The notes under the pieces: generated by a model
Told to the model about the DNA's origin: nothing
Seen by the model: the letters and a program-made list of their open reading frames with translations, nothing else
Databases searched by the model: none
Assembly (NCBI RefSeq): GCF_001424755.1
Contig: NZ_LMRF01000001.1
Location: forward strand, 517,294-581,293
DNA from: Marmoricola sp. Leaf446
Lineage (GTDB): Bacteria; Actinomycetota; Actinomycetes; Propionibacteriales; Nocardioidaceae
Direction: 5' to 3'
Length of the DNA: 64,000 nt
Made by a program: the position numbers and the translations under genes
Part shown: piece after piece, positions 1-64,000 of the stretch
Layout of the letters: each line of letters opens with the position of its first letter
Numbering within the stretch: position 1 is the first letter of the stretch

Positions 1-27
1 GGGCTGGTGGAGCGGCTCGACCGGTAG
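1..27 (+). CDS. possible 3' end of an upstream gene
   Basis: The first 27 bases can be read as the last eight codons of a plus-strand gene (G-L-V-E-R-L-D-R, then TAG). It would converge on the PLP-enzyme gene, whose stop lies four bases further on. Too little is present to identify a family, and the open frame could be chance. Confidence 0.25.
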   Translation, partial: GLVERLDR

Positions 28-30
28 CGG

Positions 31-981
31 TCAGGCGGGTCCGAGGCCGGCCGCGAAGCCGGGCACCGCCGCCGACCCGAAGAGTCCCGGGAGCCCGCCG
101 GTGTGCAGCAGCACGGTGCGCTCGCGGCGGCGTACGTCCCCCTCGGCGACGGCCGCCACCAGCCCCGCCAGCGCCCGGCCGGTGTAGACGGGGTCGAGCA
201 CCATGCCCTCGGTGCGCGCCGCCAGCACCAGGGCGTCGCGGACCGGCTGCGGGAGCGCCGAGTAGCCCTCGCCCACCTGGTCGTGCCGCAGCCGCAGCTC
301 CCCGGTGAGGTCGGCGCCGAACTCGGCCGCGAGCCGCCGCACCCGCACCTCGGGGTCTCCGGTCGCGCCGGTGTCCACGCCCAGCACCCGGTCGGTGCCG
401 AGCGCGGCGAGCAGACCGGCCATGGTGCCGCCGGAGCCGACGGCCACCACGACGTGCGCCGCGTCGGGCACCTGCTCCAGCAGCTCGGCCCCTGCGTCGG
501 CGTACGCCTGGGCGCCGACGGCGTTGGAGCCGCCGTAGGGCACGAGGTACGCCGCGTCGCCGAGCTCGGCGACCCGCTCCGCGGCCCGTCGCTCCAGGCC
601 GGGTGTGTCGACGTGGCCGGCCCAGTGGAGCCGGGCACCGAGGAGGTGGTCGAGCAGCAGGTTGCCGGTCGGGTCCCCGTGGGGGGCCTCGCCGGCCAGC
701 ACCAGCTCGACGGCGAGCCCGAGCCGGGCGCCGGCGGCCGCGGTCAGCCGGGCGTGGTTGCTCTGCGCGGCACCGGTGGTGACCAGGGTGGTCGCACCGC
801 GGGCGAGTGCCTCGGCGGTGGTCCGCTCCAGCTTGCGGACCTTGTTGCCGCCGCCGCCCAGGCCGAGCAGGTCGTCGCGCTTGACCACGAGGTCGGCATC
901 GCCGAGGCCGAGGGCCCGGGCCAGCCGGGGGGCCGGCTCGACGGGGGTGGGATAGGTGCCCAGGACGGTGCGGTCAGCCAT
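31..981 (-). CDS. PLP-dependent D-cysteine desulfhydrase / ACC deaminase family protein
   Basis: A 316-residue fold-type II PLP enzyme, the usual length for the 1-aminocyclopropane-1-carboxylate deaminase/D-cysteine desulfhydrase family. The PLP lysine sits in GGGGNKVRKL near residue 50. The substrate-loop motif GAAQSNHARL and a glycine-rich phosphate-binding stretch GSGGTMAGLL follow. The ATG at 979-981 is chosen because the protein then begins at the family N-terminus; the frame stays open far upstream, which is a GC-rich artefact. It is divergent from the desaturase, with 93 bases between the starts. Family members degrade D-cysteine or ACC, or act on L-cysteate or similar substrates. Which of these applies here cannot be told from sequence. 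Confidence 0.85.
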   Translation of the reverse strand: MADRTVLGTYPTPVEPAPRLARALGLGDADLVVKRDDLLGLGGGGNKVRKLERTTAEALARGATTLVTTGAAQSNHARLTAAAGARLGLAVELVLAGEAPHGDPTGNLLLDHLLGARLHWAGHVDTPGLERRAAERVAELGDAAYLVPYGGSNAVGAQAYADAGAELLEQVPDAAHVVVAVGSGGTMAGLLAALGTDRVLGVDTGATGDPEVRVRRLAAEFGADLTGELRLRHDQVGEGYSALPQPVRDALVLAARTEGMVLDPVYTGRALAGLVAAVAEGDVRRRERTVLLHTGGLPGLFGSAAVPGFAAGLGPA

Positions 982-1074
982 GGCCCGACCCTGGCACAGG
1001 GCGTACTCTCGCCGGGAGGGCCGTCCCGCCCGTCCCGTCGGGACCGGGGCGCGGGCAGTCAGGGGAAGGTCGCC

Positions 1075-2109
1075 ATGACCGCAGCACCGACCGCAGCGAC
1101 CAGTCCCGGGGCGGGCTACGCCCTGCTGGCCAAGGAGATCCGTGGCCTCGGCCTGCTCGAGCCACGTCGCGGCTTCTACGCCGGCGTCGGCGCGGTGGCG
1201 CTGGTGCTGACTGCGCTCGTCGTCGTGGCGATGGTGGTCTGGCGCGACTCGTGGTGGCTGCTGCTGGGGGCGCCGGTGCTCGCGGTGCTCTCCACGCAGT
1301 ACGGCTTCCTCGGCCACGACATCGGCCACCGCCAGGTCACCCGCGGCCGCGTCGCCACCCGGGTGCTCGGCATCGGGGTCGGCAACGGGCTCGCCGGGCT
1401 GTCCTACGGCTGGTGGGTGGCCAAGCACAACGCCCACCACGCGCACCCCAACGACCTCGCCACCGACCCCGACGTCGCCGTCGGCGCGCTGGTCTGGGAC
1501 GCCGACCAGGCCGAGGAGCGCCGGGGCGGGTTCGTCGGCTGGGTCACCCGCCACCAGGCGGCGCTGTTCGTGCCGATGCTGCTGGGCGAGGCGTTCGCGC
1601 TGCACGTCTCGAGCGTCCGCGAGCTGTTCAGGCCCGGGCTGCGCGACCGGTGGGCCGAGGCGACGCTGCTGGTGGCCCACCTCGCGGCGTACGTCCTGCT
1701 GCTCGTGACGACGCTGACCTGGGCCCAGGCCATCGTGTTCGGGCTGGTGCACAAGATGCTCCAGGGGCTCTACCTCGGGCTGTCCTTCGCGCCGGGCCAC
1801 AAGGGGATGCCGACGCTGGGGCCCGTCGAGGCGGCCGACCCGCTGCTGCGGCAGGTGCTGACCTCGCGCAACATCCGCGGTGGCCGGTTCGTCGACGCGG
1901 CGCTGGGCGGGCTGAACTACCAGATCGAGCACCACCTGTTCCCGAGCATGCCGCGGTCCAACCTGCGCCACGCCCAGCCCGTCGTACGCCGCTTCTGCGC
2001 GGAGCGCGGGGTGCCCTACGCCGAGGCGGGGGCCGGCACGGCGTACGCCGCGGGGCTCAAGCACCTCCACGCCGTCGGCAGCCGGCTGCGGGAGCGCGTC
2101 GCGGCCTGA
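1075..2109 (+). CDS. membrane fatty acid desaturase
   Basis: A 344-residue integral-membrane di-iron desaturase. The three histidine boxes are in the expected order: HDIGH (81-85), HNAHH (118-122) and QIEHH (283-287). Hydrophobic segments lie around residues 38-75 and 195-225. The QIEHH third box without a cytochrome b5 domain is typical of actinobacterial acyl-lipid/acyl-CoA desaturases that introduce a double bond into membrane fatty acids. The ATG at 1075 follows a strong AGGGGAAGG ribosome-binding site. A TACTCT sequence at 1003-1008 could be a -10 element. Regioselectivity cannot be assigned. Confidence 0.9.
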   Translation: MTAAPTAATSPGAGYALLAKEIRGLGLLEPRRGFYAGVGAVALVLTALVVVAMVVWRDSWWLLLGAPVLAVLSTQYGFLGHDIGHRQVTRGRVATRVLGIGVGNGLAGLSYGWWVAKHNAHHAHPNDLATDPDVAVGALVWDADQAEERRGGFVGWVTRHQAALFVPMLLGEAFALHVSSVRELFRPGLRDRWAEATLLVAHLAAYVLLLVTTLTWAQAIVFGLVHKMLQGLYLGLSFAPGHKGMPTLGPVEAADPLLRQVLTSRNIRGGRFVDAALGGLNYQIEHHLFPSMPRSNLRHAQPVVRRFCAERGVPYAEAGAGTAYAAGLKHLHAVGSRLRERVAA

Positions 2110-2167
2110 GGCCGCTGTCGGCGCCGCTGTCGATGTCGTTGTCGGGGCCGGGTCCTACCGTGGACCC

Positions 2168-2899
2168 ATGGCCGATCTCCGCTTCTGGTTCGACCCCGTC
2201 TGCCCGTTCGCCTGGATGACCAGCCGCTGGGTGCGGCTGGTGCAGGAGCAGCGCTCCTACGACGTCGAGTGGCGCTTCATCTCGCTGCGGCTGCTCAACG
2301 CGGCCGTGGACTACGACGCCCAGTTCCCGCCGGAGTACGCCGCCGGCCACACCGCCGGGCTGCGGCTGCTGCGGGTCGCGGCGCGGGTGCGCGAGGAGCA
2401 CGGCCCCGACGCGGTCGCGCGGCTCTACGAGGCGCTGGGGCAGCGGATCTTCGAGACCCCGCGCGCGGGCGGCTGGACCGACGCCGACCAGTCCGTCGAC
2501 GAGCGCGGCACGGCGGCGTTCCTCGAGCCGGTGCTGGCCTCGGTGGGGCTGCCGACCTCGCTGGCGGAGGCGCTGTCGGACGACACGCTCGACGCGGTGG
2601 TGCGGGCCGAGACCGACGAGGCGCTCGCGCTGACCGGGCGCGACGTCGGCACCCCGATCATGCAGGTCGACCCGCCGGACGGCGTCGCGTTCTTCGGCCC
2701 CGTCATCAGCCGGGTGCCCGACGCGACGGGTGCCGCCGAGCTGTGGGACCACGTGGTGGGGCTGGCGCGCTACCCCGGGTTCGCCGAGCTCAAGCGCAGC
2801 CTGCGCGAGCGGCCGCAGCTGCCCGGCCTCGGTGTCGACGTGGACGAGGTCGGCGTCACCGAGGACTGGCACGGCGGCAGCCGGCGGCAGCACCGCTGA
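2168..2899 (+). CDS. DsbA-family thioredoxin-fold protein (Rv2466c-like)
   Basis: A 243-residue thioredoxin-fold protein with an inserted helical domain, as in DsbA/FrnE and the mycothiol-linked nitroreductase-like group around Rv2466c. The redox motif position reads CPFA (Cys12), so the second cysteine of the usual CxxC is missing. A cis-proline region (GTPIMQV) is present near residue 163. The protein has no signal peptide and should be cytoplasmic. With one active-site cysteine it would act by a monothiol mechanism, perhaps with mycothiol (inference). TACCGT at 2156-2161 lies six bases before the ATG, which suggests a leaderless transcript. Confidence 0.8.
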   Translation: MADLRFWFDPVCPFAWMTSRWVRLVQEQRSYDVEWRFISLRLLNAAVDYDAQFPPEYAAGHTAGLRLLRVAARVREEHGPDAVARLYEALGQRIFETPRAGGWTDADQSVDERGTAAFLEPVLASVGLPTSLAEALSDDTLDAVVRAETDEALALTGRDVGTPIMQVDPPDGVAFFGPVISRVPDATGAAELWDHVVGLARYPGFAELKRSLRERPQLPGLGVDVDEVGVTEDWHGGSRRQHR

Positions 2900-2930
2900 G
2901 GTCTTGCCCGGCTCTGCCAGGGTGGGGCCC

Positions 2931-3419
2931 GTGACCACCTCGCCGCCGCTGCACCACCAGCAGACCATCGTCGTCCACGTCCCCGCCGAGGAGCTCTACG
3001 ACCTCGTCAGCGACGTCACCCGCACGGGCGAGTGGAGCCCGATCTGCACCGCCTGCTGGTGGGAGGACGGCTCCACTCCGGGCACCGTCGGCGCGTGGTT
3101 CGGCGGCCGCAACCAGACGCCCGACCGCACCTGGGAGACCCGCTCGCAGGTCGTCGCCGCCTCCCGGGGCCGCGAGTTCGCCTGGCTGGTCGGCGGCCGC
3201 TTCGCCCGGTGGGGCTTCACCCTGGAGCACGACGACGACGGCACCTACCTGACCGAGTCGTGGGACTTCCTGCCTGCGGGCATCGAGTTCTTCCACGAGA
3301 AGTACGGACCCGAGGCCGAGGCGCAGATCGCCGACCGGTCGCAGGCCGCGCTGAGCGGCGTCCCCGAGACACTGGCCGCCATCAAACGGATCGCCGAGGA
3401 CGCCGCCGCCGCGCGATGA
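2931..3419 (+). CDS. SRPBCC family protein (START/Bet v1-like)
   Basis: A 162-residue protein of the SRPBCC helix-grip superfamily (polyketide cyclase/dehydratase-like). It has the typical opening [21 protein letters not shown], a central beta-sheet region and a long C-terminal helix. The fold binds hydrophobic ligands in a deep cavity, but the ligand cannot be read from sequence. The GTG at 2931 is used because the conserved fold starts about 12 residues later. It lies 31 bases after the DsbA-like gene and seven bases before smpB, so it may share a transcript with either. Confidence 0.75.
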
Positions 3420-3426
3420 TGGCGCG

Positions 3427-3906
3427 GTGAAGAAGCAGGAGCAGGAGCTGGTCGTCGCGCGCAACCGCAAGGCGCGCCACGACTACCACCTCGAGGACAC
3501 CTGGGAGGCCGGCATCGTGCTCGTCGGCACCGAGGTCAAGGCGCTGCGCGCCGGTCGCGCCTCGCTGGTCGACGGCTTCGCCGAGGTCGAGGACGGCGAG
3601 GTGTGGCTGCAGCAGGTGCACATCCCGCAGTACGCCCAGGGCACCTGGACCAACCACACCGTCCGCCGCAAGCGCAAGCTCCTGCTGCATCGCACCGAGA
3701 TCGACCGCATCGAGCGCCGGCTGAGCGAGAAGGGCCTCACCCTGGTCCCGATCTCGCTCTACTTCTCCGGCGGTCGCGCCAAGGTCGAGATCGCCCTCGC
3801 CCGCGGCAAGAAGACCTGGGACAAGCGCCACGCCCTCGCCGAGCGCCAGGCCACCCGCGAGGTCGAGGCGGAGTTCTCGCGGCGGTTGAAGGGGCGGCGG
3901 GAGTAG
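3427..3906 (+). CDS. smpB: SsrA-binding protein SmpB
   Basis: A 159-residue protein matching SmpB over its full length: an N-terminal OB-fold with NRKARHDY and the [14 protein letters not shown] signature, then a basic C-terminal tail ([13 protein letters not shown]) that enters the ribosomal A site. With tmRNA it rescues stalled ribosomes and tags incomplete proteins. The start is GTG. It sits directly behind an SRPBCC gene, not behind prfB-ftsEX as in many actinobacteria. No tmRNA gene (ssrA) was recognised in the 329 bases downstream. Confidence 0.97.
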
Positions 3907-3937
3907 GTCGGGCGGGGTTGGCCGGGCGGGGTTGGTC

Positions 3938-4039
3938 GGGCAGTTTCACCGGCCAGCCGGTGAAACTGCCCGCGAGGGTGGGGCAAACCGGGCACGAACG
4001 GGCAGTTTTGGTGCACCCGGCGCCCGAGTTGTCCGCACG
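3938..4039 (+). repeat. dispersed palindromic element, family A copy 1
   Basis: A perfect 16-bp inverted repeat (left arm GGGCAGTTTCACCGGC at 3938-3953, two-base centre, right arm 3956-3971) is followed after 28 bases by GGGCAGTTTT at 4000-4009 and then by CGCCCGAGTTGTCCGCACG ending at 4039. The same order recurs at 15708-15808 (inverted) and, for its first part, at 52427-52496. The second GGGCAGTTT could pair with the right arm instead of the left, giving two mutually exclusive hairpins. Located between convergent genes; likely a REP-like element or bidirectional terminator. Confidence 0.85.
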
Positions 4040-4134
4040 CCGGGTCGGCGGGGCGACGGGCCGGTCGGTCGCCGGGTCGCCGGATCGGCGTACGCCGGGA
4101 CGCGGGCCGTGCTGCCCCGAGCAGGTAGACGCCA

Positions 4135-4210
4135 TCTGGTGCGGTGCTGTGGTGCCCGAGTGCGGCGTACACGCCTTGTTCAGATGCAATAACTCCGCGT
4201 TACATGGGGG
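4135..4210 (+). repeat. dispersed intergenic element, family B copy 1
   Basis: About 76 bases, nearly identical to 22482-22557 with roughly eight differences. Shared blocks include TCTGGTGCGGTGCTGTGGTG at the left and CAATAACTCCGCGTTACATG at the right. The middle holds GGCG-TACA-CGCC, a small hairpin that is replaced by another self-complementary sequence in the other copy. Its AT-containing right end stands out from the GC-rich surroundings. It sits 25 bases from the GH15 stop codon. Confidence 0.85.
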
Positions 4211-4235
4211 CCCGGCCCCGGCCACCCACCGACCC

Positions 4236-6089
4236 CTACCCGAGCTCCCGGTCGAGGTTCATCGCCGCGGAGATCAGCGAGAGGTGGGTGAAGGCCTGGG
4301 GGAAGTTGCCGAGCTGCTCGCCGGCGAGGCCGATCTGCTCGCCGTAGAGACCGAGGTGGTTGGCGTAGGTGAACATCTTCTCCAGGGCCAGTCGGGCGTC
4401 CTCGAGGCGGCCGGACCGGGTGAGCGCCTCGACGTACCAGAACGAGCAGAGCGAGAAGGTGCCCTCGGAGCCCTCCACACCGTCGGGCGAGGCCTCGACG
4501 TCGTAGCGGAAGACGAGGCTGTCGGAGACCAGGCGCTCCTCGATCGCGGCCAGCGTGGAGGTGAAGCGCGGGTCGTTGGGGGCCACGAACTTCACCATCG
4601 GCATCAGCAGGACGCCGGCGTCGAGGGTGTCGGCGCCCGCGTGCTGCATGAACGCGCCGACCTCGGGGTCCCAGTGCTCGTCCATGATGCGGCGGTAGAT
4701 GTCGTCGCGCACGTCGGCCCAGCGCGACAGCTCGCCGGGCAGGCCGCGCTGGCGGGCGGTGCGCATCATCCGCTCGATCGCGACCCAGCTCATCAGCAGC
4801 GAGGTGGTGTGGTGGCGCGGGTCGTCGCGGATCTCCCACATCCCGGCGTCGGGCCGCTCCCAGTTGTCCATCAGCCACTCCAGCGCGCGGGTGAGGTCGT
4901 GCCAGGAGTCGGCGCTGATGCCCTCGCCGTACTTGTTGTAGAGGTAGACCGAGTCGATCAGCTCGCCGTAGATGTCGAGCTGGAGCTGGTCGACGGCGCC
5001 GTTGCCGATCCGCACCGGACGCGAGTCGCGGTAGCCGCGCAGGTGGTCGAGCTCGGTCTCGTGGGGGACGTTGCCGTCGATGTCGTAGAGCACGCGCAGC
5101 GGGCCGAGGTCCTCGGTCGTGCCGTTCTCGGGCGGGTGCGCCATCCGCTCCGACAGCCACCGCATGAAGGCGGCCGCCTCGTCGGTGAAGCCGAGCCGCA
5201 GCAGGGCGTAGAGGCTGAAGGCGGCGTCGCGGATCCACACGTAGCGGTAGTCCCAGTTGCGCCCCCCGCCCATCGACTCGGGCAGGCTCGTGGTCGGCGA
5301 GGCGATGATCGCGCCGGTCGGCTCGTGGGTGAGCAGCTTGAGGGTGAGGGCGGAGCGGTTGACCGTCTCCCGCCAGCGTCCGGTGTACGTCGACCGCGAC
5401 ACCCACGACCGCCAGAACTGGGCGGTGCGCTGGAACAGCCGGTCGCTGTCGACCGCGTCGGTCGAGGCCACGGCGTCGTCCTCGCCCAGCACCTCGAGCA
5501 CGAACAGCGCCTCCTGGCCCTGCCTCAGGGTGAGGTCGGCCAGCACGTCGCCGTCGCGCAGGTGCAGCTCGACCGACGCCGTCAGCCCGAGGCGTACGTC
5601 GCCCCCGGTGATCAGCACGCCCTCCGCGACCGCCTCCGTCTCCGGGTGGGTGCGGCCGTAGTCGGGCCGGGCGCTCAGCGTCATGGTGAGGTCGGTGGTG
5701 CCGCGGACGGCGGTCACCCGCCGCACGATGCGCTGCCGGTGGTCGGGGTCCGAGGCCTGCAGCACCGGCATGAAGTCGTGGACCTCGGCGACCCCGCGCT
5801 CGGTCATGAAGCGGGTGACCAGGATGGTGCTGTCGGGGAAGTAGAACTGGCTGGTGCGCACGCCCTCCTCCTGCTGCGGCCCGAGCCGCCACGAGCCGCC
5901 GCGGCGCGGGTCGAGCAGCGAGCCGAAGACGCTGGGCGAGTCGAAGCGGCCGGCGCAGAACCAGTCGATGGTGCCCTCCGAGCCCACCAGGGCGCAGGTC
6001 CGCAGGTCGCCGATCAGCCCGTGCTGGGCGATCGGCAGGAAGTCCTCGTGACCGTCCGCCTGACCGTCCGCCTGACCGGCCTCAGCCAC
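4236..6089 (-). CDS. glycoside hydrolase family 15 protein (glucoamylase/trehalase-like)
   Basis: A 617-residue protein with the two-part build of bacterial GH15 enzymes. The N-terminal beta-sandwich contains [20 protein letters not shown] (40-59), and the C-terminal (alpha/alpha)6 barrel begins with [16 protein letters not shown]. It has no signal peptide, so it should act in the cytoplasm on alpha-glucans or trehalose. The GTG start overlaps the zwf stop by eight bases, so the two are probably co-translated. This links release of glucose with its entry into the pentose phosphate pathway. Actinobacterial members have been shown to be trehalases in some cases; the substrate here is undecided. 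Confidence 0.88.
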
Positions 6090-7539
6090 GGAGCTGCCAG
6101 CCGCCGGGCGGCATCGCCAGCGCGGCCTCGGGACCCCAGGAGCCCGGCGCGTAGGGCTGCACCGCGGGCGGCGCCTGCAGCACCGGCTCGCAGACCTGCC
6201 ACAGCCGGTCGACCTCGTCGGCGCGGGTGAACAGCGTCTGCTCGCCGCGGAGCACGTCGAGCAGCAGCCGCTCGTAGGCCTCCAGGGGCGTCGCGTCGGG
6301 GGCGTCGTCGCCGACGTCGAGGTGCATCGTGGCCTCGACGAGGTCCATGTCGGGCCCGGGCTTCTTGGCCCGGATCTCGACGTGGATGCGCGGGTCGTCG
6401 GTCAGCTCGAGCACGAGGTCGTTCGGCGGGCGCGAGGTCGGCTCGTCGTCGAACATGGTGCACTCCGAGCCGCGGAAGCGCAGCGTGATCACCCGGTCGC
6501 CCTTGGCCAGGCGCTTGCCGGTGCGCAGGTAGAACGGCACGTCGCGCCAGCGGTCGTTGTCCACGAACGCCTCGATCGCGACGAACGTCTCGACCTCGGA
6601 GTCGTCGGCGACGTCGTCCTCGTCGCGGTAGCCGTCGTACTGGCCGTAGACCACGCGCTCGGGGTCCAGCGGCCGCATCGCCTCGAACACGGCGTGCTTG
6701 GCGTCGCGCACCGCGTCGGCGGTGAAGTGCTTCGGGTCCTCCAGCGCCACGAACCCCAGCAGCTGGCACAGGTGGGTGGAGATCATGTCGCGCAGGCAGC
6801 CGGTGGACTCGTAGAAGCTGCCGCGGCCCTCCATGCCGAGGTCCTCGGGCACGTCGATCTGCACCGAGGCGATGGAGTGGCGGTTCCAGGCGGGCTCGAA
6901 CAGGCCGTTGGCGAACCGCAGCGCCAGGATGTTCTGCACCGCCTCCTTGCCCAGGAAGTGGTCGATGCGGAAGACCTGGTCCTCGTCGACGACGTCCTTG
7001 AGCGCGGCGTCGAGCTCGCGCGCGGTCTCCAGGTCCAGGCCGAACGGCTTCTCCAGCACCAGCCGCGCGCGCTCGGTCAGCTGCTCGCGACCGAGCATCG
7101 CGACCATGCCCTGCATGGCCGAGGGCGGCACGGAGAGGTAGACCAGGCGGCGTACGTCGTCACCGAGCTCCTCCTCGCAGCTGCGGACCGCGTCGGCGAG
7201 GTCGCTGCCGTCGTCGGCGTCGGAGGTCTGGAAGCTGATCCGCTCCAGCAGCCGCTGCGCGACGTCGTCGTCGAGGTCGTCGACGGTGTCCTGGAGCCCT
7301 TCGCGGACCTGGTCGCGGAACTCGTCGTCGGTGCCCGGCGAGTGGCGGCCGCTGCCGATGATGCGGAAGTCCTCGGGCATCCGGCCGGCGGCGGCCAGGT
7401 GGTAGAAGCCGGGGAAGAGCTTGCGGGCGGCCAGGTCACCGGTGGCCCCGAAGAGGACCATCACGTGGGGCGGGAGCTGCTCCTCGGTGGAGGAGGTGGA
7501 GGGGGCGGACTGCGGGGCGGTGGGGGAGGAGTCGCTCAC
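6082..7539 (-). CDS. zwf: glucose-6-phosphate 1-dehydrogenase
   Basis: A 485-residue enzyme that oxidises glucose-6-phosphate to 6-phosphogluconolactone, the entry step of the pentose phosphate pathway and a main NADPH source. The Rossmann motif [15 protein letters not shown] lies at residues 30-44. The catalytic [13 protein letters not shown] is near 191-203. The first 24 residues are Ser/Thr/Pro-rich and probably disordered. It is followed without a gap by a GH15 enzyme that may supply glucose. It is not in the usual tal-zwf-opcA cluster. Confidence 0.97.
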
Positions 7540-7627
7540 GTCTCCTTCGTACCCGACGCCACCAGCGCGTCACGTGGCCCACGCCACGCCGCTCACGGGC
7601 CCGCGACGCAAGCCCCTGACGCAGCAC

Positions 7628-7656
7628 GGACGCGGACCCGAGAGGGGTCCGCGTCC
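7628..7656 (-). terminator. hairpin terminator after the SigB/F-type sigma gene
   Basis: A perfect 12-bp stem (7628-7639 with 7645-7656) with loop GAGAG lies 19 bases beyond the stop of the sigma gene. No T-tract is obvious, as is common in GC-rich actinobacteria. Confidence 0.65.
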
Positions 7657-7675
7657 GGGTGTGGTGCCTGGTGGC

Positions 7676-8623
7676 TCAGCCGACCGAGCGGTCCCCCTGG
7701 GGGTCCTCGATGTCGGAGCGCAGCTGGCCCAGGATGCGGGCGAGCAGCCGGGAGACCTGCATCTGCGTGACACCGATGTCCTCGGCGATCTCGCGCTGGG
7801 TCAGGCCGTCGAAGAAGCGCAGCTGCAGCACGCGGCGGTCGCGGTCGCCGAGGCGGCGCACGACGGGACCGAGCATGACCCGGGCCTCCGCGGCGTCGCC
7901 GTCGTTCTCCTGACCCGGCAGCACGTCGCCCAGGGCGATGGGGGAGTCCTGTCCGACGGGCACGTCCAGCGAGGCCGGCGTGAAGCAGCCGAGCGCGCTC
8001 ATGGCCTCGGACACCTCGCTCTCGGCGACGCCGAGGCGCTCGGCGATCTCCTTGGGCTCCGGGTCGCGACCCAGGCTGTTGGCGAGGTCGCCGCGCGCCG
8101 GGGCGATGCGGGCCTGGAGCTCCTGGATCCGGCGCGGGGGCCGGACCATCCACCCGGCGTCGCGGAAGTGGCGCTTGACCTCGCCCCGCATGGTCGGCAC
8201 GGCGAAGCTGACGAACTCGTGGCCCGTGGAGCGGTCGAAGCGTCGCGCCGCCTTGACGAGTGCGAGCCGGGCGACCTGGAGCAGGTCGTCGGTGGGGATG
8301 CCGCGCGAGCGGAACCGGGCGACCACCGCGGTGGCCAGGCCGAGGTTGAGCTCGACCACGCGGTCGAGCAGTCGACGGCGCTCCTCGGGGTCCTCGGTCG
8401 CCTCGGCCTCGGCGAAGAGGTCGGCGGTGTCGTGGGCACGCTCCTGGCGACGTGCCTCCGAGGGCGTCGTGGGGCGGTCGTCGAGCGAGGCGGAGGCCTG
8501 GGCGGGCGCGCGCGGCTCGCGTGTCATCGTCGTCGTCGGCGCCTCGTGGGGGGCGGCGATGGTCGTGGCAGAGGTGGAGGTGTCGGAGAGGTCAGAGTGC
8601 GTGGGGCGGTCGATGTCGTCCAT
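7676..8623 (-). CDS. RNA polymerase sigma factor, SigB/SigF/SigG subfamily
   Basis: A 315-residue sigma-70 family protein of the stress/sporulation-type group: about 75 low-complexity N-terminal residues, region 2 (GIPTDDLLQVARLALVKAARRFD), region 3 (RIQELQARIAPARGDLANSLG) and a region 4 helix-turn-helix (LTQREIAEDIGVTQMQVSRLL). Family members are usually held by an anti-sigma kinase (RsbW-like), but no such gene is adjacent. The Ser/Thr-rich leader is longer than in most relatives. The start could be later, for example at the Met near residue 33. Confidence 0.93.
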   Translation of the reverse strand: MDDIDRPTHSDLSDTSTSATTIAAPHEAPTTTMTREPRAPAQASASLDDRPTTPSEARRQERAHDTADLFAEAEATEDPEERRRLLDRVVELNLGLATAVVARFRSRGIPTDDLLQVARLALVKAARRFDRSTGHEFVSFAVPTMRGEVKRHFRDAGWMVRPPRRIQELQARIAPARGDLANSLGRDPEPKEIAERLGVAESEVSEAMSALGCFTPASLDVPVGQDSPIALGDVLPGQENDGDAAEARVMLGPVVRRLGDRDRRVLQLRFFDGLTQREIAEDIGVTQMQVSRLLARILGQLRSDIEDPQGDRSVG

Positions 8624-8791
8624 CGGGTGCTCACCACCGTTCGTGTCGCTGTGTGGTTTCGCCGAGTGGCTGCAGCGAAGGTGGGCGCGAGGCGCCTCGC
8701 ACGAGGTGTATCGGTGGGTGCTTCCTGGTCCGCCGACGTCGGGGCGATCTCGTGCAACGTCATCGACAGTACGCCCTCCCCCTGACAGTCC

Positions 8792-9433
8792 TCACCCCCC
8801 TGCGGGTGAATTTCCGGTGAGGTGGGCCCTCAGGCCGATCATCGCGTCGTCCAGCAGGCCGCGCAGGTCGGCGTCCGGGTGACGCAGCCACAGCTCGTAC
8901 GCCGCGAGGGCCAGCGCGAGGGAGACCTGGCTCACCACCTCGGGCAGCAGGTCGTGCGGCCCGACCCCGTGCCGGCGGGCCACGAACGCGGCGATCACGG
9001 CCCGCCACTCGGCGTACCGCAGCACCGAGTGGGCCTGCAGCTCCGGCGTCATCAGGATCAGTCGCATCCGCTCGCGGTGCCCCGGCTCGGCCCCGTCGGG
9101 GAAGTCGTTGAAGGACAGCACGGCCCGGTGCACCGCCTCGTGGACCGGCAGGTCCTCGGGCAGGGCGGCCAGGGTGTCGCGGAAGCCGGCCAGGGTGCGG
9201 TCGAAGCGCCCCCACGGGATGTCGTTCTTGGAGCGGTAGTAGCGGAACAGGGTGCGGCGGCCGACCCCGACCTCGGCCGCGATCATGTCGAGGGTGGTGC
9301 CGGCGAAGCCGTGGGTGGCGAAGAGCCGGAAGGCCGCTCGCTCGATGGCGCCGTGGCTGGTCGCGACGGGGCGTCCGAGGGCCGAGCTGCTGCTGCGCGC
9401 CGGCGTGGCGCCGGACGGGGACCGCTCCACCAT
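8792..9433 (-). CDS. mftR: mycofactocin system transcriptional regulator MftR (TetR family)
   Basis: A 213-residue TetR-type repressor. The N-terminal helix-turn-helix spans about residues 25-70 (AAFRLFATHGFAGTTLDMIAAEVGVGRRTLFRYY), followed by an all-helical ligand domain. It is divergent from mftA, the standard position of MftR, and 114 bases separate the starts. The known family represses the mft genes and is relieved by acyl-CoA ligands. The ATG at 9431-9433 gives a normal N-terminus. The palindrome CTGTGG-N6-CCACAG in the shared promoter is a likely operator. Confidence 0.9.
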   Translation of the reverse strand: MVERSPSGATPARSSSSALGRPVATSHGAIERAAFRLFATHGFAGTTLDMIAAEVGVGRRTLFRYYRSKNDIPWGRFDRTLAGFRDTLAALPEDLPVHEAVHRAVLSFNDFPDGAEPGHRERMRLILMTPELQAHSVLRYAEWRAVIAAFVARRHGVGPHDLLPEVVSQVSLALALAAYELWLRHPDADLRGLLDDAMIGLRAHLTGNSPAGG

Positions 9434-9464
9434 GAGGGGCGCGAATCTACCCGACCGGAGGGGT

Positions 9465-9506
9465 GACTTTCCGCACTTGGTGCCAATACTGTGGCGCGAA
9501 CCACAG
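9465..9506 (+). promoter_or_regulatory. candidate mftA promoter with overlapping MftR operator
   Basis: TGACTT (9465-9470) and TACTGT (9487-9492), 16 bases apart, resemble a -35/-10 pair reading toward mftA. The perfect inverted repeat CTGTGG (9489-9494), six bases, CCACAG (9501-9506) overlaps the -10, where a TetR-type repressor would block polymerase. The protein-DNA contact is inference from position and symmetry. Confidence 0.5.
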
Positions 9507-9547
9507 CCCGGGCACGGGGTCCGGGCGGGCGACGTCCAGGAGGACCC

Positions 9548-9673
9548 ATGACCCCCGAGCAGCCCAGCACCACCGCGGAGCAGAGCGCACCGGCCGACGC
9601 CGCCACCGGGGAGGTCGTCACCGACAGCCTCGTCGAGGAGGTCTCCATCGACGGCATGTGCGGCGTCTACTGA
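9548..9673 (+). CDS. mftA: mycofactocin precursor peptide MftA
   Basis: A 41-residue ribosomally made precursor, too short for standard ORF finding. It ends in IDGMCGVY, the invariant MftA tail in which the last Val-Tyr pair is decarboxylated and cross-linked to form the redox cofactor mycofactocin. The leader (TDSLVEEVSIDG) is the acidic part recognised by MftB. The ATG at 9548 follows CAGGAGGACC, a strong ribosome-binding site. The stop codon overlaps the mftB start (TGATG), so the pair is translationally coupled. Confidence 0.97.
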   Translation: MTPEQPSTTAEQSAPADAATGEVVTDSLVEEVSIDGMCGVY

Positions 9674-9987
9674 TGCTCGACGAGCCCTGGACCCTGTCAC
9701 CGGCGGTGGCGTTGCGACCCGAGCCGTTCGGGGCGCTGGCCTACCACTTCGGCAACCGCAAGCTGAGCTTCCTCAAGCGGCCCGAGCTGGTGACGGTGGT
9801 CCGGGGACTCGGCGACCACGCGGACGTGCGCGCCGCGCTGCTCGCCGCCGGCGTCCCCGAGCCGCAGCACGCCTCGTACGTCGAGGCGCTGCGCGGCCTG
9901 GCCGCCACCGACATGATCCGTCCCCGTACGACCTCCCGCGAGACCTCCTCTCAGGTCTCCTCCCAGACCGCTGGAGCCCCGGCATGA
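9673..9987 (+). CDS. mftB: mycofactocin biosynthesis chaperone MftB
   Basis: A 104-residue PqqD-like (RiPP recognition element) protein. It binds the MftA leader and presents the C-terminus to MftC. The conserved core includes LRPEPFGALAYHFGNRKLSFL and a winged-helix end. The C-terminal 20 residues are Ser/Thr-rich and probably disordered. It overlaps mftA by one base and mftC by four (ATGA), a tightly coupled order seen in other MFT clusters. Confidence 0.95.
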   Translation: MLDEPWTLSPAVALRPEPFGALAYHFGNRKLSFLKRPELVTVVRGLGDHADVRAALLAAGVPEPQHASYVEALRGLAATDMIRPRTTSRETSSQVSSQTAGAPA

Positions 9988-11294
9988 CCCTCACGCCCGC
10001 CCGCCCCTCCGCGCGCACCGCCCCGCTCGTGGCCCGTTCCGAGCGACCGCAGGGCGGCACCCTGGTGGAGCAGTTCGAGTTCGGCCTCGACGCCCCGATC
10101 TGCCTGACCTGGGAGCTGACCTACGCCTGCAACCTCGCCTGCGCCCACTGCCTGTCCTCCTCGGGCAAGCGCGACCCGCGCGAGCTGAGCACCGAGCAGT
10201 GCGAGGCCGTGATCGACGAGCTGCAGCGGATGCAGGTCTTCTACGTCAACATCGGCGGCGGCGAGCCGACGATCCGGCCCGACTTCTGGCACCTGCTGGA
10301 GTACGCCGTGGACCACCAGGTCGGCGTGAAGTTCTCCACCAACGGGGTGCGCATCACCCCCGAGCGGGCGCGCTTCCTGGCCTCCACCGACTACGTCGAC
10401 GTGCAGATCTCGCTCGACGGCGCGACCGCCGAGGTCAACGACTACGTGCGCGGGCCGGGCTCCTTCGACACCGCCCTGACGGCGCTGCAGAACCTCCAGG
10501 ACGCCGGGTTCGAGGACGCCAAGATCTCGGTCGTCTGCACCCGGCAGAACATCGGCCAGCTCGACGACTTCAAGGCCATCGCCGACCGGTTCGGCGCCAC
10601 CCTGCGGCTGACCCGGCTCCGGCCCTCGGGCCGCGGCGCCGACGTGTGGGACGAGCTGCACCCGCTGCCCGAGCAGCAGCGCGTGCTCTACGACTGGCTC
10701 GTGGCCCACGGCGAGGGCGTGCTGACCGGGGACTCCTTCTTCCACCTCGCGGCCTTCGGCGAGGCGCTGCCCGGCCTCAACCTGTGCGGCGCCGGACGGG
10801 TGGTGTGCCTGATCGACCCCGTCGGCGACGTCTACGCCTGCCCCTTCGCGATCCACGACAACTTCCTCGCCGGCAACCTGCTGGACGAGGGCGGCTTCCA
10901 GCGGGTCTGGCAGGACTCCGAGCTGTTCACCGACCTGCGGTCGCCGCAGACCGGCGGCGCGTGCGCCAGCTGCTCGGCGTACGACGCGTGCCGCGGGGGC
11001 TGCATGGCCGCGAAGTTCTTCACCGGCCTGCCGCTCGACGGCCCCGACCCGGAGTGCGTCAAGGGCAACGGCGAGTTCGCCCTGGCCGGCGAGCGCACCA
11101 TCCCCGCGCCCAGCCAGGACCACTCGCGCACGATGCCGACGCGCAACCAGCCGGTGATGCTGACGCTGCAGCGCACGCCCCCGGTGAGTGCCTGCGCCGA
11201 GAGCCCGCTGGCGGGGTTCGACCCGGTCAGCCCGCTGGGCGACGGGGCCGCGCCGGTGGTCTCCTCGGGCGGCTGCGGCTGCGGGGACCACTGA
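9984..11294 (+). CDS. mftC: mycofactocin radical SAM maturase MftC
   Basis: A 436-residue radical SAM/SPASM enzyme. The SAM-binding [4Fe-4S] motif is CNLACAHC (CxxxCxxC, near residues 49-56), and GGGEP follows. C-terminal SPASM cysteines for auxiliary clusters lie around CASCSAYDACRGGC. It carries out oxidative decarboxylation of the terminal tyrosine of MftA and then the Val-Tyr cross-link. It has a tail of about 55 residues beyond the SPASM domain that ends in a Gly-Cys-rich GGCGCGDH, which might bind metal. Confidence 0.97.
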   Translation: MTLTPARPSARTAPLVARSERPQGGTLVEQFEFGLDAPICLTWELTYACNLACAHCLSSSGKRDPRELSTEQCEAVIDELQRMQVFYVNIGGGEPTIRPDFWHLLEYAVDHQVGVKFSTNGVRITPERARFLASTDYVDVQISLDGATAEVNDYVRGPGSFDTALTALQNLQDAGFEDAKISVVCTRQNIGQLDDFKAIADRFGATLRLTRLRPSGRGADVWDELHPLPEQQRVLYDWLVAHGEGVLTGDSFFHLAAFGEALPGLNLCGAGRVVCLIDPVGDVYACPFAIHDNFLAGNLLDEGGFQRVWQDSELFTDLRSPQTGGACASCSAYDACRGGCMAAKFFTGLPLDGPDPECVKGNGEFALAGERTIPAPSQDHSRTMPTRNQPVMLTLQRTPPVSACAESPLAGFDPVSPLGDGAAPVVSSGGCGCGDH

Positions 11295-11295
11295 G

Positions 11296-12579
11296 ATGGC
11301 CACCCCGGCGATCTTCTCCAGGATCGAGAACCCCTGGAAGCAGAACCCCTGGTTCGAGTCCGTCGCCGTCGCCCAGCAGCGGGCGCGCAAGCGGCTGCCC
11401 AAGCCGGTGTACGGCGCCCTGGTCGCGGGCTCCGAGCGCGGCCAGACCATCGCCGACAACCAGGCGGCGTTCGCCGAGCTCGGGATGGCGCCGCACGTCG
11501 CCGGCCACCAGGCCGAGCGGTCGCTCGGCACCACGGTGATGGGCCAGTCGATCTCGCTGCCGGTGATCATGAGCCCGACCGGCGTCCAGGCCGTGCACCC
11601 CGACGGCGAGGTCGCCGTCGCACGGGCCGCCGCCGCGCGGGGCACCGTGATCGGGCTGTCCAACTTCGCCTCCAAGTCGGTGGAGGAGGTGGTGGCGGCC
11701 AACCCGCAGACCTTCTTCCAGATGTACTGGACCGGCGACCGCGACACCATGGTGCAGCGGATGCAGCGCGCCCACGCCGCCGGCTCCCAGGGCCTGATCG
11801 CCACCCTCGACTGGTCGTTCTCGATGGGCCGCGACTGGGGCAGCCCCGAGATCCCCGAGAAGGTCGACCTCAAGACGATGGTGCGGATGGCGCCGCAGGT
11901 CGCGCTGCGGCCGCGGTGGCTGTGGGAGTTCGGCAAGACCGGGCAGATCCCCGACCTGACCGCGCCCAACCTCGCCCCGCCGGGGCAGGACAAGGGACCG
12001 ACCTTCTTCGGCGCCTACTACGAGTGGATGACCACGACCCCGCCGACGTGGGACGACGTGGCCTGGATGCGCGAGACCTGGCACCAGATCTCCGGCAAGC
12101 CGTTCATGCTCAAGGGCGTCTGCCGCGTCGACGACGCCCTGCGCGCGGTCGACGCGGGCGTCACCGCGATCTCGGTGTCCAACCACGGCGGCAACAACCT
12201 CGACGGCACACCGGCCGCGATCCGCTGCCTGCACCCGATCGCGTCCGCGGTCGGCGACCAGCTCGAGGTCGTCATGGACGGCGGCGTACGCCGTGGCTCC
12301 GACGTCGTCAAGGCGCTGGCCATGGGGGCCCGTGCGGTGATGATCGGCCGCGCCTACCTCTGGGGCCTCGCCGCCAACGGCCAGGCCGGCGTGGAGAACG
12401 TCCTGGACGTTCTCCGCAGCGGCATCGACTCCGCGCTGCTCGGCATGGGGCTGTCCTCGATCGACCAGCTCACCCCCGAGCTGCTCGTGGTGCCCGAGGG
12501 CTTCCACCGCACCCTCGGTGCCCCCGGCAGCCACGGCGCCGCGGCCACCTCGGCGCCGCGGGCCACCGCCGCGTCGTGA
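11296..12579 (+). CDS. mftD: pre-mycofactocin synthase MftD
   Basis: A 427-residue FMN-dependent member of the alpha-hydroxy-acid oxidase (lactate dehydrogenase-like) family. The active-site His lies in SNHGGNNLDGTPA, where the usual Arg after HGG is Asn. FMN phosphate binding is by MDGGVRRGSDVVKALAMGA. It oxidatively deaminates the 3-amino-5-(4-hydroxybenzyl)-4,4-dimethyl-pyrrolidinone intermediate to the redox-active alpha-keto amide PMFT. It starts one base after the mftC stop. The C-terminus ends in an Ala/Thr-rich tail. Confidence 0.96.
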   Translation: MATPAIFSRIENPWKQNPWFESVAVAQQRARKRLPKPVYGALVAGSERGQTIADNQAAFAELGMAPHVAGHQAERSLGTTVMGQSISLPVIMSPTGVQAVHPDGEVAVARAAAARGTVIGLSNFASKSVEEVVAANPQTFFQMYWTGDRDTMVQRMQRAHAAGSQGLIATLDWSFSMGRDWGSPEIPEKVDLKTMVRMAPQVALRPRWLWEFGKTGQIPDLTAPNLAPPGQDKGPTFFGAYYEWMTTTPPTWDDVAWMRETWHQISGKPFMLKGVCRVDDALRAVDAGVTAISVSNHGGNNLDGTPAAIRCLHPIASAVGDQLEVVMDGGVRRGSDVVKALAMGARAVMIGRAYLWGLAANGQAGVENVLDVLRSGIDSALLGMGLSSIDQLTPELLVVPEGFHRTLGAPGSHGAAATSAPRATAAS

Positions 12580-12597
12580 CGACCTGGTGACCCGCCC

Positions 12598-13398
12598 ATG
12601 ACCGGTCGCGCGCTCCGGCTCGCCGACCTGACCTGGCCGGAGCTGCCACCGTCCGCCACGGTGGTGGTCCCGGTCGGGTCGCTGGAGCAGCACGGCCCGC
12701 ACCTCCCGCTCGAGACCGACGCCCTGGTCGCCGAGGCGGTCGCGGTGCGGGCCGTCGCGGCGCTCGACCGCGACGACGTGCTGGTCGCCCCCGTCGTGGC
12801 GTACGGCGCCAGCGGCGAGCACCAGCACTTCGCCGGCACCGTCTCGACCGGCACCCCCGTGCTGCACCTGCTGCTCGTCGAGCTGGTGCGCTCGCTGCGC
12901 ACCTGGGCGGCGCGGGTGGTGCTGGTCAATGGTCACGGCGGCAACCTCGACGCCGTCCGCGGCGCGGTCGGCCAGCTGGTCGACGAGGGCCACGACGTGA
13001 CCTGGGCGCCGTGCGCCGCTGTCGGCGCCGACCTGCACGCCGGCCGCACCGAGACCTCGCTGCTGCTCCACCTGCGCCCCGACCTGGTGCGGCTCGACCG
13101 TGCCGTCGCCGGGGCCACCGCGTCCGCCGCCGAGCTGCTGCCGCTGCTGCGTGCCGGCGGCGTGGTCGCGGTCTCGGCCAACGGCGTGCTCGGCGACCCC
13201 GCCGGCGCGAGCGCCGAGGAGGGCCGCGCGCTGCTGGAGGAGATGGTGGGTCGGGTCGTGGCCGTGATCTCCTCGTCGGTCGAGCCCGCTCCGTCGCCGG
13301 TCGAGCCCGCTCCGTCGTCGGTCGAGCCCGCTCCCTCGTCGGTCGAGCCCGCTCCCTCGTCGGTCGAGCCCGTCGAGACCCCGCAGGGCGCCCGGTGA
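12598..13398 (+). CDS. mftE: mycofactocin precursor peptidase MftE (creatininase family)
   Basis: A 266-residue metal-dependent peptidase that releases the cross-linked Val-Tyr product from processed MftA. Creatininase-fold motifs are GSLEQHGPHLPLETD (25-39), NGHGGNLDAV and HAGRTETSLL. The family normally ends soon after the catalytic domain. Here a 35-residue tail made of five SSVEPAP-type repeats is added. The stop overlaps the next start (GTGA). Confidence 0.93.
   Translation: MTGRALRLADLTWPELPPSATVVVPVGSLEQHGPHLPLETDALVAEAVAVRAVAALDRDDVLVAPVVAYGASGEHQHFAGTVSTGTPVLHLLLVELVRSLRTWAARVVLVNGHGGNLDAVRGAVGQLVDEGHDVTWAPCAAVGADLHAGRTETSLLLHLRPDLVRLDRAVAGATASAAELLPLLRAGGVVAVSANGVLGDPAGASAEEGRALLEEMVGRVVAVISSSVEPAPSPVEPAPSSVEPAPSSVEPAPSSVEPVETPQGAR
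13273..13377 (+). repeat. 21-bp tandem repeat, five units, inside mftE
   Basis: Five head-to-tail 21-bp units of TCGTCGGTCGAGCCCGCTCC type, the last one diverged, encode SSVEPAP repeats at the MftE C-terminus. The unit is a whole number of codons, so copy-number change would not break the frame. Confidence 0.9.
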
Positions 13399-14168
13399 GG
13401 GTCGCGCTCGTCACCGGCGCGGCCCGCGGGATCGGCGCCGCGACCGTCAACCACCTCGCCCGGGACGGGTGGGCGGTGCTGGCGCTGGACGCGTGCGCCG
13501 GGCCCGACGCGGCGCCGTACGCCCTGCCCGACGTGGCCGACCTCGAGGCCGTCGCCGCCCCGCACGCCGAGGTCGAGGCGGTGGTGGCCGACGTCCGCGA
13601 CCGTCCCGCGCTGGACGCGGCGGTCGCCCGCGCGCTCGACCGGTGGGGCCGCCTCGACGCGGTCGTGGCCTGCGCGGGCATCGTCGGCGGCGGGCGGCCG
13701 CTGTGGGAGACCGACGAGGCCGAGCTCGACCTGCTGTGGGACGTCGACGCCAAGGGCGTCTGGCACACCGCGGCGGCCACGGTGCCGGCGCTGCTGGCCG
13801 GGCCCGACCCGTCGGGCGCGCGGTTCGTGGCCGTCGCGTCGGCGGCGGGGACGCACGGGCTGTTCCGGATGGCGGCCTACAACGCGGCCAAGCACGCGGT
13901 CGTCGGCATCGTGCGCGGCCTGGCCGCCGACCTCGTGGGCACCGGCGTCACCGCCGTGGCGGTCTCGCCGGGCTCGACCGACACCGCGATGCTGCGCGCC
14001 ACCGCCGCGTTGTACGACGCCACCACCGACGACCTCGCCGCCCACCAGCTGCTGCGCCGCGCGCTCCGGCCGGAGGAGGTGGCCGCCACGCTGGTCTTCT
14101 GCTGCTCGCGCGAGGCCGCGGTGCTCAACGGCAGCGTGGTCAGCGCCGACGGCGGGTTCCAGGCGTGA
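13395..14168 (+). CDS. mycofactocin-coupled SDR family oxidoreductase
   Basis: A 257-residue short-chain dehydrogenase/reductase. The nicotinamide-binding TGAARGIGAA is at residues 7-16, the catalytic Ser is in VASAAG and YNAAKHA supplies Tyr and Lys. Its place between mftE and mftF, overlapping both by four bases (GTGA each side), marks it as one of the SDRs tied to mycofactocin. These keep NAD(P) tightly bound and need MFT as the external electron acceptor. The alcohol substrate is unknown. Confidence 0.85.
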   Translation: MRVALVTGAARGIGAATVNHLARDGWAVLALDACAGPDAAPYALPDVADLEAVAAPHAEVEAVVADVRDRPALDAAVARALDRWGRLDAVVACAGIVGGGRPLWETDEAELDLLWDVDAKGVWHTAAATVPALLAGPDPSGARFVAVASAAGTHGLFRMAAYNAAKHAVVGIVRGLAADLVGTGVTAVAVSPGSTDTAMLRATAALYDATTDDLAAHQLLRRALRPEEVAATLVFCCSREAAVLNGSVVSADGGFQA

Positions 14169-15607
14169 GCGCCGCCCTGGCCGAGCCCGCCGACGACGGT
14201 CGGCTCCCCGGTGGGTTCGAGGTGCGGGTGCGCTCCGACGTACGCCGGGTCGAGGACGGCCGCACCCTGCTCGGCGGCTCGCCGCTGCGCTCGCTGCGGC
14301 TCTCGCCCCGCGCCCGGCTCGCCCTCGACGGCGACCGGCTGGTGGTCGCCGATGCCACCTCGGAGGAGCTCGCGCGCCGGCTGCTGGGCGCCAACCTCGC
14401 CGACCCGGTGCTGTCCGGGGTGCGGGTCGCGCCGTCCGAGCTGACCGTGGTGGTCCCGGTCCGCGACCGTCCCGAGCAGCTCGAGCGCGCGCTCGCCCCG
14501 TTGGCCGGGCTGCGGCTGCTCGTGGTCGACGACGCCTCGCACGACCCGGCCGCGGTCGCCGCGGTGGCGGCGCGGCACGGCGCTCGTGTGCTCCCGCTGC
14601 CGGTCAACCTCGGCCCCGCGGGGGCACGCAACGCCGGGCTGCGCGAGGTGCGCACGGCGTACGTCGGCTTCGTCGACTCCGACGTCCAGGCCGAGAGCGC
14701 CATGCTGCTCCGGCTAGCCCGCCACCTCGCCGACCCGCGCGTCGCGCTGGTCGGGCCGCTGGTGCGGAGCCGGGCCAGGTCGGTGCCACCGCGGTGGTTC
14801 GAGCGGTACGACGAGTGCTCGTCCTCACTCGCCCTGGGCAGTCGCAGCTGCGCGGTCGCGCCGGGCGCCGCCGTGGCGTGGCTGCCCAGCGCCTGCCTGG
14901 TCGGCCGCACCGACCTCCTGGGCGACGGCTTCACCGAGGCGATGCGGGTCGGCGAGGACGTCGACCTGGTGTGGCGGCTGGTCGGGGCGGGGCGGGTGGT
15001 CCGCTACGAGGCGGGCGAGACCGCGTGGCACGACGCCCGGACGACCGTGGGGGAGTGGGCGGGCCGGAAGTACCTCTACGGCACCGGCGGCGCGTCCCTC
15101 GCGGCCCGCCACGGCGCTGCCGGCGCGGTCGCGGTGCTCTCGCCCGCGATGGCGGTCGCGGGTGCGGCCGTGCTGCTGCGCCGGCGCTGGTCGCTCCCGG
15201 TGGTCGCGCTCGGCCTGGCCTGGGCCTTCCAGCAGCTGGTGCGGGTGCTGCCCGACGTGCCCGAGCGCCCGGCCCTGGCGGCCTCGGTCGCCGCTCGCGG
15301 TCTCGGCTGGGCCGTTCGTCAGGAGTCCGCCCTGCTGCTGCGCCACTGGTGGCCGCTCGGGCTGCTCGCCCTCGGCTCCCGGTCGGGTCGTCGGGCCCTG
15401 GTCTCCGCGGTCGCCGTCGACCTGGTGGTGCACCGTGACGTCGTACGCCGCACCGGGCTGCTGCGCACCCTCGTGGCCCGCCGCGTCGACGACCTCGCCT
15501 ACGGCGCCGGCTTGTGGGCCGGGGCGGTGCGGGAGCGCGAGTGGCGCGGGCTCGCCGTACGCGTGGTGGGGCGGCGGCGTCCTCCAGCCCCACCCGCTGG
15601 ACGATGA
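14165..15607 (+). CDS. mftF: mycofactocin glycosyltransferase MftF
   Basis: A 480-residue protein with a GT2 glycosyltransferase domain (TVVVPVRDRPEQLERAL near 100, donor-metal motif DSD near 178-180) and a C-terminal region with hydrophobic segments. A roughly 90-residue N-terminal domain precedes the transferase. MftF adds the beta-1,4-glucose oligosaccharide to mycofactocin. It is the last gene of this strand's operon. The GMC oxidoreductase gene mftG, often next to mftF, is not in this window. Confidence 0.92.
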   Translation: MSAALAEPADDGRLPGGFEVRVRSDVRRVEDGRTLLGGSPLRSLRLSPRARLALDGDRLVVADATSEELARRLLGANLADPVLSGVRVAPSELTVVVPVRDRPEQLERALAPLAGLRLLVVDDASHDPAAVAAVAARHGARVLPLPVNLGPAGARNAGLREVRTAYVGFVDSDVQAESAMLLRLARHLADPRVALVGPLVRSRARSVPPRWFERYDECSSSLALGSRSCAVAPGAAVAWLPSACLVGRTDLLGDGFTEAMRVGEDVDLVWRLVGAGRVVRYEAGETAWHDARTTVGEWAGRKYLYGTGGASLAARHGAAGAVAVLSPAMAVAGAAVLLRRRWSLPVVALGLAWAFQQLVRVLPDVPERPALAASVAARGLGWAVRQESALLLRHWWPLGLLALGSRSGRRALVSAVAVDLVVHRDVVRRTGLLRTLVARRVDDLAYGAGLWAGAVREREWRGLAVRVVGRRRPPAPPAGR

Positions 15608-15707
15608 CGCCGGGCTGATCGCGACTCGGGCACAGCCGGCTCTGCTGGATCCGAGCCCCCGGTCGGTCCCCCCAGCCGTACGTCGCCCACGGTCGCCGCT
15701 CACGCGA

Positions 15708-15808
15708 CGTACGGACAACTCGGGCGGGCGATGGGGGAAAACTGCCCGTGGTTGACCGTTATGCCGGACCTCGCGGGCAGTTTCACCGGCCAGCCGGTGA
15801 AATTGCCC
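15708..15808 (-). repeat. dispersed palindromic element, family A copy 2 (inverted)
   Basis: Reverse-strand copy of the element at 3938-4039. The 16-bp hairpin is at 15775-15808, with one change that leaves a G-U pair. AAAACTGCCC at 15738-15747 is the complement of the downstream GGGCAGTTTT, spaced 27 bases from the hairpin. The outer CGTACGGACAAC starts at 15708. It lies between the convergent mftF and CoxE-like genes, three bases from the latter's stop. Confidence 0.85.
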
Positions 15809-15810
15809 CC

Positions 15811-16635
15811 TCACCGCCCCAACAGCTGGTCCAGCAACCGCGGCAGGTCGTCGACGGACTCGATGGCGGCGATGCGGGCGCCCGCCTCCCGGGCGACGCG
15901 GCGGGCCTCCTCGTCGTCGGAGGCGGGGGCGATGACGACGAGCTCCTCCAGCGCCCGGGCGGCGGGGACGGCGTCGACCTCGTCGGTGGCGCGGCAGTCC
16001 GAGAGCACGATGGTGATCCGGCGGGTGGCGCGGGCGCCGCGGAGCTGGTCGGCGGCGGCGCGGAAGGCGGCGTCCATCGAGGTCATGCCGTGCCCGCGCA
16101 GTCCCAGGACGCGCTGCACCGTGCGCAGCGGGGGCGAGGGCGCGTGCAGGTCGAGCAGCACCTCCGGCGTCCGGTCGAAGGCGATCACCGACAGCTCGCC
16201 CTCGGCCCGCAGCGCGCACGCGGCGGCGGCCATGGCGGCGGTGACCAGCCGGGAGCCGTCCATCGAGCCTGACCGGTCGACGAGCAGGCACAGCGCGGTG
16301 CGCGGCCGGTGCCAGGTGGTGGCGGTGAGCTCCTCCAGGCCGGGCGGCCGCTGCTCCCCGCGGGCCTGGCCGATCGCCTCCATCGAGGCGTCGACGTCGA
16401 GGTCGCCGCCGCGGTCGGCGGGGGAGCGTCGCAGCCGGCCGGCACCGGACCCGCCGCGGGTGCCGGAGCGGGCACGCTCCAGCACCAGGCGCGGCACCAG
16501 CGCCTGCACCTTGGCGCGCAGCGCGGGGTCGGTGGCCGTCGACATCTGCATCAGCAGCGGCAGCACGTCGTCGGGGTCGTCGGCGACGGCGTCGCGCACC
16601 GCGGCGGTGTCGAGCTCCCCGACCTCGGGCGACAT
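15811..16635 (-). CDS. VWA domain protein, CoxE-like
   Basis: A protein of at least 274 residues with a C-terminal von Willebrand factor A domain. The metal-ion site DRSGSMDGSR (DxSxS) is followed by the Thr in GMTSMDAA. Such CoxE-like proteins pair with MoxR-type ATPases and help insert cofactors or metals into oxidoreductases. The partner ATPase is directly upstream. The ATG at 16635 leaves a 122-base gap to it, while the frame stays open back to the ATPase stop without an ATG or GTG. A start at a TTG or CTG further upstream, with about 40 more residues, is therefore possible. Confidence 0.8.
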   Translation of the reverse strand: MSPEVGELDTAAVRDAVADDPDDVLPLLMQMSTATDPALRAKVQALVPRLVLERARSGTRGGSGAGRLRRSPADRGGDLDVDASMEAIGQARGEQRPPGLEELTATTWHRPRTALCLLVDRSGSMDGSRLVTAAMAAAACALRAEGELSVIAFDRTPEVLLDLHAPSPPLRTVQRVLGLRGHGMTSMDAAFRAAADQLRGARATRRITIVLSDCRATDEVDAVPAARALEELVVIAPASDDEEARRVAREAGARIAAIESVDDLPRLLDQLLGR

Positions 16636-16757
16636 CTCCTCGAAGCGGGCGTGCCGGGACAGCTCGGCGCGTCCGGTGGTGCGTTGCGGCCGGCCGCGCC
16701 GCGAGGGCTGCGGCTTCGGCGGAGCAGCGGAGCCGCCCGCCCCGGCCGGGGGCGGGC

Positions 16758-17651
16758 TCAGGCTTCCCCCGGCGGGTCACCACCCTCGCTCGGCGGAGCC
16801 TCGTCCGAGGACGGCTCGGCGCCGAACGTCGCGACGTACAGCTCCTCCACGACCTCCTCGGCCGTCCGCGACGACGACTCGTCGACCTTGACCCGGCCGC
16901 TGAGCGCCACGAAGGCGGCGTCGAGGCCGGTGCGCCAGTGCGTCGGGGGTACGCCGCGCACCAGCGCCAGCTCGTGGGTCAGGCCGGCCAGGTCGATGGT
17001 GCCGCGCACCGACGAGCCGACCCGCAGCTCGGGGTGCTCGCGCGTGGCCCGCACCAGCGCCACCGCCTTGGCGGCCCACTCCGGGGAGTCGATCGGCGCC
17101 TGCTGGGTCAGGATCGCCTGCTCGGACTCGGCCGACTGGTAGCCCATCACGATGCGGCAGGTCCGGTCGTAGACCGCGCTGGAGACCCGGGCGGTGCCGA
17201 CCGCGTCGTAGGGGTTCATCGCGGCGACGATGCCGAAGCCCGGCTCGGCGCGCACCGTGCCGAGACGAGGTACGGCGATCTCCCGCTCGCTCATCACCGT
17301 GAGCAGCACGTTGAGCGTCTCCTCGGGGACGCGGTTGAGCTCCTCGAGGTAGAGCAGCCCGGCGCCGCGCATGGCGTCGAGTAGCGGACCGTCGACGAAC
17401 ACGTCGGGGCGGTAGCCCCGGTCGAGGACCAGGGCGGGGTCGAAGTGACCCACCAGGCGGGCGGGGGTCAGCTCGGCGTTGCCCTCGACCAGCACCAGCG
17501 CGGAGTCGCGACGACTGGCCAGGGCGCGCAGCAGGGTGGACTTGCCCGTGCCGGGCGGTCCCTCGAGGACCACATGGGCGCCCGCGCGGAGCGCGGCCTC
17601 GAGCAGCTCGGTCTCACGTCGGCGGTCGACGACCGGGGCGGGTGTTCCCAC
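16758..17651 (-). CDS. MoxR-like AAA+ ATPase
   Basis: A 297-residue AAA+ ATPase. Walker A is GPPGTGKSTLL near residues 31-41, Walker B LLYLEELNRVPEE, sensor I AAMNPYD. This is the MoxR/CoxD type that works with VWA partners as chaperones for enzyme maturation. The GTG at 17649-17651 is chosen since the coding frame has no ATG near the ADH stop; it starts 42 bases after the ADH ends. Gene order ADH-ATPase-VWA on one strand suggests the pair serves the dehydrogenase (inference). Confidence 0.85.
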   Translation of the reverse strand: MGTPAPVVDRRRETELLEAALRAGAHVVLEGPPGTGKSTLLRALASRRDSALVLVEGNAELTPARLVGHFDPALVLDRGYRPDVFVDGPLLDAMRGAGLLYLEELNRVPEETLNVLLTVMSEREIAVPRLGTVRAEPGFGIVAAMNPYDAVGTARVSSAVYDRTCRIVMGYQSAESEQAILTQQAPIDSPEWAAKAVALVRATREHPELRVGSSVRGTIDLAGLTHELALVRGVPPTHWRTGLDAAFVALSGRVKVDESSSRTAEEVVEELYVATFGAEPSSDEAPPSEGGDPPGEA

Positions 17652-17692
17652 GCCCCGGTCGCCGAGCCCGCTGTCGACGCGGCGGACGGTGC

Positions 17693-18805
17693 TCAGTGCT
17701 CGTGCACCACGATGCCGCGGACGTTCTTGCCCTCGAGCAGGTCGTCGTAGCCCTCGTTGACCTGGTCGAGGGTGTAGGTCCTCGTGATGATCTCGTCGAG
17801 CTTGATGTCGCCCGACTGGTAGAGGCCGAGGATGCGCGGGATGTCGGTGGTCGGGTTGCAGTCGCCGAACAGGCTGCCGCGCAGCTGCTTGCGGTAGAGC
17901 GTCATCACCGAGCCGGAGAGCTGGATGTTCTCCATCTCGATCTTGTTCAGGCCGGTCAGCACCACGACGCCGCCCTTGCCGACGGAGTTGAAGCCGTCGC
18001 GGACGATCTCGGAGGTCATCAGGCCGGGGGTGAGGATGGCCGAGTCGGCCATCTGGCCGCGGGTCAGGTTGGTGACCGTCTCCATCGCCTCCTCGGCGCT
18101 GCCGAAGGCGTGGGTGGCGCCGAGCTCCATCGCCTTCTCGCGCTTGTTGGCGAGCGGGTCGATGGCGATGACGTTCTTGGCGCCGGCGAGCGCCGCGCCC
18201 TGCACGGCGTTGATGCCGATGCCGCCGATGCCCATGACGACCACGGTCTGGCCGGCCTTGACCTCGGCGGTGTTGACGGCCGCGCCCCACCCAGTGGGGA
18301 CGCCGCAGCCGACGAGCACGGCCTTGTCGAGGGGCAGGTCGTCGTCGACCTTGACGCAGGAGTTCTGGTGGATCACGCCGTACTGGCTGAAGGTGCCGAG
18401 CATGCACATGGCGCCGTACTGCCCGCGCGGGCCGGTGATCGGGAACCGCTCGCCGGGCAGGTAGCCCTCGAGGATGGTGGCGCCCATGTCGCAGATCGAC
18501 TGCTGGCCGTTGGCGCAGTAGCGGCACGAGCCGCAGTTGGGGATGAACGAGCAGACCACGTGGTCGCCGACCTTGACGCGCGAGACGCCGGGACCGACCT
18601 CCTCGATGATGCCTGCGCCCTCGTGGCCCAGCACCATCGGCAGCCGCGCCTCGAGGTCGCCGTGGGCGACGTGGACGTCGGAGTGGCACAGGCCGGCGTA
18701 GGTGTAGCGGATCAGGACCTCGCCCTCCTTCGGCTTGTCCAGGTCGAGCTCCTCGATCTCGATCCGCTTGCCGGCTTCGATGACGACTGCTGCCTTGGTC
18801 TTCAC
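17693..18805 (-). CDS. NDMA-dependent (mycofactocin-associated) zinc alcohol dehydrogenase
   Basis: A 370-residue medium-chain zinc alcohol dehydrogenase. Catalytic zinc residues are in GLCHSDVHVAHGD and GHEGAG; the structural zinc site is CGSCRYCANGQQSIC near 91-105. The Rossmann motif is GIGGIGINAVQGA. The sequence is of the nicotinoprotein class whose NAD stays bound and which is assayed with N,N-dimethyl-4-nitrosoaniline. Comparative genomics ties this class to mycofactocin, and the MFT cluster is next door. The GTG at 18803-18805 has AGGAG ten bases upstream. Confidence 0.92.
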   Translation of the reverse strand: MKTKAAVVIEAGKRIEIEELDLDKPKEGEVLIRYTYAGLCHSDVHVAHGDLEARLPMVLGHEGAGIIEEVGPGVSRVKVGDHVVCSFIPNCGSCRYCANGQQSICDMGATILEGYLPGERFPITGPRGQYGAMCMLGTFSQYGVIHQNSCVKVDDDLPLDKAVLVGCGVPTGWGAAVNTAEVKAGQTVVVMGIGGIGINAVQGAALAGAKNVIAIDPLANKREKAMELGATHAFGSAEEAMETVTNLTRGQMADSAILTPGLMTSEIVRDGFNSVGKGGVVVLTGLNKIEMENIQLSGSVMTLYRKQLRGSLFGDCNPTTDIPRILGLYQSGDIKLDEIITRTYTLDQVNEGYDDLLEGKNVRGIVVHEH

Positions 18806-18921
18806 CTGGGTGACTCCTCTGGTCGGGCGGCGTGGGTCCCCGCCTGCGCGGGGGTGGACGACGTACGCCGGACCGGCGCGCGTGACCTCCGCCACACTCA
18901 CACCTCCGCCGGGTGCCTGGC

Positions 18922-18953
18922 TGTTCAACAACTGGACATTCGGCGGGTGGACA
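18922..18953. promoter_or_regulatory. candidate operator between ADH and its activator
   Basis: TGTTCA (18922-18927), five bases, TGGACA (18933-18938) is an imperfect inverted repeat. TGGACA recurs at 18948-18953. It lies in the 187-base divergent gap between the alcohol dehydrogenase and the AcoR-like regulator. This patch is AT-richer than the rest of the gap. Binding by the regulator is inference. Confidence 0.4.
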
Positions 18954-18992
18954 GCGCGGCGTAGTGTGACCGGCACCACAGGGGGTGACGCG

Positions 18993-20618
18993 GTGGACCT
19001 GATCGGCACCGAGCCGGGACTGCGCGCGCCCATCGCCGACTCGTGGCGCCGCGCATCACTCGCCGGCGTCGACCCCGACTCCGCCCTCGACGCGCTGCCG
19101 CTGCGCGACGTCGACCGGACCTCGCCGCTGCTGGCCGCCGCCACCCCGGTCCTCGACGACCTCAACGAGCGGCTCCGCGAGACGATGTTCGCCACGCTGC
19201 TCGTGGACCGCGAGGGCCACGTCGCCCGTCGCTGGTGCGGCGACCGTGCCGCGGCCGGGGCGCTCGACGACCTCGGCGTCGACGTCGGGGTCGGCCTGCT
19301 GGAGGACACCGTCGGCACCAACGCGCTCGGCACCGCCCTGGAGACGCGACGGGCGATCTCGGTGCACGGCGAGGAGCACTTCGCGGTGCCGCTCAAGCGG
19401 TTCAGCTGCTACGGCCACCCGATCGTGCACCCGACCACGAAGCGCATCGAGGGCGTCCTCGACATCACCGCGCTCGTCGACCGGGCCAGCCCGCTGCTGC
19501 CCCCGCTGGTGGCGCGGGCGGTGGCCGACATTGAGCAGCGGCTGCTCGACGGCAGCCGGATCTCTGAGAAGCAGCTGCTCCTCGCCTTCCAGGTCGCCTC
19601 GGCACGGCGACGTCCCGTCGTGGCCGTGGGGGAGGACCTGATGCTGAGCAACCACGCGGCGATGGACCTGCTGGGGGCCACCGACACGGCGGTGCTGCGG
19701 ATGATCGGCCTCGACCTCGCCCGGGGCCACACCACCGACCTCGACCTGACCCTGGCCAGCGGCACCCCGGTGCGGGTGCGGGCCGAGCGCGTCACCGGGG
19801 CGCGCCACGGCATGCTGCTCCACCTCGAGCCCGCCCTGTCGCGGCCGCGGCCGGCGCCCGCCGTCGCCGGCCCGGCCTCCGACGCCGACGCCCCGGTCCT
19901 CGTCGCCGGTGGACCCGGCACCGGCCGGTCCGCACGGGCCCGCGCCCTGGCGCAGGAGCCGGTCTCGGTGCTCACCGCGGCCAGCGCGCTGCTCGACGGC
20001 AGCGATGCCTGGGCCCGCGACTTCGCCTCGATGGTGCGTGCGGGGCAGGGCACGGTCTGCGTCGACGGCCTCGACCTGCTGCCCGAGGAGCTGCTCGACC
20101 TCGTGTCCTCCCACGTCGCCACGCAGCGCCCGCCGCGGCTCGTGCTGGTCTCGGGACCGGTCGACGCGCTCACCGGTCGCGCCGCCGCGCTGGCCGCCGA
20201 GTGCCTGCGCCGCGAGGAGCTGCCGCCGCTCTCGGCCCGGCTGACCGAGCTGCCGGCGCTGGTCGCCGCCATGCTGCTCGACCTCGGCGCCCCCGCCTCG
20301 CTCCACCTCACGCCCGCCGCCCTCGCGGCGCTCTCGGCCCACCCCTGGCCGGGCAACCTGCGCGAGCTGCGGGTCGTCGTGCGCCACGCCGCCGCCCGGC
20401 GCTCGACCGGCGCGGTCACGGTCGAGGACCTGCCCGAGCAGTACCGCACCGGCGGCTCCACCCACCACCTCGCGCCCATCGAGCGCGCCGAGCGCGACGC
20501 CATCGTCGGGGCGCTGCGCGAGCACGGCGGCAACAAGCTGCGCACCGCGCGCACCCTCGGCATCTCCCGCACCACGCTCTACGCCAAGATGCGCACGCTG
20601 CGGATCACGCACTACTGA
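18993..20618 (+). CDS. AcoR-like GAF/Fis-type transcriptional regulator
   Basis: A 541-residue regulator. An N-terminal GAF-like sensor region (about 40-190) is followed by a PAS-like stretch, an ATPase-like domain and a C-terminal Fis-type helix-turn-helix (LREHGGNKLRTARTLGISRTTLYAKM). It resembles AcoR/MimR activators of alcohol and ketone metabolism. The ATPase domain is shortened: a P-loop-like GGPGTGRS remains but the GAFTGA loop that contacts sigma-54 is absent. It probably acts with an ordinary sigma factor. Start GTG 18993 has AGGGGG upstream; GTG 18966 is an alternative. Divergent from the ADH, its likely target. Confidence 0.85.
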   Translation: MDLIGTEPGLRAPIADSWRRASLAGVDPDSALDALPLRDVDRTSPLLAAATPVLDDLNERLRETMFATLLVDREGHVARRWCGDRAAAGALDDLGVDVGVGLLEDTVGTNALGTALETRRAISVHGEEHFAVPLKRFSCYGHPIVHPTTKRIEGVLDITALVDRASPLLPPLVARAVADIEQRLLDGSRISEKQLLLAFQVASARRRPVVAVGEDLMLSNHAAMDLLGATDTAVLRMIGLDLARGHTTDLDLTLASGTPVRVRAERVTGARHGMLLHLEPALSRPRPAPAVAGPASDADAPVLVAGGPGTGRSARARALAQEPVSVLTAASALLDGSDAWARDFASMVRAGQGTVCVDGLDLLPEELLDLVSSHVATQRPPRLVLVSGPVDALTGRAAALAAECLRREELPPLSARLTELPALVAAMLLDLGAPASLHLTPAALAALSAHPWPGNLRELRVVVRHAAARRSTGAVTVEDLPEQYRTGGSTHHLAPIERAERDAIVGALREHGGNKLRTARTLGISRTTLYAKMRTLRITHY

Positions 20619-20639
20619 GCGTCGGGAGCAGGCCGGGGA

Positions 20640-20755
20640 GGTTTCGCTAGGTCCCCTGTGAAGCTCCGCTCTCCGAACGTGCGGCACGCGACACGCCGTA
20701 CGGCAGGGGCCGGGCGTTCGGCGTCCGCGGTTTCACAAGGTCCCCTGTGAAACCG
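20640..20755. terminator. convergent terminator region with duplicated hairpin
   Basis: A perfect 10-bp stem with loop AGGTCCCC lies at 20728-20755, directly against the ribokinase-like gene stop. A degraded copy with the same AGGTCCCC loop is at 20640-20664. Between them CCGAACG (20673-20679) and CGTTCGG (20715-20721) form a third inverted repeat. It lies between convergent genes, so it probably ends transcription both ways. Confidence 0.65.
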
Positions 20756-21658
20756 TCAGCCCAGGTAGCCCCGCGCGCCGGCCGTGGTGACGGCCTCGGC
20801 GGCCGCGGCGCAGGCCTCGCTCACCGCGGTGATCAGGTCGGCGCCGTCGGCGAGCCGGGCGGCCAGGGTGCCGACGAGCACGTCGCCCGCGCCGGTGGTG
20901 TCGACCGCCTGCACCCGCGGCGAGGACACGCGGAGCTCGCGACGCGCACCGACGGCGCCGCTGACGACCACCGCGCCCTCGGCGCCGAGCGAGACCACGA
21001 CGGAGGGGCAGCCGAGCAGGTCGGCCAGGGGGCGCGCCAGGTCGGCCGCGGGGGAGTGGGAGGAGAACGCGCCGCCGTGCTCGCGCAGCAGGTCGACCGC
21101 CTCGTGCTCGTTGACGACCAGGGGGTCCGCCGCCCGCAGCGTGTCGGCGTCCAGCCCGTCGACGGGGGCCGGGTTCAGCACCAGCCGTACGCCGCGCGCA
21201 GCGGCCTCCCGGGCGGCCGCGACCACCGGGTCGGTGCCCGGCTCGGTCTGGGCGAGCACCACGTCGACGTCGCCGGGGGTCAGGGCCCGTGCCACGTCGT
21301 CGGCGTCCAGGAGGGCGTTGGCCCCGGCGCCGACCGCGATGGAGTTCTCCCCGTCGGGGGTGAGCACGATCAGGGCGGCGCCGGTCGCGACGTCGGCCGC
21401 GCGGCGTACCCCCGAGACGTCCACGCCCGCGGCCTCCAGCGAGCCCAGCTGCTCGTGACCCGCGGCGTCGTCGCCGACGACGGCGCACAGCCGCACCCGG
21501 GCGCCGGCGTACGCCGCAGCGGCGGCCTGGTTGGCGCCCTTGCCCCCGCCGCCCACCACGGGTCCCTCGCCGACCGTGGTCTCGCCACCTGTCGGCCGGC
21601 GGTCCACCCGCACGGTCACGTCCTGGTTGACCCCACCGACCACGAGCACGACTCCCAC
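20756..21658 (-). CDS. PfkB-family sugar kinase (ribokinase-like)
   Basis: A 300-residue PfkB carbohydrate kinase closest in motifs to ribokinase: GGGGKGANQAAAAA near 37-50 binds sugar, VVNEHEA is the central motif and DTTGAGDVLVGTLAA holds the catalytic Asp and anion hole. It would phosphorylate ribose or a related sugar or nucleoside in the cytoplasm. No ABC transporter or LacI regulator for ribose is adjacent, so the substrate is not confirmed by context. The start is GTG. Confidence 0.85.
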   Translation of the reverse strand: MGVVLVVGGVNQDVTVRVDRRPTGGETTVGEGPVVGGGGKGANQAAAAAYAGARVRLCAVVGDDAAGHEQLGSLEAAGVDVSGVRRAADVATGAALIVLTPDGENSIAVGAGANALLDADDVARALTPGDVDVVLAQTEPGTDPVVAAAREAAARGVRLVLNPAPVDGLDADTLRAADPLVVNEHEAVDLLREHGGAFSSHSPAADLARPLADLLGCPSVVVSLGAEGAVVVSGAVGARRELRVSSPRVQAVDTTGAGDVLVGTLAARLADGADLITAVSEACAAAAEAVTTAGARGYLG

Positions 21659-21721
21659 GGCGTCACGCTCTCACGCGCGTGACGCACGTCCTGCCCCGAA
21701 CCGGTTGACGCGGGCCCCCGC

Positions 21722-21740
21722 TTAGGCAAGCCTTACCTCA
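21722..21740. promoter_or_regulatory. DtxR/IdeR-type iron box upstream of bfd-bfr
   Basis: TTAGGCAAGCCTTACCTCA matches about 14-15 of the 19 positions of the actinobacterial iron box TTAGGTTAGGCTAACCTAA, including both TTAGG/ACCT arms. It lies 42 bases before the bfd start. Iron-bound DtxR/IdeR would be expected here. In mycobacteria IdeR activates bacterioferritin and represses uptake genes; the direction in this organism is not shown. Confidence 0.75.
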
Positions 21741-21781
21741 CCGCTCGTCGCCCCCGTCGTCCTCACCGCCCCGGAGCCCCC

Positions 21782-21997
21782 GTGATCTTCTGCCACTGCG
21801 CCGTCGTGGGCGACCGCGAGGTCAAGCAGGCCGTGGACGCCGGCGCGCGCACGGTCTCCCAGGTCTGCCGCTCGACGGGCGCCGGCCAGGAGTGCGGGTC
21901 GTGCGTCTTCGCCGTGCGTCGCGTGGTGTGCGAGCATCTCGAGCAGGTGGCCGTGATGGCCGCCGCCGACCCGGAGGTGGACGTTGCAGCCAGTTAG
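21782..21997 (+). CDS. bfd: bacterioferritin-associated ferredoxin
   Basis: A 71-residue [2Fe-2S] protein. Cys4, Cys6, Cys38 and Cys41 are at exactly the positions of the Escherichia coli Bfd cluster ligands. Bfd donates electrons to heme in bacterioferritin so that stored iron is reduced and released. The GTG start at 21782 follows GGAGCCCCC. It overlaps bfr by 14 bases and sits behind an iron box, so storage and release proteins are made together. Confidence 0.93.
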   Translation: MIFCHCAVVGDREVKQAVDAGARTVSQVCRSTGAGQECGSCVFAVRRVVCEHLEQVAVMAAADPEVDVAAS

Positions 21998-22475
21998 CCC
22001 GCGCGTGGTGGAGCTCCTCAACGAGGCGCTCACCTTCGAGCTCACCGTGACCAACACCTACTTCCTGCACGCCCGGATGCTCGACAACTGGGGCCTGCCC
22101 AAGCTCGGCAAGGTCTTCTACGCGCTCTCCATCGACGAGATGAAGGACGCGGACGCGATCATCAACCGCATCCTGATGTTCGAGGGCCACCCCAACCTGC
22201 AGCGCCTGGGCAACATCACCGTCGGCGAGACGCCCGAGGAGATGCTCGCGCTCGCCTACGAGAGCGAGAAGGCGGCCGTGAAGCAGTTCAACGGCGCCGC
22301 CCAGGAGTGCCACGACCTCGGCGACCACGGCACGGCCGCGGTGTTCGAGGAGTACGTCCGCGACGAGGAGCAGCACGCCGAGTGGTTCGAGGCGCAGCTC
22401 GAGGCGATCCAGCGCGTCGGCGTCCAGGGCTACCTCGCCCAGCAGATCGACGCGAGCACCCCTCCAGGCTCCTGA
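21984..22475 (+). CDS. bfr: bacterioferritin
   Basis: A 163-residue four-helix-bundle iron-storage protein that forms 24-mers. The heme-ligand Met is in IDEMKDAD. Ferroxidase ligands Glu19, the Glu before that Met, the Glu in YESEK and Glu/His of RDEEQHAEW are present. The position of E. coli His54, normally EMKHAD, is Asp here, so one di-iron ligand is changed. The start is a rare TTG at 21984 behind GGAGGTGG and inside the bfd coding sequence. Confidence 0.95.
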
Positions 22476-22481
22476 CGCACC

Positions 22482-22557
22482 TCTGGTGCGGTGCTGTGGT
22501 GCCCGAGTGCGCCGTACGCGCCATGTTCAGAATCAATAACTCCGCGTTACATGCGGG
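22482..22557 (+). repeat. dispersed intergenic element, family B copy 2
   Basis: Second copy of the 76-base element at 4135-4210, in the same orientation, seven bases after the bfr stop and 12 bases before the IclR gene stop. Differences cluster in the centre, where GCGC-CGTAC-GCGC can still fold, while both ends are nearly invariant. Confidence 0.85.
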
Positions 22558-22569
22558 GTGGGTCGTCCC

Positions 22570-23331
22570 TCAGGAGACCTCGGACACCAGCGCCGAGGCC
22601 GTACGACGCAGCAGCGGCACCGCCTCGGCGACCAGCTCGTCGGTCATCCGGGGCGCCGGGCCGGAGATCGACAGCGCCAGCGGGAGCGGGCCGCCGCCCA
22701 GCGCGACGGCGACGCACCGCACCCCGACCTCCTGCTCGCCCTCGTCGAGGGCGTAGCCGGCCTCGCGCACCTGTGCCAGCGCCGCCACGAACGCGTCGGC
22801 GTCGGTGATCGTGTGGTCGGTGTGGCGGGGGAGCCCGGTGCGGGCCAGCAGCGCGCGCACGTCGGCCTCGGGGGCACCCGCCAGCAGCGCCTTGCCGACG
22901 GCCGTGCAGTGCGGGTGCACCCGCCGGCCGACCTCGGTGAACATCCGCATCGCGTGCCGCCCGGGCGCCTGGGCGACGTAGGCCACCTGGTCGCCGTCGA
23001 GCATCGCCAGGTTGGCGGTCTCGCCCAGCGCGTCGACGAGCCCCCGCAGCAGCCGGTCCGTGCCGGCGCCGGCCATGGCGCTGGCCGAGCCGCCCAGCGG
23101 CACCAGGCGGAACCCCAGCGCGTAGCGCCGGTCGGGCATCTGGCGCATGTAGCCCCGGTCGACCAGCGTGCGCAGCAGCCGGTGCGTCGTGGGCAGGGGT
23201 ACGCCGGTCACCTCGGCGATCTCGCCGATGCTCAACGTCCCGCCCCGGGCCGCCACCACCTCGAGCAGGTCGAGCGACCGGTGGACGGACTGCACGCCTC
23301 CGGACTGATTCATCCCGCTGTTCCTGGGCAT
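22570..23331 (-). CDS. IclR family transcriptional regulator of the glyoxylate/glycolate genes
   Basis: A 253-residue IclR-type regulator: a winged helix at about 16-75 (SVHRSLDLLEVVAARGGTLS, then PLPTTHRLLRTLVDRGY) and a C-terminal effector domain with HPHCTAVGKALLAG and VRCVAVAL. It is divergent from malate synthase G and the glycolate oxidase genes. IclR-group proteins such as IclR, GclR and AllR control glyoxylate metabolism, so local control of this operon is likely. A perfect TTCCAC-ATC-GTGGAA palindrome lies in the shared promoter. The start could also be Met7. Confidence 0.9.
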   Translation of the reverse strand: MPRNSGMNQSGGVQSVHRSLDLLEVVAARGGTLSIGEIAEVTGVPLPTTHRLLRTLVDRGYMRQMPDRRYALGFRLVPLGGSASAMAGAGTDRLLRGLVDALGETANLAMLDGDQVAYVAQAPGRHAMRMFTEVGRRVHPHCTAVGKALLAGAPEADVRALLARTGLPRHTDHTITDADAFVAALAQVREAGYALDEGEQEVGVRCVAVALGGGPLPLALSISGPAPRMTDELVAEAVPLLRRTASALVSEVS

Positions 23332-23356
23332 GGAGAGGACCCCCCGGGTGTGACGG

Positions 23357-23421
23357 TTGACACCAGGTGCCGCCGTTGCCTAGTTTCCAATATCGAGCAG
23401 TGACGATTCCACATCGTGGAA
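23357..23421 (+). promoter_or_regulatory. malate synthase promoter and IclR-type operator
   Basis: TTGACA (23357-23362), an 18-base spacer and TAGTTT (23381-23386) resemble a housekeeping promoter. Downstream, TTCCACATCGTGGAA (23407-23421) is a perfect 6+3+6 palindrome of the TTCCA-N-TGGAA kind bound by IclR regulators. TTTCCAATA near 23384-23392 could be a second half-site over the -10. Repressor binding would block initiation or elongation. Confidence 0.6.
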
Positions 23422-23446
23422 AAACCGGCAAGCATCAAGGAGCTCC

Positions 23447-25636
23447 ATGGATCAGCGCGTGCAGACCGGCGGCCTCGAGGTCGGGGCCCGCCTCCACGAC
23501 TTCGTCGAGCAGGAGGCCCTGCCGGGCACCGGCATCGAGCCCGCGGCGTTCTGGGAGGGCCTGGCCGCGATCGTGCGTGACCTCGCCCCCCGCAACCGCG
23601 AGCTGCTGGCGAAGCGCGAGGAGATCCAGCAGCGCCTCGACGACTGGCACCGCGAGCACCCGGGCCGCCCCGACCAGGGCGCCTACACCGACCTGCTGCG
23701 CGAGCTGGGCTACCTGCTGGACGAGCCGGCCGAGGTCGCGGTGACCACCTCCGACGTCGACGAGGAGGTCGCCGAGATCGCCGGCCCGCAGCTGGTGGTG
23801 CCGCTGCTCAACGCGCGGTTCGCGACCAACGCCGTCAACGCCCGCTGGGGCTCGCTCTACGACGCGCTCTACGGCACCGACGTCATCTCCCACGAGGGCG
23901 ACCTCGCCCCCGGCGACTCCTACAACGAGGTCCGCGGCGACGAGGTCATCCGGCGCGGTCGGGCCTTCCTCGACGAGCACTTCGCGCTGGCCTCGGGCTC
24001 CCACGCCGACGCCACGGCGTACGCCGTGGACGACGAGGGCGTCGCCGTCACCGTCGACGGCGAGGTCGTGCGGCTGGCCGACCCCGCGCAGCTGGTCGGC
24101 TTCCGCGGCCCCCGCGAGTCGCCCGAGGGCGTGCTGCTGGTCCACCACCGGCTCCACGTCGAGATCCAGGTCGACCCCGAGGACGCCATCGGCGCCACCG
24201 ACCGCGCCGGCGTGAAGGACCTGCTCCTCGAGTCCGCGGTCTCCACGATCATGGACCTCGAGGACTCCGTGGCCGCCGTCGACGCCGAGGACAAGGTGCT
24301 CGGCTACCGCAACTGGCTGCACCTGATGCAGGGCACCCTGGCCGAGGAGGTCACCAAGGGCGGGAAGACCTTCACCCGCCGGATGAACCCCGACCGGACC
24401 TACAGCACGACCTCCGGCGAGGACGTCACGCTGCGCGGCCGCTCGCTGCTGTTCATCCGCCAGGTCGGCCACCTGATGACCACCGACGCCGTGCTCGACG
24501 GCGAGGGCCAGGAGGTGCCCGAGGGCATCCTCGACGCCGTCGTGACCGCGCTCGGCAGCGTGCGTGCGCTCCGGGGCGAGGCCGAGCTGACCAACTCGGC
24601 GACCGGCTCGCTCTACGTCGTCAAGCCCAAGATGCACGGCCCCGAGGAGGTCGCCTTCGCGGTCGAGCTCTTCGGCCGGGTCGAGGAGCTGCTCGGCCTG
24701 CCGCGGCTGACGATCAAGGTCGGCATCATGGACGAGGAGCGGCGTACGACGCTCAACCTCAAGGCCTGCATCGCCGAGGCCCGCGAGCGGGTCGCCTTCA
24801 TCAACACCGGCTTCCTTGACCGCACCGGCGACGAGATCCACACCTCGATGCAGGCCGGCCCCGTCGTGCGCAAGAACGACATGAAGTCCGAGACCTGGAT
24901 CAAGGCCTACGAGGACCTCAACGTCGACATCGGGCTGGAGTGCGGCCTGCTGGGCCGCGGCCAGATCGGCAAGGGCATGTGGGCGGCGCCCGACAGCCTC
25001 GCCGACATGCTCGAGACCAAGATCGGCCACCCGCAGGCGGGCGCCAGCTGCGCCTGGGTGCCCTCGCCGACGGCGGCCACGGTGCACGCGCTGCACTACC
25101 ACCAGGTCGACGTCCGGGCCCGCCAGGAGGAGCTGCGCGACGGCGGCCGCCGCCGTGACCGCGAGGACCTGCTGCAGGTGCCGCTCGGCGACCCGGGGTC
25201 GTGGTCCGACGACGACCGCCAGGCCGAGATCGACAACAACCTGCAGAGCCTGCTGGGCTACGTCGTGCGCTGGGTCGACGCCGGCATCGGCTGCTCCAAG
25301 GTGCCCGACATCACCGGTGAGGCACTGATGGAGGACCGGGCCACCTGCCGCATCTCCGCCCAGCACGTCGCCAACTGGCTCCACCACGGCGTCGTGACGC
25401 CCGAGCAGGTCGAGGAGACGCTGCGCCGGATGGCGGGGGTCGTCGACGAGCAGAACGCCGGCGACGGCTCCTACACGCCGATGGCGCCCGGGTTCGACGG
25501 CGCGGCCTTCCAGGCCGCGCACGACCTGGTCTTCGAGGGCCTGCGCCAGCCCAGCGGCTACACCGAGCCGGTGCTGCACGCCCGCCGCGCCCAGAAGAAG
25601 GACCAGCTGCACTCGACCGAGAAGGGGAACGCCTGA
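23447..25636 (+). CDS. glcB: malate synthase G
   Basis: A 729-residue monomeric malate synthase of the G isoform, which condenses glyoxylate with acetyl-CoA to malate. Signature stretches include [38 protein letters not shown] (metal and catalytic Asp/Glu) and RPSGYTEP-like [14 protein letters not shown] near the C-terminus with the catalytic Asp region. It leads an apparent five-gene operon (glcB-glcG-glcD-glcE-glcF) and the permease follows 75 bases later. AAGGAG lies just before the ATG. Confidence 0.97.
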
Positions 25637-26067
25637 TGAGCGTGCTCGACCTGGAGACCGCCCGCGGCATCATCGCCGGGGCCCGTGCCCACGGCAGCTC
25701 CGCGGGGTTCAAGCCGCTGACCGTCGTGGTCCTCGACGCCGGCGGCCACGTGGTCGCCGTCGAGCGCGAGGACGGCGCGTCGATGAAGCGCTTCGAGATC
25801 GGGTTCGGCAAGGCCTACGGCGCCCTGTCGCTCGGCATGGGCTCGCGCTCGATCATGGCCCGGGCCGAGCAGCAGGCGTTCTTCGTCGCGGCCGTCACCT
25901 CCGCCGTCGGCGGGACGCTGGTCCCGGTGCCGGGCGGGGTGCTCGTCCGCGACGAGGGCGGCGACCTGCTGGGCGCGGTGGGCGTCACCGGCGACACCTC
26001 CGACAACGACGAGGCCGCGGCGGTGGCCGGCATCGAGGGTGCCGGTCTCACCCCCCAGGTCGACTGA
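25636..26067 (+). CDS. glcG: GlcG/HbpS family heme-binding-type protein
   Basis: A 143-residue member of the DUF336 (HbpS/GlcG) family, with VVVLDAGGHVVAVEREDGAS and a Gly-rich C-terminal half (VPGGVLVRDEGGDLLGAVGV). The fold forms octamers and binds heme or cobalamin in some members. In E. coli glcG lies between glycolate oxidase and malate synthase genes with unclear role; the same neighbourhood occurs here. ATGA overlap with glcB indicates coupled translation. Confidence 0.88.
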   Translation: MSVLDLETARGIIAGARAHGSSAGFKPLTVVVLDAGGHVVAVEREDGASMKRFEIGFGKAYGALSLGMGSRSIMARAEQQAFFVAAVTSAVGGTLVPVPGGVLVRDEGGDLLGAVGVTGDTSDNDEAAAVAGIEGAGLTPQVD

Positions 26068-26077
26068 GGAGCAGGCG

Positions 26078-27580
26078 ATGACCACCACCGAGGACCGGCC
26101 GGACACCGCTGCGGGTGCCACCGCGGGCATCGACGCCGTCGCCGACGTGGCGCGCCGGCTGCTGCCGGAGTCGGGGGTCATCACCGACCGCACCCGGCTG
26201 CGCACCTACGAGTGCGACGGGCTCGCCCACTACCGCGTCACCCCGGCGCTGGTGGTCATCCCCGAGGACGCCGACCAGGCCGCCGCGATCGTGCGCGCCT
26301 GCGCCGAGCACGCCGTGCCCTACGTCGCGCGCGGGTCGGGCACCGGCCTGTCGGGCGGCGCGCTGCCCCACGCCGAGGGCGTGCTCGTCGTGACCTCGCG
26401 GATGCGGACCATCCGCGAGGTGCGCCGCGAGGACCAGCGCGCGGTGGTCGAGCCCGGGGTGATCAACCTCGACGTCACCAAGGCCGCCACCCCGCAGGGC
26501 TACTACTACGCCCCGGACCCCTCGAGCCAGCAGATCTGCTCGATCGGCGGCAACGTCGCCGAGAACAGCGGGGGCGCGCACTGCCTGAAGTACGGCTTCA
26601 CCACCAACCACGTCACCGGCGCCGACTTCATCACCCCGGCTGGCGACCAGGTCACCCTCGGCGGGGCCGCACCCGACGCCCCGGGCTACGACCTGCTCGG
26701 GGCCGTCGTCGGCTCCGAGGGCACGCTCGGCATCGTCACCGCGACCACGGTCAAGCTGGTCCGGCTGCCCGAGGAGGTCCGCACGATCCTGGTGGGCTTC
26801 GAGTCCACCGACCAGGCGGGTGCGGCCACCTCGGCGATCATCTCCGCCGGCATCGTGCCCGCGGCCATCGAGATGATGGACGCGCTCGCGATCGAGGCCG
26901 CCGAGGCGGCCGTGCACTGCAACTACCCCGACGGCGCCGGCGCCGTGCTCGTCATCGAGCTCGACGGTGCCCGGGTCGAGGTCGAGGAGGAGTACGCCGA
27001 GGTCGCCCGCCTGTGCGAGGACAACGGCTCGTTCGAGCAGCGGCTCGCCACCGACCCGGCCGAGCGGGCGCTGATCTGGAAGGGCCGCAAGTCCGCCTTC
27101 GCGGCCGTGGGCCGGATCAGCCCCGACTACATCGTCCAGGACGGCGTCATCCCGCGCACCGCGCTGCCCGAGGTGCTGCGCGCCATTGCCGAGCTGTCCA
27201 GCTCGTCGGGCGTCCGCGTGGCCAACGTCTTCCACGCCGGCGACGGCAACCTGCACCCCCTGGTGCTCTTCGACGACTCCGTCGAGGGCGCCGGCGACGC
27301 GGCCGAGCAGGTCAGCGGCGCGATCCTCGACCTGTGCATCGAGCACGGCGGGTCGATCACCGGCGAGCACGGCGTGGGGATGGACAAGGCGAAGTACATG
27401 CCGCGGATGTACACCGACGAGGACCTCGACACCATGCAGCTGGTCCGGTGTGCCTTCGACCCGGCCAACATCTCCAACCCCGGCAAGGTCTTCCCGACCC
27501 CGCGCCTGTGCGGCGAGGTGCCGGGCCGCCACAAGGCCGCCCACCCGCTGCAGCAGGCCGGCCTGGCGGAGGTGTTCTGA
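26078..27580 (+). CDS. glcD: glycolate oxidase subunit GlcD (FAD-linked)
   Basis: A 500-residue PCMH-type flavoprotein that oxidises glycolate to glyoxylate. FAD binding is shown by RGSGTGLSGGALP (near 90) and SIGGNVAENSGGAHCLKYG. The C-terminal cap ends with GGSITGEHGVGMDKAKYM. The first 22 residues are low-complexity. The ATG at 26078 follows GAGGAGCAGGCG. With GlcE and GlcF it forms the membrane-associated oxidase; electrons pass to quinone. Confidence 0.95.
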   Translation: MTTTEDRPDTAAGATAGIDAVADVARRLLPESGVITDRTRLRTYECDGLAHYRVTPALVVIPEDADQAAAIVRACAEHAVPYVARGSGTGLSGGALPHAEGVLVVTSRMRTIREVRREDQRAVVEPGVINLDVTKAATPQGYYYAPDPSSQQICSIGGNVAENSGGAHCLKYGFTTNHVTGADFITPAGDQVTLGGAAPDAPGYDLLGAVVGSEGTLGIVTATTVKLVRLPEEVRTILVGFESTDQAGAATSAIISAGIVPAAIEMMDALAIEAAEAAVHCNYPDGAGAVLVIELDGARVEVEEEYAEVARLCEDNGSFEQRLATDPAERALIWKGRKSAFAAVGRISPDYIVQDGVIPRTALPEVLRAIAELSSSSGVRVANVFHAGDGNLHPLVLFDDSVEGAGDAAEQVSGAILDLCIEHGGSITGEHGVGMDKAKYMPRMYTDEDLDTMQLVRCAFDPANISNPGKVFPTPRLCGEVPGRHKAAHPLQQAGLAEVF

Positions 27581-27582
27581 GG

Positions 27583-28839
27583 ATGACGACCCAGACCCTC
27601 GACGCGTCCGCCCGCGAGGCGGTCGGCTCGGCGTGCGCGCAGGTCGACGAGCCCGGTGCCGGTGACCACGTCGACGGCGTCGTGCCCGGGCTGGTGGCCC
27701 GGCCCGCCGACACCGACCAGGTCGCCGAGGTGCTGCGCGCCGCAGCGGCCCACGGGCTGAGCGTGGTGCCCCGCGGCGGCGGCACCAAGCTGTCGTGGGG
27801 CGTCGCGCCCCGCAGCGCCGACGTGCTGCTCGACGTCGGCGCCCTCGACCAGGTCCTCGACCACGCCGCCGGTGACCTCATCGTCGCCGCGCAGGCCGGG
27901 TGCCGGCTCGCCGACCTGCAGGACCGCGTCGCCCAGGGCGGCCAGCGGCTCGCCCTCGACGAGACCGTGCCGGGCACGACGGTGGGCGGCATGCTCGCCG
28001 CCAACACCAGCGGGCCGCGCCGCACGGCCGTGGGCTCCGCGCGCGACCTGCTCATCGGCATCACGATGGTCCGCGCCGACGGCGTGGTGGCCAAGGCCGG
28101 GGGACGGGTGGTCAAGAACGTCGCCGGCTACGACCTCGGCAAGCTGCTGATCGGCTCGGCCGGCACCCTCGGCGTCATCACCGACGCGACCTTCCGGCTC
28201 CACCCCGTGCCCGCGGCGTCGCGCTGGGTCAGCGTCCCCGTGGCCGACCCGGCCGAGGCGCTCCGGGTGACGCAGGCCGTGCTGCACGCGCAGGTGGTCC
28301 CCGCGGCCGTCGAGGTCGGCTGGGCCGACGGCGCCGGCACCGTCTCGGTGCTGCTCGAGGGCCGCGTCGACGGCGTGGCGGGTCGCACCGAGGCCACCCG
28401 GGCCCTGCTCGGCGAGGCGGCGACCGACTCCGAGGACGCCCCGGCGGGCGGCGCGACGTACCCCTGGGACACCACCGCCACCGGCGACGACCGGGCCACC
28501 GCACTCAAGCTGACCTTCGAGCTCTCGGCGCTCGGCGACGTGCTCGCCGCGACCGCGGGCACGACCGCGCAGGTGCGCGGCTCGGCCGGCTCCGGCGTGC
28601 TGTACGCCGCGCTGCCGGCGGGGACCGGCCCCGACGAGGCCGCGACCGTGCTCGACCGGCTGCGTCGCGTCTGCTCCCAGCGGGGTGGCGCGGCCGTGGT
28701 CGTCGACGCCCCGGCGGCCGTCAAGGCGGCGCTCGACGTGTGGGGCCCGGTGCCGGCGCTGGAGCTGATGCGCCGCGTGAAGGACCAGTTCGACCCTGAC
28801 CACCGGCTCTCGCCGGGCCGCTTCGTGGGAGGCCTCTAG
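27583..28839 (+). CDS. glcE: glycolate oxidase subunit GlcE
   Basis: A 418-residue second FAD-binding subunit. The PCMH domain contains VPRGGGTKLSWG, TVGGMLAANTSGP and the KNVAGYDLGKLLIGSAGTLG stretch typical of GlcE. It lacks the longer catalytic cap of GlcD. It begins two bases after the glcD stop and ends two bases before glcF, so the three oxidase subunits are one unit. Confidence 0.94.
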   Translation: MTTQTLDASAREAVGSACAQVDEPGAGDHVDGVVPGLVARPADTDQVAEVLRAAAAHGLSVVPRGGGTKLSWGVAPRSADVLLDVGALDQVLDHAAGDLIVAAQAGCRLADLQDRVAQGGQRLALDETVPGTTVGGMLAANTSGPRRTAVGSARDLLIGITMVRADGVVAKAGGRVVKNVAGYDLGKLLIGSAGTLGVITDATFRLHPVPAASRWVSVPVADPAEALRVTQAVLHAQVVPAAVEVGWADGAGTVSVLLEGRVDGVAGRTEATRALLGEAATDSEDAPAGGATYPWDTTATGDDRATALKLTFELSALGDVLAATAGTTAQVRGSAGSGVLYAALPAGTGPDEAATVLDRLRRVCSQRGGAAVVVDAPAAVKAALDVWGPVPALELMRRVKDQFDPDHRLSPGRFVGGL

Positions 28840-28841
28840 CC

Positions 28842-30260
28842 ATGACCGACACCAGCCAGCGCGACACCTCCGGCACGCTCGGGGAGATGGGCACGGTCGT
28901 GGAGACCGGTGACCGCGCCGGGGCCGTCGACTGGGGCACCCCCGCTCCCGGTGGTGCCTTCGACGCCCACAAGCCGCCGGACGCCGCCCTCATCGGCGAC
29001 TGCGTGCACTGCGGCTTCTGCCTGCCCACCTGCCCGACCTACGTGCTGTGGGGGGAGGAGATGGACAGCCCCCGCGGGCGCATCTACCTGATGAAGGAGG
29101 GGCTCGAGGGCGAGCCGATGGACGACGAGATGGTCGGCCACATCGACGCCTGCCTGGGCTGCATGGCCTGCGTGACCGCGTGTCCCTCGGGCGTGCAGTA
29201 CGACGTCCTCATCGAGCAGACCCGCAACCAGGTCGAGCGCCGCCACGACCGCACCGTCGCCGACCGCGCGCTGCGCGGCCTGATCTTCGCACTCTTCCCG
29301 CACCCCAAGCGGCTCAAGCTGCTGCGCGGCCCGCTCAAGGCCATGCAGCGCACCGGCCTCGACCGGGCGATGCGCCGCACCGGCCTGCTCGACCGGATCT
29401 CCCCGCAGCTGGCCGTCATGGAGAGCCTGGCGCCGCAGCTGGGCAAGCCGCAGCCGCTGCCGGAGTACATCCACGCCACCGGCGAGCGCCGGATGGTCGT
29501 GGGGATGCTCGTCGGCTGCGTGCAGGGCGCGTTCTTCCCCGGCGTGAACTCCGCGACCGCGCGGGTGCTGCGCGCCGAGGGCTGCGACGTCGTCGTGCCC
29601 GCCTCGCAGGGCTGCTGCGGCGCGCTGTCGGCCCACAACGGCCGCGAGCCCGAGGCCCAGGACTTCGCCCGGCGGCTCGTCGACTCCTTCGAGGACTCCG
29701 GCGTCGAGCGGGTCGTGGTCAACGCGGCCGGCTGCGGCTCCACGATGAAGGAGTACGCCGCCCTGCTGGCCGACGACCCGGCGTACGCCTCCCGCGCGCA
29801 GGCGTTCGCCGAGAAGGTCCGCGACGTCTCGGAGATCCTCGTCGAGCTCGGTCCGGTGGCCCCGCGGCACCCGCTCGAGATGACGATCGCCTACCACGAC
29901 GCCTGCCACCTCGCCCACGCCCAGGGCGTCCGCTCCGAGCCGCGTCAGCTGCTCGAGGCCATCCCCGGGCTGGAGCTGCGCGAGATCGCCGAGGCCGAGA
30001 TCTGCTGCGGCTCGGCCGGCATCTACAACGTGCTCAACCCCGAGCCCGCCCGTGAGCTGGGGGACCGCAAGGCCGCCAACATCGTGCGGACCGGTGCGCA
30101 GGTGCTGGTCACCGCCAACCCGGGCTGCCTGATGCAGGTGACCTCGGCGATCGAGCGCGCCGGCCACCCGATGGGCATGGCCCACACCATCGAGGTGCTC
30201 GACGCCTCGATCCAGGGCGCGCCCGCCAGCGTGCTCCTCCCCGACCAGACGGCCTCCTAG
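28842..30260 (+). CDS. glcF: glycolate oxidase iron-sulfur subunit GlcF
   Basis: A 472-residue subunit carrying two [4Fe-4S] ferredoxin motifs, CVHCGFCLPTCPTY (54-67) and CLGCMACVTACPSG (near 104-117). Two CCG (heterodisulfide-reductase type) domains follow, with QGCCGALSAHNG and CCGSAGIYN. It moves electrons from the GlcDE flavins to the quinone pool at the membrane. An N-terminal extension of about 45 residues precedes the first cluster and is longer than in E. coli GlcF. Confidence 0.95.
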   Translation: MTDTSQRDTSGTLGEMGTVVETGDRAGAVDWGTPAPGGAFDAHKPPDAALIGDCVHCGFCLPTCPTYVLWGEEMDSPRGRIYLMKEGLEGEPMDDEMVGHIDACLGCMACVTACPSGVQYDVLIEQTRNQVERRHDRTVADRALRGLIFALFPHPKRLKLLRGPLKAMQRTGLDRAMRRTGLLDRISPQLAVMESLAPQLGKPQPLPEYIHATGERRMVVGMLVGCVQGAFFPGVNSATARVLRAEGCDVVVPASQGCCGALSAHNGREPEAQDFARRLVDSFEDSGVERVVVNAAGCGSTMKEYAALLADDPAYASRAQAFAEKVRDVSEILVELGPVAPRHPLEMTIAYHDACHLAHAQGVRSEPRQLLEAIPGLELREIAEAEICCGSAGIYNVLNPEPARELGDRKAANIVRTGAQVLVTANPGCLMQVTSAIERAGHPMGMAHTIEVLDASIQGAPASVLLPDQTAS

Positions 30261-30335
30261 GCCCACACTTCAGCGCAACGCACCGCACCACCCGCCCGCA
30301 CCACCACGACCTCACCACGAACAGGGAGTAGTCAC

Positions 30336-32096
30336 ATGTTCCAGCAGGACCTGAATCCGGTAGGGGGGTCACTGGCCCTGTCCGCCCTGTGCGCGGCCAT
30401 CCCCCTCGTCACGCTGTTCGTGCTGCTGGGAGGCCTGCGCCTCAAGGCGTGGGTGGCCGGCCTGATCTCGCTCGCCGTCGCCCTGGTCGTGGCCGTCGCG
30501 CTGTTCAAGATGCCGGTCGGCCAGGCGCTGCTCGCCGGCACCGAGGGGGCCGCGTTCGGCTTCTTCCCGATCCTGTGGATCGTCATCAACGCGATCTGGG
30601 TCTACAACCTGACCGTGGCCAGCGGCCACTTCGACGTGCTGCGCCGCTCGTTCGAGAAGGTCAGCCCCGACCAGCGGATCCAGGCGATCATCATCGCCTT
30701 CTGCTTCGGCGCCCTGCTCGAGGCGCTCGCCGGCTTCGGCACCCCGGTCGCGATCAGCGTCGTGATGCTGATGGCGCTGGGCTTCCAGCCCCTCAAGGCC
30801 GCGACCGTCGCCCTGATCGCCAACACCGCCCCGGTCGCCTTCGGCGCCCTGGCCACCCCGATCGTCACGCTCGCCTCGGTCACCTCGGGCGTCAACGACG
30901 ACCCGCGCCTCAACATCGACACGCTCGGCGGCATGGTCGGTCGCCAGACCCCGATCCTCGCGGTCCTGGTGCCGCTGGTGCTGGTGTTCGTCGTCGACGG
31001 CAAGCGCGGCGTACGCCAGATGTGGCTGCCCTCGATCGTCTGCGGCCTCGCCTTCGGCCTCGCCCAGTTCGTGGCCGCCAACTACATCTCGGTGCCGCTG
31101 GCCGACATCGTCGCCGCCCTGGTCGCCGCCGGCGCCGTGGTGGGCCTGCTCCGCGTCTGGAAGCCCGCCCACGAGCTGACCGCCGCCGAGGTGGACCGCG
31201 AGACCGAGGCCGCGGACGGTGCCGACGGCGGCTCCGGCAGCGCCCCCTCGAAGCGCCGCCAGCCCTCGGGCATCTCCACCTCGGTGACCTCCTCCACCGG
31301 GCGGGGCGGCACCGCGACGGCGCGCGACACCGCGACGTCGGACAGCAGCGCCGACGTGGTCCGCGCCTACGCGCCGTACGCCGTGATCATCGCGATCTTC
31401 TCGATCACCAACATCCCGGCCGTCAAGGAGTTCCTGGCCGAGAAGCCGTTCACCTTCGCCTTCGCCTGGCCCGGCCTGGAGGTCCTCAACACGGCCGGTG
31501 AGCCCGTGTCGACGACGATGTTCAACTTCAACTGGCTGCCCGCGGCCGGCACGCTGATGATCTTCGCCGGTCTCATCACGATGGTGATCCTCAAGCTCTC
31601 GCCGGCCAAGGCGTTCAAGACCTACCTGGAGACCTACGTCGAGCTGAAGTCCGCGATCATCACCGTGATGGCGGTGCTCGCCCTGGCCTACGTGATGAAC
31701 CTGTCGGGCCAGACCGGCTCGCTCGGTGCCTGGCTCGCCGGTGCCGGCGCGGCGTTCGCGATCATCTCGCCGATCCTGGGCTGGATCGGCGTCGCGGTCA
31801 CCGGCTCGGACACCTCGGCCAACGCGCTCTTCGGTGCGCTGCAGGTGCAGACGGCCGTCGAGGCCGGCCTCGACCCGGTGCTGATGGCCTCGGCCAACAC
31901 CTCGGGCGGCGTGCTCGGCAAGATGGTCAGCCCGCAGAACCTCGCCATCGCGGCCGCCGCGGTCGGCCTCGCCGGGCGCGAGGGCGACATCTTCCGCAAG
32001 GTCATCGGCTGGAGCCTCGGCCTGCTCGTGCTGATGTGCGTCATCGTCGGTCTGCAGGCCACCCCGGTGCTCAGCTGGATGGTGCCCGGGAGCTGA
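30336..32096 (+). CDS. L-lactate/glycolate permease (LctP family)
   Basis: A 586-residue transporter with about twelve or more membrane segments, of the LctP/GlcA family that imports lactate and glycolate with protons. Family blocks include AFGFFPILWIVINAIW, AGFGTPVAISVVML and GVAVTGSDTSANALFG. A hydrophilic Ser/Thr/Gly-rich loop of about 70 residues (roughly 285-345) is inserted between membrane segments. It follows the oxidase operon by 75 bases, so glycolate uptake is the likely task; lactate cannot be excluded. GGGAG precedes the ATG. Confidence 0.92.
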   Translation: MFQQDLNPVGGSLALSALCAAIPLVTLFVLLGGLRLKAWVAGLISLAVALVVAVALFKMPVGQALLAGTEGAAFGFFPILWIVINAIWVYNLTVASGHFDVLRRSFEKVSPDQRIQAIIIAFCFGALLEALAGFGTPVAISVVMLMALGFQPLKAATVALIANTAPVAFGALATPIVTLASVTSGVNDDPRLNIDTLGGMVGRQTPILAVLVPLVLVFVVDGKRGVRQMWLPSIVCGLAFGLAQFVAANYISVPLADIVAALVAAGAVVGLLRVWKPAHELTAAEVDRETEAADGADGGSGSAPSKRRQPSGISTSVTSSTGRGGTATARDTATSDSSADVVRAYAPYAVIIAIFSITNIPAVKEFLAEKPFTFAFAWPGLEVLNTAGEPVSTTMFNFNWLPAAGTLMIFAGLITMVILKLSPAKAFKTYLETYVELKSAIITVMAVLALAYVMNLSGQTGSLGAWLAGAGAAFAIISPILGWIGVAVTGSDTSANALFGALQVQTAVEAGLDPVLMASANTSGGVLGKMVSPQNLAIAAAAVGLAGREGDIFRKVIGWSLGLLVLMCVIVGLQATPVLSWMVPGS

Positions 32097-32112
32097 TCGA
32101 CGCACCGACCCC

Positions 32113-32151
32113 ACGACGCCGACCGGGCAGAGGCTGCCCGGTCGGCGTCGT
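32113..32151. terminator. strong bidirectional hairpin terminator
   Basis: A perfect 18-bp stem (32113-32130 with 32134-32151) with loop AGG ends on the first base of the opposing ligase-like gene's stop codon. It lies 17 bases after the permease stop and can serve both convergent genes. Confidence 0.8.
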
Positions 32152-32657
32152 CACGTCCGGAGGTCGAAGCGGCGCAGGTGCGTCCACGGCCCGCCGTCGT
32201 AGCGCCACAGCTCCAGCGCCACGCCGGTGCACTCCCACGGCTCGAACCCCGACCGCAGCCGCTCCACGGTGGCGCGTGCCTCGTCGGCGTCGACCTTGTT
32301 CTGCACCGTGACGTGCAGCGACAGCGGCTGGGCGTCCTGGCGGGTGAGGTGGTCGTGCCAGCGCTCCTGCAAGCCCGCGTGCAGGTCGACCAGCGGGGGA
32401 CAGCCGAGCCGGTACGCCGCCCCGCGGCCCAGCGGGCGGACCTCCTCGACGGCGACCGGCAGCCGCGGCCGGTCGGCGGCGGACCCGAGCGCGTCCTCGA
32501 CGTCGGGGCGCAGGGCGGCGGGCAGGGCGTGGAACAGGGTGACGTGGGCGCCCACCGCGGTCCGGCCGGCCGGGAACAGCTCGCGCCGCTCGGCCTCGAA
32601 CCGCTCCTGGGTGGGCTCGTCGAGCAGCAGCGTCACGATCAGCGGGGAGTCGGCCAC
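32151..32657 (-). CDS. 2'-5' RNA ligase / 2H phosphoesterase family protein
   Basis: A 168-residue protein of the 2H phosphoesterase fold. The two catalytic HxT motifs are HVTLFH (38-43) and HVTVQN (near 119). The family includes 2'-5' RNA ligases and cyclic phosphodiesterases that act on RNA ends. The GTG at 32655-32657 is chosen because residues further upstream are Arg-rich and non-conserved. The gene is divergent from a hotdog thioesterase and its natural substrate is unknown. Confidence 0.82.
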   Translation of the reverse strand: MADSPLIVTLLLDEPTQERFEAERRELFPAGRTAVGAHVTLFHALPAALRPDVEDALGSAADRPRLPVAVEEVRPLGRGAAYRLGCPPLVDLHAGLQERWHDHLTRQDAQPLSLHVTVQNKVDADEARATVERLRSGFEPWECTGVALELWRYDGGPWTHLRRFDLRT

Positions 32658-32727
32658 CGCACCATCGTGACGGCCCCCTCCACACGGGCGGGTGCGCCGC
32701 CGCCCCCGGCGCTGGTTGACTGCCCGC

Positions 32728-33138
32728 ATGAGCGACTCACCGTTCCCCCCCGGCATGGAGACCACCGGCCAGTTCGCGGACTGGCTCGGCATCGAGCTCG
32801 TCGAGACGACCGGCGACCGCGTCGTCGCGACGTGGTCGGCCCAGCCCAAGCTGCACCAGCCCTACGGCATCGTCCACGGCGGCGTGCACTGCAGCGTGGT
32901 GGAGACCCTCGCCAGCATCGGGGGCGCGTTCTGGCTCGGCGAGAAGGGCCAGGTCGTCGGCGTCAACAACAACACCGACTTCTACAAGGCGGTCCGCGAG
33001 GGCACGCTCACCTCGACCGCCACCCCGGTCCACCGCGGGCGCTCCCAGCAGGTCTGGGCCGTCGAGACGGTCTCCGAGGAGGGCAAGGTCGTCTCGCGGG
33101 GCCAGGTGCGCCTGCAGAACCTGTACGCCGAGGGCTGA
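32728..33138 (+). CDS. hotdog-fold thioesterase (PaaI family)
   Basis: A 136-residue single hotdog domain. Typical blocks are QPYGIVHGGVHCSVVETLASIG, with the catalytic-region HGG, and NNNTDFYKAVREGTLTSTA. Such proteins hydrolyse acyl- or phenylacetyl-type CoA thioesters as tetramers. The ATG at 32728 gives a normal N-terminus. The gene converges on the ATP-grasp gene with 15 bases between the stops. The substrate is not predictable from context. Confidence 0.87.
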   Translation: MSDSPFPPGMETTGQFADWLGIELVETTGDRVVATWSAQPKLHQPYGIVHGGVHCSVVETLASIGGAFWLGEKGQVVGVNNNTDFYKAVREGTLTSTATPVHRGRSQQVWAVETVSEEGKVVSRGQVRLQNLYAEG

Positions 33139-33153
33139 GCCGCCCCGTCGGTC

Positions 33154-34440
33154 TCAGTCCAGCGTGGGCAGGTTGTCGCTGACCCGCTGGGTGCGCCACA
33201 GCAGCTGCTGGCCGTACGCCGGCTCGAGGGCGTCGCTGATCACGTGGGGCACGACCCGGCTGTAGTAGTCGGTGACCGGGCCGTCGGACTCGCGGACGAT
33301 GCCACCGGCGGCCTCGCCGTCGACGATCCACGACCCGACCATCGCGTAGTTGTCGCCGTCGGCGGCGGTGCCGAAGTTGGGCAGCTCGACGTACTGCTGG
33401 TAGACCATCCGGTCGCCGGCGTACGCCCCGTCCTTGACGACCTCGGTGCCGTCGGCGCGGTGGACGACGATGTTGTCGCCCTCCCGGCCGCGCAGCGGCT
33501 TGGCGATCCACTCCTCGAGGTCGCGCGGCTCGTCGAAGTACGCCGGGAGCAGGTAGGGGCACTCGGGCCACATCTCCCACAGCACCGGCAGCAGCGCCTT
33601 GGTCGAGAGCAGCACCTTCCACGCCGGCTCGACCCACTTCACGGGGCTGAGCTCGGCGCCCGCGAGCAGGATCTGCCCGACGGGGTCCTCCTCGAGCATC
33701 GACTCCCAGGGATAGAGCTTGAAGGCGGCGCGGATCTCCTCGCCGTTGGCGTCCAGGAAGCGACCACGGCCGGGCTGGCTGACGTGCTCGTTCCACTGGA
33801 TCAGCTCGATCGGCTGCACCGAGACCGTGAGCCCGGCCTGGGAGGCGGTGTCGGCCATGTAGTGGACGGTCATCTCCTCCTCGCCGGAGGTGTCGGCCTG
33901 GCTGTGGAACAGGTGCAGCCGGTGACCGGGCACGCGGCCCTGCCGGGCGAGCTCGCGCCAGCGGTCGACGAGCCGCTCGTGCAGGCTGTTCCACTGGTCG
34001 GTGTCCTCGGAGAAGGACAGGTCCTCCTTCCAGTGCCACTGCGCCACGGCGGTCTCCACGAGCCCGGTCGGGGTGTCGCCGTTGAGCTCCATCATCCGCA
34101 GGTCGATGCCGTCGTAGCGCAGGTCGAACCGGCCGTAGACGCTCGGGTCGCCCCGTCGGATCGAGTCGCGGACGTGCTCGAGCGTCCCGCGGGGCAGCCG
34201 CAGCGCGTCCTCGTCGAGGTCGCGCAGCATCTTCGGCACCGCCTCCAGGCACATCCCCCAGAGCTGCTCGGTGGCCTTCTCCATCACCTCGACCTCGTCG
34301 CCGGTGAACTCGTACCACGCCGCCTCGTTCCAGTACGGCGCCGTGCCCCCGCCGGGCAGGTCGGTCTCGGGGAAGATCAGGCCCTGCTGCTTGACCGTCT
34401 GGAGGAACTTCGGACGCGGGACGCTGCTGTGCCGCCACAT
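33154..34440 (-). CDS. glutathionylspermidine synthase-like ATP-grasp amidoligase (YgiC/YjfC-like)
   Basis: A 428-residue ATP-grasp peptide ligase of the family named for the C-terminal half of glutathionylspermidine synthase. Characteristic parts are YGRFDLRYDG, MMELNGDTPTGLVE (ATP/Mg site), AKPLRGREGDNI and QYVELPNF. Members form an amide bond between a carboxylate and an amine, but actinobacteria lack glutathione, so the real substrates are unknown. It is the last of four genes with DUF350, a lipoprotein and a K+ channel, an arrangement related to E. coli ygiBC and yjfLMC. Confidence 0.9.
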   Translation of the reverse strand: MWRHSSVPRPKFLQTVKQQGLIFPETDLPGGGTAPYWNEAAWYEFTGDEVEVMEKATEQLWGMCLEAVPKMLRDLDEDALRLPRGTLEHVRDSIRRGDPSVYGRFDLRYDGIDLRMMELNGDTPTGLVETAVAQWHWKEDLSFSEDTDQWNSLHERLVDRWRELARQGRVPGHRLHLFHSQADTSGEEEMTVHYMADTASQAGLTVSVQPIELIQWNEHVSQPGRGRFLDANGEEIRAAFKLYPWESMLEEDPVGQILLAGAELSPVKWVEPAWKVLLSTKALLPVLWEMWPECPYLLPAYFDEPRDLEEWIAKPLRGREGDNIVVHRADGTEVVKDGAYAGDRMVYQQYVELPNFGTAADGDNYAMVGSWIVDGEAAGGIVRESDGPVTDYYSRVVPHVISDALEPAYGQQLLWRTQRVSDNLPTLD

Positions 34441-34460
34441 GGCGAGGGCTCCCGGTCCGC

Positions 34461-34901
34461 TCAGGCGATCGAGGCGCAGACGATGGCCGAGATGGCCAGC
34501 GTCGAGGCCGCGCTCAGCACGGCCAGGGGCACCACCGGTCCGGGGGTGCACACCACGGCGCGCAGGTTGCCGGGGGTCACCAGGTCGATGGCCACCAGCA
34601 TCACGGCGTTGAGGGCGCAGCCGACCAGCCCGAAGACCAGCGTCCACAGCAGGGCGTAGCCGAGGTCGGTGTCGCCGTTGGTCCAGATCGCGGTGAACAC
34701 CACCGCGCCGTTGCCGATGACCCAGGCGCCCGCGACGGTGGCGGCGGAGTAGGACGCCGCGTGCTCGGTCGAGCCGAGCAGGTGCCGGCCGAGGTGCCCG
34801 GGGGTGAGCAGGTCGAGCACGAGGTAGGCCACGACCAGCACGGCGCCGGCGAGGACGGCGTACACGACGGCGTGGTAGAGCGCGGTCCAGAGGTCGAACA
34901 T
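34461..34901 (-). CDS. DUF350 family membrane protein (YjfL-like)
   Basis: A 146-residue membrane protein with four predicted helices (about 8-32, 50-72, 82-105 and 120-145). It matches the DUF350 pattern of two repeated pairs, each helix pair joined by a DLLTPG/DLVTPG turn. These internal repeats show that it arose by duplication. Function is unknown; in E. coli the homologue yjfL accompanies the same ATP-grasp ligase family. It begins 37 bases after the lipoprotein gene and ends 20 bases before the ligase. Confidence 0.85.
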   Translation of the reverse strand: MFDLWTALYHAVVYAVLAGAVLVVAYLVLDLLTPGHLGRHLLGSTEHAASYSAATVAGAWVIGNGAVVFTAIWTNGDTDLGYALLWTLVFGLVGCALNAVMLVAIDLVTPGNLRAVVCTPGPVVPLAVLSAASTLAISAIVCASIA

Positions 34902-34938
34902 GGGCGGCCTTTCGGTCGGTCGGGAGCCGGCGGGCGGC

Positions 34939-35358
34939 TCAGGAGGAGGAGACGCCCTTGGAGGAGCCGAAGCCCCCGGACTTGGAGTAGGACTTGAACG
35001 ACGAGGCCCCGTCGGCGGGGAGCCCGCCCCGCTGCACGCTGCGCCCGGAGCTGACCAGGCCGGAGCCGTTGAAGGTGCCGCCCGAGACCGGCGACCCGAT
35101 GGCGGGGATGGAGCGTGCGGACTGGGTGCCGAGGTAGTACCAGAAGAAGCCGGTGCCGATCGAGCCGTTGTTGCCGTCGTAGTCCTCGGGCTCGTCGCTG
35201 TCGTCGCACAGCGAGTCGTCGGCCCGCTCCTGGGTCTCCGGGTCGACGCACACGGCCGCGACGTCGGGGTCGCCGCCGCAGCCGCTGAGGCTCGAGGCGG
35301 CGAGGACGGTGAGCCCGAGCGGGACGGCCCGGCTGGCGCGACGGAGGGTGGTGGTCAT
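34939..35358 (-). CDS. small lipoprotein (YgiB/YjfM-like position)
   Basis: A 139-residue secreted lipoprotein. A basic start and hydrophobic core end in the lipobox LSGC (Cys about 27). The mature part is acidic first, with GNNGSIGTGFFWYYLG in the centre, then Ser/Gly-rich (SSFKSYSKSGGFGSSKG). FFWYY and the Ser-Gly tail recall the DUF1190 (YgiB) proteins coupled to YgiC-type ligases. The match is by eye and not certain. The ATG overlaps the channel stop (ATGA). Confidence 0.75.
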   Translation of the reverse strand: MTTTLRRASRAVPLGLTVLAASSLSGCGGDPDVAAVCVDPETQERADDSLCDDSDEPEDYDGNNGSIGTGFFWYYLGTQSARSIPAIGSPVSGGTFNGSGLVSSGRSVQRGGLPADGASSFKSYSKSGGFGSSKGVSSS

Positions 35359-35798
35359 GGGTGCTCCTGCTGCCGTGGGTGGTGGACGGGGGCGAGGGCC
35401 TGCTCCAGGGCCTGGGGCCCGTGGTCGTGCTCGACCTGCAGCCGCAGCAGCGCGTTGTTCTCCCGCAGCAGCCCCAGCATCTCGCGCTGCTCGGCGTCGG
35501 TGAACGCGTCCGGGTCGTGGAGCACCGCACGGGTGAAGTGGGCGCCGGCGCAGAGCACCAGCAGCAGCATCGAGAGCATGAACAGCACGGCGACGCCGCG
35601 GCCGGCGGTGGTCACGGGGGAGTAGTCGCCGTACCCCGTGGTGGTGCCGGTGACGATCGCCCACCACATCGAGGCGACCGGACCGGTGCCCTCGATGGCC
35701 CAGTAGAGGCCCGAGGCGAGCAGGAAGTCAGCGACGAGCACCGCCAGCAGCAGCCGCGGCTCGTTGACCACGCGGTGCAGCACGCGCTTGACCGCCAT
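35355..35798 (-). CDS. two-helix potassium channel-like protein
   Basis: A 147-residue protein with two membrane helices (about 16-34 and 68-88) around a pore loop with the K+ selectivity filter TTGYGD. A cytoplasmic tail holds a short coiled coil (MLGLLRENNALLRLQVEH) that could hold the tetramer together. It has no RCK domain. It opens the four-gene operon with lipoprotein, DUF350 and ATP-grasp ligase. Channel genes are found with this ligase family in other bacteria too, which suggests an envelope-stress or ion-linked role (inference). Confidence 0.88.
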   Translation of the reverse strand: MAVKRVLHRVVNEPRLLLAVLVADFLLASGLYWAIEGTGPVASMWWAIVTGTTTGYGDYSPVTTAGRGVAVLFMLSMLLLVLCAGAHFTRAVLHDPDAFTDAEQREMLGLLRENNALLRLQVEHDHGPQALEQALAPVHHPRQQEHP

Positions 35799-35903
35799 CG
35801 TCCACGCTCCCCCCGGCCCGCACGCGCTGGCCTCCCGGGGCACGGTAGGGCACACGGCGTCCACGCACAGCACTTCCGCGCCGTGCGGCGCGACGGGTGT
35901 CCG

Positions 35904-36767
35904 TCAGGCGGCGGCCCGGCCGAGTGCCTCGAACTCCTCGTCGGTGAGCTCGATGGAGGCCGCGGCGGTGTTGGCGTCGAGGTGCTCGAGGCTCTTGGTG
36001 CCCGGGATCGGCAGCACCACGGGCGAGCGCTTCAGCAGCCAGGCGAGCGCGAGCTGCGAGGGGGAGGCGTCGTGCTCGCGGGCGGCGGCCGCGAGGGGGC
36101 CGTCCTCCTGGGACAGCTCCCCGGTGGCCAGCGGGAACCACGGGATGAAGCCGATGCCGTGCTCGGTGCAGTGGTCGAGCAGGGCCTCGGAGGAGCGGTC
36201 GGCGAGGTTGTAGAGGTTCTGGACCGACACGATCTCGGCCGTCTGCTGCGCCTCCTGGAGCTGCTCGACACTGACCTCGGACAGGCCGATGTGGCGGATC
36301 TTGCCCTCGTCCTGCAGCGCCTTGAGCTCGCCGACCTGGTCCGCGACGGGGTACGCCGGGTCGATGCGGTGCAGCTGGAACAGGTCGATGCGCTCCAGCC
36401 CGAGCCGGCGCAGCGACAGCTCGACCTCCTGGCGCAGGTAGGCCGGCTGGCCGAGCGGGGTCCACACGCCCGGGCCCTGGCGGGTGAGTCCGGCCTTGGT
36501 CGCGATGACGACGTCGTCGGCGTACGGGTGGAGGGCCTCGCGCAGCAGGTCCTCGGCGACGTAGGGGCCGTAGGAGTCGGCCGTGTCGAAGAGGGTCACC
36601 GCGATCTCGACGGCGCGGCGCAGCACGCGCACGGCGGCGTCGTGGTCGCGCGGCGGGCCCCAGACGCCCTCGCCGGGCAGCTGCATGGTGCCGTAGCCGA
36701 GGCGTACGACGGGCAGGTCGCCGCCCAGCTCGAAGGTCCCGGACGGTGCGGCGATGTTCTCGGTCAC
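35904..36767 (-). CDS. aldo/keto reductase
   Basis: A 287-residue (beta/alpha)8 NADPH-dependent oxidoreductase. Catalytic residues are Asp and Tyr of FDTADSYGP (near 60-68), Lys of VIATKAG and His of FQLHRIDP. The C-terminal cofactor stretch is VVLPIPGTKSLEHL. It resembles the YdbC/pyridoxal-reductase-like group of bacterial AKRs. The start is GTG. No pathway is suggested by its neighbours, so the carbonyl substrate is open. Confidence 0.9.
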   Translation of the reverse strand: MTENIAAPSGTFELGGDLPVVRLGYGTMQLPGEGVWGPPRDHDAAVRVLRRAVEIAVTLFDTADSYGPYVAEDLLREALHPYADDVVIATKAGLTRQGPGVWTPLGQPAYLRQEVELSLRRLGLERIDLFQLHRIDPAYPVADQVGELKALQDEGKIRHIGLSEVSVEQLQEAQQTAEIVSVQNLYNLADRSSEALLDHCTEHGIGFIPWFPLATGELSQEDGPLAAAAREHDASPSQLALAWLLKRSPVVLPIPGTKSLEHLDANTAAASIELTDEEFEALGRAAA

Positions 36768-36898
36768 GCGGTGCTCCTCGGTGCGCTCGACGGCTGTGCT
36801 CTGGTCCCAAGGTCGGCGACCCGCGTGATGTTCCCCGGATCCCGACGAACCCTGCCGAACCGCCCCGCGCCAGGCGGCTCGCGTGGCAACCTGGGGAG

Positions 36899-37366
36899 GT
36901 GAACGCCCCGCTGCCGCGCCGGCCCGACCACGTCTTCGTGGCCCCGAGCCTGCTGCGCGTGGTGGTCAAGCTGCTGCTCGTGCTCTCGGCCGCGGGTCTG
37001 GGCGTGGCGGTGTGGCGGCTCTGGCGGGAGCAGCCGACCTGGCTGGTGGCCGTCGCGGTCGGGCTCGCCGTCGTGCTGGTGCTGTGCTGGGTGACGCTCA
37101 TGGCGCGGGTGCCGCAGCGCATCACCATCACCGGACCGATGGTGCACATCCACCGCGGGGCCGAGGTCCACCGGTTCGACCTCGAGGACCCCGGCGTCGA
37201 CCTGCTCGTGCGCGACGGGTCGGTCGCCTTCGGCCACTACCGCGACAACTGGGTGATCGTGCACGCGCGCGACGTGGACTGGCGACCGTTCATGGACGTC
37301 GTCATGAACTACCAGAACCGGGCCGACAGCAACGCCGAGGCCCGCGACGAACGCTTCAAGCGCTGA
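36899..37366 (+). CDS. small membrane protein of unknown function
   Basis: A 155-residue protein that I do not recognise. It has two adjacent membrane helices at about 19-42 and 50-70. A C-terminal soluble domain follows (VPQRITITGPMVHIHRGAEV) that looks like a small beta-rich PH-like fold, ending in a charged tail NAEARDERFKR. GTG 36899 follows GGGGAG. Divergent from the aldo/keto reductase. Confidence 0.65.
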   Translation: MNAPLPRRPDHVFVAPSLLRVVVKLLLVLSAAGLGVAVWRLWREQPTWLVAVAVGLAVVLVLCWVTLMARVPQRITITGPMVHIHRGAEVHRFDLEDPGVDLLVRDGSVAFGHYRDNWVIVHARDVDWRPFMDVVMNYQNRADSNAEARDERFKR

Positions 37367-37700
37367 CCCGGACCGGGATCGTGGAAAAAACTTCCGGATC
37401 CGGCGGAACCTCGGCGCTCCGACGACGATTACCGCAGGGAACGGCCCACGAGGACCTGTGGACCAGGGGGGCACCGGGACGTCGCTCGACGAGCGCGTCG
37501 ACGCCCACCTGACCTGCGAGGCACCTCGTGATGGAGCTCCACCTCCCGCCCCCGGCCACGCCGGGAAGGGCACCGGTGCGAGGGGACGCACGACGGCCCC
37601 CCGGCACCCCCGATGACGTAGCCTGTCGGCCACCCCTACCCCCCGTTGGTGGCCGGCAGGTTACTTCGCGGGTCGGCCGAGAGACGAGGAGCCCGAGCAC
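37367..37700 (+). promoter_or_regulatory. 334-base non-coding leader of the ECF sigma operon
   Basis: No gene is supported here. GGAAC at 37405-37409 followed after 16 bases by CGATT (37426-37430) resembles an ECF-type promoter, which would allow self-activation of the sigma gene downstream. A 52-codon open frame (37458-37616) has no recognisable features. TGTCGGCCACC and GGTGGCCGGCA (37625-37660 area) form an inverted repeat in the leader about 45 bases before the start. Confidence 0.4.
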
Positions 37701-38246
37701 GTGGAGCTGTCCGACGACGTCGTCCGCGACGCCGCCGCAGGCGACGTGCAGGCCACCCGCCAGGTCTACGAGGCCCTCTCCCCACGCGTGCTGGGCTACC
37801 TGCGCTCACGGGGCGTCGAGGACCCCGAGGGCTGCACCTCCGAGGTCTTCCTGTCCCTCGTGCCGCGCCTGGTCGGCCTCGACGGCGGAGCGGCCGGGCT
37901 GCGGACGCTGGCGTTCTCGATCGCGCACGCCCGGGTCGTCGACGACGCCCGCCGGCGGGCGCGTCGGCCGCACGTCCTGGCCTACGAGCCCGAGCACGAC
38001 GACCGCACCAGCGAGTCGGCAGAGCAGCGCGCCGTGGCCAGCGTCGAGGCGGAGCGGGCGGTGCGGCTGATGCAGCGCCTCGGTGAGGACCAGCGTGCGG
38101 TCGTCTCGCTGCGGGTGGTCGGCGACCTGACCCTGGAGGAGACCGCCCAGGTGCTGGGCAAGACGGTGCCCTCGGTCAAGCAGCTGCAGCGGCGTGGACT
38201 CGAGCGGCTGCGCGAGCTCATGGTCGCCCCGGAGGTGCCGTCGTGA
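37701..38246 (+). CDS. ECF-type RNA polymerase sigma factor
   Basis: A 181-residue sigma-70 family protein with region 2 (about 15-80, including DPEGCTSEVFLSLVPRL) and region 4 (QRAVVSLRVVGDLTLEETAQ then VPSVKQLQRRGLERLRE). The start is GTG with AGGAG 12 bases upstream. The stop overlaps the next gene (GTGA), a membrane protein that may be its anti-sigma partner. Region 2 is less conserved than in sigR. The signal it answers is unknown. Confidence 0.9.
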   Translation: MELSDDVVRDAAAGDVQATRQVYEALSPRVLGYLRSRGVEDPEGCTSEVFLSLVPRLVGLDGGAAGLRTLAFSIAHARVVDDARRRARRPHVLAYEPEHDDRTSESAEQRAVASVEAERAVRLMQRLGEDQRAVVSLRVVGDLTLEETAQVLGKTVPSVKQLQRRGLERLRELMVAPEVPS

Positions 38247-39370
38247 GCCGTCTCCAGCTGGACGCCCTGGTGGCGGAGGCCGCCGCCGGGCTGGACCCCG
38301 TGGACCGCGACCACCTCCGCGAGGAGCTCGGCTGCCTGCTGTCCCTCGTCGACGACGCCCCCCCGGCCCCCTCGGCCGAGCTGGCCGCGCTGCTCGGCCC
38401 GCCCGCCACCGGTGGGGGGACCGTCGACCGCGACCTCGCCCACCTGGTCCCGCTGCGGCGACGCACGGGCCCGCGCGGTGCCGTCACCGGCGCGGTGGTG
38501 CTGGCGGTCGCCACCGTCGGGGCGACCGGCCTCTCGGCGGCGGCCAACTCGCTGCCCGCCCCGCTCCAGGAGCAGGTCGCCGACCTGTCCCGTGCCTACC
38601 TGCCCTTCGACTTCCCGCGTCCGCGCGGCGCGCTCGACCGCACCCCGGCGCTCGAGGAGCAGCCGGCCCCGCAGTCGCAGCCCGGCGTGCCCGTGGTGCC
38701 GCTGCCCGACGCGCCGGGTGGTCGTGACGACGAGGACCGGGTCGCGGCCCCCATGCGCGGTGAGGCCACCCGCACCCCCCAGCAGGCCCCGGCGCCCAGC
38801 GACGCCCGTCTCGGCGCCCCGCCGCGCTCGGCCACGGTGACGGTGGGATCGACGGGGTCCTCGAGCCCCTCGACCGCGCCGACGTCCGGCCCCCGCGCCC
38901 GCCGCGACGACGCGTCCCACCCGCGCCGCACCGACGCCGGGTCCGGGGCCAGCACCCACGAGAGCCCCGCAGCGAGCCCCGCAGCGAGCCCTGGTGCGGG
39001 CCCCACCGCCGGCCCGGGCGCCGGTGCGAGCGCGGGCCCGGAGCCCGCGGACGCCTCGACGGGCGACACCAGCCCCCGCACCCGCGGCCCCGCCCCGACG
39101 TGGGCACCCACCCCGTCCGTCGCGGCTGCACCCGCGCCGGGGCAGTCCGGGGTCCCCGCCCCGACGCTGGACGACCGCACGGCCCCCAGCGCCGCCGGCA
39201 CGGCTCCGGGCTCCGGTCGGGGCACGGGTCGGAGCGGCGGCCAGGGCAGCGGTCAGCGCGGCCAGGGCGGCCACCGGGTCGACCCGGCCGACCCGGCCGA
39301 CCCGAGCGACCCCGACGCGACCGAGCAGGTCCTCGGCGTCCTCGGCGTCGACGGGCTCGGCCCGCGCTGA
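38243..39370 (+). CDS. single-pass membrane protein with long Pro/Ala/Gly-rich outer domain, possible anti-sigma factor
   Basis: A 375-residue protein of unknown family. Residues 1-75 are cytoplasmic with helices (SRLQLDALVAEAAAGLDP), one membrane helix lies at about 78-97, and the remaining 280 residues are low-complexity outer sequence with SPAAS and GPGAGAS repeats and DPADPADPSDPD near the end. Gene order and coupled translation with the ECF sigma gene suggest an anti-sigma role. No zinc HxxxCxxC motif is present. The outer region could span the cell wall. Confidence 0.7.
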   Translation: MSRLQLDALVAEAAAGLDPVDRDHLREELGCLLSLVDDAPPAPSAELAALLGPPATGGGTVDRDLAHLVPLRRRTGPRGAVTGAVVLAVATVGATGLSAAANSLPAPLQEQVADLSRAYLPFDFPRPRGALDRTPALEEQPAPQSQPGVPVVPLPDAPGGRDDEDRVAAPMRGEATRTPQQAPAPSDARLGAPPRSATVTVGSTGSSSPSTAPTSGPRARRDDASHPRRTDAGSGASTHESPAASPAASPGAGPTAGPGAGASAGPEPADASTGDTSPRTRGPAPTWAPTPSVAAAPAPGQSGVPAPTLDDRTAPSAAGTAPGSGRGTGRSGGQGSGQRGQGGHRVDPADPADPSDPDATEQVLGVLGVDGLGPR

Positions 39371-39405
39371 CCCGGTCCGGGCCCGGCTGGCAGGATCGTC
39401 GGACC

Positions 39406-40032
39406 ATGTCGGCACCCCACGAGCCCGCCCTCCCGGCGCCTGCGCCCCGCCGCGGGCTCGCGGTGGCCGACGCCGCCTTCGTGACCGACCGTCTCCTCGT
39501 GGGCGGCGACCTCGACACCCGCGACCACCGGCTGGCGGCGACCCAGCTGCGCGAGCTGCTCGACGCCGGCCTGACCCACGTCGTCGACGCCCGGGTCGAG
39601 TGGTCCGACGAGGAGTGGGTGCACCAGCTCGCCCCCCAGGTCGGCTACCTGCACCACGGCATGGACGACGCGGGCCAGCGGGTGCCGGGCGCGTGGTTCG
39701 ACCGGGGCGTGACGTGGGCCCAGGAGGCCATCGACCAAGGCGGGGTGGTCCTGACCCACTGCCACATGGGCATCAACCGCGGTCCCTCGCTCGGGTTCGC
39801 GGTGCTGCTGGCGCAGGGCTGGGACCCGGTCCAGGCGCTCGACCGGATCCGGGCGGTGCGCCCCATCGCCTGGGTGGCGTACGCCGAGGAGGCGCTGCGC
39901 TGGCACCACGACCGCGCCGGCTCGTCCCCGGCCGAGCTGGAGGCCGACCGGCGGCGGCTGGCCGACTGGCGGGCCACCCACGAGCTCGACCTGGCGGCCG
40001 TGATCCGTCGCAAGCGCGCCCAGGGCTGGTAG
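39406..40032 (+). CDS. dual-specificity/protein tyrosine phosphatase-like protein
   Basis: A 208-residue cysteine phosphatase. The signature HCHMGINRGPS is the CX5R loop (Cys then Arg five residues on), with the general acid region near WSDEEW (about 66). Actinobacterial proteins of this kind are annotated as dual-specificity phosphatases; substrates may be phosphoproteins or other phosphates. It has no signal peptide. Stand-alone gene between the sigma operon and the convergent NYN gene. Confidence 0.85.
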   Translation: MSAPHEPALPAPAPRRGLAVADAAFVTDRLLVGGDLDTRDHRLAATQLRELLDAGLTHVVDARVEWSDEEWVHQLAPQVGYLHHGMDDAGQRVPGAWFDRGVTWAQEAIDQGGVVLTHCHMGINRGPSLGFAVLLAQGWDPVQALDRIRAVRPIAWVAYAEEALRWHHDRAGSSPAELEADRRRLADWRATHELDLAAVIRRKRAQGW

Positions 40033-40047
40033 TCGCCCGGGCCCGGG

Positions 40048-40425
40048 TCAGCCCTCGATCACGGCGAGCAGCCAGGTGGGGCTCATCACGCGGCAGCCGA
40101 GCCCCTCGACGCGCATCTGCAGGCCGCGGTCGGCGGTGATCACCACGACGTCGTGGCCGCGCTCGCGGGCGGCGGCGGCCTCCTTCGACAGGGCGCTGTC
40201 GCCGTCGCGCGGGGCGTGCACCGTGCGCAGGTGGGCGTCGCGCCCGGCCGGGACGCCGCCCTTGGCCTTGCCCTCGAGCACCAGCACGATCTCGTCGTAC
40301 GACGTGTCGGCGACCGCCAGCCGGCCGTGCAGCCGGGCCGCCGCGCCGGCCCGGTCGCGCCACCACCCGTCGGGGCGCGAGCCCACGACGTTGGCGCCGT
40401 CGACGAGGAGCACGGTCCGGGCCAT
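40048..40425 (-). CDS. NYN (PIN-like) domain putative RNase
   Basis: A 125-residue single NYN domain. Acidic metal-site residues occur in LLVDGANVVGS (Asp9, Asn12), in the middle DGDSALSKEA and in VVVITADRGLQMR. This PIN-like fold cleaves RNA in many proteins. Its ATG overlaps the ankyrin gene stop (ATGA), making it the third gene of a coupled operon with a cyclase and an ankyrin protein. Confidence 0.85.
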   Translation of the reverse strand: MARTVLLVDGANVVGSRPDGWWRDRAGAAARLHGRLAVADTSYDEIVLVLEGKAKGGVPAGRDAHLRTVHAPRDGDSALSKEAAAARERGHDVVVITADRGLQMRVEGLGCRVMSPTWLLAVIEG

Positions 40426-40835
40426 CAGGGCAGCAGGTCCGCTCGCCCGAACATCTGCGCCGTCGCCCGGCCGGTCGGCGTGCCGGCGTCGAGGTCGGCG
40501 CCGGCGTCGACCAGCAGCCGCACCACCTCGTCCTCGCCCTTGAACAGCGCGCCGGCCACCGGGGACTGGTCGCGGCCGTTGCGCCGGTCGGCGTCGGCGC
40601 CGCGGTCGAGCAGCATCGCGACGGTCTCGGCGTGACCGTGGTAGGCCGCCAGCATCAGCAGCGTGTTGCCGTCGTGGTCGGCCACGTCGGCGGGCAGGCC
40701 GTGGTCGACGAAGCCGGCCAGCTCCGGGGTCATGCCCTCGCGGGCGAAGTGCTGGGCCAGCTCGACGACCCGGGCCGTCTCCTCGGGCGTCAGCGGCCGG
40801 CCCGTCGGCCCCTCGCCGGTCGGCGGGCCGCTCAC
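40425..40835 (-). CDS. ankyrin repeat protein
   Basis: A 136-residue protein with about three ankyrin repeats. The clearest is DHDGNTLLMLAAYHGHAETV followed by AMLLDRGADADRRNGRDQSP and VVRLLVDAGADLDAGTPTG. Such repeats bind partner proteins. The GTG start at 40833-40835 overlaps the cyclase stop by four bases, and its own stop overlaps the NYN start. It may bridge or regulate the two (inference). Confidence 0.85.
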   Translation of the reverse strand: MSGPPTGEGPTGRPLTPEETARVVELAQHFAREGMTPELAGFVDHGLPADVADHDGNTLLMLAAYHGHAETVAMLLDRGADADRRNGRDQSPVAGALFKGEDEVVRLLVDAGADLDAGTPTGRATAQMFGRADLLP

Positions 40836-41668
40836 GGCTCCACCCGCCACAGGGTGTGCTCGCCCGGGAGTCCCTTGAGGGTGACCGCCTCGGTCTGCTC
40901 CAGCCGCCAGGCCAGGTCCTCGCCCAGCTGCTCCTTCAGGCGGGCGGCGAGCTCGGTGCTGACCAGCACCTCGCCGCCCCCGGCCTGGTTGGCGACCCGC
41001 GCCGCCATCGCGACGTTGCGGCCGAACCAGTCGCCGTCGCGCTCGATCGCGCGGCCCGTGTGCAGGCCGATCCGCACCCGCACGGGGTGGTGGCGCAGTG
41101 CCCGGGGGACCCGCTCGCGCGCGAGCGCGCGCTGCACGTCGAGCGCGGCGGCGATGCCGAGCTCGGGGGTCGAGAACACCACCATGTAGCCGTCGCCGGC
41201 GCTCTTGACGATGTGGCCGCGGTGCTGGTCGAAGCAGCGGGAGAGCAGCTTGTCGTGGGCCTGGAGCACCTTGAGCCAGGTCTCGTCGCCGAGCTCGTCG
41301 TTGAGGGCGGTGGAGCCCTCGATGTCGGAGAACATGATGGTGACGTTGCCGTCCTCGTCGGCCACCCGCACGATCTCGGTCCGGTCCTCCAGCGCCCAGG
41401 CGGTGAGGTCCTCGATCGAGCTGACCAGCATGCCGCGCACGCCCTGCTCGCGGAGCCGGGTCACGGTCTCCATCGCCGTGCGCATCGCGGCGCCGGCCGC
41501 CTGCACGGCGCGGGGCCGCTCCTCGACGGCGACCGAGGTGGCCTGGTCACGCATCCGCCCCAGCTCCTCGCGGGTCTCGCGCAGCCGGCGCGTGGTGTCG
41601 AGGAGGGCGACCGCCGTGCCGACCAGCAGCACGCCGAGCAGGACGGCGACCCAGGCACTGGCGGACAC
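40832..41668 (-). CDS. class III adenylate/guanylate cyclase
   Basis: A 278-residue protein with one N-terminal membrane helix (about 5-24), a coiled coil (25-42 and on) and a C-terminal class III cyclase domain. Metal Asp115 lies in FSDIEGST and Asp159 in SAGDGY; Asn218 and Arg224 of GRNVAMAARV are the transition-state pair. All key residues are there, so it should make cAMP or cGMP. It has no HAMP or CHASE sensor. It heads a coupled operon with an ankyrin protein and a NYN RNase. Confidence 0.92.
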   Translation of the reverse strand: MSASAWVAVLLGVLLVGTAVALLDTTRRLRETREELGRMRDQATSVAVEERPRAVQAAGAAMRTAMETVTRLREQGVRGMLVSSIEDLTAWALEDRTEIVRVADEDGNVTIMFSDIEGSTALNDELGDETWLKVLQAHDKLLSRCFDQHRGHIVKSAGDGYMVVFSTPELGIAAALDVQRALARERVPRALRHHPVRVRIGLHTGRAIERDGDWFGRNVAMAARVANQAGGGEVLVSTELAARLKEQLGEDLAWRLEQTEAVTLKGLPGEHTLWRVEP

Positions 41669-41749
41669 GGGGCCCAGGGTGGCACAGCGCCGCCACCGAC
41701 CGGGGAGACCGTGACGTTCGCGACAGCGACCCCCGGCGCACGACCGGCG

Positions 41750-42280
41750 TCACGTCGTCGGCCCGTCGAGGGCCATCAGCAGCAGGGCGGGCCGGTCCGC
41801 GGCCAGCCACGGCGGACGGAACGACCCGACCTCGCGCCAGCCGCGGCGGCGGTAGAGCGCGACGGCCCCCGCGTGCGTGGGCACCACGTCGAGCACGGGC
41901 ACCCGACCGGCGGCACGGACGTGGGCGACCGCGGTGTCGAGCAGCCTGCCGCCGAGGCCCAGCCCGCGGGAGGCCAGCGCCACGAACAGCACCGAGACCG
42001 CGGCCAGCTCGTCCGGTCGCACGCCCGGGAGCGTCGCGGCGAAGCGGGCGGCCAGCTCGTCCCCGGGGGCGGTGACCGCGACGTGCCCCAGGACGGCGCC
42101 GTCCCGCTCGGCGACCCAGGCGGCGTGCTCGCCCGGGCGCACCAGGAAGTCCTCGACCGGGAACGGCAGCGGCCAGCGCAGCGGGTAGTGCGAGGTCGGC
42201 TGCTGCTCGGCCAGCAGGTGCGCCAGGCCCGGCACGTCCGCCGGACGGCGTGGACGCAGCACGACCCCGTCGACGCTCAC
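41750..42280 (-). CDS. GNAT family N-acetyltransferase
   Basis: A 176-residue acetyltransferase. The acetyl-CoA pyrophosphate loop is RGLGLGGRLLDTAV, preceded by the beta4 strand VSVLFVAL; DVVPTHAGAVALYRRRGWREVG closes the fold. It acetylates an amine of unknown identity. GTG at 42278-42280 overlaps the stop of the YchJ-like gene, so the two form an operon. Confidence 0.88.
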   Translation of the reverse strand: MSVDGVVLRPRRPADVPGLAHLLAEQQPTSHYPLRWPLPFPVEDFLVRPGEHAAWVAERDGAVLGHVAVTAPGDELAARFAATLPGVRPDELAAVSVLFVALASRGLGLGGRLLDTAVAHVRAAGRVPVLDVVPTHAGAVALYRRRGWREVGSFRPPWLAADRPALLLMALDGPTT

Positions 42281-42690
42281 GCCGGCCCCACGTAGAACCA
42301 GCGCCCCGCGCGCCGCTCGAAGCGGCTGACCTCGTGCATCCGCCCGGCTCCGTCGGGGGAGCGGTGGGAGGCGACGAACTCGACGACGTCGTCCTGCGCG
42401 CGGAGCACATCCAGGCCCGTCCAGGTCGTCGTCGGGTCGTGGACGACCCGCTCGGGCCGGGTGCGGGGGTGCCAGGTGCGCCACACGTGGTCGACCTCGC
42501 CGAGGGCGTACGCCGCGTAGCGCGAGCGCATCAGCTCCTCCGGGGTCGCCGCCTGCCGCTCGGCGCGGTGCAGCGGGCCGCAGCACGCGGCGTACGTCGT
42601 GCCGGACCCGCAGGGGCAGGGCTGCTGCGCCCGGGTGGGGACGGCCAGCGGGGTCGTGGGTCTCACCTGGTGAGTCTCCCGCACGGTCAT
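42277..42690 (-). CDS. YchJ-family protein with SEC-C motif
   Basis: A 137-residue protein of the YchJ/UPF0225 family. The zinc-binding SEC-C motif is CPCGSGTTYAACCGPLH (25-41), followed by the NTF2-like part LMRSRYAAYALGEVDHVW and TWTGLDV. Function is unknown. Coupled to a GNAT enzyme downstream and divergent from a transporter. Confidence 0.9.
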   Translation of the reverse strand: MTVRETHQVRPTTPLAVPTRAQQPCPCGSGTTYAACCGPLHRAERQAATPEELMRSRYAAYALGEVDHVWRTWHPRTRPERVVHDPTTTWTGLDVLRAQDDVVEFVASHRSPDGAGRMHEVSRFERRAGRWFYVGPA

Positions 42691-42742
42691 GGGCCACCTT
42701 CTCTAGCGTGATAGTCGACTTAGCCCCGGACGTGAGGACGCC

Positions 42743-44113
42743 ATGTCGCTCAGCACCCGCAGCACCTCGGACCCCTCCACCCCGGGGGAGGTCCCGGGGC
42801 AGGGCCTCGAGAAGGTCCCGCCGAGCCCCCGCCGCGTCGCGATCGCCTCGGCCGTCGGCGCCACCATCGAGTGGTACGACTTCTTCCTCTACGGCACCGC
42901 CGCGGGACTGGTCTTCGACAAGCTGTTCTTCAACGGCCTCGACGGGCCGGCCGCGCAGATCGCGGCGTTCGGCACCTTCGCCGTCGGCTTCGTCGCCCGC
43001 CCCGTCGGCGGGCTGGTCTTCGGCCACTTCGGCGACCGGGTCGGGCGCAAGCAGATGCTGCTGCTCACGCTGCTGATCATGGGGGTCGGCACGGCGGCGA
43101 TCGGGCTGCTGCCGTCGTACGACCAGATCGGGGTGTGGGCGCCGGTCCTGCTCGTCACGCTGCGGGTGCTGCAGGGCATCGGCGTCGGGGGCGAGTACGG
43201 CGGCGCGGTGCTGCTCGCCGTGGAGTACGCCCCGGCGCGCAGGCGGGGGCTCTTCGGCTCCGCCGCCCACGTCGGGGTGCCCGGCGGCCTGTTCCTCGCC
43301 GCGTCGGCCTTCTCGGTGGTCAGCCTGCTGCCCGACGAGCAGTTCCTGGCATGGGGCTGGCGGCTGTGCTTCCTGTCCAGCATCGTGCTGCTCGCCATCG
43401 GGGCCTACATCCGGCTCCAGGTCATGGAGACGCCGGCGTTCGCCAAGGTGCAGGAGCGCCGCGAGGTCTCCTCGGTGCCGCTGCGCGACCTGCTGCGGGC
43501 TCAGCCGCGGCGGCTGCTGCTCGGCATGGGCACCCGCTTCGTCGAGGGGTTCACCTTCAACCTCTACTCGGTCTACCTGCTCGCCTACGTCGTCACCGAC
43601 CTCGGGCTGCCGCGCTCCTGGGCGCTGGAGGGCATCGTGGTCGGCGCCTTCCTCGGGGTGGTGCTCGTGCCGGTCGCGGGTGCCCTGTCGGACCGGCTCG
43701 GCCGCAAGCGGGTCTTCTCCGCCGGCGCGACCGCGGCCCTGCTCTTCGCGGTGCCGACGGTGCTGCTGGTGCAGAGCGAGTCGCGGCTGGGCATCTTCGT
43801 CGCCCTCGTCGGCGGGCTCGGCGTGCTCTACGGCGTGGTCTACGGCCCGCTGGCGGCGTACTGGTCCGAGCTCTTCGACACCTCCTACCGCTACACCGCG
43901 CTGAGCACGCTCTACCAGGTGAGCGGGGTGGTGGCGTCGGGCCTGACGCCGCTGGTCGCCGCCTGGCTGGTAGCGCGCGGCGACGGCACGCTGTGGTGGG
44001 TCTCGGCGTACGCCGTGGGCGTGGCGCTGGTCAGCCTGGTCTCGGTCAGGCTGCTGCCGGAGACGGCCGGACGGGACCTCGACGAGCCCTGGCGCGTTGC
44101 AGCACCGCGTTAG
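42743..44113 (+). CDS. MFS transporter, metabolite:H+ symporter (MHS) family
   Basis: A 456-residue major facilitator with 12 membrane helices. Family markers are GATIEWYDFFLYGTAA in helix 1, GHFGDRVGRKQ in loop 2-3 and LSDRLGRKRVF in loop 8-9. Relatives carry shikimate, alpha-ketoglutarate, citrate or osmolytes. The substrate is not clear from the neighbouring genes. Its stop lies only ten bases from the next gene start. Confidence 0.92.
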   Translation: MSLSTRSTSDPSTPGEVPGQGLEKVPPSPRRVAIASAVGATIEWYDFFLYGTAAGLVFDKLFFNGLDGPAAQIAAFGTFAVGFVARPVGGLVFGHFGDRVGRKQMLLLTLLIMGVGTAAIGLLPSYDQIGVWAPVLLVTLRVLQGIGVGGEYGGAVLLAVEYAPARRRGLFGSAAHVGVPGGLFLAASAFSVVSLLPDEQFLAWGWRLCFLSSIVLLAIGAYIRLQVMETPAFAKVQERREVSSVPLRDLLRAQPRRLLLGMGTRFVEGFTFNLYSVYLLAYVVTDLGLPRSWALEGIVVGAFLGVVLVPVAGALSDRLGRKRVFSAGATAALLFAVPTVLLVQSESRLGIFVALVGGLGVLYGVVYGPLAAYWSELFDTSYRYTALSTLYQVSGVVASGLTPLVAAWLVARGDGTLWWVSAYAVGVALVSLVSVRLLPETAGRDLDEPWRVAAPR

Positions 44114-44123
44114 TTTGGCGAGC

Positions 44124-45512
44124 GTGACGACCCCACCCACCGCCCGGACCCTCGGCCAGCTCCGCGAGAGCGGCCACGAGCACCGGCCGCTGCGCACCGA
44201 GCTGCGCGAGAACCTCCTGTCCGCGCTGCGCGAGGGCCGCGACCCCTGGCCCGGCCTGCACGGCTTCGAGAGCACCGTCATCCCCCAGCTCGAGCGGGCG
44301 CTGCTCGCCGGCCACGACGTCGTCCTGCTCGGCGAGCGTGGCCAGGGCAAGACCCGGCTGCTGCGCACCCTGGTGGGCCTGCTCGACGAGTGGACGCCGG
44401 TCATCGCGGGCGCCGAGCTCGGCGAGCACCCCTACGACCCGATCACCCACGCCTCACAGCGCCGGGTCGCCGAGGAGGGCGACGACCTCGCCGTCGAGTG
44501 GCGTCACCGCGACGAGCGGTACGCCGAGAAGCTGGCCACCCCGGACACCTCGGTCGCCGACCTGATCGGCGACGTCGACCCGATGAAGGTCGCCGAGGGG
44601 CGCAGCCTGGGCGACCCCGAGACCATCCACTTCGGCCTGATCCCGCGCTCCCACCGCGGCATCGTGGCGATCAACGAGCTGCCCGACCTCGCCGAGCGGA
44701 TCCAGGTCGCGATGCTCAACGTGATGGAGGAGCGCGACATCCAGATCCGCGGCTACGTGCTGCGGTTGCCGCTCGACACCCTCGTCGTGGCCAGCGCCAA
44801 CCCCGAGGACTACACCAACCGCGGGCGGATCATCACCCCGCTCAAAGACCGCTTCGGCGCCGAGATCCGCACCCACTACCCGATCGCGCTCGAGGACGAG
44901 GTCGCGGTGATCCGGCAGGAGGCCGACCTCGTCGCCGACGTGCCCGACCACCTCGTGGAGATCCTCGCCCGCTTCACCCGGGCGCTGCGCGAGTCCAGCT
45001 CGGTCGACCAGCGCTCCGGCGTCTCGGCCCGGTTCTCGATCGCCGGTGCGGAGACGATCGCCGCTGCCGCGCTGCACCGCGCCACCACCCAGCGCGAGGA
45101 CCGCGCCGTGGCCCGCGTCGTCGACCTCGAGACGGCCGTGGAGGTGCTCGGCGGCAAGGTCGAGTTCGAGACCGGCGAGGAGGGGCGCGAGGAGCAGGTC
45201 CTCGAGCACCTGCTGCGCAAGGCCACCGCCGAGACCGTCCGGGCCCACCTCGCCGGCGTCGACCTCGGCCTGCTCGTGCAGGCCATCGAGGCCGGCGCCA
45301 TGGTCGTCACCGGCGCCCAGGTCAGCGCCATCGACGTGCTCTCGGGGCTGCCGCCCCTGGGCGAGTCCGACCTCTACGACCAGGTCTGCGACCGGCTGGG
45401 CGCCACCGACGACGGCACCCGCGCCGGCGCGGTCGAGCTCGCGCTGGAGGGCCTGTTCCTGGCCCAGCGGATCAGCAAGGACTCGGGCGAGGGCGAGACC
45501 GTCTATGGCTGA
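44124..45512 (+). CDS. MoxR/magnesium-chelatase-type AAA+ ATPase
   Basis: A 462-residue AAA+ protein of the ChlI/MoxR group. Walker A is GERGQGKTRLL, Walker B-like IVAINELPDLAERIQVAML, sensor I VVASANPEDYTNRG and a Lys-Asp-Arg sensor LKDRFGAEI. The GTG at 44124 is chosen over the in-frame start inside the transporter gene. Its last bases overlap the start of a large VWA protein, its probable partner. Often annotated as magnesium chelatase, but no chlorophyll or cobalamin chelatase genes are near. Confidence 0.87.
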   Translation: MTTPPTARTLGQLRESGHEHRPLRTELRENLLSALREGRDPWPGLHGFESTVIPQLERALLAGHDVVLLGERGQGKTRLLRTLVGLLDEWTPVIAGAELGEHPYDPITHASQRRVAEEGDDLAVEWRHRDERYAEKLATPDTSVADLIGDVDPMKVAEGRSLGDPETIHFGLIPRSHRGIVAINELPDLAERIQVAMLNVMEERDIQIRGYVLRLPLDTLVVASANPEDYTNRGRIITPLKDRFGAEIRTHYPIALEDEVAVIRQEADLVADVPDHLVEILARFTRALRESSSVDQRSGVSARFSIAGAETIAAAALHRATTQREDRAVARVVDLETAVEVLGGKVEFETGEEGREEQVLEHLLRKATAETVRAHLAGVDLGLLVQAIEAGAMVVTGAQVSAIDVLSGLPPLGESDLYDQVCDRLGATDDGTRAGAVELALEGLFLAQRISKDSGEGETVYG

Positions 45513-47625
45513 CGCCGGCGACCCCGCCGGCCCGGGCTCCGGGCCGGAGGACCGCGACGCCCGGCGTCGGGCCCGGCTGGCCGGCGGACGCGCCCGCCGG
45601 CCCGCGCTGCGCTCGCGCTACGGCCGCTACGCCGGCGGGCCCGACCCGCTGGCACCCCCGGTCGACCTCGCGGAGGCGCTCGACGCCATCGGCGAGGACG
45701 TGATGGCGGGCTACAGCCCCGAGCACGCGATGCGCGAGTTCCTGCGCCGGGGCGGCCGCGACCAGACCGGCCTCGACGACCTCGCCCGCCGGGTCGCGGA
45801 GAAGCGCCGCGAGCTGCTGGAGAAGCACGGCCTCGACGGCACCATGGCGGAGGTCAAGGAGCTGCTCGACCAGGCGGTCCTGGCCGAGCGCGGCCAGCTC
45901 GCGCGCGACGTCGACCTCGACGACGGCGACCGCGCGCTGCGCGAGATGCAGCTGGCGAACCTCCCGGCCAGCCCCGCAGCGGCGGTCAGCGAGCTCGCGT
46001 CGTACGACTGGAAGAGCGGGGAGGCCCGCGAGAAGTTCGACCAGATCAAGGACCTGCTCGGCCGCGAGATGCTCGACCAGCGCTTCGCGGGCATGAAGCA
46101 GGCGCTGGAGAACGCCACCGACGAGGACCGCCAGCACGTCAACGAGATGCTGCAGGACCTCAACGGCCTGCTCGAGAAGCACCGGCTCGGCGAGGACACC
46201 CCCGAGGACTTCGCGGACTTCATGGACAAGCACGGCGAGTTCTTCCCGGAGGACCCGCAGGACATCGACGAGCTGATGGACGCCCTGGCCCAGCGGGCGG
46301 CCGCCGCCCAGCGGATGCGCAACTCGATGACGCCCGAGCAGCGCGCCGAGCTCGACGCGCTGGCCGCCCAGGCGTTCGGCTCGCCCGAGCTCATGCAGTC
46401 GCTGTCCCAGCTCGACGACCACCTCCGCTCGCTGCGTCCCGGCGAGGACTGGGGCGGGTCGGAGGACTTCGAGGGGCAGGAGGGCCTCGGTCTCGGCGAC
46501 GGCACCGGCGTGCTGCAGGACCTCGCCGACCTCGACGACCTGGCCGAGCAGCTCTCGCAGTCCTACGGCGGCGCCCGCATGGACGACGTCGACATCGAGG
46601 CGCTCGAGCGCCAGCTCGGGCAGCAGGCTGGCGTCGACGCCCGCACGCTGGCGGAGCTGGAGCGCGCGCTGGCCGACACCGGCTACCTCAAGCGCTCCTC
46701 CGACGGCCAGCTGACGCTCTCGCCCAAGGCGATGCGCCAGCTCGGCAAGTCGCTGCTCAAGGACGTCGCGCAGCGGATGTCGGGCCGCCAGGGCGCACGC
46801 GACCTGCGGCAGGCCGGCGCCGCGGGGGAGCGCTCCGGCGCCAGCCGCGAGTGGGCCTTCGGTGACACCGAGCCGTGGGACGTCACCCGCACCGTCACCA
46901 ACGCGGTGGTCCGGACCGCGGGCGAGGGCGGCGACACCTCGCGCGGCGTACGCCTGGAGATCGGCGACGTCGAGGTCCACGAGACCGAGGCCCGCACCCA
47001 GGCCGCCGTGGCGCTGCTCGTCGACACGTCGTTCTCGATGGCGATGGCCAACCGGTGGGTCCCGATGAAGCGCACCGCGCTGGCGCTGCACCAGCTGATC
47101 TCGACCCGCTTCCGCGGCGACGCGCTCCAGCTGATCGGCTTCGGCCGCGCGGCGCAGACGATGCAGATCGAGGAGCTGACCGCGCTCGACGCCCGGTGGG
47201 ACAAGGGCACCAACCTGCACCACGGGCTGCTGCTGGCCAACCGCCACTTCCGCAAGCACCCCAACGCCCAGCCGGTGCTGCTCATCGTCACCGACGGTGA
47301 GCCCACCAGCCACCTCGAGCCGGACGGCGAGGTCTTCTTCTCCTACCCGCCGCACCCGCTCACGGTGGCCTGGTCGGTGCGCGAGCTCGACAACGCGATG
47401 CGCCTCGGCGCCCAGACGACGTTCTTCCGGCTCGGCGACGACCCGGGCCTGGGCCGCTTCCTCCAGCAGCTCGCCGACCGCGTCGACGGCACCGTCGTGT
47501 CCCCCGAGCTCGACGACCTCGGCGCCGCCGTCGTCGGCAGCTACCTCGGCGGCCGTGGCGGCCGCTCGGGCCCGCCCGGGTTCGACGACTGGTACGGCGG
47601 TCGCGGGGCGTGGTTCGGGGGCTGA
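45505..47625 (+). CDS. large VWA domain protein, partner of the MoxR ATPase
   Basis: A 706-residue protein. A basic N-terminus leads into a long helical middle (about 60-430) rich in Asp, Glu and Leu. A C-terminal VWA domain has the metal site VDTSFSMAM (DxSxS) and GTNLHHG. The tail is Gly-rich (GGRGGRSGPPG). The eight-base overlap with the ATPase gene shows that the two are made together. Such pairs act like the ChlI-ChlD or RavA-ViaA couples, remodelling a target complex. The target is unknown; none is encoded next to it. Confidence 0.88.
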   Translation: MADAGDPAGPGSGPEDRDARRRARLAGGRARRPALRSRYGRYAGGPDPLAPPVDLAEALDAIGEDVMAGYSPEHAMREFLRRGGRDQTGLDDLARRVAEKRRELLEKHGLDGTMAEVKELLDQAVLAERGQLARDVDLDDGDRALREMQLANLPASPAAAVSELASYDWKSGEAREKFDQIKDLLGREMLDQRFAGMKQALENATDEDRQHVNEMLQDLNGLLEKHRLGEDTPEDFADFMDKHGEFFPEDPQDIDELMDALAQRAAAAQRMRNSMTPEQRAELDALAAQAFGSPELMQSLSQLDDHLRSLRPGEDWGGSEDFEGQEGLGLGDGTGVLQDLADLDDLAEQLSQSYGGARMDDVDIEALERQLGQQAGVDARTLAELERALADTGYLKRSSDGQLTLSPKAMRQLGKSLLKDVAQRMSGRQGARDLRQAGAAGERSGASREWAFGDTEPWDVTRTVTNAVVRTAGEGGDTSRGVRLEIGDVEVHETEARTQAAVALLVDTSFSMAMANRWVPMKRTALALHQLISTRFRGDALQLIGFGRAAQTMQIEELTALDARWDKGTNLHHGLLLANRHFRKHPNAQPVLLIVTDGEPTSHLEPDGEVFFSYPPHPLTVAWSVRELDNAMRLGAQTTFFRLGDDPGLGRFLQQLADRVDGTVVSPELDDLGAAVVGSYLGGRGGRSGPPGFDDWYGGRGAWFGG

Positions 47626-47646
47626 CCCGGCCGCCCGGCCACCTCG

Positions 47647-47727
47647 CTGATTCGCCGTCCGGGGAATCAGCACCTCGGTGTCAGGTCAGCGTCGTGCGGA
47701 GGTCCCGACCGCGACACTGACCTGACA
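47647..47727. terminator. tandem hairpins between convergent genes
   Basis: Hairpin 1 pairs CTGATTC (47647-47653) with GAATCAG (47664-47670). Hairpin 2 has an 11-bp perfect stem, TGTCAGGTCAG (47679-47689) with 47717-47727, extended by four more pairs after one mismatch. Likely bidirectional terminators for the VWA and acyl-CoA dehydrogenase genes. Confidence 0.65.
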
Positions 47728-47758
47728 GTGAGCCGCGGGCCCGTCGTACGCCGCCCCG

Positions 47759-48886
47759 TCAGCCGACGGGCTCGACGACCTCGTGGTCGGTGAGCGTGGC
47801 GAGGAGGTGCTTGGTCTGCTCGCGCCCGTCGCCCAGCAGGTGGTCGATGGCGGTGAGGCGGGAGGTCATGTGGCCCACGGCGTACTCCGCGGTCATGCCG
47901 ATGCCGCCGTGGAGCTGGATCGCCTCCTGGCCGACGTGGCGGCCGGCCTTGCTCACCTGCAGCTTGGCGCGGCGGGCGGCGTCGCTGACCTGCTGCGGCG
48001 TCGAGCCGTGGTCGGCGAGGACCATCGTGGCCCAGGTGACGATGCTGCGGGACAGCTCGAGCGAGGTGTACATGTCCGCCGCCCGGAACGTCAGCGCCTG
48101 GAAGCGGTTGAGCGTCATCCCGAACTGCTTGCGGGTGGTGAGGTAGTCGGTGGTCAGGCGCAGCGCCGACTCCATCAGCCCCAGCGCCTCGTGGCAGTAG
48201 GTTATCTTGGCCGCGGCCACGACGCGCTCGAGCGCGGCGAGGGTGTCGACCGAGCCGTCGCCGAGCCGGGTGGCCGGCGCACCGTCGAGGGTGACGCGGG
48301 CGGCGCGACCCCCGTCGAAGGTGGCGTACGACGAGGTCTCGACGCCCTCGCCGGGGGTGACCAGGAACAGGGCCGGTCCGCCGTCGGTCGTCGCGGAGAC
48401 GACGAGCAGGTCGGCGCGACCGCCGGCCACGACGGGCTCCTTGACGCCGGTCAGGCGGCCGTCCTTCTCCACGACGCCCTCGCCGGCCAGGTCCCAGCGG
48501 GAGCCGGGCTCGAGCAGCGCGGCGGCGACGACCTTCTCGCCCGAGGAGATCGCGCCGAGGACCTCCGACTTCTGCTCGGCCGTGCCCAGCGCCGCGACGA
48601 GGCCGCCGGCGAGCACCACGGTGTCGACGTAGGGCTCGGGGGCGTTGACGCGACCGAGCTCCTCGGCCACGACGGCCAGCTCGACCGGGCCGGCGCCCAT
48701 GCCGCCGTCGTCCTCGCTGTAGGGCAGGCCCAGCAGGCCCATCTCGGCCAGCCTGCCCCACTGCTCCTGCGAGAACCCGGGGTCCTCGGAGGTGGCAGCG
48801 CGCCGCTGCTCGTTGTCGAAGCCCTTCAGCAGGCCGCGCACCGCGTCACGCAGGGCGGTCTGCTCGTCGTCCAGGGAGAAGTCCAT
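47759..48886 (-). CDS. acyl-CoA dehydrogenase, smaller partner type
   Basis: A 375-residue flavoprotein of the acyl-CoA dehydrogenase family: N-terminal helical part, a middle beta domain and a C-terminal FAD region with LMESALRLTTDYLTTRKQFG and QLHGGIGMTAEYAVGH. The middle domain is poorly conserved. It follows a second acyl-CoA dehydrogenase by 25 bases. Paired unlike FadE subunits that form alpha2beta2 enzymes are known in steroid side-chain oxidation in actinobacteria; this pair may be similar. Confidence 0.9.
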   Translation of the reverse strand: MDFSLDDEQTALRDAVRGLLKGFDNEQRRAATSEDPGFSQEQWGRLAEMGLLGLPYSEDDGGMGAGPVELAVVAEELGRVNAPEPYVDTVVLAGGLVAALGTAEQKSEVLGAISSGEKVVAAALLEPGSRWDLAGEGVVEKDGRLTGVKEPVVAGGRADLLVVSATTDGGPALFLVTPGEGVETSSYATFDGGRAARVTLDGAPATRLGDGSVDTLAALERVVAAAKITYCHEALGLMESALRLTTDYLTTRKQFGMTLNRFQALTFRAADMYTSLELSRSIVTWATMVLADHGSTPQQVSDAARRAKLQVSKAGRHVGQEAIQLHGGIGMTAEYAVGHMTSRLTAIDHLLGDGREQTKHLLATLTDHEVVEPVG

Positions 48887-48911
48887 TGGTGTGCGCTCCT
48901 TCGCGAGCGGG

Positions 48912-50069
<1,158 letters not shown>

Positions 50070-50156
50070 GGGAGCTCCTGTGGGGTCGGGCGGCGTACGT
50101 CGGACACGTTACCGCCAGGTACGTGAGCCCGGTGGCGGACCGGGGTCGCCCACCGG

Positions 50157-50639
50157 TCAGGCCGAGAGGGCCTTCTCGATGTCGCCGGCGAGCTTCTCGG
50201 GCTTGGTGGTCGAGCCGTAGCGCTTGATGACCTGGCCGTCCTTGCCGACGAGGAACTTGGTGAAGTTCCACTTGATCTTCTCGCCGAGGAGCCCGCGCTT
50301 CTCCTCGCGCAGCCACTTGTAGACCGGGTGCGCGTCGTCGCCGTTGACGTCGACCTTGGAGAACATGTCGAAGCTGACGCCGTAGTTCTTCTGGCAGAAC
50401 GCGCCGATCTCCGCGTCGCTGCCCGGGTCCTGGTTGCCGAACTGGTTGCAGGGGAAGCCGAGCACGGCCAGGCCGCGGTCGGCGTACTGCTGGTGCAGCT
50501 GCTCGAGGCCCTCGAGCTGCGGGGTGAAGCCGCACTGCGAGGCGGTGTTCACGACCAGGGCCACCTTGCCGTCGTAGGCGCTCAGCGGCACCTCCTGCCC
50601 GTCGATGGAGGTGGCGGTGAAGTCGCTCAGGGTGGTCAC
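50157..50639 (-). CDS. glutathione peroxidase-family peroxidase
   Basis: A 160-residue thioredoxin-fold peroxidase. Peroxidatic Cys36 lies in NTASQCGFTPQ, Gln70 in FPCNQFGNQ and Trp124 in KIKWNFTKFL, completing the catalytic triad with Asn. The resolving-type Cys at FPCNQ/GAFCQ positions suggests that it uses thioredoxin, not glutathione, as actinobacteria lack glutathione. The start is GTG. It detoxifies hydroperoxides in the cytoplasm. Confidence 0.93.
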   Translation of the reverse strand: MTTLSDFTATSIDGQEVPLSAYDGKVALVVNTASQCGFTPQLEGLEQLHQQYADRGLAVLGFPCNQFGNQDPGSDAEIGAFCQKNYGVSFDMFSKVDVNGDDAHPVYKWLREEKRGLLGEKIKWNFTKFLVGKDGQVIKRYGSTTKPEKLAGDIEKALSA

Positions 50640-50801
50640 GGGTGGTGTCCTCTCGTCGGGGATGGCGGCGCGCGGTGGTTCGGAGCCGCCGGGCGCGCGG
50701 ATGGGCCCGGCGGACGGGCCCGGCGTACGCCGCAGCCCCGTCAGCCTGGCACGACGAGGCGCGACGCGGCGCAGCACGGGCCGACCGGTAGTTTCCGACC
50801 C

Positions 50802-52118
50802 ATGGCCACCCCGCTCCAGGCGCCCGACGACGCCACCACCTCCCCGTCGCCGTCCGCCCCCCTGCCCGGCGTCTTCGGCGGTCCCGACACCGCCGCCGAC
50901 GCCGAGCGGCTGCGCCGGCTCCGGCGGATGCAGGCGGTCGCGCTGGGCCTGCTGATCCTGGCGGCCGTGGTGTACGTCGCGACGCTGGACCGCGACGGCT
51001 TCTGGGGGTTCGTCAACGCCGGCGCCGAGGCGAGCATGGTGGGCGCGATCGCCGACTGGTTCGCGGTGACCGCGCTGTTCCGGCACCCCCTGCGGCTGCC
51101 GATCCCGCACACCGCGCTGGTGCCGACCCGCAAGGACGAGTTCGGCAGGAGCCTGGAGGAGTTCTTCGCGGAGAACTTCCTGCAGGAGCAGGTCGTGCGC
51201 GAGCGCCTCGCCGCGGCCGACATCGCCCGCCGCCTCGGTGACTGGGTGGCCGACCCCGCCCACGCCCGTCGCGTCGTCGCCGAGGGCGCCACGGTCGCGG
51301 GCCTGGGCCTGGAGCGGCTCAAGGACTCCGACGTGGAGTCGGTGGTCCGCGACGTCGTCATCCCGCGGTTCGTGGCCGAGCCGGTCTCGCCGGTCGCCGG
51401 GCGGCTGCTCCAGGAGGTGGTGCGCGACGGCGCCCACCACGGGCTGGTCGACCTCGCGCTGACCGAGGCCCACGAGTGGCTGGTGCACCACCAGGAGCGG
51501 TTCACCCAGGTCGTCGGCGAGCGGGCGCCGTGGTGGGCGCCGGAGCGGGTCAACGAGGCGATCGTCAACCGGCTGCACCTCGAGGCGATCCGCTGGATCG
51601 CCGACATCCGTCGCGACCCCGACCACTCCGCCCGGCAGGCGCTCGACTCCTTCCTGGCCCAGCTGGCCGACGACCTGCTGAACGACCCGGAGACCCAGGA
51701 GCGCACCGAGAGCCTCAAGCGCCGGCTGCTCGAGACGCCGCAGATGGTCACCACGGGCATGTCGCTGTGGAGCGCGTTCCGTACGGCGCTGCTCGCCGCG
51801 CTCGCCGAGGAGGACGGCCCGCTGCGCGACCGCGCGGCCCGCGAGCTGGTGTCCTTCGGCGAGCGGATCGGCACCGACGAGGCGCTGCGGCAGCGCCTGG
51901 AGACCTGGCTGGCCGACCTGGTCGTCTTCGCGGTGGGTCGCTACGGCCAGGAGCTGACCTCGGTCATCACCGCGACCATCGCTCGCTGGGACGGCGAGGA
52001 GGCCGCCCGCAAGATCGAGCTGCACGTGGGCCGCGACCTGCAGTTCATCAGGATCAACGGCACCATCGTGGGTGGCCTGGTGGGCGTGGTCATCCACGCG
52101 GTCACACTGGTGCTGTGA
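50802..52118 (+). CDS. DUF445 family membrane-anchored protein
   Basis: A 438-residue protein of the DUF445 (YjiN-like) family. An N-terminal membrane helix (about 45-65) leads into GAEASMVGAIADWFAVTALFRHPL, the family hallmark. A long helical middle follows, with a second hydrophobic segment at the C-terminus (ING TIVGGLVGVVIHAVTLVL region). Function unknown. TAGTTT seven bases before the ATG suggests a leaderless transcript. It overlaps the S4 gene by four bases. Confidence 0.88.
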   Translation: MATPLQAPDDATTSPSPSAPLPGVFGGPDTAADAERLRRLRRMQAVALGLLILAAVVYVATLDRDGFWGFVNAGAEASMVGAIADWFAVTALFRHPLRLPIPHTALVPTRKDEFGRSLEEFFAENFLQEQVVRERLAAADIARRLGDWVADPAHARRVVAEGATVAGLGLERLKDSDVESVVRDVVIPRFVAEPVSPVAGRLLQEVVRDGAHHGLVDLALTEAHEWLVHHQERFTQVVGERAPWWAPERVNEAIVNRLHLEAIRWIADIRRDPDHSARQALDSFLAQLADDLLNDPETQERTESLKRRLLETPQMVTTGMSLWSAFRTALLAALAEEDGPLRDRAARELVSFGERIGTDEALRQRLETWLADLVVFAVGRYGQELTSVITATIARWDGEEAARKIELHVGRDLQFIRINGTIVGGLVGVVIHAVTLVL

Positions 52119-52426
52119 ACCCGTTCCGCCGCCGTCGCTCCGACCCCTGCGCCGACCCCGCCGCCGACCGGTCGGCCGGCCCGCCGCCCCCGGAGGACGT
52201 GCCGATCAAGGACGAGATGATCCGCCTGGGCCAGTTCCTCAAGCTCGCCAACCTCGTCGAGAACGGCGCCGACGCCAAGGTCGTCATCGCCGAGGGCCGC
52301 GTGAGCGTCAACGACGAGCCCGAGCTCCGCCGCGGCCGCCAGCTGGTGGTCGGCGACGTCGTGGCCCTCGGGACCGCACGCTCCCGCGTCGCCTCGGGTG
52401 GTGACGAGGTCGACGTCCCGTGGTGA
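52115..52426 (+). CDS. S4 domain RNA-binding protein
   Basis: A 103-residue protein. A basic N-terminus and Pro-rich linker precede an S4/YbcJ-like RNA-binding domain (LGQFLKLANLVENGADAKVV and RVSVNDEPELRRGRQLVVGD). The target RNA is unknown. GTG start overlaps the DUF445 stop (GTGA). A family A hairpin begins on the very next base after its stop codon. Confidence 0.88.
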   Translation: MNPFRRRRSDPCADPAADRSAGPPPPEDVPIKDEMIRLGQFLKLANLVENGADAKVVIAEGRVSVNDEPELRRGRQLVVGDVVALGTARSRVASGGDEVDVPW

Positions 52427-52496
52427 GGGCAGTTTCACCGGCCAGCCGGTGAAACTGCCCGCCGGACCGGGACGAACCGGTCAGCGGCGGGCAGTT
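52427..52496 (+). repeat. dispersed palindromic element, family A copy 3
   Basis: The 16-bp hairpin (52427-52460) is identical in both arms to copy 1. GGGCAGTT recurs at 52489-52496, again 28 bases from the hairpin. The GAGTTGTCCG block of copies 1 and 2 is not seen. It lies between the convergent S4 and FKBP genes. Confidence 0.85.
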
Positions 52497-52522
52497 CCGC
52501 CACCTCGTGGTGACGGGTGGGA

Positions 52523-52897
52523 TCAGCGGACGTCGACGAGGTCCACGACGAAGATCAGCGTCTCGCCGGGCTTGATCACGCCGCCAGCGCCACGGTCTCC
52601 GTAGGCCAGGTGGGGCGGGATGGTGAGACGGCGACGGCCGCCCACCTTCATGCCCTGCACGCCGGTGTCCCAGCCGGTGATGACCTGGCCGACGCCGAGG
52701 CGGAAGTCGAGCGGGGCGCCGCGGTTGTACGACGCGTCGAACTCCTCGCCGGTGGAGTGGGCCACGCCCACGTAGTGCACCGACACGGTGCTGCCGGAGG
52801 TGGCCTCGGCGCCGTCGCCCTCGGTGATCTCGGTGATCTCGAGCTCGGAGGGGGCGGGGCCGTCGGGCGGGTCGATCTCGGGCTTCTGAGCAGTCAT
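52523..52897 (-). CDS. FKBP-type peptidyl-prolyl cis-trans isomerase
   Basis: A 124-residue single-domain FKBP. Active-site stretches are VSVHYVGVAHSTGEEFDASY, VGQVITGWDTGVQGMKVGGRR and IPPHLAYGDRGAGG. It speeds prolyl isomerisation during protein folding. No signal peptide, so cytoplasmic. The ATG at 52895-52897 yields the family N-terminus; the longer frame upstream is Arg-rich and unlikely. Confidence 0.94.
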   Translation of the reverse strand: MTAQKPEIDPPDGPAPSELEITEITEGDGAEATSGSTVSVHYVGVAHSTGEEFDASYNRGAPLDFRLGVGQVITGWDTGVQGMKVGGRRRLTIPPHLAYGDRGAGGVIKPGETLIFVVDLVDVR

Positions 52898-52974
52898 GGG
52901 GCAAGCCTGCCACGAGGCGTCCGGCCGCCGGCCGCGCACCCGTCCGACCATCTGCTTGCTACGAATGGCCCGAC

Positions 52975-53607
52975 ATGGACATGACCTCGCGCGTCCCCGA
53001 CTGGCTGACCCCGGTCGCCTGGACCTACCTCGCCGCCTCGCTGCTCAGTGCCGGATACCTCGCCGTCGTCCTGCTGCGTCGGGGGAGGAGGGGGCACCCG
53101 GCCACCGCACTGGTCTGGGTCACGGCCGCGCTCTACCTCGGTCCGGCCGCGGTGGTGCTGCACCACCGCTACGGGGGCCGCGACGACGCCGACCGGCCCC
53201 GCGGGCTCGGAGGGCTGCCCGGCGGCGGGGCCTCGGCGCTGGCCCACCTGGTCGGTGTGCCGCTCGTGGTCGCCTCGGGCGTCACCATCGCCGGGATCGA
53301 CCTGTGGGTCATGATCCTGACCATCGGCGTGCTCGCGATCGCGCTGCTCTTCGCCTACGAACGTGTCGTGACCCGGGGCGGGTCGACCCCGGCCGTGGCC
53401 GCCACGGCGGCCGTCGCCACGGTGCTCGCGTTCGACGTCGGCATGGGTGGCTGGATGGTGCTGCTGCACTACAACGCCTTCATGCCGCCCGCCACGGCCG
53501 GCACGTTCTGGTTCCTGATGCAGCTCGGGATCCTGCTCGGGCTGGTCACGGCCTACCCGGCGGTGGCGTGGCTGCACCGCCGTGGCTCGGCCGCGGTCGC
53601 GGTGTGA
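52975..53607 (+). CDS. DUF4396 family membrane protein
   Basis: A 210-residue membrane protein with five or six helices. The C-terminal half matches the DUF4396 pattern: FDVGMGGWMVLLHYNAFMPP, then FWFLMQLGILLGLVTAYP and a final WLHRRG. His and Met residues in the first of these could bind a metal such as copper (inference). Function unknown. Convergent with the CBS gene. Confidence 0.8.
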   Translation: MDMTSRVPDWLTPVAWTYLAASLLSAGYLAVVLLRRGRRGHPATALVWVTAALYLGPAAVVLHHRYGGRDDADRPRGLGGLPGGGASALAHLVGVPLVVASGVTIAGIDLWVMILTIGVLAIALLFAYERVVTRGGSTPAVAATAAVATVLAFDVGMGGWMVLLHYNAFMPPATAGTFWFLMQLGILLGLVTAYPAVAWLHRRGSAAVAV

Positions 53608-53626
53608 GAGCGCGGCCGCCCGGGTC

Positions 53627-54058
53627 TCAGGTCTGGTGGACGTAGGAGTCGAGCTGGTCGCGCTCGAAGGTCAGCTGGGTGATCCGGCTCTTGACCACGT
53701 CGCCGATGCTGACCACGCCGACCAGGCGGTCCTCGGTGACCACCGGCACGTGCCGGATGCGCCGCTCGGTCATCAGCGACATCAGCTCGTCGAGGTCGTG
53801 CTCGGGCTCGCAGGTGTGGACCCGCGCGGTCATGATCTCGCCGACCTGCGCCTCGAGGACGTCCTCGCGGTCGCGCAGGCGGCGTACGACGTCGCGCTCG
53901 CTGACGATGCCGTCCACGGAGGTGCCGTCGGCGCTGACCACGACGGCGCCGATGTTGTGCTCGGCCAGCAGCGCCACCAGCTCGCGCACGCCCGCGTCGG
54001 GAGCGATCGTGACCACATCGCCGCTGCTCTTGCCCTTGATGACGTCCTGGATCCTCAC
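53627..54058 (-). CDS. tandem CBS domain protein
   Basis: A 143-residue protein made of two CBS domains (about 10-65 and 78-135), each with the typical G-x-V-S-x-R/G-D pattern (DGIVSERDVVR, VGVVSIGDVVK). CBS pairs bind adenosine nucleotides and sense energy state. It has no attached enzyme. GAGGAGG precedes the GTG start. Confidence 0.92.
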   Translation of the reverse strand: MRIQDVIKGKSSGDVVTIAPDAGVRELVALLAEHNIGAVVVSADGTSVDGIVSERDVVRRLRDREDVLEAQVGEIMTARVHTCEPEHDLDELMSLMTERRIRHVPVVTEDRLVGVVSIGDVVKSRITQLTFERDQLDSYVHQT

Positions 54059-54153
54059 GGTGACCTCCTCGACGCTGCCTGCCCGCGGTGGGTGCGACGA
54101 CCCTAGTGTCGACGGCCGGGCAGCGACAGGGGCAAAAGCCACCGTGGCGAGGG

Positions 54154-55014
54154 TCAGTCGACCGGCTCGCCCCGGCGGGCGCTGAGGTCGTGCACGGTGC
54201 CGCCCGGGTGGGGGTCCTCGTGGTCGGCGAGCGAGCCGAGGAAGGCCAGGGCCTGGTCGTGCAGCTTGCCGTTGCTGGCCATCGCGGAGCCGCCCGTGGG
54301 GCCGGGGTCGCCGTCGAGCGAGGTGAAGACCCCGCCCGCCTCGCGCACGATGACGTCGAGCGCGGCCATGTCGTAGACCTCGAGCTCGGGCTCGGTGGCG
54401 ATGTCGACGGCCCCCTCGGCGAGCAGCATGTAGGACCAGAAGTCGCCGTACGCCCGGGTCCGCCACACCCGCCGCGACAGCGCCAGGAAGTCGTCGAGCC
54501 GGCCGCGCTCGTCCCAGCCCGAGAGCGAGGAGTAGGCCAGCGACGCGTCCTCGATGCGGGAGACGTCGCTGACCTGGCACGCGGTCGCCCGCAGCAGCGA
54601 CCGGCCGGTCCACGCGCCGCCGCCCTTCATCGCCCACCAGCGACGGTTGAGCATCGGGGCCGAGACCACGCCGACGACGACCTCGTCGTCGACCATGAGC
54701 GAGATCAGGGTCGCCCAGACGGGCACGCCGCGGACGAAGTTCTTGGTGCCGTCGATCGGGTCGACCACCCAGCGCCGCTGGCTGTGGCCGCTCGAGCCCT
54801 GCTCCTCGCCCAGCACGGCGTCACGGGGTCGGGCCCGTGACAGGGTGCGGCGGATGCCCTCCTCGACGGTCCGGTCCGCGTCGGTGACGGGCGTGAGGTC
54901 GGGCTTGGTCATCACGTGCAGGTCGAGCGCCTTGAACCGGCTCTCCGACGTGGAGTCGGCGTCGTCCGCCATCACGTGGGCGAGCCGGAGGTCGTCGGTG
55001 AAGTCGGACGGCAT
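54154..55014 (-). CDS. hisN: inositol monophosphatase-family phosphatase, likely histidinol-phosphatase
   Basis: A 286-residue Mg-dependent phosphatase. Metal ligands are in VLGEEQG (Glu near 70), DPIDGTKNF (85-93) and YDMAALDVIVREAGG. The overall form and length match the actinobacterial HisN proteins that dephosphorylate histidinol-phosphate, which in related genomes lie near aroA and rsgA as here. Inositol-phosphatase activity cannot be excluded. Confidence 0.85.
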   Translation of the reverse strand: MPSDFTDDLRLAHVMADDADSTSESRFKALDLHVMTKPDLTPVTDADRTVEEGIRRTLSRARPRDAVLGEEQGSSGHSQRRWVVDPIDGTKNFVRGVPVWATLISLMVDDEVVVGVVSAPMLNRRWWAMKGGGAWTGRSLLRATACQVSDVSRIEDASLAYSSLSGWDERGRLDDFLALSRRVWRTRAYGDFWSYMLLAEGAVDIATEPELEVYDMAALDVIVREAGGVFTSLDGDPGPTGGSAMASNGKLHDQALAFLGSLADHEDPHPGGTVHDLSARRGEPVD

Positions 55015-55111
55015 GAGGCACAGGGTATGCGGCAGCGGACCCTCCCAGCGGCCAGGACGTCGTCGGCAGACTCACAGGCCCCTCACAGGCCCTGCCGATA
55101 GTTTCCGGTTC

Positions 55112-55576
55112 ATGGAGATCAACGGCATCCCCGCCCACCCCCTCGTGATCCACGCCGCGGTCGTCCTCGTGCCGCTGGCGGCGCTGTCGGTGATCGCCTT
55201 CGTCGTGCCGCGATGGCGCGCGGCCGCGCGCTGGCCGGCGCTCGTCCTGACCGTCGTGGCCACCGTCGCGGTCCAGCTGGCCACCCTCACCGGGGAGAAC
55301 CTCGAGGAGACCCGCGGCCCCGACAACGCGCTGATCCACGAGCACGCCGAGTGGGGCGAGCGGCTGCAGGTCCTGATGTACGTCCTGGCGGTGCTGGTGG
55401 TCGTGGCGTTCCTGGTGATGCCGGTCGTGCACCGCGCCACGGGTCGCGACCGGCCGGCCCGCGTCGCGGTGCTGGAGAAGCCGCTGATGGTGCTGCTGCC
55501 GCTGCTCGCGGTCGCGGCCGTGGTGATCGTCGTGATCACCGGCGACCTCGGCGCGCAGTCGGTCTGGGGCGGCTAG
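55112..55576 (+). CDS. DUF2231 family membrane protein
   Basis: A 154-residue protein with four membrane helices and the DUF2231 opening INGIPAHPLVIHAAVVLVPLA. A central GENLEETRG is on the outer or inner loop, with His residues (HEHAEWGE) that might bind heme or metal. Function unknown. TAGTTT lies seven bases before the ATG, pointing to a leaderless transcript. Its stop codon directly abuts the rsgA stop. Confidence 0.85.
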   Translation: MEINGIPAHPLVIHAAVVLVPLAALSVIAFVVPRWRAAARWPALVLTVVATVAVQLATLTGENLEETRGPDNALIHEHAEWGERLQVLMYVLAVLVVVAFLVMPVVHRATGRDRPARVAVLEKPLMVLLPLLAVAAVVIVVITGDLGAQSVWGG

Positions 55577-56569
55577 CTAGTACGCCGCGCCGGACTCGCG
55601 CGAGGCGAGCAGCCGCCGGAACGACCGCACCCGGTCGACCTGCTGCCCGGTGGCCTCGTCGAGGCCGCACTCGGGCTCGCCGTCGCCGTGGGTGCAGCCG
55701 CGCGGGCACGACCGGGTCAGCTCGTGGAGGTCGTCGAAGGCCTCGATCAGCTGGTCCGGGTCGACGTGGTTGAGGCCGAAGGAGCGGATGCCCGGGGTGT
55801 CGACGATCCAGCCGTCACCGGGCAGTGCGAGCAGCAGCGCGCTGGTGCTGGTGTGGCGGCCTCGTCCGGTCACCGCGTTCACCACGCCGACCTCGCGGGA
55901 GGCGTCGGGCACCAGCGCGTTGACCAGGGTCGACTTGCCGACGCCGCTGTGCCCGAGCAGCACGCTGGTCCGCCCGGCCAGCCGCTCGCGCAGCTCGGCG
56001 AGGTCGGCGCCGCGCTGGGTCACGACGTACGGCACCCCGAGCGGGCGGTAGGCCTCGAGCACCGGCTCGGGGTCGGCCAGGTCGGCCTTGGTGAGCACGA
56101 GCAGCGGCGACATGCCCGCGGCGTACGCCGCCACGAGGGCCCGGTCGACCAGGCCCTGGCGCGGCTCGGGGTCGGCCAGCGCGGTGACCACCACGAGCTG
56201 GTCGGCGTTGGCGACGATGACGCGCTCGACGGGGTCGTCGTCGTCGGCCGTGCGGCGCAGCACGGTGAGCCGCTCGTCGACGAGCACGATGCGCGCCAGC
56301 GAGCCGTCGTCGCCGGAGACGTCGCCGACCAGCCGGACGCGGTCGCCCACCACGACGCCCTTGCGCCCCAGGGGGCGTGACTTCATGGCCATGACCACCG
56401 ACTGGTCGCCCCCGACGAGGCGACAGGTGTAGCGGCCCCGGTCGACGGTGACGACGACGGCGGGGACGGCGTCGTCGTAGGTCGGCCGGTCCTTGGTGCG
56501 GGGCCGGGTCCGTCGGCGGGGCCGTTCGTAGGACTCGGGGTCCTCGGCGCCGTAGCGCCCCGTGCTCAC
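55577..56569 (-). CDS. rsgA: ribosome small subunit-dependent GTPase RsgA
   Basis: A 330-residue circularly permuted GTPase: OB-fold N-terminus, then G4 LTKAD, G1 GHSGVGKSTLVNAL, G3 DTPGIRSFG and a C-terminal zinc domain with CPRGCTHGDGEPECGL. It matures the 30S subunit by releasing assembly factors. The N-terminus carries an Arg-rich extension (YERPRRRTRPRTKDRP). It starts five bases after aroA, the order common in actinobacteria. Confidence 0.95.
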   Translation of the reverse strand: MSTGRYGAEDPESYERPRRRTRPRTKDRPTYDDAVPAVVVTVDRGRYTCRLVGGDQSVVMAMKSRPLGRKGVVVGDRVRLVGDVSGDDGSLARIVLVDERLTVLRRTADDDDPVERVIVANADQLVVVTALADPEPRQGLVDRALVAAYAAGMSPLLVLTKADLADPEPVLEAYRPLGVPYVVTQRGADLAELRERLAGRTSVLLGHSGVGKSTLVNALVPDASREVGVVNAVTGRGRHTSTSALLLALPGDGWIVDTPGIRSFGLNHVDPDQLIEAFDDLHELTRSCPRGCTHGDGEPECGLDEATGQQVDRVRSFRRLLASRESGAAY

Positions 56570-56573
56570 CGGG

Positions 56574-57869
56574 TCACCCGGGGAACAGCCCCGACCAGGC
56601 GTCGGCGAAGCCCGGGAACGTCTTGGACGTCGTCTCGACGTTCTCGACCAGGACACCCTCGACCCGCGAGCCCACCACGACGGCCGCGTGGGCCATCCGG
56701 TGGTCGGCGTAGGTCTTGAACTCACCGCCGTGCATCGGAGCCGGCGCGATCGACAGGCCGTCGTCGTGCTCGGTGACCGAGGCGCCGAGGCCACGCAGCT
56801 CGACGGCGAGGGCGGTGAGCCGGTCGGTCTCGTGGCCGCGGATGTGGGCCACGCCGCGCAGTCGCGAGGGCGAGTCGGCCACGGCGCAGAGCGCGGCGAC
56901 GGCGGGGGTGAGCTCGCCGACGTCGTGCAGGTCGGCGTCGATGCCGCGGACCTCGCCGGTGCCGGTCACGGTGAGCCCCTCGTCGTCCAGCGCGACCTCG
57001 CCGCCCATCCGGGCCAGCAGGTCGCGCAGGGCGTCGCCGGCCTGGGTGGTGCCCGACGGCCAGCCGGGCACGCTCACCCGGCCGCCGCTGGTCAGCGCCA
57101 GCATCACGAAGGGCGCGGCGTTGGAGAGGTCGGGCTCGATGGTGACGTCGGCCGCGCGGACCGGCTGCGGGACGACGAGCCAGTGGTCCGGGCGGCTGTC
57201 GTCGACCTCGACGCCGTGCTCGCGCAGGCAGGCCACGGTCATGTCGATGTGGGGGAGCGAGGGCACGGGTGGTCCGTCGTGGACGACCTCCACGCCCCCG
57301 TCGTACGCCGCCCCGGCGAGCAGCAGCGCGGAGACGAACTGGCTCGACGCCGACGCGTCGATGACGACACGACCGCCGGCCACCGTGCCGCGACCGCGGA
57401 CCTCGAAGGGCAGCGTGCCGCGGTCGCCGTCGTCGACCTCGACGCCGAGGCCGCGCAGGGCGTCCAGCACCGCCGACATCGGGCGGGTGCGGGCGTGGGG
57501 GTCACCGTCGAAGGAGACGGTGCCCTCGGCCAGGGCCGCGACCGGCGGCACGAACCGCATCACAGTGCCGGCCAGCCCGCAGTCGACCGCCCCGGCGCCG
57601 AGGCGGCCGGGGGTGACGGTCCAGTCGGCACCGGACGTGTCGACGGCCGCCCCCAGGGTGGTGAGGGCGGCCGCCATCAGCTCGGTGTCGCGCGAGCGCA
57701 GGGCACGGCGTACGACGGACGGGCCGTCGGAGAGCGCCGCGAGCACGAGCGCCCGGTTGGTCAGCGACTTCGACCCCGGCAGCGCGACGGTCGCGGAGAC
57801 CGGCTGCCGCGCCGTCGGGGCGGGCCACAGCGACGCCTGGGACGCGGGGGACGGCTCGGGGGCGCTCAC
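56574..57869 (-). CDS. aroA: 3-phosphoshikimate 1-carboxyvinyltransferase (EPSP synthase)
   Basis: A 431-residue enzyme of the shikimate pathway that joins shikimate-3-phosphate and phosphoenolpyruvate. Markers are [17 protein letters not shown] (29-45), [17 protein letters not shown] (the glycine/phosphate loop) and [12 protein letters not shown] near the C-terminus. It is followed by rsgA after four bases. The start is GTG. Confidence 0.97.
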
Positions 57870-57878
57870 GCGCCGAGA

Positions 57879-58412
57879 CTACGAGGCGACGGACTTCGCG
57901 GCGAGCTTGGCCTGCAGCCGGGTCTCGCGGGCGAGGTGCTTGGCCTCGCGACGCGCGGACTGGCCGGCCGACTGGGCGCGGTAGACGACGCCGGGCTGGC
58001 CGGCGGTGTCGACCGCCGCGAGCACGAGCCCGCCGAGGATCGAGAGGTTCTTGAAGAAGTGGAACATCTGCTCCTGCTTGGCCTCGGGGTCCGACTCCTC
58101 CCAGAAGGCGTGACCGGCGACCGTGGTGGGCGCCAGCGAGGCGGCGAGCACGGCCGAGGACAGCCGGGGGGCGCGGCCACGGGCCAGCGAGACGGCCGCG
58201 ATCAGCTGGGCGGCGGCGTTGAGGCGGACCAGGGTCACCGGGTCCTTGGGCAGCGAGACCTGCGGGGCCGCCTGCTCCACGGCCGGCACGAGCTTGTCGA
58301 TGACCGGCTTGGACTTCTCGGCCAGGGCGGGGGCGTTGCGCAGCCCGGCCACGGCACCGACCGCGAACGTCGAGGCGAGCATGGGACGGGCGAGCAGGCG
58401 GATGAGAGTCAT
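57879..58412 (-). CDS. DoxX family membrane protein
   Basis: A 177-residue protein of the DoxX family with four hydrophobic segments (about 8-25, 65-78, 85-103 and 121-137). It includes GHAFWEESDPEAKQEQMFHFFKNLSILGG, a pattern seen in actinobacterial DoxX proteins. A basic C-terminal helix (ARREAKHLARETRLQAKLAAK) follows. Some members work in redox balance at the membrane; the role here is unknown. Ends ten bases before aroA begins. Confidence 0.85.
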   Translation of the reverse strand: MTLIRLLARPMLASTFAVGAVAGLRNAPALAEKSKPVIDKLVPAVEQAAPQVSLPKDPVTLVRLNAAAQLIAAVSLARGRAPRLSSAVLAASLAPTTVAGHAFWEESDPEAKQEQMFHFFKNLSILGGLVLAAVDTAGQPGVVYRAQSAGQSARREAKHLARETRLQAKLAAKSVAS

Positions 58413-58472
58413 GGGTAGGGGTTACCCCGTGAGCCCGTGCTCAACCCACCGGGCGGCGGCACGGCTGCGCGG

Positions 58473-60131
58473 CTACAGCCGCAGCTGCACCGCGTTGTTC
58501 GTCGTCACCGGGTCCCGCCAGCCGTCGGGCTCGCCGAGGACGACGTCGACGACGGTGCCCAGGTCGGCGGTGAGCTCGAGGTCGAACCCGGTCTGCGAGG
58601 GCGTGGCGGTGCAGCTCACGGCGGCGCCGCCGCCGGTGCACCCTGCTCCGAGCGGGCGCAGCGTGCCCGCGCTGGTGCGGACCGAGAGCGTCACCGACCG
58701 TCCTGCGGGCACCCCGCTGACGGTGACCGAGACCCGGGCCCGGCCCGCGGTCGTGGCGGCCAGGGTGGCGGTGACGGCCGTGTCGGACCGGCGTACGCCG
58801 CCCGCGTCCACCCCCTGGGTCGGCCGGGGGCGCGACGCGGCCGACCGCTGGCCCCCCGGCGAGGCCGGCGCACGGCCGTCGGCCCCGGCGCGCTCGGAGC
58901 CGCCCGAGCCGGCGTCGCTCCCGCCCGCCGGCCCGTCGGTCCCGGGCGCCCCGGTGGGGTCCGAGGGACCCGACGTGGCGGGCGCGGTGGTGGCCACCGC
59001 CGGCGTCGCCGACGGGTCCGGCTGCCGCGACGGGTCGGGGCGGGCGGTCGTGGGCTCGGTCGAGGTCGACGTCGGGGCCGGGCGCGGCGAGGCGACCTCC
59101 TGCGACGTGGCGGCCTCCGGAGGGCGGTCGCGCTGCTCGACGACGTAGGCCGTGCCGGTCGCGACGGCCAGCGCCGTGGCCCCCGCCGCGACGGTCACGC
59201 CGGCCGGCGCCGCGTGGGCGACGACCGCGTCGCGCACGCGCCCGACCAGCTGGGCGACGAGGTGGCCGCCCGGCAGCAGGCCGGCACCCGCCGCGGCCGC
59301 GCCTGCGGTGCCCACGCCCAGCCCCGAGAGGTACGCCGCGGCGGCACCGCCGAGGACGACGGGGCCCAGCAGGCCCGAGAGCGAGGAGTTGACCTCGCGC
59401 AGCTCGAGGTAGACCCCGGTGCACGGCAGGCAGACGTCGAGGTGGTCCTCCACCTTGCGGACGTCACGGCGGGCCAGCGCGCCGCGGACGAAGCCGCCGA
59501 GCCGCTCGCGCGCCGCGACGCAGTCGGCGGGCAGCTCGTCGGGGTCGCCGGTGTGGTGCATCGTCAGGAACGCCTGGCGCAGGCCCTCGCGGGCGCGGTA
59601 GGCCAGCGCGGAGACCGAGTTGGGGCTCAGGTCGAGCAGGGGCGCGATGTCGGCGGGCTTGTCGTTCTCGACCTCGAGGTGCCACAGCACCAGCTGCCAG
59701 CGCTCGGGCAGCGAGGCGAAGGCCCGGGCCGCGGCCCCGCCCTCGAACGCCGCGACGGCCGGGTCGACGAAGGGGACCCCGTCGTCGAGCTCGTCGAGGT
59801 CGTCGGTGGTGGTGACGCGGCGGGTACGCCGGATCCGGTCGACGTGCAGCCGCCGCACGGCGGTGAGCAGGTAGGCGCGGAACGCCTCGTCGGGCCCGCC
59901 GCCGCCCTGGAGCACGACGAGGGTCTTGGTGAACGCCTCCGAGACCAGGTCGTCGGCGTCCGGTCCCCGCACCAGCGCCCGGGCCAGCCGCTCCGCCGCC
60001 CCGACGTGGCGGGCGAACAGGGTGCCGAAGGCGTCGGTGTCACCACCGCGCACGCGGGCGATCAGCTCGGCGTCCGAGGACCCGTCTGCCGGGTCGGGGG
60101 ACGCCTCGGTGGTGAGCTCGCCCGCGGCCAT
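58473..60131 (-). CDS. ECF sigma factor fused to a zinc anti-sigma-like and extracellular domain
   Basis: A 552-residue fusion. Residues 1-190 form an ECF sigma factor: region 2 PDADDLVSEAFTKTLVVL and region 4 ADIAPLLDLSPNSVSALAYR. Residues about 205-245 carry HLDVCLPC, the HxxxCxxC motif of zinc anti-sigma domains. Hydrophobic stretches at about 250-285 and 310-330 could cross the membrane. The last 200 residues are Pro/Ser/Thr-rich, then a beta-sandwich-like end (VTVSGVPAGRSVTLSVR). Sensor, anti-sigma and sigma thus occur in one chain. Confidence 0.88.
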   Translation of the reverse strand: MAAGELTTEASPDPADGSSDAELIARVRGGDTDAFGTLFARHVGAAERLARALVRGPDADDLVSEAFTKTLVVLQGGGGPDEAFRAYLLTAVRRLHVDRIRRTRRVTTTDDLDELDDGVPFVDPAVAAFEGGAAARAFASLPERWQLVLWHLEVENDKPADIAPLLDLSPNSVSALAYRAREGLRQAFLTMHHTGDPDELPADCVAARERLGGFVRGALARRDVRKVEDHLDVCLPCTGVYLELREVNSSLSGLLGPVVLGGAAAAYLSGLGVGTAGAAAAGAGLLPGGHLVAQLVGRVRDAVVAHAAPAGVTVAAGATALAVATGTAYVVEQRDRPPEAATSQEVASPRPAPTSTSTEPTTARPDPSRQPDPSATPAVATTAPATSGPSDPTGAPGTDGPAGGSDAGSGGSERAGADGRAPASPGGQRSAASRPRPTQGVDAGGVRRSDTAVTATLAATTAGRARVSVTVSGVPAGRSVTLSVRTSAGTLRPLGAGCTGGGAAVSCTATPSQTGFDLELTADLGTVVDVVLGEPDGWRDPVTTNNAVQLRL

Positions 60132-60327
60132 GGGCCCATTGTGCCCCGGATCTTCTCCCCGAACCCCGCGTCATGGTCGGTCCTCCGGGCCGTCCCCTCC
60201 CTGGACCGGCGAGAGCGCCGGGGTGGCGCCGGCCTGGGTTCGGCGCCGCACCGGCCGCGGCGTACGTGCGGACAAGGGTCCTGGGAGGGATGCCCGCGCG
60301 GACGCCGCCAGGCCGGTGGGAGGAAGG

Positions 60328-60390
60328 CCGGCGACCACTGGTGCCCAGGTGGTCGCCGGTCCCCGCCAGGGCCCGGCGGGGGACTAGGTT
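60328..60390 (+). promoter_or_regulatory. hairpins and leaderless-type promoter upstream of SRAP
   Basis: Two hairpins lie in series: an 11-bp stem (60328-60338 with 60349-60359) and a 7-bp stem CCCCGCC/GGCGGGG (60361-60367 with 60375-60381). TAGGTT at 60385-60390 follows, seven bases before the ATG. The last fits a -10 element of a leaderless gene. The hairpins would then be upstream of transcription and might be operator or terminator DNA. No LexA box was recognised. Confidence 0.45.
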
Positions 60391-60397
60391 GGCGCGC

Positions 60398-61195
60398 ATG
60401 TGCGGTCGCTACGCCTCGAGCCGTCAGCCCGAGGACCTCGTCGAGGAGTTCGAGGTCCGGCAGCCCGACCTGCCGCGCCTGGAGCCCGACTGGAACGTCG
60501 CCCCCACCAAGGAGGTGTACGCCGTGGTCGAGCGGCCGCCCTCCGGCGAGGGCCGCCCCGACGGCGACGACACCGCCCCCGAGCGGCAGCTGCGTGCGAT
60601 GACGTGGGGCCTGGTGCCGTTCTGGGCCAAGGACCCGTCGATCGGCAGCCGGATGATCAACGCCCGGATGGAGACCGTCGCGGAGAAGCCGGCCTACCGC
60701 CGCGCCTTCGAGCGACGTCGGGCGCTGCTCCCCGCCGACGGCTACTACGAGTGGTACCCCACCTCCGCGCTGACCAAGGCCGGCAAGCCCCGCAAGCAGC
60801 CCTACTTCATCCGGCCCACCGACGGCGGGGTGCTGGCGATGGCGGGGCTCTACGAGATCTGGCGCGACCCCGAGCGCGCCGAGGACGACCCCGACCGCTT
60901 CCGGTGGACCTGCACGGTCATCACGACCGCGGCCGAGGACTCCCTCGGCCGCATCCACGACCGGATGCCGCTGATGCTCACCCCCGACCGCTACGACGCC
61001 TGGCTCGACCCGACCGCGCACGACCACGACGCCCTGCTCGACCTGCTCACCCCGGCCGCGCCCGGCCGGCTCGAGGCCTTCCCGGTCCCGACGCTGGTCT
61101 CCAACGTGCGCAACAACGGTCCCGAGCTGGTCGAGCCGCTGCCCCTGTCCGACCTGCCCGACGACGCCCCGGCGCCGACCGAGGGACAGGCCTGA
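60398..61195 (+). CDS. SOS response-associated peptidase (SRAP, YedK/HMCES-like)
   Basis: A 265-residue SRAP protein. Catalytic Cys2 follows the initiator Met (MCGRYAS). Asn is in WNVAPTKE, the active-site Glu in GYYEWY and His in RIHDRMPLML. SRAP proteins form a thiazolidine cross-link to abasic sites in single-stranded DNA, shielding them. The start must be this ATG, since Cys2 has to become the N-terminus. A 17-residue insert follows SRPP-like ERPPSGEG. Overlaps the next gene (ATGA). Confidence 0.95.
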   Translation: MCGRYASSRQPEDLVEEFEVRQPDLPRLEPDWNVAPTKEVYAVVERPPSGEGRPDGDDTAPERQLRAMTWGLVPFWAKDPSIGSRMINARMETVAEKPAYRRAFERRRALLPADGYYEWYPTSALTKAGKPRKQPYFIRPTDGGVLAMAGLYEIWRDPERAEDDPDRFRWTCTVITTAAEDSLGRIHDRMPLMLTPDRYDAWLDPTAHDHDALLDLLTPAAPGRLEAFPVPTLVSNVRNNGPELVEPLPLSDLPDDAPAPTEGQA

Positions 61196-61839
61196 TGCCG
61201 GTCGAGCGGCTGGTGGCCACCCCGCGCGGCGACGCCCGTCTCGTCGTACGCCGCGCCAAGCGACCCGTCGCCGGTCTGGTCCTCACCCACGGCGCCGGCG
61301 GCGGGATCGACGCCCCCGACCTGGTCCGCCTGGCCCGGACCCTCCCGCAGCGCGACGTCTCGGTGACGCTGGTGGAGATGCCGTGGCGCGTGGCCGGCAA
61401 GAAGCTCGCCCCGCCGCCTCCGGTCATCGACGAGTGCTACACCGCCGTCCTGGACAACTTGCGCGCCCGCGTGCCGCTGGTGCTGGGCGGCCGCAGCGCG
61501 GGCGCCCGGTCGGCGTGCCGGCTCGCCCGTCGGGTCGGGGCCAGCGCCGTGCTCGCGCTCAGCTTCCCGCTGCACCCGCCCGGGAAGCCCGAGAGGTCGC
61601 GGCTGCCCGAGCTGCTCGGCGCCCGGGTGCGCTCGCTGGTGGTCCAGGGCGAGCGCGATCCGTTCGGCGCGCCGGCGGAGTTCCCCGACGACGTCGACCT
61701 CGTGGTCGTGCCGGACGGCGACCACGGCCTGAAGGTGCGGAAGTCGGCGCCGGTGAGCCAGGCCGAGGCGCTCGACCTGGTGCTCGAGCGGACCTTCGAG
61801 TGGATCGTGCGCGACGTGGTGGGGAATCGTTCGCGCTGA
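61195..61839 (+). CDS. alpha/beta hydrolase (KANL3/Tex30-like)
   Basis: A 214-residue alpha/beta hydrolase of the dienelactone-hydrolase-like group. The nucleophile elbow is GGRSAGAR (Ser near 101), Asp is in GERDPFG and His in GDHGLKV. Oxyanion region LTHGAGGG at 30-37. Function not known. ATGA overlap with SRAP suggests linked expression. The SigR promoter for the next operon lies inside its last codons. Confidence 0.85.
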
Positions 61840-61848
61840 CCTGCCGTT
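61823..61848 (+). promoter_or_regulatory. SigR-type promoter (GGAAT-N18-GTT)
   Basis: GGAAT at 61823-61827, exactly 18 bases, then GTT at 61846-61848 match the consensus for SigR/SigH promoters in actinobacteria. It points at sigR itself and so forms a positive autoregulatory loop under thiol-oxidative stress. It lies at the end of the preceding hydrolase gene. Transcripts from here would include the GTG at 61898 as a possible upstream start. Confidence 0.85.
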
Positions 61849-61981
61849 GTACCCCTCGACCGTCGTCCCACACCCGTCCGAGAGGGGAGTCGTCCGCGTG
61901 CTGTGCACCCTGGAGAGGCCCGACCTGGAGCGTTCCGTCGAGCCCACCGTCTTCCGCGCCGCCCCGGTAGGCTGGAACGCG

Positions 61982-62659
61982 ATGAGCACCCCCGAGATCG
62001 ACACCCCCGAGACCGACGCCGCGGCCGAGGTCGACGTCGCGACGGAGACCGAGGCCGCGCGCCAGCTCCGTTTCGAGCGCGACGCGCTGCCCTTCCTCGA
62101 CCAGCTCTACTCCGCGGCGATGCGGATGACGCGCAACCCCGCCGACGCCGAGGACCTGGTCCAGGAGACCTTCGCCAAGGCCTACGGCAACTTCCACCAG
62201 TTCCGTCCCGGCACCAACCTCAAGGCCTGGCTCTACCGGATCCTGACCAACACCTTCATCAACACCTACCGCAAGAAGCAGCGGCAGCCGCAGCAGTCGA
62301 TGGCCGAGGACGTCGAGGACTGGCAGCTCGCGCGCGCCGAGTCGCACTCCTCCTCGGGCCTGAAGTCCGCGGAGATGGAGGCGCTGGAGCACCTCCCCGA
62401 CTCCGACGTGAAGACGGCGCTGCAGAACCTCCCCGAGGACTTCCGGCTCGCGGTCTACCTCGCCGACGTCGAGGGGTTCCCCTACAAGGAGATCGCCGAG
62501 ATCATGGAGACGCCGATCGGCACCGTGATGTCGCGGCTGCACCGGGGCCGTCGCCAGCTGCGCCAGATGCTCACCGAGTACGTCCGCGAGAACGACCTGC
62601 TGCGCGCGGAGACCGTGGACGCCAAGGTCGGCGCCAGCACCCCGGAGGCGGCCCGATGA
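61982..62659 (+). CDS. sigR: ECF sigma factor SigR (SigH-type, thiol-oxidative stress)
   Basis: A 225-residue ECF sigma factor closely like SigR/SigH: region 2 [20 protein letters not shown] and region 4 [20 protein letters not shown]. It controls thioredoxin and mycothiol genes and is held by the zinc protein RsrA, encoded next. TAGGCT at 61968-61973, eight bases before the ATG, may be a constitutive leaderless promoter. In the same frame a GTG at 61898 with ribosome site AGGGGAG (61883-61889) would give a form 28 residues longer, as in the SigR' of Streptomyces. Confidence 0.96.
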
Positions 62660-62973
62660 GCCGCGACGACCGCCGCCCCCAGGCGGCGACGACCTCCTCG
62701 CTGGAGGGCGTGGACGCCGCCGACTGCTCGGAGGTACTGGGCCGCGTCTTCTTCTTCCTCGACAACGAGCTCGACCAGGCCGACTGCGCGCAGATCGAGC
62801 ACCACCTCGAGGAGTGCGGCCCCTGCCTGGCGCGCTACGACCTCGAGCGCACCGTCAAGACGCTGGTCGCGCGGTCGTGCAGCGAGCGGGCGCCCGAGAC
62901 GCTGCGCCAGCGCGTGATGGTCTCGATCCGCGAGGTGCAGGTCGAGATCGTCCGGCGCGACCCGTCGTCCTGA
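62656..62973 (+). CDS. rsrA: mycothiol-system anti-sigma factor RsrA
   Basis: A 105-residue zinc anti-sigma (ZAS) protein. The redox zinc site is HHLEECGPC: His50, Cys54 and Cys57 (HxxxCxxC), with Cys24 as the likely fourth ligand and trigger disulfide partner. Disulfide stress releases zinc and frees SigR. Its ATG overlaps the sigR stop (ATGA), keeping sigma and anti-sigma levels matched. Confidence 0.95.
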
Positions 62974-63067
62974 CGGACGCCTGATTCGCCTCGGACGGCC
63001 CCGCCTGCGAGGATGTACGCCGCTCCCGCTCCGCACCGCGGGGGCCGACCCACCACAGGAGGACCTC

Positions 63068-63142
63068 ATGGGCAAGACCGGCCGCAAGCGCCGCGCTCGC
63101 AAGAAGAAGGGCGCCAACCACGGCAAGCGTCCCAACGCCTGA
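63068..63142 (+). CDS. 50S ribosomal protein bL37
   Basis: A 24-residue, strongly basic protein (MGKTGRKRRARKKKGANHGK then RPNA), matching the very small actinobacterial ribosomal protein bL37. It is too short for ordinary ORF calling. AGGAGG lies five to ten bases before the ATG. Its place after sigR-rsrA agrees with other actinobacteria. A terminator hairpin follows at 63183. Confidence 0.93.
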   Translation: MGKTGRKRRARKKKGANHGKRPNA

Positions 63143-63182
63143 GCGACCCGCTCTCGCGATGACGCCGTCGTCGTTCGCAACG

Positions 63183-63208
63183 AGCCCCGGACCCGTCGGT
63201 CCGGGGCT
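63183..63208 (+). terminator. hairpin terminator after bL37
   Basis: A perfect 11-bp stem AGCCCCGGACC with GGTCCGGGGCT, loop CGTC, followed by CTTGTG. It lies 40 bases after the bL37 stop and 28 bases before the next gene, so it should separate the two transcripts. Confidence 0.75.
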
Positions 63209-63236
63209 CTTGTGCGTCCTCTGGGAGGATGGGGGC

Positions 63237-63758
63237 ATGACCGGCCTCGACCCAGCTCTCGACCTCGGGACCGTCCTCCTCCAGGGCCACGACATGATCG
63301 GCGAGAGCATCGCGGTCCACGACCGCCGGTGGGGCATGAGCGAGGCCACCGCCTGGCGGCTGGACCAGCAGGCGGCCCGCGTCGAGTGGGACCTCGCCGA
63401 CGGCCGCACCGCCTGGGCCCCCGCCCAGGTGCTGGGCTCGTACAACGCCGCGGCCGGCACCTTCGTGTGGGCCTGGGACAACCCGACCCTGCTCGACGAG
63501 GTCAGCGAGACCGCCTGGCGGGTCCGCGACTACGGCGTGGCCCACGAGGTCTTCGCCCTCACCACCTCGCCGCTGCGGCTCGACCTCGACCAGCTGCGCG
63601 ACCTCGTCGCCCTGGCCTTCCGGGTCGGCGGCTGCACCGGTCTGTTCCACCCCACCCGCGAGCACCTCACGACTTACGTCGTCTTCGGCCGCGTGACCAT
63701 CGAGCCGGCCGCGGGGGCCGAGGCCGAGGCCGAGCAGTTCGAGGTGCAGCTGCCGTGA
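63237..63758 (+). CDS. DUF6882-like hypothetical protein
   Basis: A 173-residue soluble protein of unknown function. Its build matches proteins labelled DUF6882: WDLADGRTAWAPAQVLGSYN, then FVWAWDNPTLLDEVSETAWRVRDYG with many tryptophans, and a C-terminal VGGCTGLFHP. The ATG at 63237 with GGAGGATGGGGG upstream is preferred to earlier in-frame starts, which would overlap the terminator hairpin. Overlaps the next gene by GTGA. Confidence 0.75.
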   Translation: MTGLDPALDLGTVLLQGHDMIGESIAVHDRRWGMSEATAWRLDQQAARVEWDLADGRTAWAPAQVLGSYNAAAGTFVWAWDNPTLLDEVSETAWRVRDYGVAHEVFALTTSPLRLDLDQLRDLVALAFRVGGCTGLFHPTREHLTTYVVFGRVTIEPAAGAEAEAEQFEVQLP

Positions 63759-64000
63759 GGCTCGACCCCGCCGCTGCCCGCGACCTCGCCGGCACGCTCG
63801 AGCGCACCGTGGGGGAGGACGACACAGCCGTGGCCGTCGGCTCCGGCAGCCTCCCCGTCCTCGGCACGCCCGTGCTGCTGGCGTGGGCCGAGGCGGCCAC
63901 CTGCGCGGCCCTGGAGCCCGCCCTGGACGCCGGCGAGACCAGCGTCGGCACCCGGGTCGCCCTGGAGCACCAGGCGCCCTCGGTGGTCGGGGCGGTCGTC
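63755..64000 (+). CDS. thioesterase (hotdog, FlK-like), truncated by the window end
   Basis: The first 82 codons of a hotdog thioesterase resembling fluoroacetyl-CoA thioesterase-like proteins. LAWAEAATCAALEPALDAGE and SVGTRVALEHQAPSVVGAVV are typical family blocks. The full gene should be about 130 codons. GTG start overlaps the preceding stop. Substrate unknown. Confidence 0.8.
   Translation, partial: MRLDPAAARDLAGTLERTVGEDDTAVAVGSGSLPVLGTPVLLAWAEAATCAALEPALDAGETSVGTRVALEHQAPSVVGAVV

Follow-up and report, generated by a model that had tools for sequence, protein, structure and literature searches.

A MoxR–VWA gene pair beside the mycofactocin cluster of Marmoricola sp. Leaf446 is probably a dedicated helper of mycofactocin-using dehydrogenases

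What does a MoxR-type ATPase, paired with a small von Willebrand factor A (VWA) protein, do directly behind an alcohol dehydrogenase (ADH) gene that faces a mycofactocin cluster? The question is raised by a stretch of 64,000 nt from Marmoricola sp. Leaf446 (contig NZ_LMRF01000001.1, positions 517,294 to 581,293 of the forward strand), hereafter called the window, whose own numbering is used for all coordinates. The NAD of mycofactocin enzymes is believed to stay bound permanently, and we know of no account of how permanently NAD-bound enzymes are loaded, maintained or repaired. The pair, which accompanies only mycofactocin genes in the sampled genomes, looks like a missing accessory system and, if this is true, MoxR–VWA machines, which act on metal centres and on Rubisco, would have nicotinoproteins as a further class of client.

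Gene identities were assigned from NCBIfam and Pfam profile scores compared with curated cut-offs. The gene for the TetR-type regulator of the mycofactocin cluster, mftR, lies on the reverse strand (8792–9433; TIGR03968, 245.9 bits against a cut-off of 224.9) and is followed on the forward strand by mftA, coding for the 41-aa precursor peptide with the C-terminal MCGVY motif (9548–9673; TIGR03969, 51.7 against 25), mftB for the chaperone binding the precursor (9673–9987; TIGR03967, 113 against 33), mftC for the radical SAM maturase (9984–11294; TIGR03962, 647.6 against 265), mftD for the pre-mycofactocin synthase (11296–12579; TIGR03966, 671 against 470.85), mftE for the peptidase (12598–13398; TIGR03964, 308.3 against 172), a gene for a mycofactocin-coupled SDR oxidoreductase (13395–14168; NF040491, 376.7 against 265, and TIGR04504, 372.8 against 250) and mftF for the glycosyltransferase (14165–15607; TIGR03965, 325.7 against 280). 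MftA to MftF thus all exceed their curated cut-offs within one cluster. Facing them on the reverse strand are the genes for an NDMA-dependent nicotinoprotein ADH of 370 aa (17693–18805; TIGR03989, 524.7 against 440), a MoxR-type AAA+ ATPase of 297 aa with the P-loop GPPGTGKST (16758–17651; PF07728, 87.7 bits against 22) and a small CoxE-like VWA adaptor of 274 aa (15811–16635; PF05762, 43.1 bits against 26.4). For the ADH the most likely start is 18805, the TIGR03989 match beginning at residue 34 of a longer call; for MoxR it is 17651, with the P-loop stretch 29 residues further on, and homology extends back to residues 2–7 of the protein in many relatives.

Divergent from the ADH gene, across an intergenic region presumed from its position to hold the promoters (18806–18992), there is a forward-strand regulator gene (18993–20618) with a Fis-type HTH, matched by PF02954 and PF25601 only. 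The regulator carries HTH_8 and an AAA lid domain according to Pfam, no sigma-54 activator core was detected by Pfam at E 0.001, and a sigma-54 activator was therefore dropped, while the AcoR-like label is fair. The DhaR model gives 125 bits against a cut-off of 551. The preliminary description had placed mftR, mftA to mftF and the SDR gene opposite an ADH–MoxR–VWA series with an AcoR-like gene divergent from the ADH, and in gene set, position and strand it was correct.

The two proteins of the pair were compared with their relatives in two alignments each (A1 and A3 for VWA, A2 and A4 for MoxR). The VWA protein belongs to the VWA_CoxE family by its PF05762 score, and its MIDAS residues D120, S122, S124, T185 and D213, which form the DxSxS-T-D pattern, are invariant in a 66-row alignment. 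The ATPase belongs to the MoxR type by its P-loop and by PF07728 and PF07726 (AAA_5 and AAA_3), both above cut-off; the GPPGTGK motif is invariant in 55 rows, and its last glycine is replaced by serine in three rows of the other alignment (A2). The AF2 single-chain model of the VWA protein (pLDDT 90.8) first matches chain G of the NorQD complexes 9qhe, 9qhd and 9qh6, which we take to be NorD, and that of MoxR (pLDDT 90.7) has AfCbbQ2 as its top PDB match (6l1q, E 1.5e-19) and also matches NorQ.

The pair therefore resembles several known systems. Like CbbQ/CbbO, it has a MIDAS-bearing VWA partner and adjoins the gene of its proposed client, which here is a nicotinoprotein and there Rubisco; the VWA protein has 274 aa, whereas residues of CbbO are named up to 759 in the available part of PMC5437159. 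NorQ/NorD, whose task is to insert iron into nitric oxide reductase, differs in its large partner: the accessible portion of PMC9976466 gives NorD a mass of about 70 kDa and an N-terminal domain. With its short VWA protein and no Rubisco or nor genes among the scanned neighbours, the pair falls outside both systems. The VWA_CoxE domain is shared with CoxD/CoxE, and CoxE has the same short architecture, but at 43 bits the VWA protein is a weak PF05762 member, three others in the same genome reaching 118–177 bits, so that the name of CoxE orthologue was rejected. No CO dehydrogenase gene was found among the genes scanned (4239–25633), nor was such a cluster noticed among the 25 neighbour clusters that occur most often in 80 relatives, a minority of these clusters being annotated. 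The best NCBIfam matches of MoxR are GvpN (TIGR02640, 74.2 bits) and MadB-type AAA ATPases (57.3 bits), both far below the cut-offs of 266.8 and 475, as is also the case in the relatives, and identity with GvpN was rejected. The enzymes linked to the pair belong to the mycofactocin client families TIGR03989, TIGR03971 and TIGR04504, the first two of which are named as such in the available part of Haft 2011; its main text contains no match for ATPase, AAA or von Willebrand, and our literature search found no paper tying mycofactocin to a MoxR–VWA pair.

The distribution of the pair was followed in two partly overlapping genome samples, one of the phylum (n = 296) and one of the class (n = 393). 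In the phylum sample the VWA family was present in 24 genomes, all 24 of which carry mftC (background 46/296), and in the class sample in 21 genomes, all with mftB (background 108/393); the hypergeometric p values are 6e-23 and 4e-13, respectively, calculated as if genomes were independent, which they are not. Genomes with weaker VWA matches, used as a control, have mftC in 1/21 and mftB in 3/35 cases. In the genomes of 80 named loci, MftB exceeds its cut-off in 38/40 and 37/39, with genome G306 common to both lists. Mycofactocin genes are present in all pair genomes of the two samples, but the pair is not present in all mycofactocin genomes: 22 of the 46 mftC genomes in the phylum sample, half of them (11) from the single family f4, have no full-length VWA match, or 21 if G255, with a VWA fragment at a contig end, is counted. 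A TIGR03989 ADH above cut-off occurs in all 24 pair genomes and in 19 of these 22, and this ADH class therefore has no general need of the pair.

Directly upstream of 116 MoxR copies there is an ADH homologue in 83 cases, an SDR in 13, mftE in three and a second MoxR in two; one copy lies at a contig edge and 14 have none of these, five of the latter having an ADH, SDR or mft gene no more than 4 kb away. Ten SDRs were scanned, of which nine pass a mycofactocin-coupled model and one, that of locus L098, passes none (the SDR of L119 was outside the ten); loci of the L230 type provide an example of a linked TIGR03971 SDR. MoxR is followed by the VWA gene in 76 named loci out of 80, the remaining four ending near a contig edge, and in 22/110 pairs the two are joined in a single open frame. 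The ADH–MoxR–VWA order is no chance pairing since it recurs across the phylum; Janibacter sp. Soil728, Amycolatopsis jejuensis and Kribbia dieselivorans are among the actinomycetes that have the locus. The preliminary description had tied the MoxR/CoxE pair to mycofactocin-type dehydrogenases, a proposal that would have fallen had the pair occurred mostly without mft genes or beside unrelated oxidoreductases, and the survey found it together with mft genes in all pair genomes of both samples and mostly behind such a dehydrogenase.

Because mycofactocin genes accompany the pair and a dehydrogenase of a mycofactocin-using kind mostly precedes it, the pair is probably a dedicated helper that reshapes these enzymes. 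From association, adjacency, fusion in some lineages, conserved motifs and predicted folds we infer that MoxR and VWA form one ATP-driven remodelling machine with mycofactocin-dependent nicotinoprotein dehydrogenases as clients, acting likely via opening of the buried NAD site, a reading to which we give a probability of roughly 0.6. The client would be the adjoining ADH at the window locus and other such ADHs or mycofactocin-coupled SDRs in relatives. The VWA protein would plug into a MoxR hexamer and grip the client via its metal-ion adhesion site, and ATP hydrolysis would then twist or open the client. The likely purpose would be opening of the buried NAD site, either for maturation of the enzyme or for its rescue when the site is blocked, much as CbbQO rescues Rubisco, because what both client classes share is a tightly held, mycofactocin-served NAD and not a metal. 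The preliminary description had raised maturation of the ADH by loading of NAD, zinc or mycofactocin contact as a possible role. Obligatory NAD loading by the pair is weakened by mycobacterial SDRs of one of the client families, which hold NAD when made in E. coli (PMC5264612). More tentatively, the pair might be a nicotinoprotein activase, a motor prying open locked-NAD dehydrogenases so that damaged, wrongly reduced or inhibitor-blocked NAD is swapped; its repeated switching between zinc-bearing ADHs and SDRs free of metal would follow from its acting on the buried-NAD, mycofactocin-served state common to them.

It is rather improbable that the pair instead assists the mycofactocin-making enzymes or passes the finished cofactor to the dehydrogenase. 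The genome-wide co-occurrence with mft genes would fit such a role, as would the loci L229, L230, L093 and L099, where the pair lies between SDR or mftE and mftF, but the 22 genomes that have mftC and no full-length VWA match speak against it, and so do the neighbours, ADH being the commonest in the 80 named loci (59) and mftA–F genes being absent from 32 of the 80 stretches.

Equally doubtful is a scaffold coupling the reduced dehydrogenase to the mycofactocin or respiratory side with no maturation involved. ETF-domain genes near the pair in five of the 80 named loci (L060, L094 and L099 by scanning, L100 and L108 by membership in the same cluster), as well as in L042, are in line with it, and RavA-ViaA is reported in the available part of PMC10585395 to modulate fumarate reductase. 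The ETF cluster is, however, absent from the other 75 neighbourhoods (~6 kb), and the conserved ATPase motifs suggest work rather than a static scaffold. The same clustering of genes within ~6 kb of the pair found no constant third gene next to it in the 80 loci; beyond the pair, ADH, SDR and mft genes, LytR-CpsA-Psr proteins occur in 16 loci, an AMP-binding enzyme in 14 and smaller groups in addition to the five with ETF domains.

Loading of zinc into the ADH by the pair is suggested by precedent: NorQ/NorD, one of the nearest systems that have been characterised, supplies nitric oxide reductase with iron, the copper-molybdenum site in CO dehydrogenase depends on CoxD/CoxE, and the ADH has zinc-type motifs. 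Its four-cysteine motif, of the structural-zinc type, is nevertheless found both in 78/78 pair-linked ADHs and in all 33 free ADHs that passed the length and identity filter and have no pair. The SDR class is not known to have a metal site, and because the pair also goes with mycofactocin-coupled SDRs, zinc insertion was rejected as the most likely shared function and is considered improbable. Placing the ADH label on the MoxR tree takes 12 changes, 10 of them forced by starred branches, and placing the SDR label takes five, four of them so forced; this exchange of partner between zinc ADHs and SDRs points away from zinc insertion and towards a presumed remodelling of the nicotinoprotein. The 14 MoxR copies with neither dehydrogenase nor mftE directly upstream would suit a role that involves no specific client, be it as a general stress chaperone or as a passenger under shared regulation, but such a role is very improbable given the genome-level dependence on mycofactocin genes and the repeated linking to ADH or SDR.

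The ADHs themselves were collected at no less than 40% identity to the window ADH over 250 residues and a length of 330–430 residues (162 sequences, 17 duplicates being dropped). All 78 linked ADHs have a glutamate in the helix that follows the NAD-binding strand, at a position where D, K, T or A often stands among the 33 free ADHs. Over 10 tree-independent linked/free pairs, this column scores 6 to 0, which is not significant under the tree-aware control; docking by the glutamate is not claimed, since two other columns reach 7 to 0 and the comparison ran over several hundred columns combined with several residue sets. A single ADH orthologue as the fixed partner was likewise rejected, because the pair-linked state needs 24 changes on the ADH tree, at least 19 of them required by starred branches.

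Every gene of the mycofactocin set in the window scores over its NCBIfam cut-off. The minus strand encodes mftR; on the plus strand are mftA, mftB, mftC, mftD, mftE, the gene of a mycofactocin-coupled short-chain oxidoreductase (SDR) and mftF. Opposite mftA-F, the minus strand carries, in transcription order, the genes of an NDMA-dependent alcohol dehydrogenase (ADH, 17693..18805; TIGR03989, 524.7 bits vs the cut-off of 440), a MoxR-type AAA+ ATPase (16758..17651) and a VWA_CoxE protein of 274 residues (15811..16635), the latter two hereafter referred to as the pair. The ADH stop at 17693 and the likely MoxR start at 17651 are about 40 bases apart, so the three genes are probably transcribed together. 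The divergent gene starting at 18993 encodes an AcoR-like regulator with a Fis-type helix-turn-helix and an AAA lid and no sigma-54 activator core according to Pfam. The arrangement given in the preliminary description, with the mft set facing ADH-MoxR-VWA and the divergent regulator, was thus confirmed. A gene for a SigB/SigF/SigG-family sigma factor (7676-8623) follows mftR closely in the same orientation, and a bacterioferritin gene is directly preceded by a BFD-like [2Fe-2S] gene (21782-22475). This 3.8-Mb actinobacterial genome encodes three more PF05762 VWA proteins (C3:212713, C2:195088 and C2:45191; loci L241-L243), which score 118-177 bits vs 43 for that of the window.

The pair had been proposed as a maturation helper of the NDMA-type ADH, an idea against which its occurrence mostly without mft genes would have spoken; the survey of actinobacteria suggested in the preliminary description instead found all pair-bearing genomes of two samples to be mycofactocin-positive. 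The phylum sample comprised 296 genomes searched with the window's VWA protein, clear relatives of which were found in 24 (weakest best match 74.8 bits, next genome 46.1 bits, the threshold having been set in this gap after inspection of the scores). The mftC gene was over its cut-off in 24/24 of these genomes vs 46/296 overall, with the mycofactocin status of one of the 24, G208, being uncertain because its mftC is in two pieces (G208:C1:4043545-4044547). As a control, mftC was detected in 1 of the 21 genomes whose VWA matches were all weaker, and this single genome, G255, holds a fragment of the VWA family at a contig end. The class sample included 393 genomes of the window's class and was searched with a profile of the VWA family, which was present in 21 (weakest 113.2 bits, next 52.8); MftB was found in 21/21 of them vs 108/393 overall, and in 3/35 genomes with weaker VWA matches only. 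The hypergeometric p values, 6e-23 for mftC in the phylum sample and 4e-13 for MftB in the class sample, overstate the evidence, owing to the kinship of the genomes and to the overlap between the two samples. Among four sampled genomes of one genus (g129), one has both the VWA gene and mftC and three have neither. The converse fails: 22 of the 46 mftC genomes of the phylum sample lack a full-length VWA match, 11 of them belonging to a single family (f4) of the window's class. The TIGR03989 ADH is over its cut-off in 24/24 pair genomes and in 19 of these 22. The relation of the pair to mycofactocin is therefore only-if rather than if, the logic which, in the available part of Haft 2011, ties dehydrogenases to mycofactocin (PMC3023750), and as an association it is strongly supported.

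Named genomes were also scanned with a MoxR profile, and the best 80 of 159 relatives were taken, which favours near relatives. Directly upstream of MoxR in these 80 loci are ADH (59), SDR (5), mftE (3), other genes (12) or, once, the contig end, ADH and SDR here being tblastn homologues of the window's proteins; VWA follows MoxR in 76/80, the remaining four being at a contig end, and 48/80 have any mftA-F gene within the stretch examined. The linked ADHs are 44-88% identical to that of the window. MftB is over its cut-off in 38/40 and 37/39 genomes of these loci (with one genome common to the two lists and that of L130 left out). Of the genomes below the cut-off, those of L052, L118 (a partial match) and L125 have mftF, mftF, and mftE and mftF, respectively, adjoining the pair, and that of L072 is a 1.5-Mb assembly. 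For 116 MoxR copies in the loci read at length, including the window and a few copies from the same genome reached twice, the upstream gene is ADH in 83, SDR in 13, mftE in 3, a second MoxR in 2, none of these in 14 and an edge in one. The pair is even woven into the cluster in L050 (mftC-ADH-MoxR-VWA-mftD-mftE) and L230 (SDRs-MoxR-VWA-mftE-mftF). Nine of ten scanned SDRs from pair loci pass TIGR03971 or TIGR04504, both mycofactocin-coupled, and the SDR of L098 passes neither. A second arrangement, SDR arrays followed by the pair, occurs in L229, L230, L047, L239 and L240, where the scanned SDRs are mycofactocin-coupled; two of these loci have tandem MoxR genes, and the array of L230 lies inside the mft cluster. 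In Pseudonocardia (L081, L086, L088, L115) the pair is fused in one frame with no adjacent dehydrogenase and a divergent gene for an AMP-binding enzyme, and the genomes have MftB.

In the tree of 145 distinct ADHs, 78 of them linked to the pair, the linked state takes 24 changes, 19 of which are forced by starred branches. In the MoxR tree (114 sequences, three unlabelled, L098 and L119 counted as SDR) the ADH label takes 12 changes, of which 10 are forced, and for the SDR label 4 of 5 changes are forced. These repeated changes show that the pair is tied to a kind of enzyme and not to a single orthologue, and that it has moved between one zinc-type and one metal-free family of dehydrogenases. 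The mycofactocin loci of metagenome records titled Bifidobacterium breve (L064, L074, L085) group with other actinobacteria, so these names look wrong.

MoxR and VWA, which are separate genes in the window, share one stop-free open frame in 22/110 neighbour pairs (near-identical loci counted) and there form a single protein, which points to their direct cooperation. The GPPGTGK motif is invariant in 55 MoxR alignment rows, its last G being S in three more distant ones, and the five MIDAS residues are invariant in 66 VWA rows. The AlphaFold2 models are confident (pLDDT 90.8 for VWA and 90.7 for MoxR). In the PDB, the VWA model best matches chain G of NorQD complexes, presumably NorD (best E 2.5e-10, TM 0.52), with an rmsd near 9 indicating a different domain placement. 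The MoxR model is closest to AfCbbQ2 (E 1.5e-19), a Rubisco activase, and then to NorQ. By sequence profile, the named prokaryotic solved relatives of MoxR are led by NorQ, CbbQ and CobS, midasin scoring higher still, and CobT is among the top matches of VWA.

According to the available parts of the source papers, the role proposed for NorQD is the opening of nitric oxide reductase so that iron can be inserted, in which a finger of the VWA protein occupies the AAA pore and the MIDAS presumably contacts the client (PMC13036017; PMC9976466), and CbbQO, which depends on its MIDAS and on an acidic residue of the client, releases inhibited Rubisco (PMC5437159). The feature common to the ADH and SDR clients is tightly bound NAD; in TIGR03971 SDRs it is buried by an insertion and an ordered loop and does not exchange on the NMR time scale, as described in the accessible text of PMC5264612. 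Given that the established MoxR-VWA machines work on client proteins and that tightly bound NAD is common to both client classes here, we propose that the pair is a client-specific remodeller, which would open the buried cofactor site of its dehydrogenase. Since these SDRs still contain NAD when produced in E. coli (PMC5264612, same text), rescue or conditional maturation is more likely than a simple, obligatory loading of NAD. It is improbable that the pair instead serves electron transfer, a reading rated slightly higher on account of ETF-domain genes near the pair in five of the best 80 of 159 loci and in L042; these genes lie near mftE or SDR and the pair (L060:8305-9147, L094:8089-9057, L099:8172-9068, L042:6940-7770, also L100 and L108), and in those lineages their products could be a redox partner for the mycofactocin system. 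Under the remodeller proposal, dehydrogenases would be a class of clients new to an established type of machine. The open-access papers searched, with few subscription articles and no preprints among them, gave no joint mention of mycofactocin and von Willebrand or of NDMA-dependent and MoxR, and no link between mycofactocin and MoxR, the available part of PMC8191103 having the two terms in separate, unlinked rows of one expression table. Broader open-access searches had nothing tying mycofactocin to such a pair among the matches listed; the terms ATPase, AAA and von Willebrand are absent from the available main text of Haft 2011 (PMC3023750), and a MoxR-VWA pair from the searched text of the MftG paper (PMC11778925).

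Past the AcoR-like regulator, a glycolate/glyoxylate operon (23447-32096) with a divergent IclR-type regulator includes genes for malate synthase G, a 143 aa product, GlcD-, GlcE- and GlcF-like glycolate oxidase proteins and a lactate/glycolate-type permease; of these, cut-offs are passed by malate synthase G, GlcF and the LctP family alone. In Rhodococcus jostii RHA1 the mycofactocin-associated dehydrogenase EgaA begins ethylene glycol breakdown towards glycolate, according to the available part of PMC11166783, and by analogy ethylene glycol or glycolaldehyde would be a reasonable guess for the substrate here.
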